Assembly (NCBI RefSeq): GCF_037975245.1
Contig: NC_092574.1
Coordinates: 12,735,213 to 12,799,212 of the forward strand
Origin: Apostichopus japonicus
Taxonomy: Eukaryota; Echinodermata; Holothuroidea; Aspidochirotida; Stichopodidae
DNA: 64,000 nt
Reading direction: 5' to 3'
Part shown: positions 1-64,000 of the stretch, in pieces
Layout: each line of letters starts with the position of its first letter
How positions within the stretch are numbered: the stretch's first letter is position 1
Position numbers and translations under genes: made by a program
Notes under the pieces: generated by a model
Told to the model about the DNA's origin: nothing
Database searches by the model: none
The model's input: the letters and a program-made list of their open reading frames with translations, nothing else

Positions 1-3000
1 ATTCTGGGGACGATTAAGCAGTATGTGACAGACAATGCGATATTCGGTGAGGAAACACAGAGACACCGATCTAACTTCACAGTATCTAGCTAAACTATTG
101 TCAGACTAGCACAATCACGGTACCAGGAACTTTGCTTTCAAAACTATTGCTTTATATGCAAAGAAGCAGTGGGCTACAAACAAACACCCAACAATAATAA
201 CCATTCAGATTGCTTTTACACAGCCGCAATTTAATTTAGTTTCAATATACTGAAGCAATGAAAAGGAATAACTGGGTTTGGTTGATAATATGACCTAGTC
301 TGTTGACTTGTATTCAGTAAAATAAAAAAACATGCTTTATTGTTTTTCTTTCATTTAAGCCAGCACTTTTTTCATGTCATCATCATGATAATGAGACCAG
401 AAGTGTTACAAATAGTTGTTAGCTAAGTAGATTGGAATGAGTAACAATTACAGGTAAGTGAGGAATGAGTTAAATCATACACAGTATAACTGTAGTATCT
501 GTACGTAGAGAGATGATTGGATAGGCGTAGTATTTCGGTAACCTTGAAAGTGGCATGTACACTCAATGGCACTCTAAAATTGAGTCTTCTTAGTACTTTT
601 AATTTCAGCATATTTGGCAAAAGGTCAGTCAAATTGATACAAAGTTTGACTTCTGAAGATCAATTTCCAGACAGTAAACAACTTTATAAGACCAAAATTG
701 TCTACCAGAAATGTCTACTAGGCAGACACATTTTTTGCGGTTAAACCCCAAGGAGGGAAAAGTTGTCTGTAAGATCTAAAACAACTGGGATCTGTACATG
801 TATCTGGGTGGGGGTGTCTTTCCAAGCAGTCAAGAACTCGAGATAATATAATCATAATTAAGCGGAATAACCGTTAGAATTAGACTCCTGAAGAGCATGA
901 CAGGTGTCTTGGGAAAAGAGGGAGTTGTAGTGCAAGATGAAACAACATACTGTACATAGTTACTTAGAGATGACATTTCAGATATTAACTCTCCAATTCT
1001 CCCACTATGCTAAGAAATTTAATCAGAATGTTATGATTGATTGATGATCTGGGAAGGAGAGGGATTGTAGCAGTTTTACAAAGTCACTCAATACTGCCAT
1101 TGTCCTTTCCAAGATTCCCCAGGATTCTAGATTTAACATTCATTCCTGTACAAACCTATTCAGAGGTTTTTGTAATTTTTAAAGGTACATATCAAGCTGA
1201 GATTACAACTGTTCCCCAACCCTGGTTCATACCATATTTTGCTACTTTCCAACTCCAATTACCGACATTACTGTATAACACATAATGTACTTTTAAAGGT
1301 TAACAGATTGATGTAGGTCGAAGGTTATCGCAAGATGTGGCCATTAAATAAAAGTTGATAAATTCTTGGTTATCACCAGAGAAATTAAATCATAAATTTT
1401 TCCTTCCCAGAATGGGCTTTGTAAGATTTAAAGAGCATTTCAGGCTAGAGGCAGCAGGATACAATGTATCTGATATCACATAACTCACATAGCGCACACA
1501 TATAAGTATACAAACAAACAACCACACACAAACACCCACAAGAAACTTGACTGCATGAGTTATTTGCTGCCGCAGATGGTAATCAACCATAAGCAGATGC
1601 TAAATTAATCCCTTGAATCTTTCTAAAAATTCTAACCTACACACATGCAGCTGTACTTACCATTCTTCATTGAAATAAGGTAGCTTTCTTCCTTGAAATA
1701 GCTTGGCGTTATCAAAATTTGGAACAAGTTAGAGAACACATTAAATTTTCAGTTCCATGCAGCTTTTGCAAGTCAACTATTTGAAACTAGTATACAATAA
1801 TAAAATTGTTTTGTTGTACAGTGTACATGTTACGGTCACCTAAAAGCTCTGGAATAATGTAGAAATGTACAGCAGTAAAAAATACAGAAAGGTCACCTGT
1901 CTTATAAATAAAAAAATTGGTTTTACCTGATTCCAATGAGCCAACAGCTTACCTTGAAATGACCTGTTATTACATTGACAATGATATATAATACAGTAGA
2001 TGTTCTCATCTAATCTTCCCCCAAGTTATTCTCAGAAGTTTAATTTTATTAGGGTAGAGAGGAGTCACTCTAATAAATTACAGTACTCTAACTGTTGGAA
2101 ATAAGCCACAATATGTAAACCCATCACAAATCATGACAAGAAATCGGCAAATGTGGTGGATTGATCATAGCTATTAAAAAGAATATATAATATTTTTAAG
2201 GAAGCAACTTTGTTATTGTTATTTTAATTGCTCTACTACTTTCACTCGGAAATTATAAACATTGAGAAGAAAAGAACAACCTATATTTCTTTATAGAACA
2301 GTTAATAAACATGTCACTTTTCAAGAATGCTGCTCCTTTCAATGGAGATTACAGTTATGTGTGCACTGTGTTTATTTAACTTCTCTGTGCTTTATCTATA
2401 TGACAATTACTTGATAGGCAGCTTCAGTTTGAACTTTCCCTACCTCTCGTTCCACACATCCTTTAATCCCCTTCTGGTTTTACTCCTTTTCAGGTATAGG
2501 ATGTATGTCAACTTTTTAGACTGTGTATAAGAAGCCACGTAAAGTATTACCCTTCAACTGCATTCCTAATCCTGCAAAGATGTGAGCAAAATTCAATGTA
2601 CTATATTGTCATAATTTGTAACTTACTCAAAAAATTCTATCTGCTTTCTTCTTTGACCTAGATTTGACCACGCACGACAAGATATTTATAAACAATACAG
2701 TCGGTCAGCAGAGACGGGCACCCTTCAAGGAGAGCATACAATAGAAAAGACAATACACCAAGGAGGACAATAGAACTTACCCAGCCTGAAATAGACAAGC
2801 AAATTAGAGAAAGCTAATAACCTGTATTGACCAATTGATATTAGAATAACGATTGAAAGCTATTTGCGGTACTTTGCTAATTTACAAATAAATTTCAAAG
2901 TCCTGAATGACATCACAATGCCGCGGAACTGCCACAGTTGCACAAGGCAGAGGAAGTGAGAGATTATTTAGAATAAAAACACTGTCCAGTCAAACTTTGG

Positions 3001-4805
3001 GCAGTCATTTTTAGATGTAAACATGAAAGCAGAGATGAAAGCAGAGACATACATACTGTAGATACCATTTCTACAAGTACCTCAGGTTTCCAATTTAAGA
3101 GGAATTCCCAACAACCTTTTCTTTTTTCCTTTTTAGGATCGGTGCCACAGTGACAAGGGCGGTGTGGCAGGTAGCAAACTGTAAATGGCAGGCTACAGAA
3201 TCTCATCCTCCAGTATATATGCAATGTAGGGATGAGATAAGAATAATAACAAATAAACAAACTCTTTGACTGATAGTTGACTTGGAACCTAGTTGATGCA
3301 TTTCTTGCCGAAATATTTATTTTCTAATTTATACTTTTGAGCAGTCAGTGTCTCCCTAGGATCACTTCAGCTTCAACTGACCTATTCAAACAGAGACTAA
3401 AACAGTACAAAATATGATTGATATTTGTAAAAAGTTCATTTGGAAGGAATCCCCAGTACTTGCTATAAACTTGAATAAAACAGGAAAACAAATTGCTTTT
3501 TACAACTTTTCATAAATCTAGTCAAATTACAGTATGTTGTCAAGTCATCTCTCTCTACAAACTTTTGATTTCATATTTCTTTAATAAAAGACATGATCAA
3601 GAAGTGTCACCATCAAAGTGATATTGTAAATGTAACCAGTTGACTTTGTATATGGTACACGGATATCGTAAATCATTAACTTTCCTTGCTATTTCAACTG
3701 CCTCTTCCAACTAACCCCATAAATATCGCTGGAACTGATGACAGCAACACATTGCTACTGACACTGTAGCCACAAAATGGATCCATTTGTTAAAAACAAC
3801 CTTCACAGTGACGTAGCTCAGTCTATAATGTCAAAAGTACAATTTCTAAGTAAAAGGTACCTCTCTCCTTGGAAAGTTTAATTTACGATCATGTGGTTAT
3901 ATTGCTTTCGAAGTAGACTTCTTATAATGTTAGCTTGATTTGGTTTTTAAGGTTCCTCGAATCCTATGGAATTACCTGACCAGCTTAAATCTACCCTCAT
4001 ATTATATGAGTACTTCCCCCGAGTGTTCACAAAAATAACAGGGAAAACCTCTTCTTTTCGAATCACCAAAAGTTTGTTGAGCACACCAGTTGCCAAAAAA
4101 GGTTTATAGTGATTTTCACATGTAAGAGCATAAAGTTAATTGTTCCTTTTACAGCCGTGAAAATGACATTTGCTATAGTACAAAGCATATCCTAATATGG
4201 CATATACTGCAAAACATGTTGGATGTCAGGTTATAAGGATTATGAACTGAAGCAATACGGTTTAACTAGTGTACATGACCCTAAATATTTAAAACATGCA
4301 GCATAAGATGAACATGAAGCTGAAACTTCACAGTCCAGTGACATCATGATCTGCTTACTATTTAACACAATTTGCATTTTTATGTCAAGTGGCCCATATA
4401 AATGTCCTACTGTACAGTACTTCATATCATTTTCAAGGTAAATCTAAGGATTTGCTCACATAATAACTAGTATAAGGTGAATCAACATTTTTTCCTACAA
4501 CAGGAATGCCAAAACACATGACAACAAATATTGTATAGCTGATCCCAGGGCTGGTAATATGGAAAACTTGATGCCCTGGACAATTTCCTACCCTTGGTAC
4601 CTACTTTCAATATGATTATTGTGATCTGTTAATCAATGACCCAATGGCATTTATGCCCTACAGTATTTTGTACGTATATATCTACATCACCACCTGTGGC
4701 AATGCACGTGGAATCATCCATGTATAACTGTTGAAAATACAGGTCTCACTTTTGTTTGGGTTTGCTCTGCAAATAGTATTCTAAGAAGACAAAGGGGCAC
4801 TACTA
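1..4805. other. Stretch without a supported gene
   Basis: AT-rich sequence with no open frame that resembles a known protein on either strand. A minus-strand donor (GGTAAGTAC) near 1661 follows a short coding-looking stretch up to about 1720, but no convincing acceptor fixes its start, so it is not called as an exon. If the candidate minus-strand exons at 5.5, 8.4 and 12.1 kb are real, this stretch would hold later introns or exons of that gene. Confidence 0.4.
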
Positions 4806-5330
4806 CACAATGGGTGTGTTGTAAATATTACCCAAGTTATGTAAGTGGGTGTGCTGTAAATATTCCCCAGGTTATGTCTACTGGGTGTGCTGTAAATATT
4901 ACCCAGGTAATATGTATTGGGTATATATTACCCAGGCTATATCTATTGGGTATATATTACCCAGGCTATATCTACTGGGTATATATTACCCAGGCTTTAT
5001 CTGTACTGGGTGTACTGTAAATATTATCCAGGTTATATCTACTGGATATATATTACCCAGGATATATCTATGGGGTATATATTACCCAGGCTATATACTG
5101 GATATATATATATTACCCAGGCTATATCTACTGGATATATATATTACCCAGGATTTATCTATACTGGGTGTGCTGTAAATATTACCCAGGTTATATCTAC
5201 TGGGTATATATTACCCAGGCTATATCTACTGGATATATATTACCAAGGCTGTATCTATACTGGGTGTGCTGTAAATATTACCCCGGCTACAGTATATCTT
5301 ACTGGCTGTGCTTCAAATAACCCAAAGTGC
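4806..5330. repeat. Minisatellite with hairpin-forming units
   Basis: About sixteen tandem units of two related lengths, roughly 29 and 36 bases. The short unit contains GGGTATATATTACCC followed by AGGCTATATCTACT; the long unit contains TGGGTGTGCTGTAAATA before its TTACCC. GGGTA and TACCC within a unit can pair, so each unit is a potential small hairpin. Three overlapping frames stay open through the array only because the repeat lacks stops; they are not taken as genes. Confidence 0.9.
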
Positions 5331-5511
5331 TGTGGAGTAACTTTTGCTTGGTTTCGATCAGCATATGAAGAGATTTGCAGGAAAAATGGCCACTGACTGA
5401 CAATCACTGTTATAAACTTTGTTCCATGTTACTTTAAACAAGCAAAGCAAAAGCAAGCAACAACACTATAGCTCACACTATTTTAGTAATTTTTGTAAAT
5501 CCTGAACTTAC

Positions 5512-5598
5512 CTTTGTTTTAAAAGTTGATACATTCTTCCCATTGTGAAATGATCTTCTCCAGCAACTGACCCAACAACTAAACTGCTTGGCTTCTCA
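5512..5598 (-). CDS. Candidate internal exon, unrecognised gene
   Basis: On minus, CTATAG at 5604-5599 is a good acceptor and AAAG|GTAAGTTC at 5512 a good donor. The 87 bases between are open in one frame (1 base, 28 codons, 2 bases). They encode a varied, soluble-looking peptide beginning EKPSSLVVGSVAGEDHFTMG and ending YQLLKQ, with no low-complexity character. The phase fits directly onto the candidate exon at 8427-8490, which ends with two spare bases. I do not recognise the protein family. Codon use and composition differ from the AT-rich surroundings, which supports coding. Exons on both sides may be missing from this reconstruction. Confidence 0.45.
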
Positions 5599-6267
5599 CT
5601 ATAGATTTAATCCTTAAAATACGACTCTAGCATACCATAACTAGCACAGACTGACGCTAAACACCAACAAACACAATCTAATCCCCTAGAAAAAAAACGA
5701 ATGCAAAGCTTCTGACTTTTCACAAGTTTGCAAAATATGTCCTATCCATCAAACTAAGAAATCAGATCATAAAATGTTTTGGAAATTTGATACTGACCTT
5801 TAATTTGAAATATTTGGTTTCTTTTCAGTCCAAGGAATTTGTATCCAAAATAACAGGATTAGAAAGTACAGTAACAACATTTGGAGTCAAAGGCTTTACA
5901 GCTACTCAATACAAGTTTGTGATGGGAAAATTGTTCAAAAATTCAAAAGACGAATAATTTTGTGGAATTGCCTTTCATTAGGTCATATTTTCTTTCAGTT
6001 TTCATACAATTTGTTTTCAATATGGTGTAACTTATACTCCTGGAACAGATGAGTGATGATCTTAAGTCCTACAACATGCAGACATTGTTTGTCAAGTTTG
6101 TTTTCCATTTCTGGAAAATTTTAAGCCTCAAGCTACAACATGTCACACCCAGCACAATGTATATAAACCCATCTTGGGGAAAATGAACTATTAGTTGGAT
6201 TATATTATACCAAATCAGTCTTGGGGGCTGATGGTAATATAGATATCTAGAAGCCCTTCTTCGAGAG

Positions 6268-6635
6268 CAGGGGTGGGCAACCTTTTTGAATGAATGGGCC
6301 AAATATAAGGGGTGAAAATTTACTGGGCCGCAACTAACCAACGACCTGCTGTTGATTTCGAACCTTTGATTCCGAGGACTTTCAAGCAATAGGTGTGTGT
6401 ACTTAATCTGTATTCACAAAAACATTATGTCAATACAGTAGTTGATAATTAATGGGGATAATAGGCCTACCTGACAGCATCATTAGTGCCGACAAATTCT
6501 AAGCAGCTAGCTTGTTTCTTGTGATGATGTAAAATAGATTTATTTTTTCCCCTTTTTCTTGAGACATCTCACAGGCCGCAAAAAAATCACTGGCGGGCCG
6601 CATGTGGCCCGTGGGCCGTAGGTTGCCCATCCCTG
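6268..6635. mobile_element. Non-autonomous hAT-type DNA transposon
   Basis: The element starts CAGGGGTGGGCAACCT and ends AGGTTGCCCATCCCTG, giving 16-base terminal inverted repeats with one mismatch. It is flanked by 8-base direct repeats, TTCGAGAG at 6260-6267 and TTCTAGAG at 6636-6643. The second fits the TCTAGA-centred target preferred by hAT elements. The subterminal GGGCCGCA and TGGCCCGTGGGCC blocks are typical of this group. At 368 bases it has no transposase frame and would need a transposase supplied elsewhere. Confidence 0.9.
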
Positions 6636-6643
6636 TTCTAGAG

Positions 6644-8426
6644 GTTTGTGCTACAGAGAGTATTTTCCACAGTGCTAGACAGTGAGTGGGGGGATCTGAT
6701 CCTCTGGTCAAGATCAACTTAATAGTGTGAAGCTCCAGTGCTTAAGAACATAATAACAATTTTGAAAGCTTGGTGGATCAGGAGATTACAATTTAACATG
6801 TGACATTTCCTTGCTGTCAGGCACTTGTATCTCATTGTACTAGTGTGTACCTTACTATTCTATGTAACTTACTGTTTGTTGATTACCCGCTTGCGGTCTG
6901 ATGGCCTGTGCGGATCCAATGCGAATGTAAATGTGGAGTGAAATATTTGTGGTTTTGGTAACACAGGTTTAGGGTCAGTGGATCAAATTTGAAAGAACTC
7001 AAGAGTTCTTGTGTTAACTCGACTATGTTAAGAAAATTAAAATACAGTATAGGAAATTATTATACAACAGTTGAGTATCTTACACCTCCTATCCCTACAA
7101 TCCCACCTACCCTCCCGCCCCCCCCCCCCACCTGAACCTCTGGCTTTCTTGAAACTTTAGTATCATAATTTCAAGTATGCATTTAGGCACAGAATGAAAT
7201 CTTAGCACAGAATAACAAACATCCTTTTCATCTTTATTGTTATAAGATTGAATAAGTTTTTTTTAAATTTCAAAATGTGAATAGGATTAATTTCTAACAG
7301 ATATTTCTGGAGCAAATACATAAAATAACATAGTCTATGATGTCATGGAATGGATCAAATATACCTTCAGAAAGTTTGCAATGCTTTTGTTTAGCGCTTC
7401 AGCGTCAGCTCTGTGGACTAACTGAAATGACCTTTGATATCCTACCACTACAATTTCATCATGATCATACTAGCACTCTAGTTACTTTAAGGACATATTG
7501 ACGACACATTTACAGAGAGACATACTGGACAGATAAATGGAGATGTTGGTCAAGGTATATAGCTCCACTCTTGAGATTAAGACTATTGATTTGCTGGTTA
7601 CCTGATGAACTTGACACTGAGAATGTCAACCTAAAATACAGGCCTGCACATATCAACCATGTGCAAAATATCACTGCACCACATTCAAATGATTAATAAA
7701 TGTTCTTAGTTCTTTTCTAAAGATGAAAAGCTGTTTAAAGTGTTTCTAGTTTCAATATCAAGTCTCCAGATTATTTGCTTTTGTTAACATTCATTCCAGG
7801 AAGGTTCAGATGAAAGGTATGGCTCTTTATTATTTAACTACCTGTAGTAGCACTTCCAAGTAGCAGTTTAAGTGTTCAAGTAATTGGCTATGCTTGTCAT
7901 ACACTAATAGCTCTAGCAGCAATTAACGATTTGAATGCTGAACTTTACCTGGCAGAAAGTCATATTATTACCACACACAGTACACTGTGACTGCACATCA
8001 CTTTTCTGTGCAACAGGCAAATAACTTAATCCACTAAATTAACAGTGACCACTCCATTGAATTAGGCATATAGATAGCTTCAAGAATGAAGCTGAGAAAT
8101 AAATATATGACAGTATCAAACAAGAACACATTCCATGAGAGACAATTTTGCCAAAGGAGTGAAATAGTTTTAAGTGGGAAGTTTCAGTCCTGACTCATTT
8201 ACAATAATTACAATAATGACTATGTAGAGCAACTTAAATTTTTCAAAAAGTACAGTAGGTTCACTATTTATTTACTTGTTTATTTATTATTTATTTACTT
8301 TTTCAACAACAACAAAAAATGACCACATTGTATTATGTTTAATCTCATGAATAACGAAGCAAATCGTTATGATATCATTTTGACATTGAGAATCACACCC
8401 TTAAACCTGATCTGCCTGTAGCATAC
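6644..8426. other. Stretch without a supported gene
   Basis: No coding stretch is convincing on either strand. It contains a run of 12 C around 7118-7129 and an AT-rich TTTA-type microsatellite around 8262-8300. A 28-base minus-strand interval near 7600 has an acceptor and a donor, but its phase does not fit the neighbouring candidate exons, so it is left out. Confidence 0.4.
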
Positions 8427-8490
8427 CTCAAAAAACGGTCCCCACAAGTTTGCTCCCTAAAGTTGACCTTTTCAATCAGATGAACAATTT
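8427..8490 (-). CDS. Candidate internal exon, unrecognised gene
   Basis: On minus, an acceptor (CATAGACAG, ending at 8491) precedes 64 bases that stay open as 2 bases, 20 codons, 2 bases, followed by the donor GGTATGC. The frame encodes IVHLIEKVNFREQTCGDRFL. One other frame has an early stop. The two bases left over at the 3' end (AG) join the T that opens the candidate exon at 5512-5598 to make a serine codon, so the two are phase-compatible. The phase does not fit directly after 12033-12160, so at least one exon would lie between. Family not recognised. Confidence 0.4.
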
Positions 8491-9629
8491 CTGTCTATGA
8501 TATGAACAAACACAGTATAAGAGGAGATAATGACATTTTTTTTAATATACATTCAACAACTTAGCAAAGTCAATTTAAAGCCAAACTTTACAAATCAATG
8601 GAAACAATACGATAGTCATCTCACAGAGACGTAAACAAACTGCAGTACACAATAAACTGAAGGCCATTATCAGTTCAAAACCTTAACAAATTAGTCCCTT
8701 ATGGGGAGTTTCTCCTAAGCTATAGATAAATTAAGTACTCAAGTGGAACAACCAGTCTATGCAGGTTCATTCAGACCTGCATAGACTTTTGTATGGTCTG
8801 GTACTTTTCAGTCTCCCTTCCCTCCATTTTTGCAGTTTTCTAGGGTTACAGGAGGTCAGATGATCAGAGAAAGTACCAACCTTTCATAGATGAATGGTGT
8901 TTATTTAATGGTTAGGGAGTGTAGAGTGCAGATGTGGGGCAAACTTGGGCCACTGACAGAGAAAAACAAAGTTTACAGAGTCCCTTCTATGGTGCCAGTT
9001 ATGAACTGGTAACTTACTATCTTATTATTTACCCTCCTATATAGATCTAACTAAGTCTAATTTGCAATCCCTTATAAACACAAACACACATGTATGGATA
9101 CCTATATCCTAAATGATCTCTTGCAGTGATAACAGACTACCCAACAATCACATGACTTGTGAGGTAATGTTTTTTCCCTCCCAAAAAACCTTAGTTCTTT
9201 CACAGAAAAATGACGGACTAATATGTAAGGTGTAAACATCGACAACGACACAGGTCTGTTTTGTGAACACAATAAAGTTACTACTAGACTTGCAAAATAC
9301 AACTTCAAATGCATGGGCTGGTACACGCTTTAACCTTAAGATGATTTTAGGCCATCAGGACTGTATCAGTTTCCATGTTTTTCATGGAAAGTAGAAAGTG
9401 AAATTATATCTGTGAATAACCTAATTTCAATTAGTCTACCTAGAAATGAAAGTACAGTTAATACTGTTGTTGTCAAAGTTGAGATGTCTTTAAATATAGA
9501 GCTATAGTACACTGCATGTACCTCTTGACTTTTATTAACAAAATATATCTACAGAAACCTATAATGATTGTGATTGGCTGACCAAACGTAGTGTTTACAA
9601 ACATAAGTGCAGCAGTAAGGCACTAGTAT

Positions 9630-9984
9630 GACCAGTACTCTGAGGTCACTGAACGTTAAGTACTGGAAGCCCGAGGAACAGTACTGGAGACTGAACAGTA
9701 CTTGGGGCCCAATGAACAGTACCGGGGGTCAAGAACGATATTGGAGACCTAATGAACAGTAATGGGAGGCCAGTGGCCCAGTGCAAAGTACTAGGGGCCC
9801 AATGAACAGTACTGGGGGTCAAGAACGATACTGGAGACCTAACGAACAGTACTGGGAGGCCAGTGAAATGACAGTACTGATGCTCAACAATACTGAAGAC
9901 TCAATCAACAGTATTGGTAGCCAGGAGAACAGTATGCAGGACCAATGAAAAACCTTTTGGCCCAATGAACAGTAGTAGGGTTCC
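9630..9984. repeat. Minisatellite built on GAACAGTACTGGGGG
   Basis: Tandem units of about 20 bases with the core GAACAGTACTGG alternate with GGCCCAAT, GGTCAAGAACGATA and GGAGACCTAA spacers to form a higher-order repeat of roughly 110 bases that is present about twice. One more unit (TGAACAGTATTGAGGGCCAA) appears at about 10286, on the far side of an inserted SINE. Confidence 0.85.
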
Positions 9985-9987
9985 CAT

Positions 9988-10283
9988 GGATAGTACCGGT
10001 GCTGTGGCTGAATGGATAAAGGCGGTGGCATTTGAAACAATAAGGCTTAGCAATTGAGAAGTTTGGGGTTTGATCCCTGGCCGGGTCATAGAGAGGTGGG
10101 TTTTTCATCCAAGAGAAATCTAGGGTTTTCACTCTGAAATGACTTTTTAAACTGAAGATTTCAAATTTGAGTGAAAATGTTGAAACGGAAGCCACCCGAC
10201 ATGTAGTCCATAAGCCATTACTGGTTTATCCCCCCTTTTTGGTCGCTTAAGCGCCGTAAACATAACTGCTGATTATTATTATT
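9988..10283 (+). mobile_element. tRNA-derived SINE inserted in minisatellite
   Basis: The head GGTGCTGTGGCTGAATGGAT with AAAGGCGGTGGCA resembles the 5' half and A box of a leucine- or serine-type tRNA, and GGGGTTTGATCCCTGG near 10067 is in B-box position. A unique body follows, then a 3' end with TAAGCGCCGTAAA and an ATT repeat tail at about 10270-10283. A related, more decayed copy sits at 49115-49380. The same phrases occur in both: GCGGTGGCATTT, TTTTCATCCAAGAG, TCTGAAATGA, CATAAGCCATTA or its variant. The element splits the minisatellite in two. Confidence 0.8.
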
Positions 10284-10967
10284 TATGAACAGTATTGAGG
10301 GCCAATTTGTTTTACTGTACATTTACCTTTAATCAGTTACACATATGAACAATAAATATTTATGATCCTTAAATATTATTGAGATCCTTAAATATTTAGA
10401 TTGGATAAATTTAAAATCAACTTTCCTGTGGCAAAAGATAATAATAATGAAAGAGAAAGTCATAGTTGACTGAAAATTAAATGATAACAACTAACTATCT
10501 CAACAAAACTTAACTTAAAAAGAAATAGTACTGACCTGCATGCAAAGAGCCCAATAGAAAAAACTTACATATATGCCATTAGTGCCTGGTACAGCAAAAC
10601 TTCAACATGACAAAGTTTCATTTGAACATGTACTCCTTTATAGTGGCAACAAAAAAAACCTGGGTCTGACTTACTTTGAGGGCTAATCTCACTCACTAAT
10701 TGGTTAAAGGAGATATAAACCCTGGGGTTTGCAGTGACCTTATAGTAGAGACTAATATTCTTACACCATCTGTGAAATAACTAGTCAAAACTACCTTTCC
10801 TCAAATTGTTTTCTTCACACGTTCTGTGTTGGCGGCCATTATGTTAATTTCAATAATGAGGGAACTTCAAAAATAATGTCAGCGAGCCACATCATAAGTT
10901 AAACAATTCCCCTCTCTGCATATGAATTGTACACTTGTTCTCAGAGATTGTTCGGAAGTTGGTCAAA

Positions 10968-11367
10968 AATGCCATAGTGCCAAGCATTTGGTTGTGTAAA
11001 CTGGAGAGGGGAGGCAGGAGCAGGGAAGGGAAAATTATATGATGTTATTCCTGACGGAAAAAGGTCTCCAGAGAAAGGAGAACCTACCAAGGAAAAGCAC
11101 CAGGCTTGCCCCTCCATCGCAGAACTGTTACTAGTGTTGGCAGTAATAGCATTTTTTAAAGTGTTAAACCTTGTAGAATGTATTATAAATGAAAACAAAC
11201 TGATCTTACACAATATATTTCTTACTTCTGCTTGTGCAATTTTAACTATTGTTGGTATTGGCAACACATTTTCTGTTGAAAATGCGATATGTGGCTTGCT
11301 TACGTCACGAAACAAGCAGGAACTGTCAGAATTCAAACAAAATGGCAATGCCATTGGTGACAATTGA
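10968..11367 (+). pseudogene. THAP-like zinc-finger relic
   Basis: A plus-strand frame beginning ATG CCA has a stop at codon 3, then continues open for about 130 codons to 11367. Its first part reads CQAFGCVNWRGEAG, with cysteines, an asparagine and a tryptophan placed as in the start of THAP zinc fingers (C-x4-C-x-N). IPDGKRSPEKGEPTKEKHQA follows at the usual distance, but the later Cys-x2-His pair is not seen and a hydrophobic stretch follows instead. It may be a decayed host gene or a remnant of a THAP-bearing DNA transposon. The minus strand is also open over most of this interval, so coding status is doubtful. Confidence 0.4.
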
Positions 11368-12032
11368 TTTTTAAGGTTGAAAGAAATGTTTTCAAGCATT
11401 TGTGTTGCTTCTGTCGAAAAGAGCGTACTGCAGAAAGAGCGTAAGCAGAAAAGGCTAGGGCTTATTTCTCCTTCAAATACAACATGTAATGACATCACTT
11501 AATCTGATGCAGTCAATCTCTGTTGACACATGTTATTCAATAAGAGAAAGTATGTAGGCTCAATTAGTTAAAGTTGGTAATATTTTCTTCCCCCAAAATT
11601 AAATAGTCAACAAAAGCTAAAGCTTGCATAACTCGTTTCACAGGTTTTCTTACTCTTTAGACAGCCTCACATATAAAGAAACTTTGCTATGCCTACAGAT
11701 AGTGTCTACAGCTTTGCGTTGTTATGAGAACAGTATATGCAAACTATAGGCCTAAGTTAGGACTATCAATATTAATACATTAGTGTTGTGATAACCATAA
11801 AACAGTCCTATGCTAACCTAGGATGCATTGACAATGTTCATAGCCTAACAAATAGGTACAGTATGTAAAGTAAGTACACTTTACTGGTCAATGGTTCTTC
11901 GACGTGTTTGTTATCTGCGATCGTTTCTGACATGGCTCTCAAAGTAACTAACAACTAAAGAAAAACCCTCCAGGCTAATATTATACTCTAAAAAAATGAT
12001 TTGAATTCATTCATGACAAAGTGGACACCTAC

Positions 12033-12160
12033 CAGTCTGGTTCTTCGTTGCTGTCACATTTACCGGTTTGTTGTGGTTGTAAATTACGGAAGTCTCGTAT
12101 GGCCTGCCGACGAACACTTGTACGTCTGAAAATCTTACGAAACGATTGCTTTAGAGACAT
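12033..12160 (-). CDS. Candidate first coding exon, unrecognised gene
   Basis: On minus, TTTCAGATCTCAG forms an acceptor immediately before ATG at 12160-12158. An open frame of 42 codons plus two bases runs to a donor (GACTG|GTAGGTGT) at 12033. The peptide is strongly basic at its start, MSLKQSFRKIFRRTSVRRQA, and becomes polar and acidic towards its end (CDSNEEPD). An ATG at the very start of the exon implies an untranslated exon further upstream, for which 13986 is a candidate. Later exons may be those at 8427-8490 and 5512-5598. I do not recognise the product, and membership of one gene is an inference from strand and phase. Confidence 0.5.
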
Positions 12161-13985
12161 CTGAGATCTGAAACTGAGTGAAAGATTTATGCATTCGATT
12201 GTTTACAACGGAAACAACAGTCTGATTTATTTTAATCATACTCATGATACTGCTATGGTTATTGAGTTAATTGCTGATCATGTTGTATAATATATCACAC
12301 CACTCCCAACTACTATAATCGTTTATGGCATTTTGCCAAAAACATAGGTTCACACCTAGATCATTAGTCATTGAACGACATGCCGTGATTCGGTCCGAGC
12401 TTGGAACTAACGTGGCGCTAACATATGCAAACAAATAGTTGTCACCATGACAGCTTACAGTTTCAAGTTCAAAATCTGTAAGTTCACCATAGCGATTTAA
12501 CGACACATTCAAATGAATATAGGGTATTGCAGAAACTAAAACTTGTTTGGTTACTTGGTGATATCAAACCAGGGAGTTGTTATATGGAACTCCCTGATCA
12601 AACACAGTTCATTTCATCAATTGCCTAAGGCATTGCGCCCCTCGATCCAACCAAAAACACAAATTGTGACGATCGTTTGAATTGTTCCATGAATAGATGT
12701 CGAGACCTACCTTAGTAACGTCGTGGCTTCGGCAACTTTTCATGGCAAGTGTAAATTTTTCGTTCTTTGATGGGGGGGGGGGGGGGGGGAGAAGGGAGGA
12801 GAGAATTAGGGGCAGTGTCATAAGGAGGAACAGGGCCCGGTACTACAGAATTGGTCCTCGAAAGAAGAATCCTCATTTTTGGCAACTCGATCAGGGCGCC
12901 CTGTTATGGCAGTGGTTCGCAGAAAAAAAAAACTATAATCAAATGGGGATGCGGCGACTCGTCATTTTCATGAAAATTACTGGATATGACACAAATAATA
13001 AGATCTAGTCGCGACAATACAGTATATGTGGGCACGTTCCATTGAACATTTACATCAACTCGATATGCATTGCAATTGGCCTGTTATGATAATTCTCCGT
13101 CATGCCGTCCTTCAGCAATCGATGTTGACTCCTTTGCAGTGGGTTTTGAAATAATACCCTCAAACTAAGATGTCTATAGGCCTATATGGTCTGGTCAAAC
13201 TCGTGACTGATAAAAACGAGCCTATATCAAGTTTAGTTCCGTATATATACAATTTCTTTGTCCCTAAAATTCTATGATTATAGGTCTTGTGTTTTATTAT
13301 TACATTTTACATTATTAGGTTAAAAAATTGTAACATTATTAAGTTACAAACTTGTAACATTAATTTTTTCATTATTAAGTTACAAACTTGTTTACATTTT
13401 GCCTAATTGCATGCTTTCAATCTTTGTAGCACAATGTGTCAGCATGTCTTCAGGTAGGCTATACCTCTCGGTTACTAGTCACATGATTAAGAACAGTCCG
13501 TGTCGCATTGTAGAAAACCAGGTTACACATGCAATAACCAAAACATACCTTTAAAAATAAAGAGGTAGCACAATATCAAACACATATGAAGGCCCAAGTC
13601 TAAGAAAGAAGTGACTCCGAAAATTCATTAAACATGTTTCATTTTCTTGACAAAAGAAACAGAAAAGGTACTTGAGCCCCTACGTCATGATGTAGTAATT
13701 ACTTTCGGTTAACTCCGCAAAAATGTTTCACGAGAGGCCTATTTACTTATTAGATCATTAAAGCAGGAGAAATACTCCTCGGCATTTAGTTACTATATTT
13801 ATCACCGAAACACCCATCTTCTCCACTCCAACCGCCTCCCACTCCCCACCGCTCCGACCCCAACAAACCCTGCCATCGTGGCGCGCATCACTGACAACAC
13901 TTGGCATTACGAATTTACATTCACTGTCAATTAAATTCAAATTTAATTAAACAAGCATAAATTTAAGCGTAAATGAATGTCTTAC
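12161..13985. other. Stretch without a supported gene
   Basis: Likely an intron of the candidate minus-strand gene. It contains an uninterrupted G run of about 19 bases near 12771-12789. At about 13316-13394 there is a short tandem of an AT-rich unit with ATTATTAAGTTACAAACTTG. No coding stretch with splice signals was recognised on either strand. Confidence 0.4.
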
Positions 13986-14045
13986 CTCGCAATGTAGGAA
14001 GGATCTTGAACTTTAAAACGTCACGTGCCACAATGTGACATGCCG
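13986..14045 (-). other. Possible 5' UTR exon (3' limit only)
   Basis: On minus, CATTGCGAG|GTAAGACA is a consensus donor at 13986, preceded by sequence without a usable ATG frame and with a CACGTG box at about 14022. It is the nearest candidate for the untranslated exon needed by the coding exon at 12033-12160. The upstream limit shown is nominal, as no promoter element was identified. Confidence 0.25.
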
Positions 14046-15490
14046 ATCATACACACAGTTCTGAAAACAATACTCAAATGGTTGGCAGACTGATTTCTAC
14101 CGATGCTATATAAGCAATTTTTCAATATGAACTAACCAGTATGTCCGACTGCGATACAAGTTTGTGGTAACAGGGAATTCGCGGCTAGTGTGTTTTTTGA
14201 CCTCTTATGCACCTTACTAAAATGCGGTTCTTCAAAGTTAGTGTTATCGACAGGTATAGACACAATAGATAAAAGGTTCTGTTATTCTACGGTGGTGGAA
14301 ACCTGCCATAAATGATACGTTAAAAAATTGAATCAGTGCCAGGAGACAACCGAGGTTCTCTGATTATTCAACGGCCCTCCTCCGATAAACCGTTTAGTTC
14401 ACATATTCATGTCGTGAATTACAGCTTTACTAAAGGACATTCCACTAGGACTTCTTCATGTTTTCTATCTTTTTATGTTTTGGTATGGTCGGACCCTAAC
14501 GGAACGACACGTACTCTACCAAAGAAAGTTAACTTTTTACGTCACTATATAATGATATACCGTATGTTTCCGTAACATCCTAGACAGTTTCGCAATATAT
14601 CATATTTGAGGTCATAAATGTCTAAGAAGTTCTCCCTTTGAGCCTTTGTGACAGTATATGCCGCTCTGAGAAACTGACGTGAAGGATAAAGTCGTCTGGA
14701 AAACAACACAGATTAAAGATATGATTTTCTATACGATCATGCAACATATATGAGTTAATTTTATGCTTACGCAGTCAGCCTTTAAAGGTTCGAACACATC
14801 GAATGTTACTTGACGAATGCTGATTGGTTTCATGTTTCGAGATAGTACATATAAGTTGATAAACTTACTTCCGAAGAAATTGATACATATTTTTATATGT
14901 TTCAGTTCTGAAGAATTGTTACAGGTTTCGTGTTTCGCGATAAAGGAAAGTCAGAGCAAGCGATTCTTCCTTTTATTTAAGAAGAGGTGATGCAAGTCGT
15001 GGCCCTTATCGCGAGAACCCAGACAGAAATGACAAAATTGGAACATGAAGTGAATTATTGCAATTTGTTATACTTCTACAGCTGTGTATAGCGGTAAATA
15101 TATTCTATAGGTCGAAGACAAACAAGGGGAAATGGAATTATTTCTTAGGCGTATTGTCAATCTCATGATTCCATGATCACAATGCTTTCTAACTCTATAG
15201 AGAAAGGCCTATATACGGTTGTCTGAATATACTAATTACTTCAGCCGAAAACTCTTAGTGTATACTTCGTCAGGTCTATCCTACAAATGTCTGTGCTTCC
15301 ATTTTATAATCTCAATGATGCGAGCCTCGCTTTAAGCAAACCATTTGCTTTTCTTTTCTAACTTAATTAATGTTTCATCACGGTCATTTTTGCTCCTTAT
15401 TATTTACTTACATTAACCAACTTGACACAACGCTCATTCATCAGTACTTTGGATGTAACACATAGTTATTTCTTTCGTCACACTTTTAAG
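14046..15490. other. Stretch without a supported gene
   Basis: No coding stretch, RNA gene or clear repeat was recognised here. Open frames are short and unrelated to known proteins. Confidence 0.4.
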
Positions 15491-15576
15491 ACATGCAGAA
15501 TAGCTCCTTCCTCAGCTTTGAGCCCCAAAAAATGATACGAATAAAAACGTTGCATCCCTGGCAAAAGTTTTTACAA

Positions 15577-15648
15577 TGATCCCGACGTGATTCGAACACG
15601 CAACCTTCTGATCTGGAGTCAGACGCGCTACCGTTGCGCCACAGGATC
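15577..15648 (-). tRNA. tRNA-Trp (anticodon CCA), copy 1
   Basis: A 72-base cloverleaf with acceptor stem GATCCTG/CGGGATC (one G-U pair), A box TGGCGCAACGGTAGCG, anticodon loop CTCCAGA giving CCA, B box GTTCGAATC and discriminator A. A T run (TTTTT in the transcript) follows the 3' end as an RNA polymerase III terminator. It opens a tandem of three tRNA-bearing units. There is no encoded CCA tail, as expected in eukaryotes. Confidence 0.97.
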
Positions 15649-15900
15649 TCAGTAAACTTACATGATTTTATTGAGACAATGGAACAGCCGTATGCCAGTA
15701 ATGCAAGTTTAAGCATACCAGGCCCAGATGCAGGTTTGTAGGGTTGTGCTACAAACCCCCCAACTCCCAAAATAGATGTAGCTATAGTTAATAACCAACC
15801 TTTCGTGCATAAACCTAATTCATAGCCTAAAAATGACTCAGAATGATCCATTTCACGTCTAAATTGTTTTTGGAGCCGGTGGAAGTACCCAGATGTCACT

Positions 15901-16005
15901 ACATAATAATAATAATAATAATAATATAAAGCATTTATATAGCGCCTAACATCACAAAGGCCACTAAGCGCTTTACAGTAAAAGGTGCATGTACCTTTAC
16001 AGTAA
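15901..16005 (-). mobile_element. 5'-truncated L2-like LINE or V-SINE 3' tail
   Basis: Read on minus, TGTAAAGCGCTTAGTGG, then GGCGCTATATAAATGC, then an ATT microsatellite tail match the 3' end shared by L2-clade LINEs and V-SINEs. The neighbouring tandem copy near 16780 reads straight from CACTACAT into GCATGGGGAG without it, so the paralogue is an empty site. The insert is about 105 bases and flanked by ACAT. Confidence 0.7.
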
Positions 16006-16438
16006 AAGGTACATGCATGGGGAGTCACCTTCAACACGCCTCCCCCAACCCACTTTTCAATAAACCTGGTTCTTTCCCTGTATAAACGGTATATGTTACA
16101 ATGTAAAGCACCACACCCACAACTATATAACATTACTGCAGTTATAGTAGGCAATGCTGTCTTTACTCATAATCCGTTTTTTTTCATTTCTTCATTACTA
16201 CTTAATGCTACTTTATTGAGATTGTGATAATTATCCGTTAATTTACATCCCTTATACACTTAATCAGTGTGAACAAAATCGATACATACGAAATCAAACT
16301 TCAAGTGATTGGGATCTTTTTAAAATGAAATCCCATGAAAGTTAGTGTTTATATTGCACGACCAATCCCACGTGAAGCATGTATTATGGATGATGTTAAA
16401 AACATGTCCCATTCCATTGAGGGGGGAAAAGAATTCCA

Positions 16439-16510
16439 TAATCCCGACGTGATTCGAACACGCAACCTTCTGATCTGGAGTCAGACGCGCTACCGTTGCG
16501 CCACAGGATC
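16439..16510 (-). tRNA. tRNA-Trp (anticodon CCA), copy 2
   Basis: Same cloverleaf and CCA anticodon as the other copies. The last acceptor-stem base is changed, so the terminal pair is G1-U72 instead of G1-C72. A T run follows as terminator. It is probably transcribed, but the altered end pair may affect processing or charging. Confidence 0.9.
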
Positions 16511-17221
16511 TCAGTAAACCTACATGATTTTATTGAGACAATATATGTTGAACAGCCGTATGCCAGAAATGCAAGTTTAAGCATACCAGGCGCACATCCA
16601 TGTTTGTAGGGTTGTGCAACTTCCCAGACCCCACCCCACCGGCCTAAACCTCCAAAATAGATGTAGCTATAGTTAGTGACCAACCGTTCGTGCATAGACC
16701 TAAGTTATAGCCTAAAAATGACTCATAATGATCCATTTCACGTCTAAATTGTTTTGAGGAGGTGGGGGTATCCAGATGTCACTACATGCATGGGGAGTCA
16801 CCTTCAACACGCCTCCCACACCCCACTTTCAAAAACCTGGATCATTCCCATGATATACGGTATATGTTACAATGTAAAAGCACCACACCCACAACTATAA
16901 AACATTACTGCAGTTATTGTAGGCAATGATGTCTTTTACTCATACTCTTGTTTTTTTTTGTGTTTGTTACATTTCTTCATGACTACTTAATGCTACTTTA
17001 TTGAGATTGTGATAATTATCCGTTAATTTACATCCCTTACACTTAATCAGTGTGAACAAAATCGATACATACGAAATCAAACTTCAAGTGATTGGGATCT
17101 TTTTAAAAATGAAATCCCATGAAAGTTAGTGTTTATATTGCACGACCAATCCCACGTGAAGCATGTATTATGGAGATGTTAAAAACATGTCCCATTTCAT
17201 TGAGGGGAAAAAAGAATTCCA

Positions 17222-17293
17222 TGATCCCGACGTGATTCGAACACGCAACCTTCTGATCTGGAGTCAGACGCGCTACCGTTGCGCCACAGGATC
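17222..17293 (-). tRNA. tRNA-Trp (anticodon CCA), copy 3
   Basis: Intact 72-base cloverleaf, CCA anticodon, good A and B boxes, and a six-T terminator. The 300 bases on its 5' side (17294-17600) match, in reverse orientation, the 5' flank of the plus-strand tRNA at 25378, so the two arose from one duplicated unit. Confidence 0.97.
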
Positions 17294-17600
17294 TCTTCAG
17301 TGTTTACAAGATCAATTTGAATACATTTAGGAATTATCGTAGTCACATGACTTAAAGATATAGTGAATGAGGACATCGATCAGCAAATCTCGACCACTGG
17401 TCACCCTCCTGCAAGAAATAATCTGATATAATACCAGCACCAATTGGCTCATGTGTGCCCTATAACAGCCCATGGATCCGAGTAACAGTGTGCCCAAGCA
17501 GCCCGCACCCACCCCTCACACTTTCTTCTCTACTCCAAGTTTAAACATATTAAACGCACATCATCCTGTGTTTACATTGACTACAACAAAAAATATTGAA
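17294..17600 (+). repeat. Inverted duplication arm I, left
   Basis: It matches the reverse complement of 25078-25377 by eye across almost its whole length, with a few small gaps, and stops matching just past AATATTGAAT. It is the shared 5' flank of two tRNA-Trp genes on opposite strands. Confidence 0.85.
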
Positions 17601-17809
17601 TGGCAAAATATCTATAAAACAGTACAACGGTACAGCAGTTGCATAGTAGAAAATACCTAGAAAAGCCAATTAAACGTTATATTAACCAATAGACACCACA
17701 CACCGATAATCTTACGCAGCTAGAAGCAACTTCGTCTTTCAGTCTATTTACATATTAAATGGTGAACACAAATCGTTTATCGTTTTGTATAAAATATGTT
17801 TGTTGCAAT

Positions 17810-17894
17810 GAAGCTGACGTGATTCAAATAGGCTACGCAACCTTCTAATATGTAGTCAGACGCGCTGTATAGCCTACCGATGCGCAACAGGACC
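17810..17894 (-). pseudogene. Decayed tRNA-Trp with small insertions
   Basis: Blocks GACGTGATTC, ACGCAACCTTCT, AGTCAGACGCGCT and ACAGGACC line up with the intact tRNA-Trp genes. Short insertions interrupt the B-box arm (around 17827-17835) and the D arm (around 17867-17876), both containing an AGGC or AGCC motif. The anticodon loop no longer has CCA. It is not expected to make a functional tRNA. Confidence 0.8.
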
Positions 17895-18438
17895 ACGCAC
17901 GATTCAGGAATCATTCTTTCTGGTTGTCTGTCGATGCTTAATCAAATACCACAGCCCAATTAATCAGACATGTCGCAATGGTGAGAAAGTAACTGGAGAA
18001 TCACTGCTCGGAAAATTCGGTTACCACGTGATCATGCAAACCTCCCTGCAAAAAGAAGCCTAAAATAATATCAGTATATACCTACCGTATTTGTTTCCGT
18101 TATAACATATTGTAATAGTATACACTGACAAATTGCAGGGTCCCTGTTCATCTTTACCCTTCAAAATAAAAACCAAGTTGTCATATAGGCCTACATCTCC
18201 TCCTAACATCATTTAATATCACGTCAATTTGTTACAATAGTAACGAGCACATGCATCCGCGGCCCCACCCCGCCCCACCGCAGACACACAAACACTCACC
18301 CACACACAAACCAGCATATCTAAAATAATGCATTTGCACCATAAATATCAAAGTAGACTTTGGTCATATCGAGCAAAGAAATTAAGTTCCTGATAATTAT
18401 GCGTTTTGTGTGGCTCGGTTGACTACCGATCACTGGTC

Positions 18439-18465
18439 ATGACGGAGTGGTCGCGCGGAGTGGCG
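18439..18465 (+). other. Short ATG-to-donor segment, possible first exon
   Basis: ATG at 18439 opens nine codons (MTEWSRGVA) that end at a consensus donor, GTAAGTAC. The inverted copy at 24016-23990 keeps the ATG, the frame (MADWSGGVA) and the same donor. No downstream partner exon with an intact acceptor and frame is clear on either strand. It could be a start exon of a lost or unseen gene, or chance conserved by recent duplication. Confidence 0.25.
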
Positions 18466-19209
18466 GTAAGTACTCTCCAAATGTTGGTTATCTATATTAC
18501 ACATTTCCTTTCCTCATATTCACATAGCGAAATATTGATTCAATTGAAGCAGAACCGGGCCATACAGAGAAATTTATAAGGTCTGTATTCATGAACACCA
18601 CTGTCTCTCCTTGCCCGCCCCTTCCATACCAATTCTTCAATACAAAATAACAATTAGTTTTACATCCTAATCACCAAAAAACATGCAACCTCTCGCCGTG
18701 ATATTTATATGCATGTAGTAGAATTTAGACTTATAAGTTCATTTGCCTTGATGGTGATGATACAAATTTAACATTTAAGATACAAAATATATATGTGTTT
18801 TAACCGTTCATCATATATTGGTAGGGACTATAAGACTAATCATATGCTTGTTAATTCTTTATATTGTTATTAATATTTCCAAAGCACAACCAAATTATAG
18901 ATATGCTATACCTGCATTGTATACGCAAGCTGCAAAATATGGACCATATATACGACAAGCGATCTGGTCAGATGGGGTGAGAAGTGGGGTGGGGGGGGGT
19001 AGGATATCAAACTCTTGGTTCACTTGTAGTTAAATATAACCTCAATTGCTTACAAAGCCATTTTTTAGTACTGGTGATAGTATATAATTATGTGTTCAAA
19101 TGATATGAAGCTGCACGTTGGGTGAGAGTATAATGTCTTCTCTCAACTATTTGTTTCAGAGAAGTTGATGTCAACAGACGTCTGTAAAAGGGAAAGAAAA
19201 AAAATCCGC

Positions 19210-19281
19210 TGATCCCGACGTGATTCGAACACGCAACCTTCTGATCTGGAGTCAGACGCGCTACCGTTGCGCCACGAGATC
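19210..19281 (-). tRNA. tRNA-Trp (anticodon CCA), copy 4
   Basis: Cloverleaf with acceptor stem GATCTCG/CGGGATC (one G-U pair), CCA anticodon and discriminator A, followed by an eight-T terminator. The GATCTCG start is shared with the plus-strand gene at 24590, with which it also shares about 290 bases of 5' flank. Confidence 0.97.
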
Positions 19282-20911
19282 ACTTATATGTAACAGAATA
19301 TATTGTACTTATATTGCTTATTTAGTACAGCCTAGATGTAAATTCTAAAATATCTTGCAATTACGGTGGTGATTGCATCATCCAAGCTAGGTACTGCAGG
19401 TTCACACTTAATGTAGATAAACTTTTCATTAAATAATCACTTCAAAAACACTTTAGTTAGGAAACGACTCAGAACAAGTTCATACAAGTCCAAAAATATA
19501 AGTGTTACCAGTAATATACGAGAGTACATTATGTTAAATCAAACAAAATAATGGCCATGTCCACGTATATGCCACATAATAACGGAAGATCATTATACTT
19601 AAAGGATCAAAGTACGTATACCAGGCGTGTAACGTCTATAATCAAACAAACAGGTATAATTCAGTCAGCTGTTCAGAATAAAATAAACAAAAGCAAGGAA
19701 CACATACGACGTTTATATAAAATAACATATGTTTGCATTTCACTAGAAATTTGGCTATAGTCTCAAATGGTTTTTTATTTCATCCGTGCATGAGTGGTAT
19801 ATTGCTTGTAAGAAGTTGTAAGCTATTTGGGAAATTGAGTTTTTATTATAAACAGTAATATTGACATAATGTAAGGCCTAAATTGAGGAACCCACGTCAT
19901 CGTCTGCTTGGTTTTAAAGGAGCAAATACAGCAACATATTTGTGGATATCTCAGAGACTGGTATATAAAGAAGAAACATTATACCTGCTCACCCCCCCCC
20001 CCCGCCCCCTCCCTTCCCTTCCTTCTCCTGAGTTTAATACTACTTATCATCACTGAATAAAGTCGAGTTTCAGAGCATATGTAGTTATTCAATTGAATAA
20101 CATGAAACTATTATGGTTAATGGAGAAGTAAAGAAAACTAACGTTGACAGCTGCAAAATTAATCATCTCTGTAGGGGTTTATTACTATTATACTCCTCGT
20201 CTGATCTAAGACAACCAGAGATAATCGAACTGTATTGTTTTGAGATTAACATGTATGTCTCCTTGTTAAGGTTCTTGCAAGCAAACGTCAAGTTTGCGAG
20301 TAATCCCTGGGGTCATCGTGGTTCCATGACTTTAGCTCGTACCCGGACCTCCTCTTCGTTTTCGTTTCCGAGAATTATCCTCGAACTACCGGTAAATAAC
20401 CGGTGACATTTAAGGTGTAGAGAGATCATACGTTCGAGATTTATTGTAGTCAAACTCACAACCAACCCCCCCCCCTCCCCCAACGCAAAATAAAAATCAC
20501 CATAAAGAGAAAACCGTCACTTCTCTTCAACAATCATTTCGTGACATGATTAACGGAACATCCGCATATAATACACCTACGTCGCCGTATGCACAATTGA
20601 CACGTACTGTACATCAATCAAATCGCCCTCTTAGACAACCAACGTATCGTGTCAGATTTCATTTCCAGACTTTACCAGACGTTTATCCTCATTTGTCTTA
20701 TGAGCTTTGCAAATACCTTGTAAAAATCTGTAAGCATTAATGTTACCATGTATATCGTGAACTCTGTCATTCATGTGAAAAATAACTTGAAATATATGTC
20801 ATCACATACAATGCTCAGAAATGTGGTGGAAAAGAAAGGATTAAATTAAGAAAGACCGATTTTTATCAGTTAAATGACAACTTTATACTCACTCCTATAA
20901 AAGTTTACTAC

Positions 20912-21148
20912 GTATCAAAGACTACGGAAGCTTGGATGCCCCCTACTGTTTTTTTCTTTAATCGTGGAACTACTATTCCGGAGTCATTTTCGGTTTCACT
21001 GAAGAAACTTGGTCTTCCTGTGGATCAAAAACTTGGATTTGATGCCCTAGATTTATTTTCAGGAGAATATATCGGATTCATGGACTCTTATGCGATGTTT
21101 AATTCCACTGTCAATCCTAGTGGTGTCCGACTCTTCCTTTTCGGCTGA
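20912..21148 (+). pseudogene. Inverted copy of GH27 terminal exon A3
   Basis: It copies the exon at 26988-27254 in the opposite orientation. The acceptor AG just before GTATCAAAG has become AC, so it can no longer be spliced at that point. Fifteen bases after the MRPT-equivalent codons are missing in frame, removing the conserved W-A-V strand. The end is shortened to FLFG before a stop. No exons for the catalytic core lie upstream on this strand, so it is treated as a dead copy. Confidence 0.85.
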
Positions 21149-21329
21149 AATAACGTGATTCCCACATAATTAAGTAAATACATATACTAACCCTTCACGG
21201 CTGCAAGCAGTGCTTGTCCGAGTTGCACTTTTATTAAGAACTGGCAACAAAACCAAATAAATATCATTGTATTTTGAAGACAATGATTATAATAATCCTA
21301 ATGGAAAAACAATACTGTATTTCTCTTAG

Positions 21330-21460
21330 ATAAAGGAAACCGAAGTTTGGTTGAAACATCTTCAAAGGTGGGATGAGTGGGCGATTGTCATGTTCAACAT
21401 GGGTTCGACGAAAGCCACCATTACGCTCCACCTACCGTGTGTATGCATGATGTCAGCTAA
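21330..21460 (+). pseudogene. Inverted copy of GH27 terminal exon A4, truncated
   Basis: The acceptor TTCTCTTAG and the first 40 or so codons match the exon at 26386-26640 (ETEVWLK then DEWAIVMFN). After ITLHLP the similarity ends: the second half of the domain is missing here and replaced by unrelated sequence. Not expected to yield a folded C-terminal domain. Confidence 0.8.
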
Positions 21461-21810
21461 GTTTCTTCTACTTCTGTATCAATCACACGTCTCGTTTAAA
21501 AATAAAAATGTATGAAACTTAATTTTAATGTTTCCTTTTTACCCATGTAGGGAGTGTGTCGGGGGGGGGGGTGGATACGGGGTAGAGTACATGTTTACAT
21601 GATATCATATCGACTAGCAGCTACACTTTTTGGATCATAAGAAAAGTAATTTTCAGCAGGTTATAATTGAATACATGACAAAATTATTATATTAATACAA
21701 AGAGGTAATACATTAAATCATGATTTAGCATACTGAACTGAAGAGCATGTAATATGGAGATGTTAAAAAAAAACATATCCCATTTCATTGAGGAAAAAAA
21801 GTTAACACAA

Positions 21811-21882
21811 TGATCCCGACGTGATTCGAACACGCAACCTTCTGATCTGGAGTCAGACGCGCTACCGTTGCGCCACAGGATC
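21811..21882 (-). tRNA. tRNA-Trp (anticodon CCA), copy 5
   Basis: Intact cloverleaf identical in plan to copy 1, with CCA anticodon and a seven-T terminator. Its 3' flank (ATGGAGATGTTAAA with CCCATTTCATTGAGG) is shared with the units at 16439 and 17222, so it derives from the tandem array at 15.5-17.3 kb. It lies between the left arm III and the right arm II. Confidence 0.97.
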
Positions 21883-23082
21883 ATATAGTAAACAACGGTA
21901 GAAGCATCATGTTTTCTACGTAACTAAAATAAAAGTTGCAACTATTCCGATGATTGCATCATCTGGATGTTTTATGACCTTCAACAGCCATTGGTGCAAA
22001 CATCCATGGTTGATACATGATTAAGTCTGTGAACGAATAGGTAAAAAACTCCCTATGCATCGAATCACTCTCAGACTAAGAAAGAGGGGTAAGAAGAGGG
22101 AATGGGACTTTTGCAGAGCAAGGCATATATACCTTGCCCATAGGGAGTACCATTCATATCGGTTTGTGTGTATGTGGAGGTAGTTTTACAAACTTACCGA
22201 TTGCATATTTCAGTGTTCCATAAAGGGAGAGGCATACATGGAGTATCAGTGGGAAAAAAATCCCCCCCCCCCTTTCCTATGCCAAGTAACCTATAACCGC
22301 TACTGTGCATTCACATCATGTATAGTTTAATGTTATTCGATTGAATTACTACAGATGCTCTAAAACTCGACTTTATTAAGTGATGATAAGTAAACGCAGG
22401 ACACAAGCATGGAGAGGGAATGGAGGGGGGGGTGTAACGTTTCTTCTTTTTACCAGTCTCTAAGATATCCACAAATAGGTTGCTGTATTTGAAGGAATGC
22501 TCCTTTCCAACCAAAACGGACGATGACGTGGGTTCCTCAGTTTAGCCCAATATTACTGTTATAATAAAAACTAAATTTTCCAGAAATATAACTTCGTATA
22601 AGCAATATATCACTCATGCACGAATGAAATCAAACACCATTTGAGACTAGCCAAATTTGTAATGAAATGCAAACATATTATTTCATATAAACATCGTATA
22701 TGTGTCCCTTGTTTTTTATTTTTTATTCTGAAGAGCTGACCTAATCGGACCCTGTGTGTTTGACTATAATACGTGACTTACGAGTCTTGTTTAAGTGCTT
22801 TGAAACTTTAAAGTATGAGGCACTTCCGTTATTATGTGGCATATACGTGGACATGACCATTAGTTTTTTTGATTTAACATATGTACTCTCGTATATTACT
22901 GGTAAAACTCATATTTTTGGACTTGGTGAACTTGTTCTGAATCGTTTTCATACTACAGTTACGTCAAGTGTACACCTGCAGTATCTAGCTTGGATGATGT
23001 AATCACCAACGTAATTGCAAGATACTAAGTTACATTTGGCTATACTAAATATAAGCAATATATTATATTCTACATATTATGA

Positions 23083-23154
23083 GATCCTGTGGCGCAACGG
23101 TAGCGCGTCTGACTCCAGATCAGAAGGTTGCGTGTTCGAATCACGTCGGGATCA
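23083..23154 (+). tRNA. tRNA-Trp (anticodon CCA), copy 6
   Basis: Intact 72-base cloverleaf starting GATCCTG and ending GGGATCA, CCA anticodon, T-run terminator (seven T, then CCCC and TTTT) just downstream. It occupies the same place in arm II right as the minus-strand tRNA at 19210 does in arm II left. Confidence 0.97.
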
Positions 23155-23989
23155 GCGGAAATTTTTTTCCCCTTTTTGAGACGTCTGTTGTCAGCAACAT
23201 TTCGAAAACAAATAGTTGAGAGAAGCCATGACTTTCACCCCAAAGTGCATCTTTATGTCATTTGCATATATATACTGTCACCAGTACAAGACCAGGCCTT
23301 GTAAGCATTAATTCATGTTATAATACACTACCAGTAAACTAACAGTTTGATATCCTATCCCCCCCACCCCCCCCCCCCTCGCTGCCCATCTGACCAGATC
23401 GCTTGTAGCATATCTGGTTCATTTTTGCAGATTGCGTATACAATTCAGGTATAGCCTGTATATAATTTTATTGCGCTTTTGAAATATTAATAACAATATA
23501 AATAATTAAATAGTATATCCCAAAGTCTCATAGTCCCTATAAATATATGATGTACGGTTAGAACACAGTGTTTATGTATTTGTATCTTAAATGTATATGC
23601 TTAAAGCTGTTGGTTACGTATCCCGCCTTTATAGTACATCAGTATATTTGTCTATAAGCATCTGTTCACTTTTCAAATTTATCATCATCACCATCAACGT
23701 AAATGAACCTAGTTTACATTTTACTTTATACATAAAAATATCACGGCAAGAGGTGCATGTTGTTTGGTGATTAGAATATAAAACTAATTGTTTATTTGTA
23801 TTGCAGAATTGGTATGGAGGGGGCGGGCGAGGAGAGACAGTGGTGTTCGTATACTGAATATTGACCTTATAAATTCTATGTAGGACCCGGTTCTGCTTCA
23901 ATTGAATCAATATTTCAACCGAGCTATGTGAATATGAGGAAAGGACATACATGTGTAATATAGAAAACCAACATTTGGAGAGTACTTAC

Positions 23990-24016
23990 CGCCACTCCGC
24001 CCGACCAATCCGCCAT
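23990..24016 (-). other. Inverted copy of ATG-to-donor segment
   Basis: Minus-strand counterpart of 18439-18465. ATG is followed by codons for ADWSGGVA and the donor GTAAGTAC. Three of nine codons differ from the left copy, without frame loss. Confidence 0.25.
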
Positions 24017-24589
24017 GACCAGTGATCGGTAGTCAACAGGCACACCAAACGCATAATTATCAGGAACTTAATTTGTGTGCCCAATATGAACAAAGTCTAC
24101 TTTGATATTTATGGTGCAAATGCATTATTTTAGATATGCTGGTTTGTGTGTGGGTGAGTGTTTGTGTGTCTGCGGTGGGGCGGGGTGGGGGCGCGGATGC
24201 ATGTTCTCAATTTGTAACAAATTTAGTTCATATTATATATACTTCTTAGAAGTACACTCAAGAATGGATAGGGGAGGGGAGGGGGAGTAGATATAATGTT
24301 TCTTCTTTGCACATGACCATTATTTTGTTTGATTTAACATAATGTACTCTCGTACATTACTGGTAACACTTATATTTTTGGACTTGGATGAACTTGTTCT
24401 GAGTCGTTTCGTTACTAAAGTTTTTTATGAGGTCATTTAATGAATAATTTACCTACATTAAGCGTGAACCTGCAGTATCTAGCTTGGATGATGCAATCAC
24501 CACCGTAATTGCAAGATATTTTAGAATTTACATTTAGGCTATACTAAATATAAGCAATATAAGTACAATATATTCTGTTGCATATAAGT

Positions 24590-24661
24590 GATCTCGTGGC
24601 GCAACGGTAGCGCGTCTGACTCCAGATCAGAAGGTTGCGTGTTCGAATCACGTCGGGATCA
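24590..24661 (+). tRNA. tRNA-Trp (anticodon CCA), copy 7
   Basis: Intact cloverleaf beginning GATCTCG, CCA anticodon, discriminator A, with TTTT shortly after. Its 5' flank repeats that of copy 4 at 19210 in reverse orientation. Its 3' flank (TGCCAGGAATGAAA with CATTCGTAT) is shared with copy 8 and with the 3' flank of copy 1. Confidence 0.97.
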
Positions 24662-25077
24662 TTCTTAAAACTTTTGCTGTTGCCAGGAATGAAAACGTTT
24701 ACATTCGTATGTTTTTTTGAGGATAAAAGTACGATATAATAAAGCCTCTGATTTGGGAAAGGGTATATAGGGCTCCTCTCTTATCTGTGAAGTGTACGTT
24801 TTCCTTTGGAACAAAAACCTTTTAAGTTTTTTACGTAAATTTGTATATGAACTCTAATACAATCAACTTCAAATCACATTGATTTCAAATGATTTTACCG
24901 GGCAAATGTTACAATTCCACGTAATATTGCTGCATCCCAATAGCAAAGCTGCTCTCTGTTTGCGTGTTTAGTTTTATGAATTAGTTATCTGGCAACAGCA
25001 CAGTCAGTGACATCGTCATGGAGGTAAAATAATTGTGTCAAAGTTTACAACGATGCCACTTCTTCTGTATTCTGTAT

Positions 25078-25377
25078 TCAATATTTTTTGTTGCAGTCAA
25101 TGTAAATACAGGATGATGTCCGTTTAATATGTTTAAACTTGGAGTAGAGTAGAAAGTGGAAGGGAATGGGTGGGGGCTGGGCACACTGTTACTCGGAACC
25201 ATGGGCTGTTATAGAGCACACATGAGCCAATTGGTGCTGGTATTATATCAGATTATTTCTTGGGTGACTAGTGGTCGAGATTTGCTGATCGATGTCCTCA
25301 TTCACTATACATCTTTAAGTCATGTGACTAAGATAATTCCTAAATGTATTACACATTGATCTTGTAAACGCTGACGA
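25078..25377 (-). repeat. Inverted duplication arm I, right
   Basis: Reverse-oriented partner of 17294-17600, forming the 5' flank of the tRNA-Trp at 25378. The match includes ACTCGG or its variant, GGCTGTTATAG, CAATTGGTGCTGG and GAGATTTGCTGATCGATG. Confidence 0.85.
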
Positions 25378-25449
25378 GATCTTGTGGCGCAACGGTAGCG
25401 CGTTTGACTCCAGATCAGAAGGTTGCGTGTTCGAATCACGTCGGGATCA
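25378..25449 (+). tRNA. tRNA-Trp (anticodon CCA), copy 8
   Basis: Cloverleaf with acceptor stem GATCTTG/CGGGATC (two G-U pairs) and one C-to-T change in the anticodon stem that keeps a G-U pair. The CCA anticodon and both internal promoter boxes are kept, and a seven-T terminator follows. Probably functional, but the weakest-paired member of the cluster. Confidence 0.92.
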
Positions 25450-26385
25450 TTGTATGAACTTTTTTTCTGATGCCAGGAATGAAACGTTTTCATTCGTATA
25501 ATTTTTGACAAAAAACGATAGAATAAAGCCTCGGATTTTTCATATTTCATTTCTTCCATTTTTGTTCTTAGTTTTCTAGTTTTAATTACTTAAATGATGT
25601 TCTTATGATGGTTGATATACCGGGCAAAGGACAGTGGGGGGGGGGGGCAGTGCTGCAAATTACCTCCTGTAGCAGCTCCACTTTACCACATATCAGACAC
25701 TTTTAAGGGAATGAATAATTCTTATTAAAAACATTTTTAAGTATAGCGGGTGTGTCGCAACAATAGAGAGACTATAATTCATTAACACCTGTAAGAAGGG
25801 ACATGGAAGAGATTGCCCACTACCTCTCTTTTGTTGAATGTGTATGAGGTGTGGGTAGGGGCTGAGGGGGGTGGGTAATTTTCGTATTTAAATTTAATTT
25901 CTAATACCAATTGTATTATTAAAAAAAAAAAACACTGGCCATCTTTTCAATACCGTAGCACGCCCATGTCGCCACAGACTAAGCGCATAATTTGTGTAAA
26001 ATTCTAAATGGACATACCAAAGAAGCAACAATAAGAAGAAAAGACTAAATATGGTCATACTTCGTGAGTTAATGTACTTCCTCTTTGTATTAACAAAATA
26101 ATTTTGATATATATTCTATTATAACCTGCTGAAATGATTTTCCTTATGAATCCGATATGATATCATATAAACATGTAGTCTACCCCGTTAGACCCACCCC
26201 CCCCCCCGCCCCCCCCCCCTCACACAGACACGCACCCTACATGGGTAAAAATGAAACATTAAAATTAGGTTTAATAACAGGTTATTAGTATTTAAACGAG
26301 ACGTGGGTTCATGAAGTATAGTAGAAAAAAATTAGCCGACACGTTAGCCTTGATCGATCAGTCGTTTACTATAATCACATGAGAT

Positions 26386-26640
26386 TTATTCACTAGGGTA
26401 AGCGTAAGCCATGAGGACGCCTGTTGCTGGTATAGTGTACTCCTTTTGCGTGAACCTCTCAACATGTCCAATTTCAACGTGTTTAAATAGGTCTCTCAGC
26501 TCATAGCCAAGCATGTAGTCAAAACCGATATCAGCTAGGCGGAGCGTAATGGTGGCATTCGTCGAACCCCTGTTGAACATGACAATCGCCCACTCATCCC
26601 AAAATTGAAGACGTTTCAACCAAACTTCGGTTTCCTTTAT
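26386..26640 (-). CDS. GH27 glycosidase, alternative terminal exon A4
   Basis: A TTTCTTTTAG acceptor precedes ATA AAG GAA ACC at 26640, and 84 codons run in phase 0 to TAA at 26386. The product has the layout of the GH27 C-terminal beta domain: EVWLKRL, then DEWAIVMFNRGS, a run of alternating hydrophobic residues, YELRDLF, and a last strand TGVLMAYAYPSE. The stop is embedded in GAATAAA, so the poly(A) signal overlaps the reading frame. It is the most distant (11.8 kb) of five candidate last exons that could follow exon 6 of the catalytic core. It diverges strongly from the other four. No evidence of transcription is available. Confidence 0.75.
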   Translation of the reverse strand: MKETEVWLKRLQFWDEWAIVMFNRGSTNATITLRLADIGFDYMLGYELRDLFKHVEIGHVERFTQKEYTIPATGVLMAYAYPSE

Positions 26641-26987
26641 CTAAAAGAAACACAGGATTTTTCGCCATTAGCATTCTAATCATTATTGTCTTAAATATAT
26701 TAATATATATTTGGTTTTGTTGCCAGCTCTTAATAAATGTGCACCTCGGGCAAGCACTGCAGCCATGCAGGGTTAGTATATGCATTTACTTACAGATGTG
26801 GGAATCACGTTACTTCAGCTGCAATAATCACACTATAGTGAGAAGCAAACACAACGACTGATGTTACGGGATTATTCATAAAGAAGTACTTTATCCTATG
26901 AGTGTATGATAATGATACGGAATATATGAAATGATTCCTTCATGCAAATGTAACTTTTTGTGTTATTCTGCAATATTCTAATATTAT

Positions 26988-27254
26988 TCATTTTGTTTCA
27001 GCAGGGCCGAAAAGGAAGAGTCGGACACCACTAGGATTGACAGTGGAATTAAAAATTGCATAAGAGTCCATGAATCCGATATATTCTCCTGAAAACAAAT
27101 CTAGGGCATCAAATCCAAGTTCTTGATCCACAGGAAGACCAAGTTTCTTCAGTGAAACCGAAAATGACTCCGGAATAGTAGTTCCACGATTAAAGAAGCA
27201 AACAGCCCAACGGCCGTCAGTAGGGCGCATCCAAGCTTCCGTAGTCTTTGATAC
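26988..27254 (-). CDS. GH27 glycosidase, alternative terminal exon A3
   Basis: The acceptor CTTTACTAG ends at 27255, and the exon then reads 88 codons in phase 0 to TGA at 26988. It encodes TTEAWMRP, WAVCFFNRG, SVSLKKLGLP, GFDALDLFSGEY and NPSGVRLFLFG, all placed as in the GH27 C-terminal domain. It is closest to A2 at 29591, which points to tandem exon duplication. A damaged copy lies in reverse at 20912. The acceptor and frame are intact here, so it is a plausible last exon joined to exon 6 at 38440. Confidence 0.78.
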   Translation of the reverse strand, partial: VSKTTEAWMRPTDGRWAVCFFNRGTTIPESFSVSLKKLGLPVDQELGFDALDLFSGEYIGFMDSYAIFNSTVNPSGVRLFLFGPAETK

Positions 27255-28025
27255 CTAGTAAAGGTTATAGGAGTGAGTATAAAGTTGTCATTTATCTAAT
27301 AAAAATCGGTCTTTCTTAATTTAATCCTTTCTTTTCCATCACATTTCTGAGCATGGTATGTGATGACATATATTGCAAGTTATTTCTTCACAGAGTTCAC
27401 GATATACATGGATATTATTAATGCTTACAGATTTTTACAAGGTATTTGCAAAGCTTATAAGACAAATGAGGATAAACGACTGGTAAGGTCTGGAAATGAA
27501 ATCTGACACGATACGTTGGTTGTCTAAGAGGTCGATTTGATTGATGTACAGTACGTGTCAATTGTGCATACGGCGACGTAGGTGTATTATATGCGGATGT
27601 TCCGTTAATCATGTCACGAAATGATTGTTGAAGAAAAGTGACGGTTTTCTCTTTATGGTGATTTTTATTTTGCGTTGGGGGAGGGGGGGGGGGGTTGGTT
27701 GTTAGTTTGAAACAATAAATCTCAGAACGTATGATCTCTCTACCCATTAAATGTCACCGGTTATTTACCGGTAGTTCGAGGATAATTCTCGGAAACGAAA
27801 ACGAAGAGGTCCGGGTACGAGCTAAAGTCATGGAACCACGATGACCCCAGGGATTACTCGCAAACTTGACGTTTGCTTGCAAGAACCTTAACAAGGAGAC
27901 ATACATGTTAATCTCAAAACAATACAGTTCGATTGTCTCTGGTTGTCTTAGATCAGACGAGGAGTATAATAGTAATAAACCCCTACAGAGATGATTAATT
28001 TTGCTTGTCAACGTTAGTCTTCTTT

Positions 28026-29590
28026 ACTTCTCGACCCCTTCGAATCCCTCACCGACCTCCCCCCCCCCCCCCCCACCATCACCCACCCATTTCAACAGGT
28101 CTTCCACTTTTGTACCGATGTCACACATTGGTATAGCATACGTAATTCAATTGTAAGCATAATTCTCAAATACTGAGGAAGGTGAACCCCACCCCGCATT
28201 CATCCTCATTGTACTACAGCTATGGTGAACGAATTTGTTCGAAACCATTGAAAGAACAGACAAACCAACTAGCAAACCAGAAATATCAAATCCACGGCAG
28301 ACTCCGCTCAACTAAACTGCAAAGCAGCGATTTAATTCATATCTCCTAAAGTCTTGTAGTCCTGAATAAGCTACTCACTCCTAAAATTTGTTTTGAGGCG
28401 CAACAGACAATCTTGATATGTCAATAATTTGTCGTGTCACTAAATAAATTGGAAGGTGGATATATGTCTGCTTGTGTGTCGGAAGCTAAATTGAAACACA
28501 ATCAGTTATGTTATCAAAGCAATGTAATTGGAGAGGTGCGGTGTGTAGTGTATACCGTTTGTAGTGTAGGGAGGGACGTGTGGTACGGAGGTGTGGTGTT
28601 AAATCTGCCCTAAAAAATATAAGACGGAGAGAATTGTGAATAAAACACTTCAAAACGATATGTGTATCGCAATAATAATCAAGTTTTATTTACTGCAATT
28701 TACATACGTAGAAATATCTTTTAATCCATAACCATATAATCCATCATCATGACGCGATTCTGTGTATACCAGAGACTCTTGCAGTAGCGTGCTGTTTTAT
28801 TATAGAGCTTGTATTACAAATAAAGAAATACCCAATACCAGGCAAAGATGAGAAATCAAAACTAAGGAATAGCGAAGAGAAATAACAGTTAATCTTATCT
28901 TTCATAAGTTGACAAGATAACTTCATTTTACGTAATGAAGCAATGACTTTAAACAATTAGTATATACTTTCAGTTTACTCATAACACACGAATTACGTAT
29001 ACGATGTGGACAGAGATTAAATGAATTTTAAATGCCTGTGTATGTCTACTGGGTATTATAAGGTAGTACTATACTATGTGCTTTGTAATCACAATATTGT
29101 AATAAAGTTACTTTCTAAGCTTAACTTCGCGGGCTTTGCTTTCTCATGTGACATTTTTATATCACGTGAAATACTATGAATGATGTGGTTTGAAGTATAG
29201 TTACCATCTTCAAGTGACTCTTATCTGAGTTGATCAGTCATTGTAAGTCAAACGAGGAACAAAGTCAATATTCCGCCGATCACAGTATCCGGACAAGTGA
29301 GTACTGTATGTAAATTGGTAGACTGCGGCTGATTAATCTGAGAATGCAGCTAACTTCAATTTGCTCCACAATGGATACATATAGTCCATGTTTTATACCT
29401 GCAACTTGAAACATAACATACGCCGCAGTGTACGATAACCCTCTCGTGCCCCTTCCCCTAGAATTTAACTTGACCATGTCTTCTGTGCTAATACGCACTA
29501 CAACCTAGCTACATGACTAGAAAGCGATGAGGTCTGCTGCCCAGACAAGTAAGACTATACGATTAAACTGACGTAAGACAACCAGCTGCT
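28026..29590. other. Stretch without a supported gene
   Basis: Between terminal exons A3 and A2. It opens with a C-rich patch near 28060-28075. No further domain exon or RNA gene was recognised. Confidence 0.4.
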
Positions 29591-29851
29591 TTATTCAGCC
29601 ATGCCAAACCGAAGGAAAGTTACGCCATTCGGGGCTACCGTACAATTGAATATTGCGTCGGGTGTCATGTAACCATAATATTTCCCGGTAAAGAGATCTA
29701 GGGCGTCGAACCCTTCCACTTTTTTCGTTGGAAGTTTAAGTTTATCTAATGAAACGGAGATTTCAGCAGAAGTCGAGGGGTCTCGGTTGAGAAAAGAGAC
29801 TGCCCAGTGATCACTTATAGGTCGCATCCAGGCTTCCGTTGTATTCGAAAT
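29591..29851 (-). CDS. GH27 glycosidase, alternative terminal exon A2
   Basis: TTTTCATCAG precedes ATT TCG AAT ACA at 29851, then 86 codons run in phase 0 to TAA at 29591. The peptide contains TTEAWMRPISDHWAVSFLNR, SVSLDKLKLP, GFDALDLFTGKYYGYM and APNGVTFLRFGMAE, a complete GH27 C-terminal domain. The stop codon lies within AATAAA (29595-29590). If that signal is used, the 3' UTR would be only a few tens of bases. It sits 8.6 kb beyond the exon 6 donor. Confidence 0.78.
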   Translation of the reverse strand: MSNTTEAWMRPISDHWAVSFLNRDPSTSAEISVSLDKLKLPTKKVEGFDALDLFTGKYYGYMTPDAIFNCTVAPNGVTFLRFGMAE

Positions 29852-30062
29852 CTGATGAAAAGTTGAAATAACGAGCAAAGAAACCAGATTACACCTATAA
29901 ACACTTTCCAAACTATACAATAAAGTAGATTCCGAGTTAACATTGATACATTTTGCGAAACTTCTATCCTCAGATTGTAAAAAGAAGAGTTAGGCCTATC
30001 CCTTGCCCTTACGAGGATATGCCTACGTAGCCTATTTTCATTTTGTTTCTATCGCCTTTAAA

Positions 30063-30317
30063 CAGGCGTGGATCCAGGGGTATGGGGGTTTACCCCGCCC
30101 CGCCTTTCTTCAAAAATAAAATAAAGCAGTTACTATGTATAGCACAATCTTGCGTGTGCACTTTAGTGTAATTATAAATATGCCTCACGTAACATCTAAA
30201 ATTTCAATTGTTTCTGGTGGAGGATCGCCACCCCCCCCCCAACCACCACCAACACATGGGGCGCAGCTTCGACGATCATGCACATCCCTGCTGATTTAAA
30301 TCCTGGATCCGATCCTG
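30063..30317. mobile_element. Possible non-autonomous DNA transposon
   Basis: The ends CAGGCGTGGATCCAGG and CCTGGATCCGATCCTG can be read as imperfect terminal inverted repeats around 255 bases of non-coding sequence with a C tract. No matching target-site duplication was found, so the call rests on the ends only. Confidence 0.45.
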
Positions 30318-30425
30318 ATGACCGTCCACTTTCAAATGTGTGACCAAAAGAGAAGCTCGTGACGAACAGTTCAACAACTTGCGTGTTGAAAATGAAAGTT
30401 CTTTCATCTATTCTTACCTACCCTG

Positions 30426-30793
30426 CAAGGGCGTAGGAACCGGGGGGCTGGGGGGCGCCAGCCCCCCAGTGAAAAATGTGGAGGGGCGGAAGTATCATTC
30501 CGCCCCCCCCCCCCGGTTCGCAAGTCAAAAAACCCCTTTTTCATTTCCAAATGAGAAAAAACAATCTCATTTGGAGCACCAAATTGCATCTAAGGCCAGG
30601 TAAAAATACAAAATTAGGTTAACAAAATGGAGTGGGTGTTGAAGTGTGCTATATTGCACTAAATTGCATCTGAGGCCACCTGGAAATGCAAAAAATTCCA
30701 AAGGGGAGGGGGACACCCCCTCCCCTTAGACCCCTCCCCAGGCTGGCCATCAGTCTTCAGCCCCCCACTCAAAAGTACCTTCCTACGCCAGTG
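30426..30793. mobile_element. Non-autonomous hAT-like element, copy 1
   Basis: It begins CAAGGGCGTAGGAACCGG and ends TTCCTACGCCAGTG, and is flanked by a perfect 8-base duplication CTACCCTG (30418-30425 and 30794-30801). Length is 368 bases, with no transposase frame and long C/G tracts inside. The ends match those of the larger element at 41361-42127 (CAAGGGCG, then GGAACCGGGGG), so both belong to one family. Confidence 0.9.
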
Positions 30794-31550
30794 CTACCCT
30801 GTCTACAAAAAAACATGACATAATTTGAAGCTGTCGCAGACGCATTACCTAGGCTACCAAGCAGGTACAGGTTCACCAACTGTGACCAGTTTATAGTTTA
30901 TCTTGGGCCAGTGAAGAACCCTTTTTCTGCGAATGAACGACCATACTTGAACGCCATGAACCATTACTATATGGTGCTCATAATTGTAATGCTAGAGAAA
31001 CAAAATGCTGTAAAACAGAATCTCAATTGAAATAGCGCGATCCTCGCTTCATTGTTTAATGTTTTGTTTTTTAAAAGTTGTCTATGCTTGTGCACATTGA
31101 ATCGGCTAATTTCATATTTAAGCAGCATAAAGACCCTTATGTTGTGTGAAATATCAGCTGAGAGAGAAAGCAAACGCATGAAGAAGAATTCATTAGAAGT
31201 GGCAGAAGGCAGCATTTTATTTTAGCATGCATGTTATTAGTGAAAAATTATCCTACTGACCCGAAATATCATAGCGTCCTAAAATTGTTGCACTTACGAA
31301 ATACCTTAAATGACATCAGTGTCTCAAATCATAGCATATTTCAAAAAAAGTGTGAAAGTTGAAGTTCCACCGTTATCATTCAGATGCAACACTTTCTTCA
31401 AACATGTGTGTAGGCCTACGATATAATTGAAGGTCGATCAGAATTTGTTACAAAGTGGAAGTATGTTCCCTAGTCTACGTCGTACCAGCGAAAGTTGTAA
31501 GCAGTATACCCTTCTCTTATAACTCCTCCCACCTTTTGAGATACAAGTGT

Positions 31551-31823
31551 TCAAAAACGACCGTGACGTAGTTCACTAGGGTAAAGATGCAATAACCTGC
31601 ACCCTTCTGGTGGTACGAGGATGCTGAACTTATCATCAGTCGAGAAATCCATGAAATCTTTATTTATGAAAATATCTTGCACATCATATATCCCTGTTGC
31701 TATGCCGAGTGATCCCATTTGGACGGTTACATTCTTCGGCATTCCATAATCGTCTTCGTTTAAAAACGCTACTGCATATTCATAACTCTGAAGGGTTTTC
31801 ATCCAGACCTGAACTTTACCAAT
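31551..31823 (-). CDS. GH27 glycosidase, alternative terminal exon A1
   Basis: CTGCTTTCCAG is a strong acceptor before ATT GGT AAA GTT at 31823, and 90 codons run in phase 0 to TGA at 31551. The domain pattern is kept: VQVWMKTL, YEYAVAFLNEDD, NVTVQMGSLGI, YDVQDIF and VPPEGCRLLHLYPSE. Its ending LYPSE resembles the human NAGA strand ending and the A4 end. It is the first extra last exon beyond the ordinary one at 35816 and is as divergent from it as human family members are from each other, so the array is not just a recent copy error. Confidence 0.78.
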   Translation of the reverse strand: MGKVQVWMKTLQSYEYAVAFLNEDDYGMPKNVTVQMGSLGIATGIYDVQDIFINKDFMDFSTDDKFSILVPPEGCRLLHLYPSELRHGRF

Positions 31824-34800
31824 CTGGAAAGCAGAGAAGGAAACCACGATACTCACTCTGTGTGTGTCTGATCCTTGGGTGGAAATATTGGTTCCCATCG
31901 GGTTATTTTATCCATTTATGATTTTTACCAAGCCCATCACTAAAATAGCTAGCCTATATAAACTATTTTTTTGACTGATATTTACGGCTAAAATCTGCAG
32001 TTATAACAGACTGAACCGTAAAAGCAAAGCCCACGTACCATTAAGGCCATGGACCGAAAGTTCTGCAAAACTGATGAAGTTTTAGTCATAAAGTTTGCAT
32101 ATGACACAAAACAATATCTTTCATTCGTAGGACACATTTTGTTTTGGTAGTGGATTAAACGATTAATAACCACAAAATAGACACATTGTAACTACATATA
32201 TCTCTTAGTCTAACGTAGAGTGACGGTAGTTTAATTATGTGTAAATATTACATGGTTTGGTCAGATTGACATGAAATTACGTCCTAAGTGCAAGCCGTAG
32301 CTGTAAAGGTCTACTGACACCTAGCATGTTCAGTAATTTGTTGTGTGTGATAATCTCATTCAAAATCTGTTTAAATAATTGTTTCGAAAAGCTCTTTTCG
32401 TTTCCAAGATATATACATTTGAAGTTTTGATAAATCTGGGAAACTCATTAAATATGTGCAAACAATGACGTAGAGTGTTGGGCTCATCAATATTTCTTAG
32501 TTTAGCCCTTAATAAGTTAACCCTAATTATATCAACCCCACATACTGTGATGAATATTGTGATGCTCCTCTTTTCATAGAAGAACAATTAAATATTTCCA
32601 AAAGTCGCCTTAGGCCAAGAACCTTTCTTCAGTGTCCTTGAAACGAAGGTTGTAAAAACGAAAGGATTAATGTAACAGAAAATTAGGCAGTCACTCCCTT
32701 TAAATCATCAATGTGCATAATAAGCTAATGTCTATTCATAAAACTAGAACCGAGAAGAGACTTGTAAAATGGTCAATCTTTGATGGAGTTTGATGGGAGT
32801 TGCAGGTTTTTTCATGATTTCTAATGCCAATTAGAATGATTAGGACAATGTTGTTCCTAGCTGGTGTCCGTAGAACTTTAAAGATTACAGCGTAGCTTGA
32901 TGTGAATTTATTTATAACAAAGATGGGGTAACGGAGACATTGGAATCTTAAACGGGACCGATAACCAAAACTGCTAATACATGTGCGATTACTGGCCAGG
33001 AGAGAATTAAGCCTAAGCCTAAGCTAATAAATTGCTTCTTATATTGAAGTATATATTGTACATGGACCATTGTACTGACAGTGTTTCCACCTCACTTTAG
33101 CCTTCGAAAGATACAATTGGTTCAAAATACATTGTAGTGATGGGTTATGCATTATAATAGAACGCAAGGTGAAGGTCTAGAGTTGAAGGACGAGAAGTGG
33201 GTGGGTTCAAGCGGATTTGAAATGTCGTTTTCAGTTTAGTTCAATGGTTTACTTACGGTATTCCTTAACTTTGTTTTATCACACTTTACCATTTACACGG
33301 ATGTTCGCCCCGCTACATGCCAAGATAAATGGTATCCAGTGAAGTCGCGTGACAGTCCTATGAGATTAACGTTATTGTATTGATCAATAAATTTAACTTA
33401 AGTATGGAAGGGTAATCTACACGCATCATCGTGTTGTTCATGAACATTAACTCCAGGATAAACACACCTGTGGAATGTTGAACTTACGTTGAACTTACAC
33501 AAATTAGATTTAAACTGCTTAGAGATATATTGTTTCAAACAACAGAGGACGAACAAGATGGACGGGACTGATCAAAGCTGTAAATGCAATGATTGTTTGA
33601 AATGAAGGTAAATAATGCGAAGATAACGAGGCGAATGTTAGCTGCAACAGTAAATGCACCATGACACACGTTCACACTGCAGATATAAACGCAGCATAAG
33701 TTTGAGTAGTCCACATGCATTCACCAACAATGTCGCGGTAAGGCGCATCTCCGTGGCAATCAGAGATAGTTGAACTATATATAACATAGAATGGTATTCT
33801 TTTTCATTTGATTGTAACACAGGGTAAATAGTTCTGAAGCATTCATAGATAAAGAGAGATGGGAGAAGGGGGGAGGGGGGGGGGGGTGAGATGGTGGCCA
33901 ACAGGGTGCACTTTTCAAGAGTACTGTCCTAGAGATCCTGGCCCTTTAACTATTCCCAGACATAGAGGAACTTTGAAGTAGATAAGATTTCTCCGAAATG
34001 CAAAATGCACTGAAGTGAGCCATAAATTGTCCCACATTAGTGACAGTTGACTTTCTAGCATATTTGGTGACCATACTGGTGCCTTTTAAAAATGCATAGC
34101 AATGGCAAAAGCAGAAAAGTTAATGGACATTAGTATTGCTGCCTACTTTAGTATGCAAAAAAAACTGCTAAAAGTTTTCAAAGTATCTTTATGGAGGTTC
34201 CAACCCTCCAGATTATACCAAGATAATGAGGTGTTTTAATTGACAATTAATGGGAAATGGTTCGAAGAGAGCAGTAAAAAATTTTCTTGAATGTGTAACA
34301 TTATTTAACTTGTCTAGCATATGTGTGATGATTATTTAACTTGTCTAGCATATTTGGGGCTGAAATTATGGCATTAGATGAGCATTCACATGTAAATTAC
34401 TCTCAATCTAAAAAGGCCAAAATAGAGAAATAAACATAAGTAGATATTGTGAAACATCATCAGCATTTATTATTAATGTCACTGTCTGCTTATACATAAC
34501 CCACAATGTTTCCTCTACTGCAATTAAAATAGATGCAACTGTTATACAGCCATCTGGATAACACAGCAACCTTTTTTAAGTACCGAAGCAGCTTAAAATT
34601 ACACATAACCCATTTTTGCAATAAGTCTTTAACCATTGTCATGGTAATTTAATCAGGAATGACAATACTTCATATATCCATTCCACCAAGCCTCCCCCTC
34701 CCTTTGAGAAATCATTACTGACTGACTAGTGTCCCATTCAATGTTTGGAATTGAAGACAGATGTGAAACATCATTCACACTTACCCTTTGAGGGTACCTG

Positions 34801-35815
34801 GATGGGACGAGAATATTTTTAGTTCTTTTCTAGTACATTTAGTCAATTTTCCTATTTAAAAATCAAGTATCACATAGTTTTTTATCACATTCATGATTGA
34901 TGAAAACACAAGAAGCAAATTATTTTTGTAATAGTGCAACGAATTCAGGCTATTCTAAGATTAAAAAACAACTGTAGAAAAGATATTGAAAGACATATTA
35001 GCAAGGAAATACATTATTCATTGTAATGAATCTTAACAGTCTCAATAGCTGGTTATCTTTATAAGACACACAAAAAAAGAAAAGAAAGATGAACACTTGC
35101 TACAAGGCAAAACCTGCCGAAAGTTAAAGGGCTTCACCCTGATGAAAGATTATTCAAAATACTGCTCCTTTAAACTCTGAAATACCTTCCCTACAAACTT
35201 TGATCAAACTTTTACACCTTCAAGAAAATATTAACACATTGATACCATTGTGGTTATTTAAAGACCAAATCTTCTTGCTTAATTCATTATTTTTTTTTTC
35301 TTCCTATTGTCCTTATTATTCTTCATGAATATTTATTCAATATGACAATACCATACTTCAGAAACATATTCAGATGAAGGTTTGTAACACACCAATGCTT
35401 GTCAATGTTTTCATATTTCGTAAAGGCATACAATCTTAAGTATTTGAATACAATATTTTGAGCTGGAACTGAGAAAGCATTCTCTACCTAGCACTTTAAA
35501 ATTTACAAATGCATTATTGCCCCCTATGATGAGAACTACTCCAGGACTTATAGAGGGCAGTATTTGCAAATGATGATCAATGTACAGTAGGTCAGGTATA
35601 GGTTGATAGGCTACAGTATCTATCACATAGATATGTCACATACAATGTATTAGACAAATGTTAAGGCACTCTCAAAGGGAAAAGCTACAATTCCAGTTTG
35701 ACCAAAATCACAGCTTACTTTTAATACCATTAGTGCAAAATACAAAGAATTGATTTGGAAATTTTTTTCAAAGTACATAAAAAAAAAATCGCCCGCCACA
35801 AACAAAGTTTTAGGA
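31824..35815. other. Stretch without a supported gene
   Basis: Between terminal exon A1 and the ordinary last exon. No domain exon, RNA gene or clear element was found. It holds a G tract near 33870-33885, an AATAAA on minus at 35337-35332 that could serve the ordinary last exon, and ordinary AT-rich sequence. Confidence 0.4.
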
Positions 35816-38800
35816 TTAAATGGTCACACTAGCTTTAAGAAGGACAGCACCATTGGGTGGTACCTTGACAACCAAGGGGTGATCGACATCAATTAACCCC
35901 CAGTAGACTCCTGTGTACAAATCCACAATGTGGTATGCCTTGTAGCCAGTGACTTGCAGTTGTGTTAGCGTGGTATTGACATAGATGGCAAGCTTTATGT
36001 TACGGCTGACAAAGGCTACAGCGTAAGCGTCCATTGACAGTGGGCGGGTCCATGCTTCAATAAGGACATTTTTGGTGGTATTCTGTACGTGGAGATGAAA
36101 TGTAAGGTGATTGATACAGTGCTCAATGAGGAGAGGTGAATGTACTTTGAGAGACAGAAACAAATCTAGACTGAGTGTAATTTACAGATTCTGTGCATTG
36201 ATTAAAGTAGCTGTTGAGTATAAACATGCATCTAATAGACATTGGTATTATGGGAAGGAAAATTTTAAAGACTAAAGCGAGAGAGAGAGAGAGAGTTATT
36301 CATTACTTCTAATTAATATTGGTGTAGCGTTAATGATGTATGGTTGTGTCTTAGAGTCACCAATTGCTATCTCACTCCACAAAATCTTGGGTGAACTTGG
36401 TGGATATTTGGTGATCGAGTGCAACCAGCAAGTCAAAAGAAGGGGGGGGGGTGCCTTTCACAAAATTACACCAGAGGCAAAATGATAATCATCGGCATGA
36501 TGTCAGTAAGGCTTATTAGGTGTTCCTTGAAAACTTTAATTTACAAAAAGACTAGTAGATAAAGTATTGGGAGAGAACCAGATGCTTGAATGGAGGCAAT
36601 GTGGTGTAGGACAATTTATACATCTTTCTCATGATGTTGCAGCCTTCAACTTAAAGGGTGTCAATACTTTAGTATGGGACATTAATCCATTGATTTTGTT
36701 GTCCTGTGCCATGAACAAAATAGATTTGAAGGCTGGCATCTTATTTAGAGGAATATATGTCCTGCTACTATTCAAATCACAATATCCTGTAAACTCAGGG
36801 TCATCTAGGAGTCCTCTCCAGTCTGTAAACTGCTTTGATATGGTTTTTTAACTAATGCCAATATTAAAAGGTGGGCCTGATTTGAATTTAACCTTAATTT
36901 ACAAGCTAGGTTTCAGTTCCGGTGGTATAACTTTGATTTAATGTGATTCTATTTTTAAATAACTTGCGTAAAACTAGTGTATTTCTACTCATTCCATTTT
37001 GTGTTTGGGTTTTTATGTTAATAAGAGAAGAAATTAAATAATCAACAGATTTATCGTTTCAAGTTTTTGGGCTTCAGTCTCTAAATGTTTGACTGGTGAA
37101 ACAAACACTCTACTGTCATTGAAGGTTGACGGTAGTTTTAGGGGAGACCACTTGATCCTCTCAAGAGTAGGAATGGGTTGGGATTTGGTTAGGGTAGACC
37201 ATCTCTAGATTAGGAATGGGTCAGAGATTTGGGTAGGGTAGACCCTCTCTAGATTAGGAATGGGTCAGAGATCTGGGAATGGTAGACTCTCTCTAGATTA
37301 GGAATGGGTCAGAGATTTGGGTAGGGTAGACCCTCTCTAGATTAGGAATGGGTGGGAGATTTGGGAAGGGTAGGCTCTCTAGATTAGGAATGGGTCAGAG
37401 ATTAGGGAGGGATAGGAGGACTTGTACAGTGTCAAAGGTCATCACATTGTTTTAGACAGAGGTAGAGAGAAATATAGAGAGAATAAAAGAAAGCAAATGT
37501 GTTAGACTTTGCTAACTTTCAGAAAGCATATATCTAAATCTATGCGAAACAAAGTGAGGATGGCTGCAATGCTGAAGTTAACATGAAATGTGAAAGACTA
37601 CGAAGATTGTGAGTTTTTGTCCCAATATTAGTTCTGTAACTAGTGAAAGGTGAATGAAAATGCTGCCAAAGCACATGAATATGCAATAGTCATTACTATG
37701 TTATATGACCCATATTTAATACAAATGCAGAATAAAGGAGAAAAATTGGGTACTGGTAACACTGGGCGCCCTTGCAGAATAAAATCTCACCTTTCGCACA
37801 TTGAGGTCAGTTACCAATGACCTTTCGATATGAAAAGGCTATTATCCCAAAAATGATGTCAGATGAAACTAAATGACCTGTATGGTTTGTTTTAGCCTTT
37901 CATTTTGCATCATACATTTAATTATATATATCAGGCAGATTTGCTTGTTACGATACCTTTAAGATCTATGTCTCTTTTGGTTCCAATTTCAACTTTAACT
38001 TTACTTGAATTTGAGTAGCATCTTGGGCTTACATAAAGAAAGGCATAAAACTGACTTTTTCCACACCACAGCTTCTCCACTCTCAATCCTCCCCCCCCCC
38101 AACCCCCTCCCCTATCTGCAATTGGAGGAGTCCATATTCAAATCTTACGGGAAACACAGACTTAAAATTGTGGCTTTTCTTTAGTCTACAAGGCGGGAAA
38201 TAACATCATTTTAACCAATAACCGGTTTTGTAACAGACAGTAGTGGAAATTGAGTTGAGCTTATGATCAGCATTCCTCCCTTTGTAGTATTCCATTCCAA
38301 TCCGATCTTTTGCAAATTAGAATATTATTTACTGCTCAAATACTCTTGAAATGAATGCTTTTCTTCGGCATAAACTCAGGTGCAACTGTTTATTTTTCTT
38401 CCTTCAATTCAAATCAAAACAAAAAAATGTTCCACTGACCTGCAAAACTCTTTTCCCCATAATGCCGAGGGGGTCCTGGTTGACCTGGATCACTTCCTTA
38501 TTGAGGAGAATCTCACGAAACTCTGGAGATATGGTCCTGAGGTCGTTGGACATAAGGAGGGGGGCAGCTAGTATAGCCCACATTGCCATCTGTGCTTGGG
38601 ATTGGGAAACACTCAGCGAGTAATCTCCAATAATCAGCTTGTGATGAAAAACGGAGCATACCATTAATTAATCAATAGATCGATCAATCGTTAGAAGCTT
38701 GGGAGATAATATCCCATAATCAGTTTAGAATGAAAAACAGAACATGTCACTGATCAATTGAAAGATCAATCAATTGGTAGACGAACACTCAGTGAATAAT

Positions 38801-41800
38801 CTCCAATAATCAGCTAAGAATGAACAAAAATATATATCATTAATCAATCAATAGACTAAAATTTATCACTGAATATTCAATAACCCTATGAAGCTGAACT
38901 TTTGTACATAAGAAGCTACCATTAAGACAATAGAATAAACTACAGACTCAACCATTAAAACAAACTGAATGTATTTCCTTTACTGTTCAATCCAAAATGT
39001 AATTTCTCATCAGGTCTAATCCATTGTTACAGATGCTTACCAGTACACTCAAACAATTTAAGAAGTTACCTTTTTTTTTAATTTACTTTAGCTTACTTGA
39101 CATATCTGAATGAGCACTACATTATAACATACTATAATGTCCAGTGATACCTTTATTAATGTTTTCACTGATTTTGCAAACGTTTCTGTCATTGCAATAC
39201 AGATTACATTACTTAACCCTGATTCATATGGCTGATTAAACCCTGATTCATAAGGCTGCTTGAAACCCTGATTTGTGAGGCTGCTTGAAATCCTGATTCT
39301 GGTTTTAATAGGTGACTGTATTAAACTATTGTTCATATAGACTGGAATATCCCAGAGAATGCTGTTAACCACAGAGTTTCAGTACAACTAGAGATGGGAT
39401 CATCCATTAATTATCATTCACTAGTGGAAACAACTGTTTTGATAGCAGTCCAAGACTGACTCATAACAATCACATCGTGCGTGACACTGGGACAGCCAAA
39501 GTACAGAGCAACTCAACGAGTCAAAGTTTAAGAGAGTAACTATAGCTCTTACCATGTCAGGATCGGAAAAGTTTCCAGGTCCGACCACCGGCCCCCATTG
39601 ATCTGTGATATTGGCCTGGTAGTCAATGATCTTGAGTACACTGTCCCATGAATCTTGTATATCCACAAAGTTCCTCCAAATGTTACAGTGAGATGCAACA
39701 GACTGGTAGTCTATCTGTAGAACAAGGAAAGACCAAGCTAAAAATTACTTCTTGTCTTGGCGGAAGACTTGATGAACGAACGCATGAGATAATTAATTGC
39801 ATGAGCGATGATTTAAACAGTCTAACAGAGTGTAAACACCAGTATCGTTATATGATACATGAACTATCCTTCATCCACAACATGACAACAGTGTGTATTG
39901 TATATGTGAACAAGACAGTGAGTATCAGAGATCAGGTTTCACTTACTAGCAGAATTGGAGATGTTCTAGATTACTGGTATATACAGGAAGGTGTTAGAGA
40001 TGCTCTATCCAGATTAAATCCCTCACCCCAACCTCACCCCTCCCCCCTCTTCCCTATCAGTACATTGGATGAGATATGGTTAATGCTATTCAGTATCTAG
40101 TCATGTGATTGACAGGCAGGCTCACGCACTTACAAACTTAAAAGTATTAATAGCCTTTCCAAGGGATTGCTGAAGCTTCCAGTCTAGAAAACCTTTGTTC
40201 AAAGTGCCATGTCAAGATTTCACTTGTTTTCATCTCTGATTTTCCAGCCCCCCCGCCCCCCTAGCTCTATTAGAACCAACCGAGATCTTTCAGTTGTTAC
40301 ATGTTAGATTTGAGATCAGCTGTGGTTACTGTTTTTAGAGTTGTTGTGTTAACAAGACAAGAGCATCAGAGACAAAAATGAGCTTGAATGAAATGATTTA
40401 CTGGAGTAACCAAAATGAAAGAGTATCTGAAAGCAGAAATAAAAACTGGAAGGAATCAAATGGAGGTACCAACCGGGATGCCTTTGCCTCTCTCATAATC
40501 AGGCCAACTGCAGGAGAAGAGGATGGGACGGCCAGTGGCATTCAGATATTGTCCCATCTCTGGATAACCTGTGGGTAGGAAGTTAAGATTTCAAGCTTGT
40601 AGTAAATGAAGCATAGGTGACCCATCGGATTCAAATCAAATTGGAGGCTTAATACATCACAGCAGTCTCCATCAGAGTGCATGTTAGGATATCATAAAAC
40701 TTACTGGTTTAGATATTTACGACTGACGAGCTTACCTGTCTCCTCACAACCTTAGCACCTCATTCTACCGTGCCTAATATGCCCTGGCAATCTTTTAACA
40801 CTGTGCACCCTCAACATAAAGGTAAATTAACTTTGAATACTTATCCATATTATTTCATGGAGGGTTACCTTTCTTCATTAATGAGATATCTACGTTGCAG
40901 CCATCCATCTTAAACATATCAATTCCCCACTCGGCAAATCTGTTGGCATCTTTCTCCAAGTAATTTAAGCTCCCAGGATAACCAGCACAAGTCTTACTTC
41001 CAAAGTCACCATAGATACCCAGCTTCAGCCCTTTCTTGTGCATCTGTAATGGGTGAGGATACGTTTCATTTAAAGTATTAATAGAAATATAATGAGTACA
41101 TTGATGACAAATTCAATGAACAATCAAGAAAATTGACCAATTTCTAATTTGAGGACTTAAAAATAATCTAAGAATAACACCCCACAGTCAACCAATTAAA
41201 TTACTGCTAACAAGGGAAATGTAAACCAGTAAAAGTCACTTAGTGGTACAGTTTATATGTGCAGATATAGCCCTCAGCAGTACTGCTTATATGTACAGAT
41301 ACAGCCCTCAGTATTACTGCTTATATGTACAGATACAGCCCTCAGTGGTACTGCTACATGCAAGGGCGGCGGAACCGGGGGGGGCACAGGGGGCACGTGC
41401 CCCCCCACTTTTCCTCAGGTTAAAAATGTGCCCTTTTTCTACATAAAAATTTCTAAATAAAAAAAGAGTTTACAAAGCGAAACCCACGTCAAATTAAATA
41501 TTTCGGGAAGTTTTAAATGTTTACTACCATAGGCAAAGGAGCCCAATTTGATTTGGGGGGGCTGTAACGACTTGCCCGAATAATATTATCCAAATTTTTC
41601 GCGCGCGTTTAACATGTTAATGTGCATATCATATAGGCATGCAAAGGTTATTACATCGCATGCCAATAACATACAATCATGTGCCGTGTTATTACACTTC
41701 CATATTGGTTAGAATTATTGGGAAAGTCGTTACAATAATAATGATCATAATAATATCAGTTTAACCATTCAAAAACACATAACCCTACCCCATCCTTTCG

Positions 41801-44800
41801 TATTTTGACATATTTCATTTGCTTTCATGCATGTATCGTTCGCGTGTGCAGGGACTTGGACTTTATGATTTCACCTCATTTTGTCTCGAAAGGAAACTTG
41901 TTCCTTGTTTCCCAATTTGCACATTAGATATTGCAGTGCTAGTATGCATTGCTTCCTTGAGGAGGGGGGAGGGGCGTTGATGGAGTGATGTGTATACGCA
42001 AATAAGATAATACAATAAGAGTTATGAAGGGTGCTAAATATCAGGCTGCATCAGTCCAATCGAATTTCTGCAAAGTGCCCTTCGACGTTGGTGCCCCCCC
42101 AGATTAAAAGTGCTTCCGCCGCCCTTGGCTACATGTACAGATGCAGTAGCAACAGCAACAAGAAAGGAAGGGGACAGAGACACTAAACATTTCTTATTTC
42201 CTTTGAATTACTGTCTCATTTTCACACCTCAAAATGAGTTGATCTCAACTGAACATTTAACAAATTAACTTATTTCGTTCACTACTTACGATTGCCTCTG
42301 ACATTAATCTAAGTATGTGAATGACAGAAAGCTAAGTGGGACATTATATACATATTTGAAATGAGCAAAGAAGTTCTTGGCTGGGACGGGATTAGAACCA
42401 TTGACCTCAGGATTAGATCAGTCTATTTGTTCAACAAACTAGCACGTGATGACTGTACTATCTTCAGGGAGATAATACATTGCTGACAATGCACTTAAAT
42501 GGCAAGAAACAAAACTCTGCTTAAGAGGCTCTACAAATATTTTGTAGGCTGCTTTATCTAACATAACAATAAACAGGTTAGATTCAACATGATAATACAC
42601 TGGAACTATTCAGTATTGACTGTATCTCATATCACACATAAACCATTTCATGGACAGAGATGTCGTTTCAAGCTCTGCTACTGTAGTGGAAAATGTATCA
42701 ACTCTTTCATGTTGATTCTCAGTCTACTCTCTCTGCTTTGAAAATGAATAATAAACAAGTTTCTGATGCACATTGAACAGGAGAAGCATTACTCACTCAA
42801 CACAGACTCCAACGTAAAGAAGAACAGTATGGTTCAGGTTCTAACCACATTTCTACCATTAACATTAACAAACACTGCAATGATTATTTGATCACAATAC
42901 AGCATCCTTACTTTGATGCTACAATACACCGAGTCAGCTGCCTAAAAACAAACATCATCTGATCTTTGAACATCATAAACAAAATTCATCAACCAGATGG
43001 CAAAAGGATTTTATGATTAGTGGCGACTGACTGCCGCATAAAAATGTTCAGTTCTGAACAATAATTTTCAAAAGTGATTGTGCACACTAAGATGTTCTCT
43101 GGCAATAATAGTCAGTGGTAATTGTCAGTAGTTAATTGTCTTCAAAGTCGGACGTAATGTGGCCGTAATTTCGAGTGGAGCTCGTTAGTAATTACAGTAC
43201 TGTATGTGAATGTCAACCTGTTAACGGAACATGAAACTAGTGCCACAGCACTGCACACTGCGCTAGGTGGTCACACCTTTCCAATACAAACCCAGTCTGC
43301 ATAGCGAACACTTGGGAATGTCATTTCAAAGATTTCAACAACTTCACTAGCCAATAACCAATCGAGCAGCACGGTTCGGGAAGATTTGACCACTTTTGCC
43401 TGCATAACATGTTACGAATATTGGGGCATCAAACTGAGACAAATACTGTACGCGAGGGCCACATAAGTGCAACATGCATGAAGAAGGAACATGGAGTAAA
43501 TCCTATAATTGAAGCTGGTTTTCAACCCAGGCTTCAAAGAACTCTGATGTTTTACTGATGTTTTACAGCATTATTCATACATTTAGGAAGATTAATGTTG
43601 GAACTGTGTTAAATAAACTAGGATCAATCTTGCAGGCAGAAGTCTGCCAAATGTAACAAATACCGGGTAGATTGTGCATAAGATATCATTTTGCTGCCTC
43701 TGTAAATTTGCATGGGAGGTATAGAGCTATTCTAGAATTTCACATTACACTATATTTGTCTCCCATATGCAGTGATTTCAAAATCAAAGACTAAAAACGG
43801 TGCAAACTTCTCAACAGCCCCTATGCTATAACTCACACGCAGTTCATCTTTATTCAGGAGACCAATTCATTTCCGTGAACATTATGTTTAAGAAAACAAA
43901 TTTTACAAAAACTTTATAGCAAATCATGATCTGACTCGAGGTTCATAATATTCTCATTCATGTAACTGCTTAACAAGTCTCTTAGGTCGCATTTTAAATT
44001 CTATGTTAGTAGTTACTATTCAAATATATATTGTCATCAAAACATAAAGCTCAGTAAATCCAGCTAGAACACAAATTCAGACACAACGACAAATATACAA
44101 GCCAAACATCTAAACTTATATAAAGGTAGTTTTGCTAAATACTCCTCTTTAGAACAGATGGACAAATTTACAACAAAGAAAATGTTTCACAAGATACAAA
44201 GTGCATTCCTTGATGATCAACACCATGTTAGGTCATTAAACTGACGGTGTAATCCTGGAAGATATGACTACATTGGATACTTTCAATAATTCTGTTTCTT
44301 CCATGAATTTGTCCCTACCGAAGTCACTTAAAATGCTTCAGTTACTTACATAATCAGCCAGAGCTTTCATCCCCGATGGAAAGCGCTTTGAATCAGGGTT
44401 AAGGTTTCCATTTTCATCTCTGGTTTTGTTGGACCAGCAATCATCAATGTTGACATATTCATAACCGGCATCTCTGTAACCATCCTCCACTAACCTGTCA
44501 GCCATGGCCATGTAGAGATTTTCACTGAAAACAAGAATGCTGGGTTACTTTCATACTCTTCAGATTAACAATCTATGAAATATGTACAACTTTTTAAATA
44601 TAGTACTCATAAATTTAACAAGATGTTAATGGAACTACTCATTATTAAAGTTCTAAACTGATTGAATATGCAGAATGCAGATGAATGACAAGGTTTTTTA
44701 AATAGAAATAGCTTTAAAAATTGTCTCCTAAAGGCATTCCTATCCACCTACATCAAAACACAATTTCTGAGCTGATAAAACGAAACCAATGAATCAAATC

Positions 44801-45349
44801 TAGCTGGACATGAAAAGTTCTGTAAAATATATATTTTGCTACATTACTCACCTGCGAGTGGTTTTTGCAGCATGGTAGTGTTGGGGAAGAGTAGGGGAGG
44901 GGGGGGGGGGGTGGGAGAATAAGTATCACCCATATACAGTAGCATTTTACAAAGGAATCTCCACAACTTTGTTTCTATTCCCAAACAAGTGACTACTATA
45001 GTGTTTTAACTCTTCGGTAAATTCAGTCATTGTTCAGTCATCTTGTATGAGTTAAAAATGACAGCCATATTTTATAGCAGATCAGAGTATTTGGTAGATC
45101 AGATCAAGTTTGATTACTCTTGCTTGTAGATTTCAATGGATTTTCTAAATATTATTGAATATCTCTTGTCTTTAACACGGATTGTTACCTTATACAACTA
45201 TCTGGATGGTTATCACAATCTGTATTGCAGCGGAAACGCTCCCACGAGAGCCATCCCATCGGTGGAGTACGAGCCAGGCCATTCTGGAGACCATAAGCCA
45301 GGGTGGTAAAGCAAACAAATACAATGGCTTGCTGGATCAAAGACTTCAT
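35816..45349 (-). CDS. NAGA: GH27 alpha-N-acetylgalactosaminidase/alpha-galactosidase
   Basis: Seven coding exons, all phase-consistent: 45349-45189, 44524-44350, 41043-40869, 40568-40474, 39714-39553, 38637-38440, 36082-35816. They encode 410 residues (human NAGA has 411). The enzyme removes terminal alpha-linked GalNAc or galactose from glycans in lysosomes or as a secreted protein. Residues 1-20 look like a signal peptide, followed by [14 protein letters not shown]. Asp159 in KMDGC is the expected nucleophile and Asp220 in WRNFVDIQ the acid/base. The substrate loop reads SCSWPDY (Ser191, Asp194). NAGA has Ser and Ala at these places, alpha-galactosidase A has Glu and Leu, so Ser supports the NAGA type but Asp is unusual. 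Residues 323-410 (last exon) form the C-terminal beta domain. ATG at 45349 was chosen because CTTTCAACAG gives an acceptor seven bases upstream, which excludes the in-frame ATG at 45466. Four extra last exons lie downstream. Confidence 0.93.
36270..36296. repeat. GA microsatellite
   Basis: A short run of GAGAGA units in intron 6 of the GH27 gene, close to the last-exon acceptor. Confidence 0.8.
37143..37420. repeat. 44-base minisatellite in intron 6
   Basis: About six copies of a 44-base unit with the core CTCTAGATTAGGAATGGGTC and GGGTAGGGTAGACC. The outer copies are degenerate. It lies between exon 6 and the ordinary last exon, the interval whose splicing would decide between last exons. 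Confidence 0.9.
38608..38870. repeat. Partial tandem copies of the exon 6 start
   Basis: An approximately 88-base unit spanning the intron 5 acceptor and about 30 bases of exon 6 is present three times. The true acceptor ends at 38638. The most upstream copy (exon-like start at 38813) keeps CTGATTATTGGAGATTA in frame and has a TTCATTCTTAG acceptor that looks better than the real one. The middle copy near 38730 is degenerate. AATCAATC-type filler separates the copies. Confidence 0.85.
39214..39300. repeat. 24-base tandem repeat in intron 5
   Basis: Three to four copies of ACCCTGATTCATAAGGCTG with small changes. On minus this keeps a short frame open, which is not taken as coding. Confidence 0.8.
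41253..41356. repeat. 34-base tandem repeat in intron 2
   Basis: Three copies of TATATGTACAGATACAGCCC followed by TCAGTGGTACTGCT or a variant. The hAT-like element at 41361 is inserted at the edge of the third copy. Confidence 0.85.
41361..42127. mobile_element. Non-autonomous hAT-like element, copy 2
   Basis: It begins CAAGGGCGGCGGAACCGGGG and ends TTCCGCCGCCCTTG, giving a 14-base perfect terminal inverted repeat, and is flanked by a perfect 8-base duplication GCTACATG (41353-41360 and 42128-42135). Length is 767 bases; no transposase frame was seen. It lies in intron 2 of the GH27 gene. Its perfect duplication suggests a fairly recent insertion. Confidence 0.92.
42375..42465 (-). mobile_element. 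tRNA-derived SINE head
   Basis: On minus it contains ATGGTTCTAATCCCGTCCC in B-box position, ending in CAGCCAAG, with a degenerate GTGCTAGTTTGTTGAAC A-box part. It resembles the fragments at 52955-53035 and 57602-57680. Confidence 0.55.
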
Positions 45350-45355
45350 GATTAG

Positions 45356-48300
45356 GCTGTTGAAAGACATAAAAATAGCACAAATGATGTTGCTATGCAG
45401 TGAATACTTTATTTGCAAAAAGAGTGCATAGTATTTTTGTGATATAATTCTCACATTATATAGCAATTTTTAAAAGATACATGGCAGTTTTTTAATATAA
45501 CTATGAAGCCATTGAACATTTAACTTTTTTGTGTAAAGGTCCATCTTTAATATGAAAATGAAACAGAATTTCCTTGAGTAATTAATGTAGCAATAATGGA
45601 TCTTAAGTGTACTACCCATGAAATGTAATAAGTTATTTATTGTCAACTAGTTGTCTGAGGTAAAACCAAGAAAATTTTTCCTGATGATGTATGTCTTTGT
45701 TGGCCAGAATTTTTCCATTCAGTTGTGTGTATAGCAAATTTGCTATTTGAAAGTTGGGAATTGATTTTTTATTGCCCAGTTCTAATTTGTATGTGTGACA
45801 TTGCCATTTTCCAATGTCACTATTAGAACCCATACTTTCTGTATAACTTCCTATACATTTATCACAAACTTTTGCTGTACTTCTTTGTAAATGAATTGCA
45901 AATTTCCCAGTATGCATCGCAGTTTGTAATGCAATACTGGATATTTTATTCTGTTATAAGTGCACAGCCTCTGATCCAAAGTACTCCCATTATCTGTATT
46001 TAAGAAAAGTAACAAAACAGTAACAAAAAAACCTATGGCCTACAAACTGGATTGTTATGATTTATATCCTGCCTTGCAAATTGAAATCCTTCGATTTCAT
46101 TTGTATAAAAAACACATTAAGAATCATCCTAGCCTAGTACACTTCAAATAACCTTATTTTCATTGCTATGGTAAAATCAAAATTTCTAAAAGTGTTTTAT
46201 AATAGGTACCGCTCCATGATAGGTGCATTTCAAAGAAAGGCACCACAGTACAGAAGACTAAAACAACTTGATCTTTGCTCAACTCCAGTCCCTTTACATC
46301 AAGGATTATAAATGTGTGATCAGCAAGGAATATGTCAAGTGAGTATCACAGGTCCCTTCGAAATGTAGTATACTACACATGGTCAGGTTCTATTGCCTAG
46401 GCCTATCTGAGCTGAAAAGAACAAATATTGCACATGATCTTTGTCAAAAGGTATGATGAGTAGGCCTAAGTAAACTCACTACTGACTGTATAGATCTGGG
46501 GATTAGACCTATGCATTGCCCATAGTATTAGTATTACGTTGAGAGTGACTGTTAAGTTGTGTAAAGTCAGTATGACAGTGTAATTGCCACTCGGGTATGT
46601 AAGCCCGTGAATGAGAAAACTGAACAACGAAGTTCAGTTAAGTTATTAAAAATCACATTTCAAGAAGGGTAGCTAAAAGGTACCTGTTTGCGACTACCAG
46701 AGAGCTCAGATCTTCACTTTCCGCAGGAGTTTATCGTCTCTTTAGATTTTAGCTCTAAATTCTAATGACAGACAACAAAGTAAACTGTACGAGACCAGAA
46801 ATGGCAAGAAGGAATATGCTTATCAAATATTCTAATCTTCAGACCTATCTATGTTCGCTTCTTAGAAAGTTAGAAAGTCCGAACTGAACTTGCTGCCAAA
46901 ATCACATCATTTACACAGAAGTATTTCTCGTGATTTGGTCCTTAGTAATTGTAATTATCATAAATAATATTGATTGATCTTCAATTTACGTTTTCTAGCA
47001 TAATATTTGATGAAATGGCCAGGGAAAAAAATCATAACTCTGAAATGTAAGTCACATGCTTATATTGTTCTTATATTGACTTCCTGTTGAAAACATGTAT
47101 GGAGTTCTACGAGGGCCATATTTCATAACAGGATGTTTGTGGATATATGGTTTCTGGAAGGTTGGTAAACCGGATATTTTACTTCCAGAAGTTCCGATCA
47201 ATACCGAAGATTAAGGATTAAAAGTGGATATTTAAGAATGAACATTACAAGCTATCAGTGAGCTGCAGGGCATGTAGTTAATACAAATCAACCACATCAG
47301 CATCTCTGGTAGCTATATCCAAAAATTGAGTTTGGAGGCCCCCCTTAAAAAAAGGGAAAAAAATGGTAAAAGCTACAACGGTGTATTGCAAATGTCGACT
47401 CTTTTTATCTTTAACTTTTTGTATATATGTCTACAACTTTCACGTCAAAATTTCGGTAATTTCTTCAAAAACTGTATATTCTTTCTTTTAAAATGGTGAC
47501 ATTTTGTACCACAAGTTGACTACTTATCTTAGAAATTCAACTAGTCTAAACGTTATTGCTTCATATAGAAATTTCAATCTGTTACAAGAAATTTAACAAT
47601 ATAACTTTGGTTTTTGTCTTTGCTTGAAATAATTTGACTCCAAATTTTGTGAAAAAAACGTTATAAATCTGATCAATTATTAAAAACTTTGATGACTTTT
47701 ATGATATTTAATCCCCTCTTTTCTTACATTTCACCATTCTGCTATTACACCCCTCAAACTAATAGTGCCAAGACGGCTAGTTAAGTGTTGTTGCTTGTAA
47801 AATATCCAAACCCACCGGGCAGTTAAATTGAGCTTTATCATCTCATCACTGCAACTAAGGCCACTTTTCAAGAAATGGCTACATCCAGAAACCATGGGTG
47901 TCTGCAGGTAAGGGGGAATGGGGTACTTAGTGGGAACAGTGAAATTGGCCCCAAGCATAGGTGTAAAAGGGTAACCTATATCGGGGAACTAGGGGTAATG
48001 GGAAAGGGATATTGCCCAAAGTTGAAAATCCATATTTAGACAACAATAAAACTTCTCATGATCAGTATAGCAACAACAAAAAACATACCATGGAAGACAC
48101 TAAAATGATATAAATTTAATTTTTACACTTTATTAATATTGAGCCATTTAACTCAAAGATTGTTAATCCTAGACGAAAGAGTGAAGGTAAATGGCAAACA
48201 TACATTTATCTATCAATGCCCTACTGTGATAAACTCAGGTTAATGAAATCATCTACAACTCCTTCAGGGATTTTTAACTCCACAGCCAAACTTTAAATCA

Positions 48301-49114
48301 TTGCCCCTTCTCATATATATGCTTGAAACATTTGCATATCTACAACACCTCCATACAATGCCTCAGAAAGACTTATTTTGATAGTTGTGTGCTTGTAATG
48401 CATCACATGTGACATTGTATGATAATGGAGTATTTCACAAATAACTACTTAATATGAAATAGTCAACAAAATAATGTGCAATTAATAATAAATAATAGAG
48501 AATAATTTGTTTCAAGCTAGTACAGAGCATTTTAATTCAGTGAAGATATTTCTTCAAACTTTTCTGTATTATTTAAAATACAATTATATATCAAAGAAAC
48601 AGAGCCACTTTAAGAGGTGACCATTTTCCGTGCACCAATTTGTCCCAAATAATAAATAAACAGCATGACTTGAGTTATTTGAAGCTTAACATGGTACTCC
48701 CTTTCAAAATGTTTCTAGAATAATACGTACCATACAGGTCTCATAAACACTGGCTTATAGGTGATTTAACTATAAAACAATATTCATATATTGTTCCTCT
48801 GAATTCTTTCCTTGTGTAAATAAATACAAATATTTTCATAACTAAAAGCCTTGGCCAAAAGGATCGTTTATGGATTATCTACTAGCTTTTAAAGTCTGTC
48901 TGTTTTATTAGGTCTTGAAGTCTAACCAAATATAACACTCTTTGTCTTAAAATTCATTAGACCAAATTACTTGACTGGTTAGAAACTTTTTCCATCATCC
49001 ATTATTTTCAAAAGTACTGCACGATATATCTTTGTCTTTTTTATCTATACTTTTTTCTCAGAAGTGTCACGCAATTGATGAGAACACATGAGCTAGAGAG
49101 GGCGCTCAGAGGGC
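45356..49114. other. Intergenic stretch 5' of the GH27 gene
   Basis: Sequence between the GH27 gene and the end of the TBC1D gene upstream, both on minus. Apart from a possible 5' UTR exon at 46684 no coding stretch was recognised; the short frames here lack splice support and similarity. Confidence 0.45.
46684..46760 (-). other. Possible 5' UTR exon of the GH27 gene
   Basis: The coding exon 1 acceptor at 45357 requires an upstream exon. On minus, GTCGCAAACAG|GTACCTTT at 46684 is a good donor preceded by GC-richer sequence than its surroundings and without a long frame. The upstream limit is nominal; no TATA box was identified. Confidence 0.35.
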
Positions 49115-49380
49115 CCAGTGCTACGGTCAAGTGGACAAAAGCGGTGGCATTTAGGAATGAAACCTAACATGTTGGAGGTCATGGGTTCGAGGCTTGGCCA
49201 TTTAATTTATATGCTCTTTTTTTCATCCAAGAGAGAAATCAATGGTTTCTCCATCTGAAATGATGTTCCAAATTGTCAGATAAATCCAAAACCATTGTAA
49301 TTTGGATAGTCACTTGAGTGTAAGCTATAAGCCATTAGGCTCAACCACTTCCAGGCCAATTATATTCTATATATGTTTTT
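49115..49380 (+). mobile_element. tRNA-derived SINE, older copy
   Basis: Same family as 9988-10283: a tRNA-like head (CAAGTGGACAAAAGCGGTGG, then GGGTTCGAGGCTTGG in B-box position), TTTTTCATCCAAGAG, TCTGAAATGATG and AAGCCATTAGG. It is more diverged and lacks a clear repeat tail. Confidence 0.65.
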
Positions 49381-51831
49381 AAATCATAGCGTGGAGTCGT
49401 CTGAGTTTTGCTTGCTATTGATTGTAGTAACTTCCCTATTTCTGTAAACTTTGGTAGCTATTGTGTAAAACTCCTTGTACGTTCTCAAAATACTGTTTAA
49501 TGTTCCTTTTCCAGACAACAAAAGCAGTAAAACACAGGAATAACATTCATTTCTTGGACAATTATTTCATTCTATTAAACTTTTAAAGATTCAAAAACTG
49601 AGATAAATTATTGCATAAATATTTATGCTAAACAAAACAGAAACTTACTATCTTACTACCTGTAGGTAAATGTTGCTCATTTAACTGTTGGGCTCCATTT
49701 ACTCCTCAATTAGGTCAGTCTCCTTTGACTTCTAGTAAACACAAATCATGAACTACGATAATAAACTCATGTACGTACGTTTGCACCTCATTATCCTCAT
49801 CACATTCCCCCTACAAACAAAATAAAGTTGATAATATTGTTAATTTAAACTGGCAAATAAAGGCATCATTGTGAGTAAATATTACAGAATATGTACATCA
49901 ATATTTACATTTAGACATCCACTATGAAACACCACTATCATAACAATTACACTGGTTGCTATGGTAACACCGGATCACAGCCTGGTTACAGCTACTATAA
50001 TACATATGCCTGATCCATGTATGATCTTCAACCTCTCATTGTTAATAAAAAAAATGCATTTATATTTTCCCCCGTTTTTCTTGTCACTCTCTTTTATTTT
50101 TATTTTCTTCATCAAACTAATCTAAAGAAATCCAATAAACGTTTTATTCGTGACAAAGATTCCAATCATAATTTACAAAGCAAAATTAAATGCATTATTG
50201 AGATTGTAAATCAAATTTTATTTCAAGTTTTCAAGTGTAGGAAGTTTTTTAATTTTTTAAGTTGTTGGATAAAAAGTATGACTACAAAAACTTCAACAAA
50301 TGTACTTAGAAAAGTGGAAGCGAAGGATCAACTGCTTAGAAATTGGAAGAGATTTGTGTTTTTGCTACAAAATTTCAAGTTTAAAACAAATTCCAAGGCA
50401 GATACTGGTATATGGAATGTAACTGGATAATTCAGATTTCTGGATTAGTCATTTATTGACTGGATTTGCATAATTTTAATTAATTTAATAACAAACAGGC
50501 CACTTACGGAACGAACAGAGATCGAACAAATAACACTATCTGAAAAACATGTATGGATTGTACAAAACAATGCAATGTAAACAGGGACAAGATCTTAATG
50601 CAGTCGAGTCAAAATTAAACTGTTTCGTTTGACAGTAGTGTTTTCTTTCTTTCTTTTGTAATTAAATTTTTCTAGAACTCAAATATTAATATTATTGTAT
50701 ACCCATAAATTACTCAGATATACCTCAATCATTAATTTTCATAGCCAATTTGATTTGCAACTTTTTCCTTTACCCCCTAATTTTGTTGCTGTTTTTTTTT
50801 TTATCATCAATACAGATGGCTCCCTCCTTACAAAATATGAATTAATTAAATGAGTAAAATCAACTTCAATCAAAGGAACCATTGAAGAAGGAATTATTAC
50901 AACATCGATTTTTCAGCTTTTCTTTTCAAGAACAAGATTATAGAATTTCAATCACAATGTACCATGTATGCTGGTAGTAAATTTGATGATAAAATCTTTG
51001 TCCTGTGACCAGTAAAATGGTATGTGAAAGGCCTTATTATAACAGATGTATTGTAGTATTTCATAGAACACTTCATAGTATTTTATTGTCAAAAAACATC
51101 CATACCATTCAAATCGTTAAACTCAACATATACAAAAATTTGGTGATATAAAGTCTGAATTATTTGCATAATCAGAGAGTTAGCAACTTTTGGGAATACA
51201 AGGTAAGCTTTTATTATCCATAAAGATATTAAATTCCACCAAAAGTCTAAAAAGTTGAGTGGTACAAAAAATAATGAAATGAGTACAAAGATAAATTGGA
51301 TGGTTTCTTAGCAACAGCTCATGGGTAAATACCAAGCCTTTGTACCAGTGTATGATATAGTAAAAAAGTCTGGAAGAACATAATTTCACCTCCTTCGGGA
51401 AAAAACGTAATCTGAAAATAACACTTAATACCTCTTCCATTACTCATTGCGTTAGACACAATATTTCATAACCATTATAAACATCTGTATTGAATGATCA
51501 CACAGCTAACATATATAGTGCAAGATTAAATGCATTTCCACAAAGACCTTGTATGAATCAAGCATGATTTAACTCTTGATTTGCCATCAAGACACCCTCT
51601 CTTGTTAAATTACGTCTCAGTTCTCACCGATACCTGATTTCACATTCAGTAACTTAATTATCCTTATGAATATGTTACTGATTAACCACATACTTTAATA
51701 GTGTGCGGCCATGTCTTCGAGCACCACACCCTCCGCATAAAATGGAAAAAATCATCAAATATATTTTAATGCCTTGTATAGACTGCACAAAGTTATCAAA
51801 AGATTTCTCTCTGAAAAACTTCTGAAAGTCT
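49381..51831. other. Intergenic stretch 3' of the TBC1D gene
   Basis: Very AT-rich. A 137-codon plus-strand frame at 50017-50430 is Lys/Phe/Asn-rich with no recognisable domain and is rejected as a gene. AATAAA on minus near 51213-51208 could be the poly(A) signal of the TBC1D gene, about 620 bases past its stop. Confidence 0.45.
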
Positions 51832-54800
51832 CTAACTGCTGTTATTTCCATTTCTGTGTAGTCCGTTCTCCATCGGGGCAAAAAGAAGTTTTGCCGGTAT
51901 ACTGTTGGAGCGTGTAGACTTCACTCTCGTCAAAAGGTTTATATTTGGCACATCGATCCCTGAAGTTGTAAGAGCATCCTGTGGTATGAGTTCTAGAAGT
52001 TTGTTCAATGTTGCACAGAAAGTAGATCTTTCAGAGTACAGTTTCTCCAACTCTCTCTTTTGTTGAACTTCTTTCTCCTGTAAATAAAAAAGAACATAAA
52101 TATTGATTTTTGATCAGTGTTCCTTTTGCATATCTTACTTAATCTACTACTCTTGAATAAAACTTATTTGTGAAATATTACACACGCCCCCTCCCCTCCC
52201 CAATTAAAAAAACACAGAAAAAACCTAAATATTTCTTCAAAAACCACTTACTTATATTATTATTATTCTAAATAAAACTTTGTGAGTTTAATAATGGAGT
52301 GTCTATATAGTTACATTAATGCAGTAATAAACTGGCTAAAATACTGATCACAAGAATTCTAAAAGTTTTGAATTCCGATTCCAGCCTGAAGGACATATTA
52401 TTTATTCTTTTGTAGAACAAACAATTCATTTACCTGGAGATTATGTATCGTCCTCTCTTGGCTGTTTATCGTGTTTCTAGCGGTCTGTAGCTGTTCCAAG
52501 AGTTCCTCGTTGTGTCTTCTCAAGTTCCGATTGGCTGATTCTAACTGCTCCTGTTCTGTCGATCCTGACCTCATCAGCACCGGTGAGTGGAGCATCTCCT
52601 CTTGGATGACGTGGTACTCCACTTCAAATGCTTGAAGCTCCTTCGAGATGTCAAGGTTGTAAGACTGGAAGGGTATTGACAGATTGAGTATTAGTTACGC
52701 CGTGACACAGGAGTGAACACTACCGATCTACAATAAACTGTCTATACCTCTGGTTGGGGTTAGGAAGTGGGTTGGGAGGATGGCAGAAGCTTTCTGATAC
52801 AGTGAATGTTCTCACTGCATTTTTCTCCCTATTGTAAACATATCAGGCTGAACCAATCCATGAACAGAAAATTGAAAGTAAAATAATGAAAACATTTTGA
52901 AATAGATATCAAAATTATTGACTTTAGGATGATTTGAAGCAAATTTGAAAAAGAAGGATTTCTTGGCTAGTATGGGATTCAAACCACTGAATGCAGGTCA
53001 TATGCTCTACCAGACGAGCTACCAAGGTGCTAGTTGGTAGCCTACCCTACATAGACATGTTTTTTTCTGGAGGGGAAGGGGAGGGGTGTGAGGGAGTATA
53101 GAGGTGCCACTTAGACGCCAGTAGTACACAGCATGCCCTGTTACCAGGTATCGCACCCCAATTACATTTGATAGAACCCAGAAAGCGACAGAACAGGGAT
53201 TTCAACCTTTTTCTGTACATATGGAAGTAGACACTTCCCTGGATTGTCACACCACATAACTAGAGATCACACACCAGTTTCATTCAGTATAAGCCTCATG
53301 TATCATCAGTAGTAAATGTAAGACGGTTAAATTTTCATATTTAGCTGAATCCTAGGAGATTTAAGCTTTGCCAGAGATGAATATAATAACAAGACAATAC
53401 CCCAAACTTATAGAGGTTAATTTTAATATCCATATTTAGTTAGTTGAAATTATCAAGGAACATATTCTACAGCTTGTCTGACAGATCTAAATCTGGCTTC
53501 TGTTGTATATCAGTTTTTAAACATTTATTACAATCCTGAGATTAGAAGCAAAATCGTTTACTCTCATCCTAAAAGACATACCTGTGAAATTATGTTCTCC
53601 AGTTCGATGTACGTCATGTTGGGCAGCTTATCTTTAATGTATTCAATCAGTTCCTCAAAGTTTTCACAGTCTAGTAGTCTCTTGGAGTGGTTTCCCAGGA
53701 TATTCAGAGCTACTTTGAAAATGGCTTCCAGGCCCTGAGCAAACAGCATATCTAAAAAAATAATGACAAAATTAGACATAATTATGATGGGAACTTAGGT
53801 ATTCAAACCGACCAGTATCAATTTGCTATGAAATGAAACCGGACTGGTAGAGCCGGTCATAGAGGGTGCACAGTGTTAAAGGTTACCAGGACATTCTAGG
53901 CACGGTAGAATGAGGGTGCTAAGGTTGTGGGGAGACAGGTAAGCAAGGAACAAAGTAAATCCAGATTTTCCTGGCAAATTGATAGGGTTTTCGTCAATGT
54001 TTGAAATTCATTCAGCTGCCAGTATTTGTAGATTTGAATGAGGACGTGAGCTTTTCCACCTACCGAACACTCTGGTTACAAATCCGAGCGGGAATTGTGA
54101 GGTGAAGAAGGTTAGGAACCATGGAGCGGCGTAGAATGTGGGACCCACATCATTGGCTTCCAGATGATCATGGAGTTCTCTATGGAAATCGTGTAGAAGC
54201 CTAGAGAGTTGATACATCTGAATCTGGATAAACAAAACAAACAACACATTATGTAACTTATTTGGGGAGGGGGGGGGGGTTTAAGAAAAATATCAATCGA
54301 CATGATATATCTCCTGTCACATTCAAAGCTTTTACAAGTAGCACACGAATTAAAAATCACTCCAACCCATAACAATGGTCGTTACTTGACACCCTCCATT
54401 TTTTAACACATACATGCCTTTGTTCTATCAATAAGTCATGGCCTCCATACATACGCATGGATAACTCTGAAAATTACTTGAATTGATATGAAAATGATAT
54501 GAAAAGAATTTATATATCAGGATGAATATGATTTCATTCATAAGAACCTAATGTTCAGTAGAATAGAAGGACATCCCCTAATCTGCCTGGTTGGTAAATG
54601 AAACATCCAAACTTGTCTCTTTGTAACATATTAGAAGCTTCATACAAATGAGCACAGATATGAAATTATTCTTCATCAAACAGTGAGCAAAGTTCACAAG
54701 AATTCATTCATAGGAAACACTTTAAACCTTCAAAGATTAATTTCCTGTTGGACAAATACTTGAACTCAAACCATAGAATTTGTTAAGCAATAAAAAAAAA

Positions 54801-57800
54801 AATAGCATACAGAAGCTAGACTACTATATATTTTAATTGCACCCATTTTGTGTGGGTTACATTCACAGAATCAAAAGAGAAAGTTGTCAATTCGTAAGAT
54901 GTAATTTACTATTCGAAACAGAAAGAAAAAAATATGCTTGCTTTTCATCCTTTGGCAGGAAACCATCTTTTAACTTGCTGAACCATACCCAAATCAAGTT
55001 GGTTCAGCCTTTTGTTTCTATATATTTTGCAAGCTTATTATGCATCTAGAGATATTGAATATTTACAAGAAATCTATAAGGTTCAAAAGTTTTTGAGGTT
55101 TGATCAAACTAGAGAGCAAAGGGAGGGTGGGAAGAGGAGGGTGGGGGGTCAAATTAGTACTGCTGCTTACTTTAATGCAGGATTCTGTAGGTAAAACTCA
55201 AGTTTCATAAGCACTATCAGTTTCTGAACATGTTTGACCCAAGCACACATACAACTATTACCCCAGAGTTTCAAAAACATATAACCGCAATTTCAGAATA
55301 CTATTGAAAACCTTAGTTTCAGGTCAACTTTTGCCCTAATGCATTTTGTCTTGCATGTAATTATACAGGACTGTGATCATTGGTTACACCATGAACGATT
55401 CTAGGGGTGTTCTGATGGACACCTTTACCATTCACTACCTATAGCCACCACTTCTGGACTGGGGTGCCTTGTTGGCAGATCACAGGATTTAATCTCCAAG
55501 AGGTCACTGGCCCTAATTCCTTTCTTTGCTCTCTTAAATCTTTCAACAGATGTAACAATTACATCATGCATCACATAAGAGGACATTGTAATTGATGAGG
55601 AGAGATGGGTATGTAATGAGGGCTGGAAAGCTTACCTGTAACTACATCATGCATCACATAAGAGGACATTGTAATTCATGCATCACATAACTGACATAAG
55701 AGGACATTGTAATTGATGAGGAGAGATGGGTGTGTAATGAGGGCTGGAAACCTTACCTGTAACGCTACCATGTCTGGTTTGTACTGTCTCCGACATCCTA
55801 GCCCATACATCATAAATACCAACATATCAAAGGCCTCTTGTTCTTCCATCTGTAAAGACACAGCATGTACAGAGTGAAACATTTTAATATGTCATTGACC
55901 TTACACAATCAAATCACTTACAAAAGTCATCAATAAAAAACAGACCAAAAAAGATCAATTTGAATAATGTGGTTCTCAAAAAGTTAAATTTTCATTGCAC
56001 TATTGGCGAATTCCATTGGACTTGTTTGTCTGATTACCAGTTACACTATTACAGGAAATATGCCTAGTTAACCCTGAGCTACCTTGACATGACATAGAGA
56101 ACTTTGAAATTTACTGGCATCGCATATACAAACCAAGTTCTCTCCTCTCCATATAACTGAGTTGGGTTGCATCTACGCAAAGACTGAACTACAAGCTGAC
56201 ACAGGATAGGATTCCATGCCTTACCTCATTTTTCACACACCTTGTCGCCTTCACTTCATTACGTATCTTACAGAGTGGGTCGTACTTACGTGCATGAGGA
56301 GAAAGCCAGCCACAAAGCTGAGTCCTTGGCAGTAACCAACATCCGCATCTAGAAGAGAATATCCCTTGAGGATGTTGAAGAGAGACAACTGGCCTCTTCC
56401 AAGAGGATGACAGAAGTAAGGATGCTTTGGATAGGTCCGGCCTGCTCCAAAATTGGCAAAGAAAAATTTGTCAAAAAAGTGACCATCTGTGTTAAACAAA
56501 TGTTGCCTTGTTAGTAAGGCTTTAGTGTAATGTCTTCTTTCTCAAAATATAGTTTCAAATCTTAATATATTACTTAAAATATGAAACTAAATACAAGCAC
56601 TTTTTAAGATCAATGTTGGATCTCTTTATCAGTAGGGTAAAGAAGAAACTTTCCCATATTTACCTATGGACTGAGCACAGTATTAGAATAATGTGACACA
56701 TGTTTTTAACCGTTCTATCATGGGACTTGAACATAACTAGGATACATACAGGCATGGGTTGGAATCATTTCTATACATTTCTGTTGGGGTTCAGTTCACG
56801 TACCAAGGTCAATGAGGATGGCATGCTGATGGGTGGTCAGATGTTTGATGAGGTCACTGTAATGTTCATATTCTGGACAGGGTTGTAGCATACAGGCCTG
56901 CCGCCGTTCCATGTGACTCCGCAGAAACTTCCAGACTTCGCCTGCACGGTAACGGGGTATACCTACAGAAAGAAAATTAAAAGAAACACAGAATTATTTG
57001 AGGAAACAATGCCAATGGGTTTTTTTTTTCTTCCTTCTTCATTTTATTGCAATAGAGAACCTCCAATCTGAGTCTTTCGGGGAAGAATCTGCCAGTCTCG
57101 AAGAGACAAAATGATTATCATCAGAAGGAACTACAGTTTGAAAACGAACAGTTACTAAGGCAACAATTTGTAATCAAAGATAACTTCAAATGTTATATCC
57201 TTTGGGACAGGAAGTCTTCCAAAGCACAAAAAAAATCCACATTTGTAGAGTTTGGCAAAAAGATGAGATCCACTTTCACGCTAACCTTGTTTAAGGAGGT
57301 CAATGACGTCTTTGAGATAATAGTGATCATCTGCATTCATCAAAATGGCGTCCCATTTCTGAAGGACTTCCTTGTTGCAGGGTGTTAGCTCCTCATAGCT
57401 CATCTTCATCTTACTCTCATTCACGGCATTCTGACGATCTGAAATAAAGGAGACGCTGTTACGTGAACATCAGAAAACTGACTGGGAAATTATATACATA
57501 AGAAGGGAGCAAAGACATTCATGGCTAACCTAAAATTGCTCTACAAACTGAGCTATTCAGTCCTTAGTTGAGCTATAGATGGATCCCAAAAGGAAACTGA
57601 GGGCTGGCTAGCACAGTTGGTAGGGCAGTGGGCTGTAACATCCAGAGATCACTGGTTTGAATCCTGTTCTAGCCATGAAGTGACAGTATTGACGTGTCAG
57701 GATACATTTCAATTCAATACTGCTATGTCATGTTTGTTGTATAGCAACTACAATACATACATATTACTGCCTAATAGAAGACATAAACCCAACCATCCAC

Positions 57801-60800
57801 ATTGGTCTATGTGACAGACATAACCAGAATGAACATTCATTTATTAATATTTATCTTCTGTAATGGAGGGAGGTTTTGAAAAAAATATTGAATCTAAAAT
57901 ATTGAAGCTCTAAACACAACTTAAATAATGGCATTGGTTTCAATGTTACCACTGTTAGCATTCCACCTTGCAATCATGAAAGGAAGAACAAAGAGTAAGT
58001 AAAAGGTTCTCAGGTCCTAGTCACACAATGACATTACAGAGCTACATTAGAGCCCAACGAGGAACTATGGTTCCTTGCTTAGTGGAATATGAAAGTCTTG
58101 TATGTCATCACCCAATGTCACAATATTTATGCCCACATGTACCAGCTATTAACCAACAAATGTATTCCAAAATATTGGGCCCCACAAATATCGGGCCCAA
58201 AGAATGTGTCCCAAGTGCATTTGAGGTGGAAGTAAAATTTGGGCCCACCAAGCCCAAAAATGGGCCTGGATATTGTTAGGCCCAGATGGTCCCAAAACAA
58301 TTAGGTCTCCATGTACCAGCTATTAACCAATAACTGTATACCAAGTTTGGCCACAATCCGACATAAGGTTAAGGAATTACTCCAGCAATGTAAAGTTTCA
58401 ATGTTTGACCCCATACCCTCATTAATATTCGTAAGGTCAGCGCCAAAAATGATAGGGCACACCTTCTCACTACAATACATCTACACAGCAAGTATGACAA
58501 ATATCCATCACTCTCTGTTGTTGAGTAATCACAGACCTAAACAAGTGTCACAGACTGGGGAAAACACAAACATACTAACCTGACTGCATAGGTTTATTTG
58601 CTTCCAGAAAGGAACCAAAAATGAAAGCCCCCAGACACAACTATTTAATTAGGATATCTCTCACACCAAGCAACATCCTTCGAAGCTGAAGGTTGGGGAA
58701 TTTGTCACCTTTAAACTAAAATTTCACATGGAATCCACATTTTTTGTTGTTGTGCTATTTCTTTTCTTTAACCGATTCTAACATTTTAAAAAGCCTTTGA
58801 GAAGTCTGACCTTGCAATTTGGTATTTTCTCTCTCCATTCTAATCAGTAATATCTGCTCCTTGATAGCTCTCTTCCAAAGTGCTCTCACGGCGTCTCTCC
58901 TCTGATATTGTCCCGTGTTATCATCTTCACTGCCATATTGATTGGTATCTGCATTCGATTGGTTCTCTTCCACTTCAAATACGTCGCTCTCTTCAGAAAT
59001 ATCTAGTGAAGTGAGAATGAGAGAAATGTTCTCTATTTGCAAAATTATAAATATATTAATCCTAATACTAAGTGATTCTCCTCCAGACTCTTTTAACTTT
59101 CGTATTTTAGGGAAAACAGAATCTTCTGCCTCATGTCTAACGGTCAAGTGATTGAAATCTATTTCATGCATTTTGAATTCAATGCTAGCCTGCAACAAAT
59201 TCAAATTGTTTGTAAACACATAACCTTCCTCTATGGACAAATGATTTTTAAGTTCAATCGTCTGGGTAACGTTTCAATTTTTTTTTCTGTTGCCAGATGC
59301 AATCATACAACTCCACAAACCAGATAAACTCTTTATAACTTTCTTATAAAAGCTATGAGGCTTTCATCTAATGATACAGACAATTCATGGCATGTTTTTG
59401 ACACAGTCACATTGACCATGGAATATCCCTCTATGAAACTAAAAATAACAGCATTATTTCTTCTTGTTGTTTTAGTGCACTGAGAGGCTGGGAATTTCCC
59501 TAAACCTTTATACCCACAAAATGTGGAAGTAGTACCTAAACCTAAACCCAGATCACACGGTATAAATAACTTCTTCATGGAAAGTTCAGTTTTCAAATCT
59601 AAACATTTCTATATTTATAAGCAATCTCAACTATACCACTGTGGAAATCCCCTTTCTCTATTTTTCACAATCTGTAGCAGATACAGTAACTAGAAACTAG
59701 ATATTCAAGTTGACTTAGGAAACCTGAGGGGGTAAGGTCAAAGGTTATTTTACTTTACAAACTGCTTCAGGATTAAGAGTTCAAAGAAAAGTATTGGGGA
59801 TTCACCATAATATATACCTATAACCCTAAAGTATCATGAAAAGTCTGGAAAATTCCCTTACTTTTATTTCATTTCACAACAAGTTGTAAGCTACAATTGA
59901 TCAAAATATTTAAATTGAACTTGTGAGAAATGGAAATGGGAAACCCATTCAAAGTTTAACACTCTTCACAAAACATTTCTTGGATAGAGACATCAACATA
60001 AGACATAAGGTCTTACCACTTGCATGTGTGTGCCTGGTCGATATTTCTTTAGAGACCACTGTATCAATTACATTATCTTGAATATATTCTTTTAGGAAGT
60101 ATTTGCAGTTCTCTACCTAAGAAATACATATTTTACTTGGGATGAATTCTTCTGCAGCCTCTTAGGAATGGCAAGACTATTTTGATGCCCTTAACTGTTG
60201 TTTCCGTAACTTTATCCCCCCCAAGAACACCCAGTGGATGTCAGAGTTGTCCACGAACCCCCAACTTTTCGAGACACGATCTGAGTCATCATTATACTAT
60301 AATATGCATACCAATGCTTTGTAAAAGATCAAGTATCACATGCACGGTACGGTACTACTATGGCAGCATATGCGTACAGAACGTGAAAAGAGTTTGTCGA
60401 TAGGTACGACTTTTGTATTCATTTCTAAATTATATGAAATATCAGATTTAAGTTCAACAAAAAGTACTCTAGTTTTGACTTTTAGACACGTCTCACGAAC
60501 CCCCTGGGATGGACTCAAGCACCCCCTGGGGGTTCATGCACCCCATTTAGGGAACCCCTGCCCTAAACTGATTGTCATTTGTTGTCTTTCCCTCTTACCT
60601 GTGATTAACTTCTTCTTCTCACTCATGGGAGTCACAACCCTTTGGAAGATGGCTTGCCTGAATGACATTCGTCTCTTGTCTCTCGTTGAAGGAGTCACAG
60701 GGAATGGTGATCCACCTCCCATGTCCACACTCATTGTTCTGTGGTTAAATAAAATACCTTCATAAACAACTGCAGAGAGAGCATACATGTATTTAAAACA

Positions 60801-63674
60801 ATGATGCCAGGTGACTTAAAGTCTTCTACAAAGCAGACATCGTTTATGAGCTGTGATTTTGCAAGATGGAGTAAAGAATAACATTTTCCCAACTTCAAAA
60901 TTAAAAGAGACTAAGTGAGTGACATTTCTGGACATATGTTTATAGTTGGAAATATTTTATGTTAGTGAGGAGGGACTCTGTAGTAATAACAAAAGGAAAG
61001 TTGCAAAACATGTTGGAAATATCTGGAGGCCAAAAAAAACATACAAAGGGTGGGTTTATCTTCATGTTTTATTTTTTTGTACACAGCACTGTTGAAGTAA
61101 ATCGAAAGACCTTAACATTCTTGTCTACAATAAGTCTTTGTGGTAATCGCCAAAACTTCCATGTCATTGAAAAATAGGACTGCAGTTAGAATTTCAAGAA
61201 TCACCAGTTACCGCAACCAAACGATAAACATGACATTTATGTGTTCTTCACTGCCATTACTGATTTTCTTTCCTTCCTTTGATGGAGGGGAATTGGGTGG
61301 AAGTTGAAGGTCATGATATACTAGTGAAATACTGACATGGAAAATGTCAACTACTAAAATCCCACACTATACTTTGACAAGTCACCATGATCAAACCATA
61401 CACATAAACCTTCATGTGTTATCACTGCAATTGCTGTTAGTCCAATGTTTGTTCTCTTTCTTATCTTGAGGAGGGGAAGGGGGTGTTGTGAGGAGGGGGA
61501 AGGGGTGTTGCAGTACAATTCCATACATAATGAAGAACCTTAACAAAGAGTAATATTTAATATGACACAAGTTAACAAACATTTACCTTTTCAACGGTGG
61601 TGGCGGCAAGCTTTTCCTCTTCTTCACTGGATGTTTGGTTTGGGGAGTTGTAAATGAAATTGGGCTTAGGGGAACTGCATTAGCTGTAGGGGGTGGGGAC
61701 ATGGGCGAGAGGGGGGAGGGACAATCTCCAAGAGTTTTGCTTCTCCTCCTCTGAAGGGGCTCTGGGGTGAGTTCTTCTTGCTCTGGTAGGTCATCCCTGT
61801 AAGAGGCCGCTCTACCATTCTGTGTTGACTCTGTTGAGACTTCATTTTTTGTGGTCAGGGAAAGAGTGGTTGGTGGGGTGAGGGGTGACACTGACAAAGG
61901 TCTGACATGCTGCCCTCTATCTTGGGTACTACCGATAGATAACGGAGAGGTGGATACATGAGGTGTAGAGGCACAATGTTCTGGAGATGGTCGTTTCTCC
62001 TGAAAATAAAATATTTCAAAAATATGTTCATGAATATGTATAAGTTCAAGGTTGGGAGACATGTAAATGTAGAGGTAAATATTTTAATCATAGGATATTG
62101 ACAGCCTGGAATAAAGGAGGAGTTGCTTTTATACTTAATGTTGGGGTTATCTTTGTTTCAAATGCATATTATTAATATAATCAGAAGGTGCCATTTAATA
62201 CCTTTGGAGTATGGTGGGTTTAACCTGACTATATATGCTGGCTACTTTTATTACTGTTCTTTGCATGTGTAACTGTATCGATACACATTATAATAACATT
62301 GTACACACATTATAACATTGTTGTGCTTGCATGCCAAACTGGACAGTCAATCTCCAGTTTCACAGAAATTACAAATTATTGCTACACAAGGAAGAAAGAG
62401 GACACATCACATTATATTTTAAGTATGTTTCTGTGTTACATGGTTAATAACGTTGAAGTGAGAGGATAGACAGCTTTATTTACAGAAATTTGGCATACCT
62501 TAGATCACAACACTGTCTGAATAGAACAGTTTACTTAAACTATGAAACAATAAGGTACACACAACTTGACACAAGGTGTGTAGGGATGTGTTCCCGGACC
62601 AAGCTGTACGCAGTGCAAGCTTATCAGGATGGGGAAGGGTCGAGGGGTAATATAATAAAAACCAATTATATAGGATTAAAATTCAGAGGAAGAGATATAG
62701 AGTAGGCATAATAAGATACTAAATCATCAGATGGACTAACAAACAGAGCTCGAAGAAGAACGCAATATTTCAAAAGAGGGGAGGGGAAAGGGGGGGGCTG
62801 GCACCATGTTCTACCCGAAGGACAGGTTTGTTAACATACACACATTTACAACTAAGAACCTTTATATGAACTACCACAGATGCTTTCTACTCACTTCCAT
62901 TGGACTAGTTTCTGCATCTGTCTTAGATATCACTGGTGGTGGCGGTTGAGACAGTTGAGACTTAAAGCTCACCAGGGGTTTCCTTCTTTTTGACTCTGGA
63001 CTAGTTTTGCTTTTACTCTGTTGATGCACAAGAGAAATGGGCACTTAAAGTCTCAATGTGTGTTTGCCAAATTTCAAGATTTGCAAAACACAAAATGAAA
63101 CATTCCATGAATTTGTCACACACATCATTTTCTGAATTGAAAGTAAAAGCAGTCAATTGGTTCCAAATACATACATCTCTTAAGTAGAATGACAGGTATC
63201 CACTTACAATTAAAAAATGAAAAAAAAGTCAAATCCAAGAGCAATATCATAAAGAATGAATGAAGACAAGAATAGTAATTTACCAAAACTTAACAATAGT
63301 GGCCAAACTTTGATAAAATAAATGTGCTTTTAATATTATGTTTACTATGTTACTGAGAAATATGGGCCATTCAAATATTAATAACTGTCAGCACTTCCCT
63401 TTTCAATGTGCTGTTTCATGGAATCAGGATACTTAGTTCTGAAAGTTGTTGCATTTTTAAAATAGAATTGAGGGCACATACTAAGTGTAAGGAGAAGTGA
63501 GGGCACATACTGAGTGTTAAGAGATTATAATATGTAGAGTCAATGAAGAGCATGAATAACAGCTTCCTTGTTTGAACTTACCCTGGATAGTAAATTTTCA
63601 AAGGAGCTTGCCAGAGATTTTTTAGCTTTTTTGAAAGCCCCCTCTGGTGCACTGGTCTCTATTTTTGTAGGAGG
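51832..63674 (-). CDS. TBC1D4: TBC1D1/TBC1D4-type Rab GAP, 3' thirteen exons
   Basis: Thirteen phase-consistent exons on minus: 63674-63582, 63017-62895, 61999-61587, 60738-60599, 59002-58811, 57438-57286, 56962-56804, 56441-56290, 55849-55757, 54223-54064, 53751-53582, 52664-52434, 52077-51832 (TAA or TGA-type stop at 51832-51834). The gene enters from beyond 64000, so the N-terminal PTB domains are outside. The product stimulates GTP hydrolysis by Rab proteins on storage vesicles; vertebrate TBC1D1 and TBC1D4 control GLUT4 traffic under Akt and AMPK. Seen here: Ser/Thr/Pro-rich linker with RRRSKTL (Thr codon 61735-61733), matching the Akt site of human TBC1D4 Thr642 (RRRAHT) and TBC1D1 Thr596; [12 protein letters not shown]; a helical segment; then the TBC domain with [20 protein letters not shown] (arginine finger at 56439-56437) and YCQG (glutamine finger); then a C-terminal coiled coil rich in Glu, Gln and Leu. 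Both catalytic fingers are intact. One gene probably stands for both vertebrate paralogues. Confidence 0.95.
52955..53035 (-). mobile_element. tRNA-derived SINE head in TBC1D intron
   Basis: On minus: TTGGTAGCTCGTCTGGTAGA forms an A box and CAGTGGTTTGAATCCCATAC a B box, ending CTAGCCAAG. It looks like a tRNA but the anticodon arm pairs poorly and the ends match other SINE fragments here, so it is called a SINE and not a tRNA gene. Confidence 0.6.
55561..55762. repeat. Tandem copy carrying a second splice donor
   Basis: An approximately 83-base block (CATCACATAAGAGGACATTG to GGCTGGAAAGCTTACCTGTA) occurs at 55561-55643, partly at 55644-55676, and again at about 55690-55762. The last copy includes the true donor of the TBC1D exon 55849-55757. 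The first carries the same donor (TTACAG|GTAAGC) with only about seven exon bases. Confidence 0.85.
57602..57680 (+). mobile_element. tRNA-Tyr-like SINE head or pseudogene
   Basis: GGCTGGCTAGCACAGTTGGT with AGGGCAG is a good D arm, GGGCTGTAACATCC gives a GTA anticodon as in tRNA-Tyr, and CACTGGTTTGAATCCTG is a B box. The end CTAGCC can partly pair with the start. There is no intron as in normal tRNA-Tyr genes and no immediate T run, so a SINE or retro-pseudogene is more likely than a working gene. Confidence 0.55.
58135..58360. repeat. Direct repeat around a GGGCCC-rich insert
   Basis: CATGTACCAGCTATTAACCA occurs at about 58136 and again at about 58311. Between them lies a segment with repeated GGGCCCA, AGCCCAAAA and GGGCCTGG words unlike the surrounding intron. 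It may be a small inserted element or local duplication; its family is unknown. Confidence 0.5.
60200..60558. mobile_element. Probable hAT-type element, one end visible
   Basis: Read on minus, CAGGGGTTCCCTAAATGGGG at 60558, followed by GAACCCCC and GGGGGTTCGTGAG blocks, is typical of a hAT/Charlie-type end. The opposite end was not identified with confidence, so the left limit is nominal. It lies in a TBC1D intron right beside the exon ending at 60599. Confidence 0.5.
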
Positions 63675-64000
63675 CTAGGGTAAAAACAATAATACACAAC
63701 CAATAGAGAATTTATCAAACACAAATGTAAACAGATGAAAACTTGCATTTGTCACAAAATATGAATTCATCCTAAAAATAAAAATGCTCAGGAGCCAGGT
63801 AAATGAGGAAAGTGGAAAATAAAGTAAAATGACTGTATTAATCATAAAATAATGCTAATATACCTCAGGTTATGATTACTTGCACAATATATGGACAGCC
63901 ACATACACAAAAAAATTAATGGATTCCTGGACTGAATGGAATTTGATAAACACAGGTTAGCAGTACACTGAGCAGTTTACAAGCTGGAACATCACACACA
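63675..64000 (-). other. Intron of the TBC1D gene
   Basis: AT-rich sequence upstream of the first visible exon. No other exon of the gene was recognised before the window ends. Confidence 0.7.

Follow-up and report, generated by a model that had tools for sequence, protein, structure and literature searches.

Can one catalytic barrel of a GH27 glycosidase be completed by any of several different C-terminal domains? The question is raised by a stretch of the genome of the sea cucumber Apostichopus japonicus (GCF_037975245.1, NC_092574.1, positions 12,735,213-12,799,212 of the forward strand), whose full 64,000 nucleotides are referred to here as the window. Six constant exons with GT..AG introns throughout span positions 45349-38440 on its minus strand and encode a core of 322 aa:

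45189..45349, minus strand: exon 1, 161 nt, with GT donor, ATG and a signal peptide-like start; protein identical to the record P0003
44350..44524, minus strand: exon 2, 175 nt, AG/GT, phase 2
40869..41043, minus strand: exon 3, 175 nt, AG/GT, with the nucleophile motif KMDGC
40474..40568, minus strand: exon 4, 95 nt, AG/GT, with the recognition loop SCSWPDY
39553..39714, minus strand: exon 5, 162 nt, AG/GT, with the acid/base motif DPDM
38440..38637, minus strand: exon 6, the last constant exon, 198 nt, AG/GT, ending in phase 0
38784..38813, minus strand: 10-codon fragment matching the start of exon 6, within intron 5, found by tblastn of the core

Judged by its sequence, the product of exons 1-6 is one NAGA-type GH27 barrel. 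Both domains required of a GH27 protein, the Melibiase_2 barrel and the C-terminal beta domain, are present in P0003, the core with the first of the tails described below (PF16499, 452.8 bits; PF17801, 30.0 bits). The 198-nt exon 6 and a last exon as wide as the domain match exons 6 and 7 of human GLA. Residues D159 and D255 are invariant across 40 aligned proteins chosen from 121, with the divergent P0093 outside the 40; we placed them by the KMDGC and DPDM motifs, and the roles of their equivalents as nucleophile and acid/base are taken from an excerpt of PMC7918333. The GalNAc-recognising (NAGA) subtype is characterized by the Ser and Ala of the loop SCSWPAY, according to the excerpted text of PMC5445309. 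In the core sequence this loop reads SCSWPDY, which keeps the NAGA Ser and replaces Ala by Asp. Each core exon gave a single tblastn match in the window, apart from the exon 6 fragment and an 11-residue match at chance level (E 4.4). The claim of an earlier, sequence-only reading that the window holds no further copies of exons 1-6 thus stands for complete copies, but has to be amended for the 10-codon fragment at 38813-38784.

Five terminal exons (T1-T5) lie behind the core, and the coordinates given for them and for exon 6 in that reading proved exact to the base on the minus strand (classes are those of the tail trees discussed below):

35816..36082, minus strand: T1, class A (not a supported clade), 88 aa, Melibiase_C 31.8 bits; core plus T1 equals P0003 (100%)
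31551..31823, minus strand: T2, class B, 90 aa, Melibiase_C 46.6 bits; core plus T2 corresponds to P0004
29591..29851, minus strand: T3, class D, 86 aa, Melibiase_C 37.5 bits
26988..27254, minus strand: T4, class D, 88 aa, Melibiase_C 35.5 bits, 56% identical to T3
26386..26640, minus strand: T5, class C, 84 aa, Melibiase_C 37.9 bits

As had been described, each of these exons has an acceptor, starts in phase 0 and encodes 84-90 aa, a complete C-terminal domain closed by its own stop. The acceptor is AG in all cases, the frames contain no internal stops, and all five exons exceed the Pfam cut-off for Melibiase_C (PF17801) of 22.9 bits. E-values for T1-T5 were 1e-34 or better with a tail profile built from these same five exons, and 6e-24 or better with a 54-tail profile that includes them. 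A chance origin of the five matches is excluded. All tails lie on one strand, at most 12.3 kb from exon 6, and the locus has the anatomy of alternative last exons: several terminal exons with an acceptor, a common phase and their own stops behind one constant part. T5 is 51% identical to an Antedon tail and 49% identical to an Asterias tail, and its AlphaFold model, computed for the tail alone, reached a pLDDT of 90.6. The model of the full T2 isoform (pLDDT 91.9) superimposes on chicken NAGA with a TM score of 0.95 when normalised to the target and 0.90 by query.

We rejected the idea that T2-T5 are small genes in their own right. For T4 and T5, the reading frame begins precisely at the acceptor, so these two exons are readable only after splicing; the frame of T3, like that of T1, has no Met ahead of the acceptor. 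T2 was judged unlikely to be a gene of its own, though its frame has one Met upstream. Candidate poly(A) hexamers (AATAAA or ATTAAA) are found within 500 nt behind T1, T2, T3 and T5, and a hexamer scan detected AATAAA overlapping two stop codons:

29590..29595, minus strand: AATAAA, overlaps the T3 stop codon
26385..26390, minus strand: AATAAA, overlaps the T5 stop codon

Between T4 and T5, which starts 348 nt downstream, there is neither AATAAA nor ATTAAA.

Protein records join the core to two of these tails in the same species: P0003 ('isoform X3') is this core with T1, and P0004 ('isoform X2') is this core with T2 and one core residue different. In P0005, from the sea cucumber Holothuria leucospilota, that species' own core is joined to a T3 orthologue; T3 is 79% identical to the Holothuria leucospilota tail, and the cores agree at 250 of 303 positions (83%). 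Among database proteins of about 191-717 aa, we found no A. japonicus record carrying T3, T4 or T5, and for T4 no independent record from any species. The choice between last exons put forward in the sequence-only reading is accordingly backed by the records for T1 and T2 and by other echinoderms, but not by A. japonicus records for T3-T5. That T3-T5 are intact yet missing from the protein records searched suggests that automatic annotation overlooks coding exons.

We propose, with a probability of about 0.83, that the locus is a single NAGA-type GH27 glycosidase gene in which five alternative last exons are arrayed behind the core. A given transcript would be spliced from exon 6 into just one of them and end there; its product would combine the common catalytic barrel with a complete C-terminal beta domain, one out of five. 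In A. japonicus, T3-T5 would likewise be joined to this core by splicing.

It is hardly credible that the extra tails are owned by a second gene whose exons 1-6 were overlooked, even though another GH27 gene is located on the same contig. A whole-genome barrel search returned GH27 barrels at two loci only, this gene and a GLA-type gene 13.3 Mb away, which has its own exon set and its own tail, the one tail found in 29.4 kb; hence a hidden core was not found, and T2 is recorded on the present core. At the sensitivity of this search, the missed separate gene considered in the sequence-only reading is excluded. Genome-wide, Melibiase_C matched five times (T1, T2, T4, T5 and the tail of the paralogue) and nowhere else, a count that is a lower bound because T3 and two broken copies of tails were missed at that sensitivity.

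These broken copies, overlooked in the sequence-only reading, lie on the opposite strand and stem from one inverted duplication:

20912..21145, plus strand: broken copy of T4, acceptor AG lost, internal deletion
21330..21434, plus strand: truncated copy of T5

Such decay nearby, the lack of A. japonicus records with T3-T5 and the lack of a canonical poly(A) hexamer for T4 ahead of T5 are what would be expected if only T1 and T2 were used in this species and T3-T5 were unspliced relics of an ancestral array. We consider this unlikely. Unlike the broken copies, T3-T5 still have their reading frame, splice acceptor, stop codon and domain score. Compared with Holothuria, where it is joined to a core, T3 shows about the same conservation as the core, and tails of the T5 class are attached to a core in Antedon, in Amphiura and in sea stars. 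Moreover, nonsynonymous change between T3 and T4 is far below synonymous change: the pair differs at 84% of synonymous and 27% of nonsynonymous sites. In the comparison of divergence suggested in the sequence-only reading, dS is saturated for most tail pairs, and for this reason only raw proportions were used.

The same architecture recurs in other animals. In the crinoid Antedon, five records carry five tails on an identical core (322/322). Seven records of the brittle star Amphiura carry six tails on one core that varies solely through two versions of exon 3, this core being identical within each version and matching at 301 of 320 positions between them; a search of our window with both Amphiura versions revealed no second exon 3. 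Asterias rubens, Asterias amurensis and Patiria (318/318) are each represented by two records with a shared core and different tails. Tails on the same core in the Antedon, Amphiura, Asterias and Patiria records are 22-59% identical. The pattern thus extends to sea stars, and it is also present in sea urchins (across congeners) and amphioxus. The multi-tail isoform records, which bear names of the 'isoform X' kind, most likely stem from computational gene prediction and might be artefacts of automatic prediction in which unrelated tails were strung onto the nearest core. The recurrence of the architecture across echinoderm classes with orthologous tails makes this quite improbable, and the sea-star-like P0028, a core with a class C tail on a 2205-base contig, is probably a spliced transcript, judging from the length of that contig.

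In a tree of 54 tails, aligned over 87-88 columns only, tails group largely by type across echinoderm classes. Support is 100/99 for class C, 99/99 for class D and 97/86 for class B, which unites T2 with Antedon X1 and Amphiura X5. Diadema falls in class B with 96/92 in a 42-row tree, and with 76/48 and 79/50 when more rows are included. Class A, containing T1, has support of 92/85 in the 42-row tree and 86/81 with 54 rows; it is not recovered once a GLA-type tail is added, yet is not rejected either (p=0.49). T1 itself is 39% identical to an Amphiura tail, 36% to a shrimp tail and 35% to a Drosophila tail. Antedon X2 lies outside every class, and none of the crinoid, sea urchin or sea star tails in the set belongs to class D. 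Five of the six amphioxus rows form a separate group (95/82), and at least part of the amphioxus set is therefore separate, which speaks against orthology of the amphioxus tails with the echinoderm classes. Lineage-specific expansion was rejected by AU tests in three lineages, with sets defined by species, though with the tree already seen: the tails do not form a single clade in A. japonicus (p=2e-6), in Antedon (p=5e-5) or in Amphiura (p=3e-9).

These groupings indicate that at least classes B and C were probably already there when the living echinoderms last shared an ancestor, and our best reading of the sequences is that two tail classes, within an alternative-last-exon array, are older than the split between crinoids and eleutherozoans. 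This split dates to roughly 480 million years ago or more. Duplication and loss would later have reshuffled the tail set, as would, in sea stars, an apparent division between genes. We lean towards the view that echinoderms retain a pre-split repertoire of orthologous, functionally distinct tails, that is, a combinatorial glycosidase in which one gene yields a family of isoenzymes. Their active site would be identical and their assembly, sorting or partners would differ; the two alternative exon 3s of Amphiura would multiply the set further. Since the family's active-site residues, as given in PMC5445309, all reside in the shared barrel, the tails may influence oligomer state, stability, sorting or the choice of protein partners rather than sugar specificity. 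The choice of tail may result from competition between splicing of the terminal exons and 3' end formation.

Enzyme families usually diversify by duplication of whole genes. Here, selection has apparently kept one barrel and multiplied only the adjoining domain, in an arrangement that is very long-lived provided that our interpretation of the tail classes is correct. Alternative last exons are already known, but this use of them looks new: the literature searched, in the form of listings and abstract openings, contained no description of such an array, in line with the earlier statement that none was known in GH27. In Drosophila lola and mod(mdg4), too, a common 5' part is followed by a choice of terminal exons coding for a folded domain. 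Those genes encode transcription factors with DNA-binding tails, whereas the present gene encodes a secreted or lysosomal-type glycosidase with a structural beta-domain tail. By analogy with mod(mdg4) in flies, the tails might come from separate short transcripts that are joined to the core by trans-splicing; we regard this as very improbable, as the five tails are all encoded close behind exon 6, on its strand and within 12.3 kb, and nothing requires it.

Barrel and C-terminal beta domain are the same here as in GLA and NAGA of vertebrates and other animals (GH27), whose known genes have a single tail. In human GLA and NAGA, the C-terminal domain is part of the enzymes of Fabry and Schindler disease. 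The array offers a natural experiment on this domain, with directly comparable isoenzymes that share a barrel and differ in tails of 22-59% identity. The variable first exons of UGT1 have their own promoters; in the tail array, the selector must instead be splicing or the choice of 3' end. According to the excerpted text of PMC1885805, the vertebrate UGT1 and GCNT2 clusters likewise couple a constant enzyme part to one of several tandem variable exons, which have undergone birth-and-death evolution like the tails. In that account, however, the variable exons are the first ones and encode, in UGT1, the acceptor-binding half, whereas those of the tail array are the last and encode a non-catalytic C-terminal domain.

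A published pair of echinoderm GH27 forms differs in oligomer state (II is a monomer, I a multimer), stability and alpha-galactosidase activity, a difference that its authors credit to the barrel and not to the tail. The loop reported for form II, SGSAPAY, occurs in 0 of the 121 proteins returned. The N-terminal 20 residues of form II are identical to those of the multi-tail core in Asterias (P0027, P0031-P0033) and also to those of Acanthaster P0022, which has a class A-like tail.

Six exons of the NAGA-type GH27 gene and five candidate alternative last exons (T1-T5, hereafter tails) lie on the minus strand, and the positions that the sequence-only reading had given for exon 6 and the tails proved exact to the base. 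Two damaged tail copies lie on the plus strand.

Exons, tails and damaged tail copies (window coordinates)
45349-45189, minus strand, exon 1
44524-44350, minus strand, exon 2
41043-40869, minus strand, exon 3
40568-40474, minus strand, exon 4
39714-39553, minus strand, exon 5
38637-38440, minus strand, exon 6
36082-35816, minus strand, T1, AG acceptor, phase 0, own stop
31823-31551, minus strand, T2, AG acceptor, phase 0, own stop
29851-29591, minus strand, T3, AG acceptor, phase 0, own stop
27254-26988, minus strand, T4, AG acceptor, phase 0, own stop
26640-26386, minus strand, T5, AG acceptor, phase 0, own stop
20912-21145, plus strand, damaged T4 copy, acceptor AG and an internal stretch lost
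21330-21434, plus strand, damaged T5 copy, cut short

Exons 1-6 are separated by GT..AG introns and, once joined, give a 966-nt coding sequence for a 322-residue core. As had been claimed, each tail has an AG acceptor, opens in phase 0 and encodes 84-90 residues with its own stop; the acceptors are the exact opening point of the T4 and T5 reading frames. All five tails exceed the Pfam cut-off for the alpha-galactosidase C-terminal beta-sandwich domain (PF17801), the identity proposed for them. In the 54-tail alignment their pairwise identity is 18-29%, except for T3 and T4 (56%), and four invariant positions are common to all five.

A tblastn search of the core against the window returned one match per exon, in line with the single set of exons 1-6 described before; the extra matches were one at chance level and an exon 6 fragment at 38813-38784, where intron 5 holds a 10-codon piece of the exon 6 start. 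A separate gene supplying its own exons 1-6 to the tails was sought throughout the assembly (671.6 Mb in 35 contigs), and the 11 matches to the barrel family PF16499 are confined to this locus and C14:26087771-26092070, on the contig that also carries the window. The latter is a second GH27 gene with a matching exon plan, the GLA-type loop letters CEWPH and one tail. A scan of stretches L009-L011 (29.4 kb) with the tail profile revealed no other tail, and none was found in the 9.9 kb preceding the window (L012). PF17801 has at least five matches in the genome, namely T1, T2, T4, T5 and the tail of the second gene; this is a lower bound, as the search was not sensitive enough to pick up T3 or the broken copies.

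Protein records join the core to two of the tails. Core plus T1 is identical across 410 residues to P0003, A. japonicus 'alpha-N-acetylgalactosaminidase-like isoform X3', and core plus T2 corresponds to P0004, 'isoform X2', with one differing core residue at the exon 4/5 join. At this join (exon 4 end 40474, exon 5 start 39714) X2 has Val and X3 Ile, a change explained by a 4-nt shift of both donor and acceptor that preserves the frame. Of the five proposed last exons, T1 and T2 are present in A. japonicus protein records, while no A. japonicus protein with T3, T4 or T5 was found among database proteins of about 191-717 residues. One Holothuria leucospilota record, P0005, carries a tail 79% identical to T3 on a core identical at 250 of 303 positions.

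The simplest mechanism would be last-exon choice in cis, in which the spliceosome links exon 6 with one of the five acceptors and transcript cleavage follows downstream of the chosen last exon. Counted as plain occurrences, AATAAA overlaps the stop codon of T3 and that of T5, and poly(A) hexamers lie 90-490 nt beyond the stops of T1 and T2. None was found between T4 and T5; T4 might use the 3' site of T5. The nearest enzyme analogue is UGT1, in which the variable exons come first (PMC1885805). No description of such a GH27 tail array was found among the papers listed by searches of 5.39 million open-access articles.

The synonymous/nonsynonymous comparison suggested earlier was run on T3 and T4; 84% of their synonymous sites differ, against 27% of the nonsynonymous ones, and as dS is saturated no ratio is given. 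This contrast is the pattern of kept coding exons. The damaged T4 and T5 copies, which show how tails no longer kept appear, lie in an inverted duplication (about 20.1-21.9 kb versus 25.4-28.0 kb; window 20100-28000) with 79-99% complementarity of the ungapped arms. T4 and its copy differ at 5% of synonymous and 2% of nonsynonymous sites, while T5 and its truncated copy, compared over 35 codons, show 7 nonsynonymous changes and no synonymous one; the copies are young and carry little information on selection. Eight tRNA-Trp (CCA) genes (15577-25449; five on the minus, three on the plus strand) adjoin and sit inside the duplication.

Two tails were modelled with AlphaFold, T2 within its isoform and T5 by itself. 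The T2 isoform (40-row alignment) reached a mean pLDDT of 91.9, with block means of 90-97 for residues 321-400 and a poor end; its top structural matches were chicken NAGA, human NAGA and human GLA. The exon 6/tail junction, residue 322, is placed either inside the first strands of the C-terminal domain or immediately ahead of them. T5 (5-row alignment, pLDDT 90.6) matched alpha-galactosidase, alpha-N-acetylgalactosaminidase or beta-L-arabinopyranosidase structures in 34 of 34 cases at E <=0.001. As the catalytic Asp residues are located in the constant part, invariant among 40 aligned proteins, the tails should not set which bond is cut, leaving dimer contacts, stability, glycan sites and partners as possible roles. 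Each tail has one or two sequons, at positions mostly differing between tails. The recognition loop SCSWPDY (40474-40568) has Asp in place of the Ala of human and chicken NAGA; Asp is shared by 32 of the 33 records from echinoderms and acorn worms, whereas all seven from amphioxus have Ala.

Among all 121 proteins returned, pairs with cores >93% and tails <75% identical are all from echinoderms or amphioxus. Besides the two A. japonicus records, Antedon mediterranea has five (core 322/322, tails 22-59% identical), Amphiura filiformis seven with six tails and two exon 3 versions, and Asterias rubens, Asterias amurensis and Patiria miniata two each with different tails (core 318/318); Branchiostoma floridae has a pair (core 296/301) and an amphioxus hybrid two records (tails 38% identical, core 344/344). 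The remaining pairs are between species; differing tails occur in the congeners Diadema setosum/antillarum (core 299/303) and Lytechinus variegatus/pictus (302/303, the second record truncated). Arthropods, molluscs, vertebrates, sponges and a cnidarian contributed no such pair among the best 120 of 7742 matches to the sea cucumber query in a database clustered at 90%, from which absence in these groups does not follow. The multi-tail records are most likely computed models; P0028, a sea-star-like record with a class C tail, is probably a spliced transcript, given that its contig is 2205 bases long. In Amphiura, one version of exon 3, which bears the nucleophile motif, occurs in P0007, P0008 and P0024 and the other in P0010, P0026, P0029 and P0034. 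Combined with different tails on an otherwise same core (301/320 identical), they are apparently mutually exclusive exons that alter the catalytic barrel itself.

The tail tree comprised 54 tails in 87 columns, five from the window and 49 from the 121 proteins; P0003, P0004, P0010 and P0075 were omitted as identical to included tails and P0025 as truncated, and the others were not chosen. Tails group mostly by kind, not by species; forcing all tails of a species into one clade gave p=2.1e-6 in A. japonicus, 4.7e-5 in Antedon and 2.9e-9 in Amphiura, a rejection in each case. In class C (branch supports 100/99), T5 is accompanied by two tails from Antedon, two from Amphiura and nine from sea stars, that of P0028 included; class D (99/99) consists of T3, T4, Holothuria and Amphiura X7, and class B (97/86) of T2, Antedon X1 and Amphiura X5. 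Diadema antillarum joined class B at 96/92 in the first 42-tail tree, but only at 76/48 and 79/50 in larger alignments. Class A unites T1, Antedon X3 and tails of Amphiura, sea urchins and a second sea-star core (92/85 with 42 tails, 86/81 with 54); once a GLA-type tail was added it was neither recovered nor rejected (p=0.49). Antedon X2 lies outside every class. Plain identity points the same way for most tails: for T5 it is 51% with an Antedon tail versus at most 29% with other A. japonicus tails, and for T2 the corresponding values are 44% and at most 27%. T1 reaches 39% with an Amphiura tail and at most 29% within its genome, but also 36% with a shrimp tail, and therefore may be the least changed kind. 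Since Antedon is a crinoid, and A. japonicus and Amphiura are Eleutherozoa, at least classes B and C probably predate the split between these lineages.

For one echinoderm, two GH27 forms have been published; the N-terminus of the monomeric form II agrees with that of the Asterias multi-tail core, and also with a single record from Acanthaster. The loop reported there for form II occurs in none of the 121 proteins, and a possible link to the multi-tail gene is therefore only a lead. Sea stars seem to carry class A-like tails on one gene (P0018, P0021, P0022) and several class C tails on another core (P0027-P0037), as though their array had been split between genes. The core of Asterias rubens P0093 is a third kind, divergent in sequence (206 of 318-324 identical) and with the loop NCKWPNE; it too has a class C tail.
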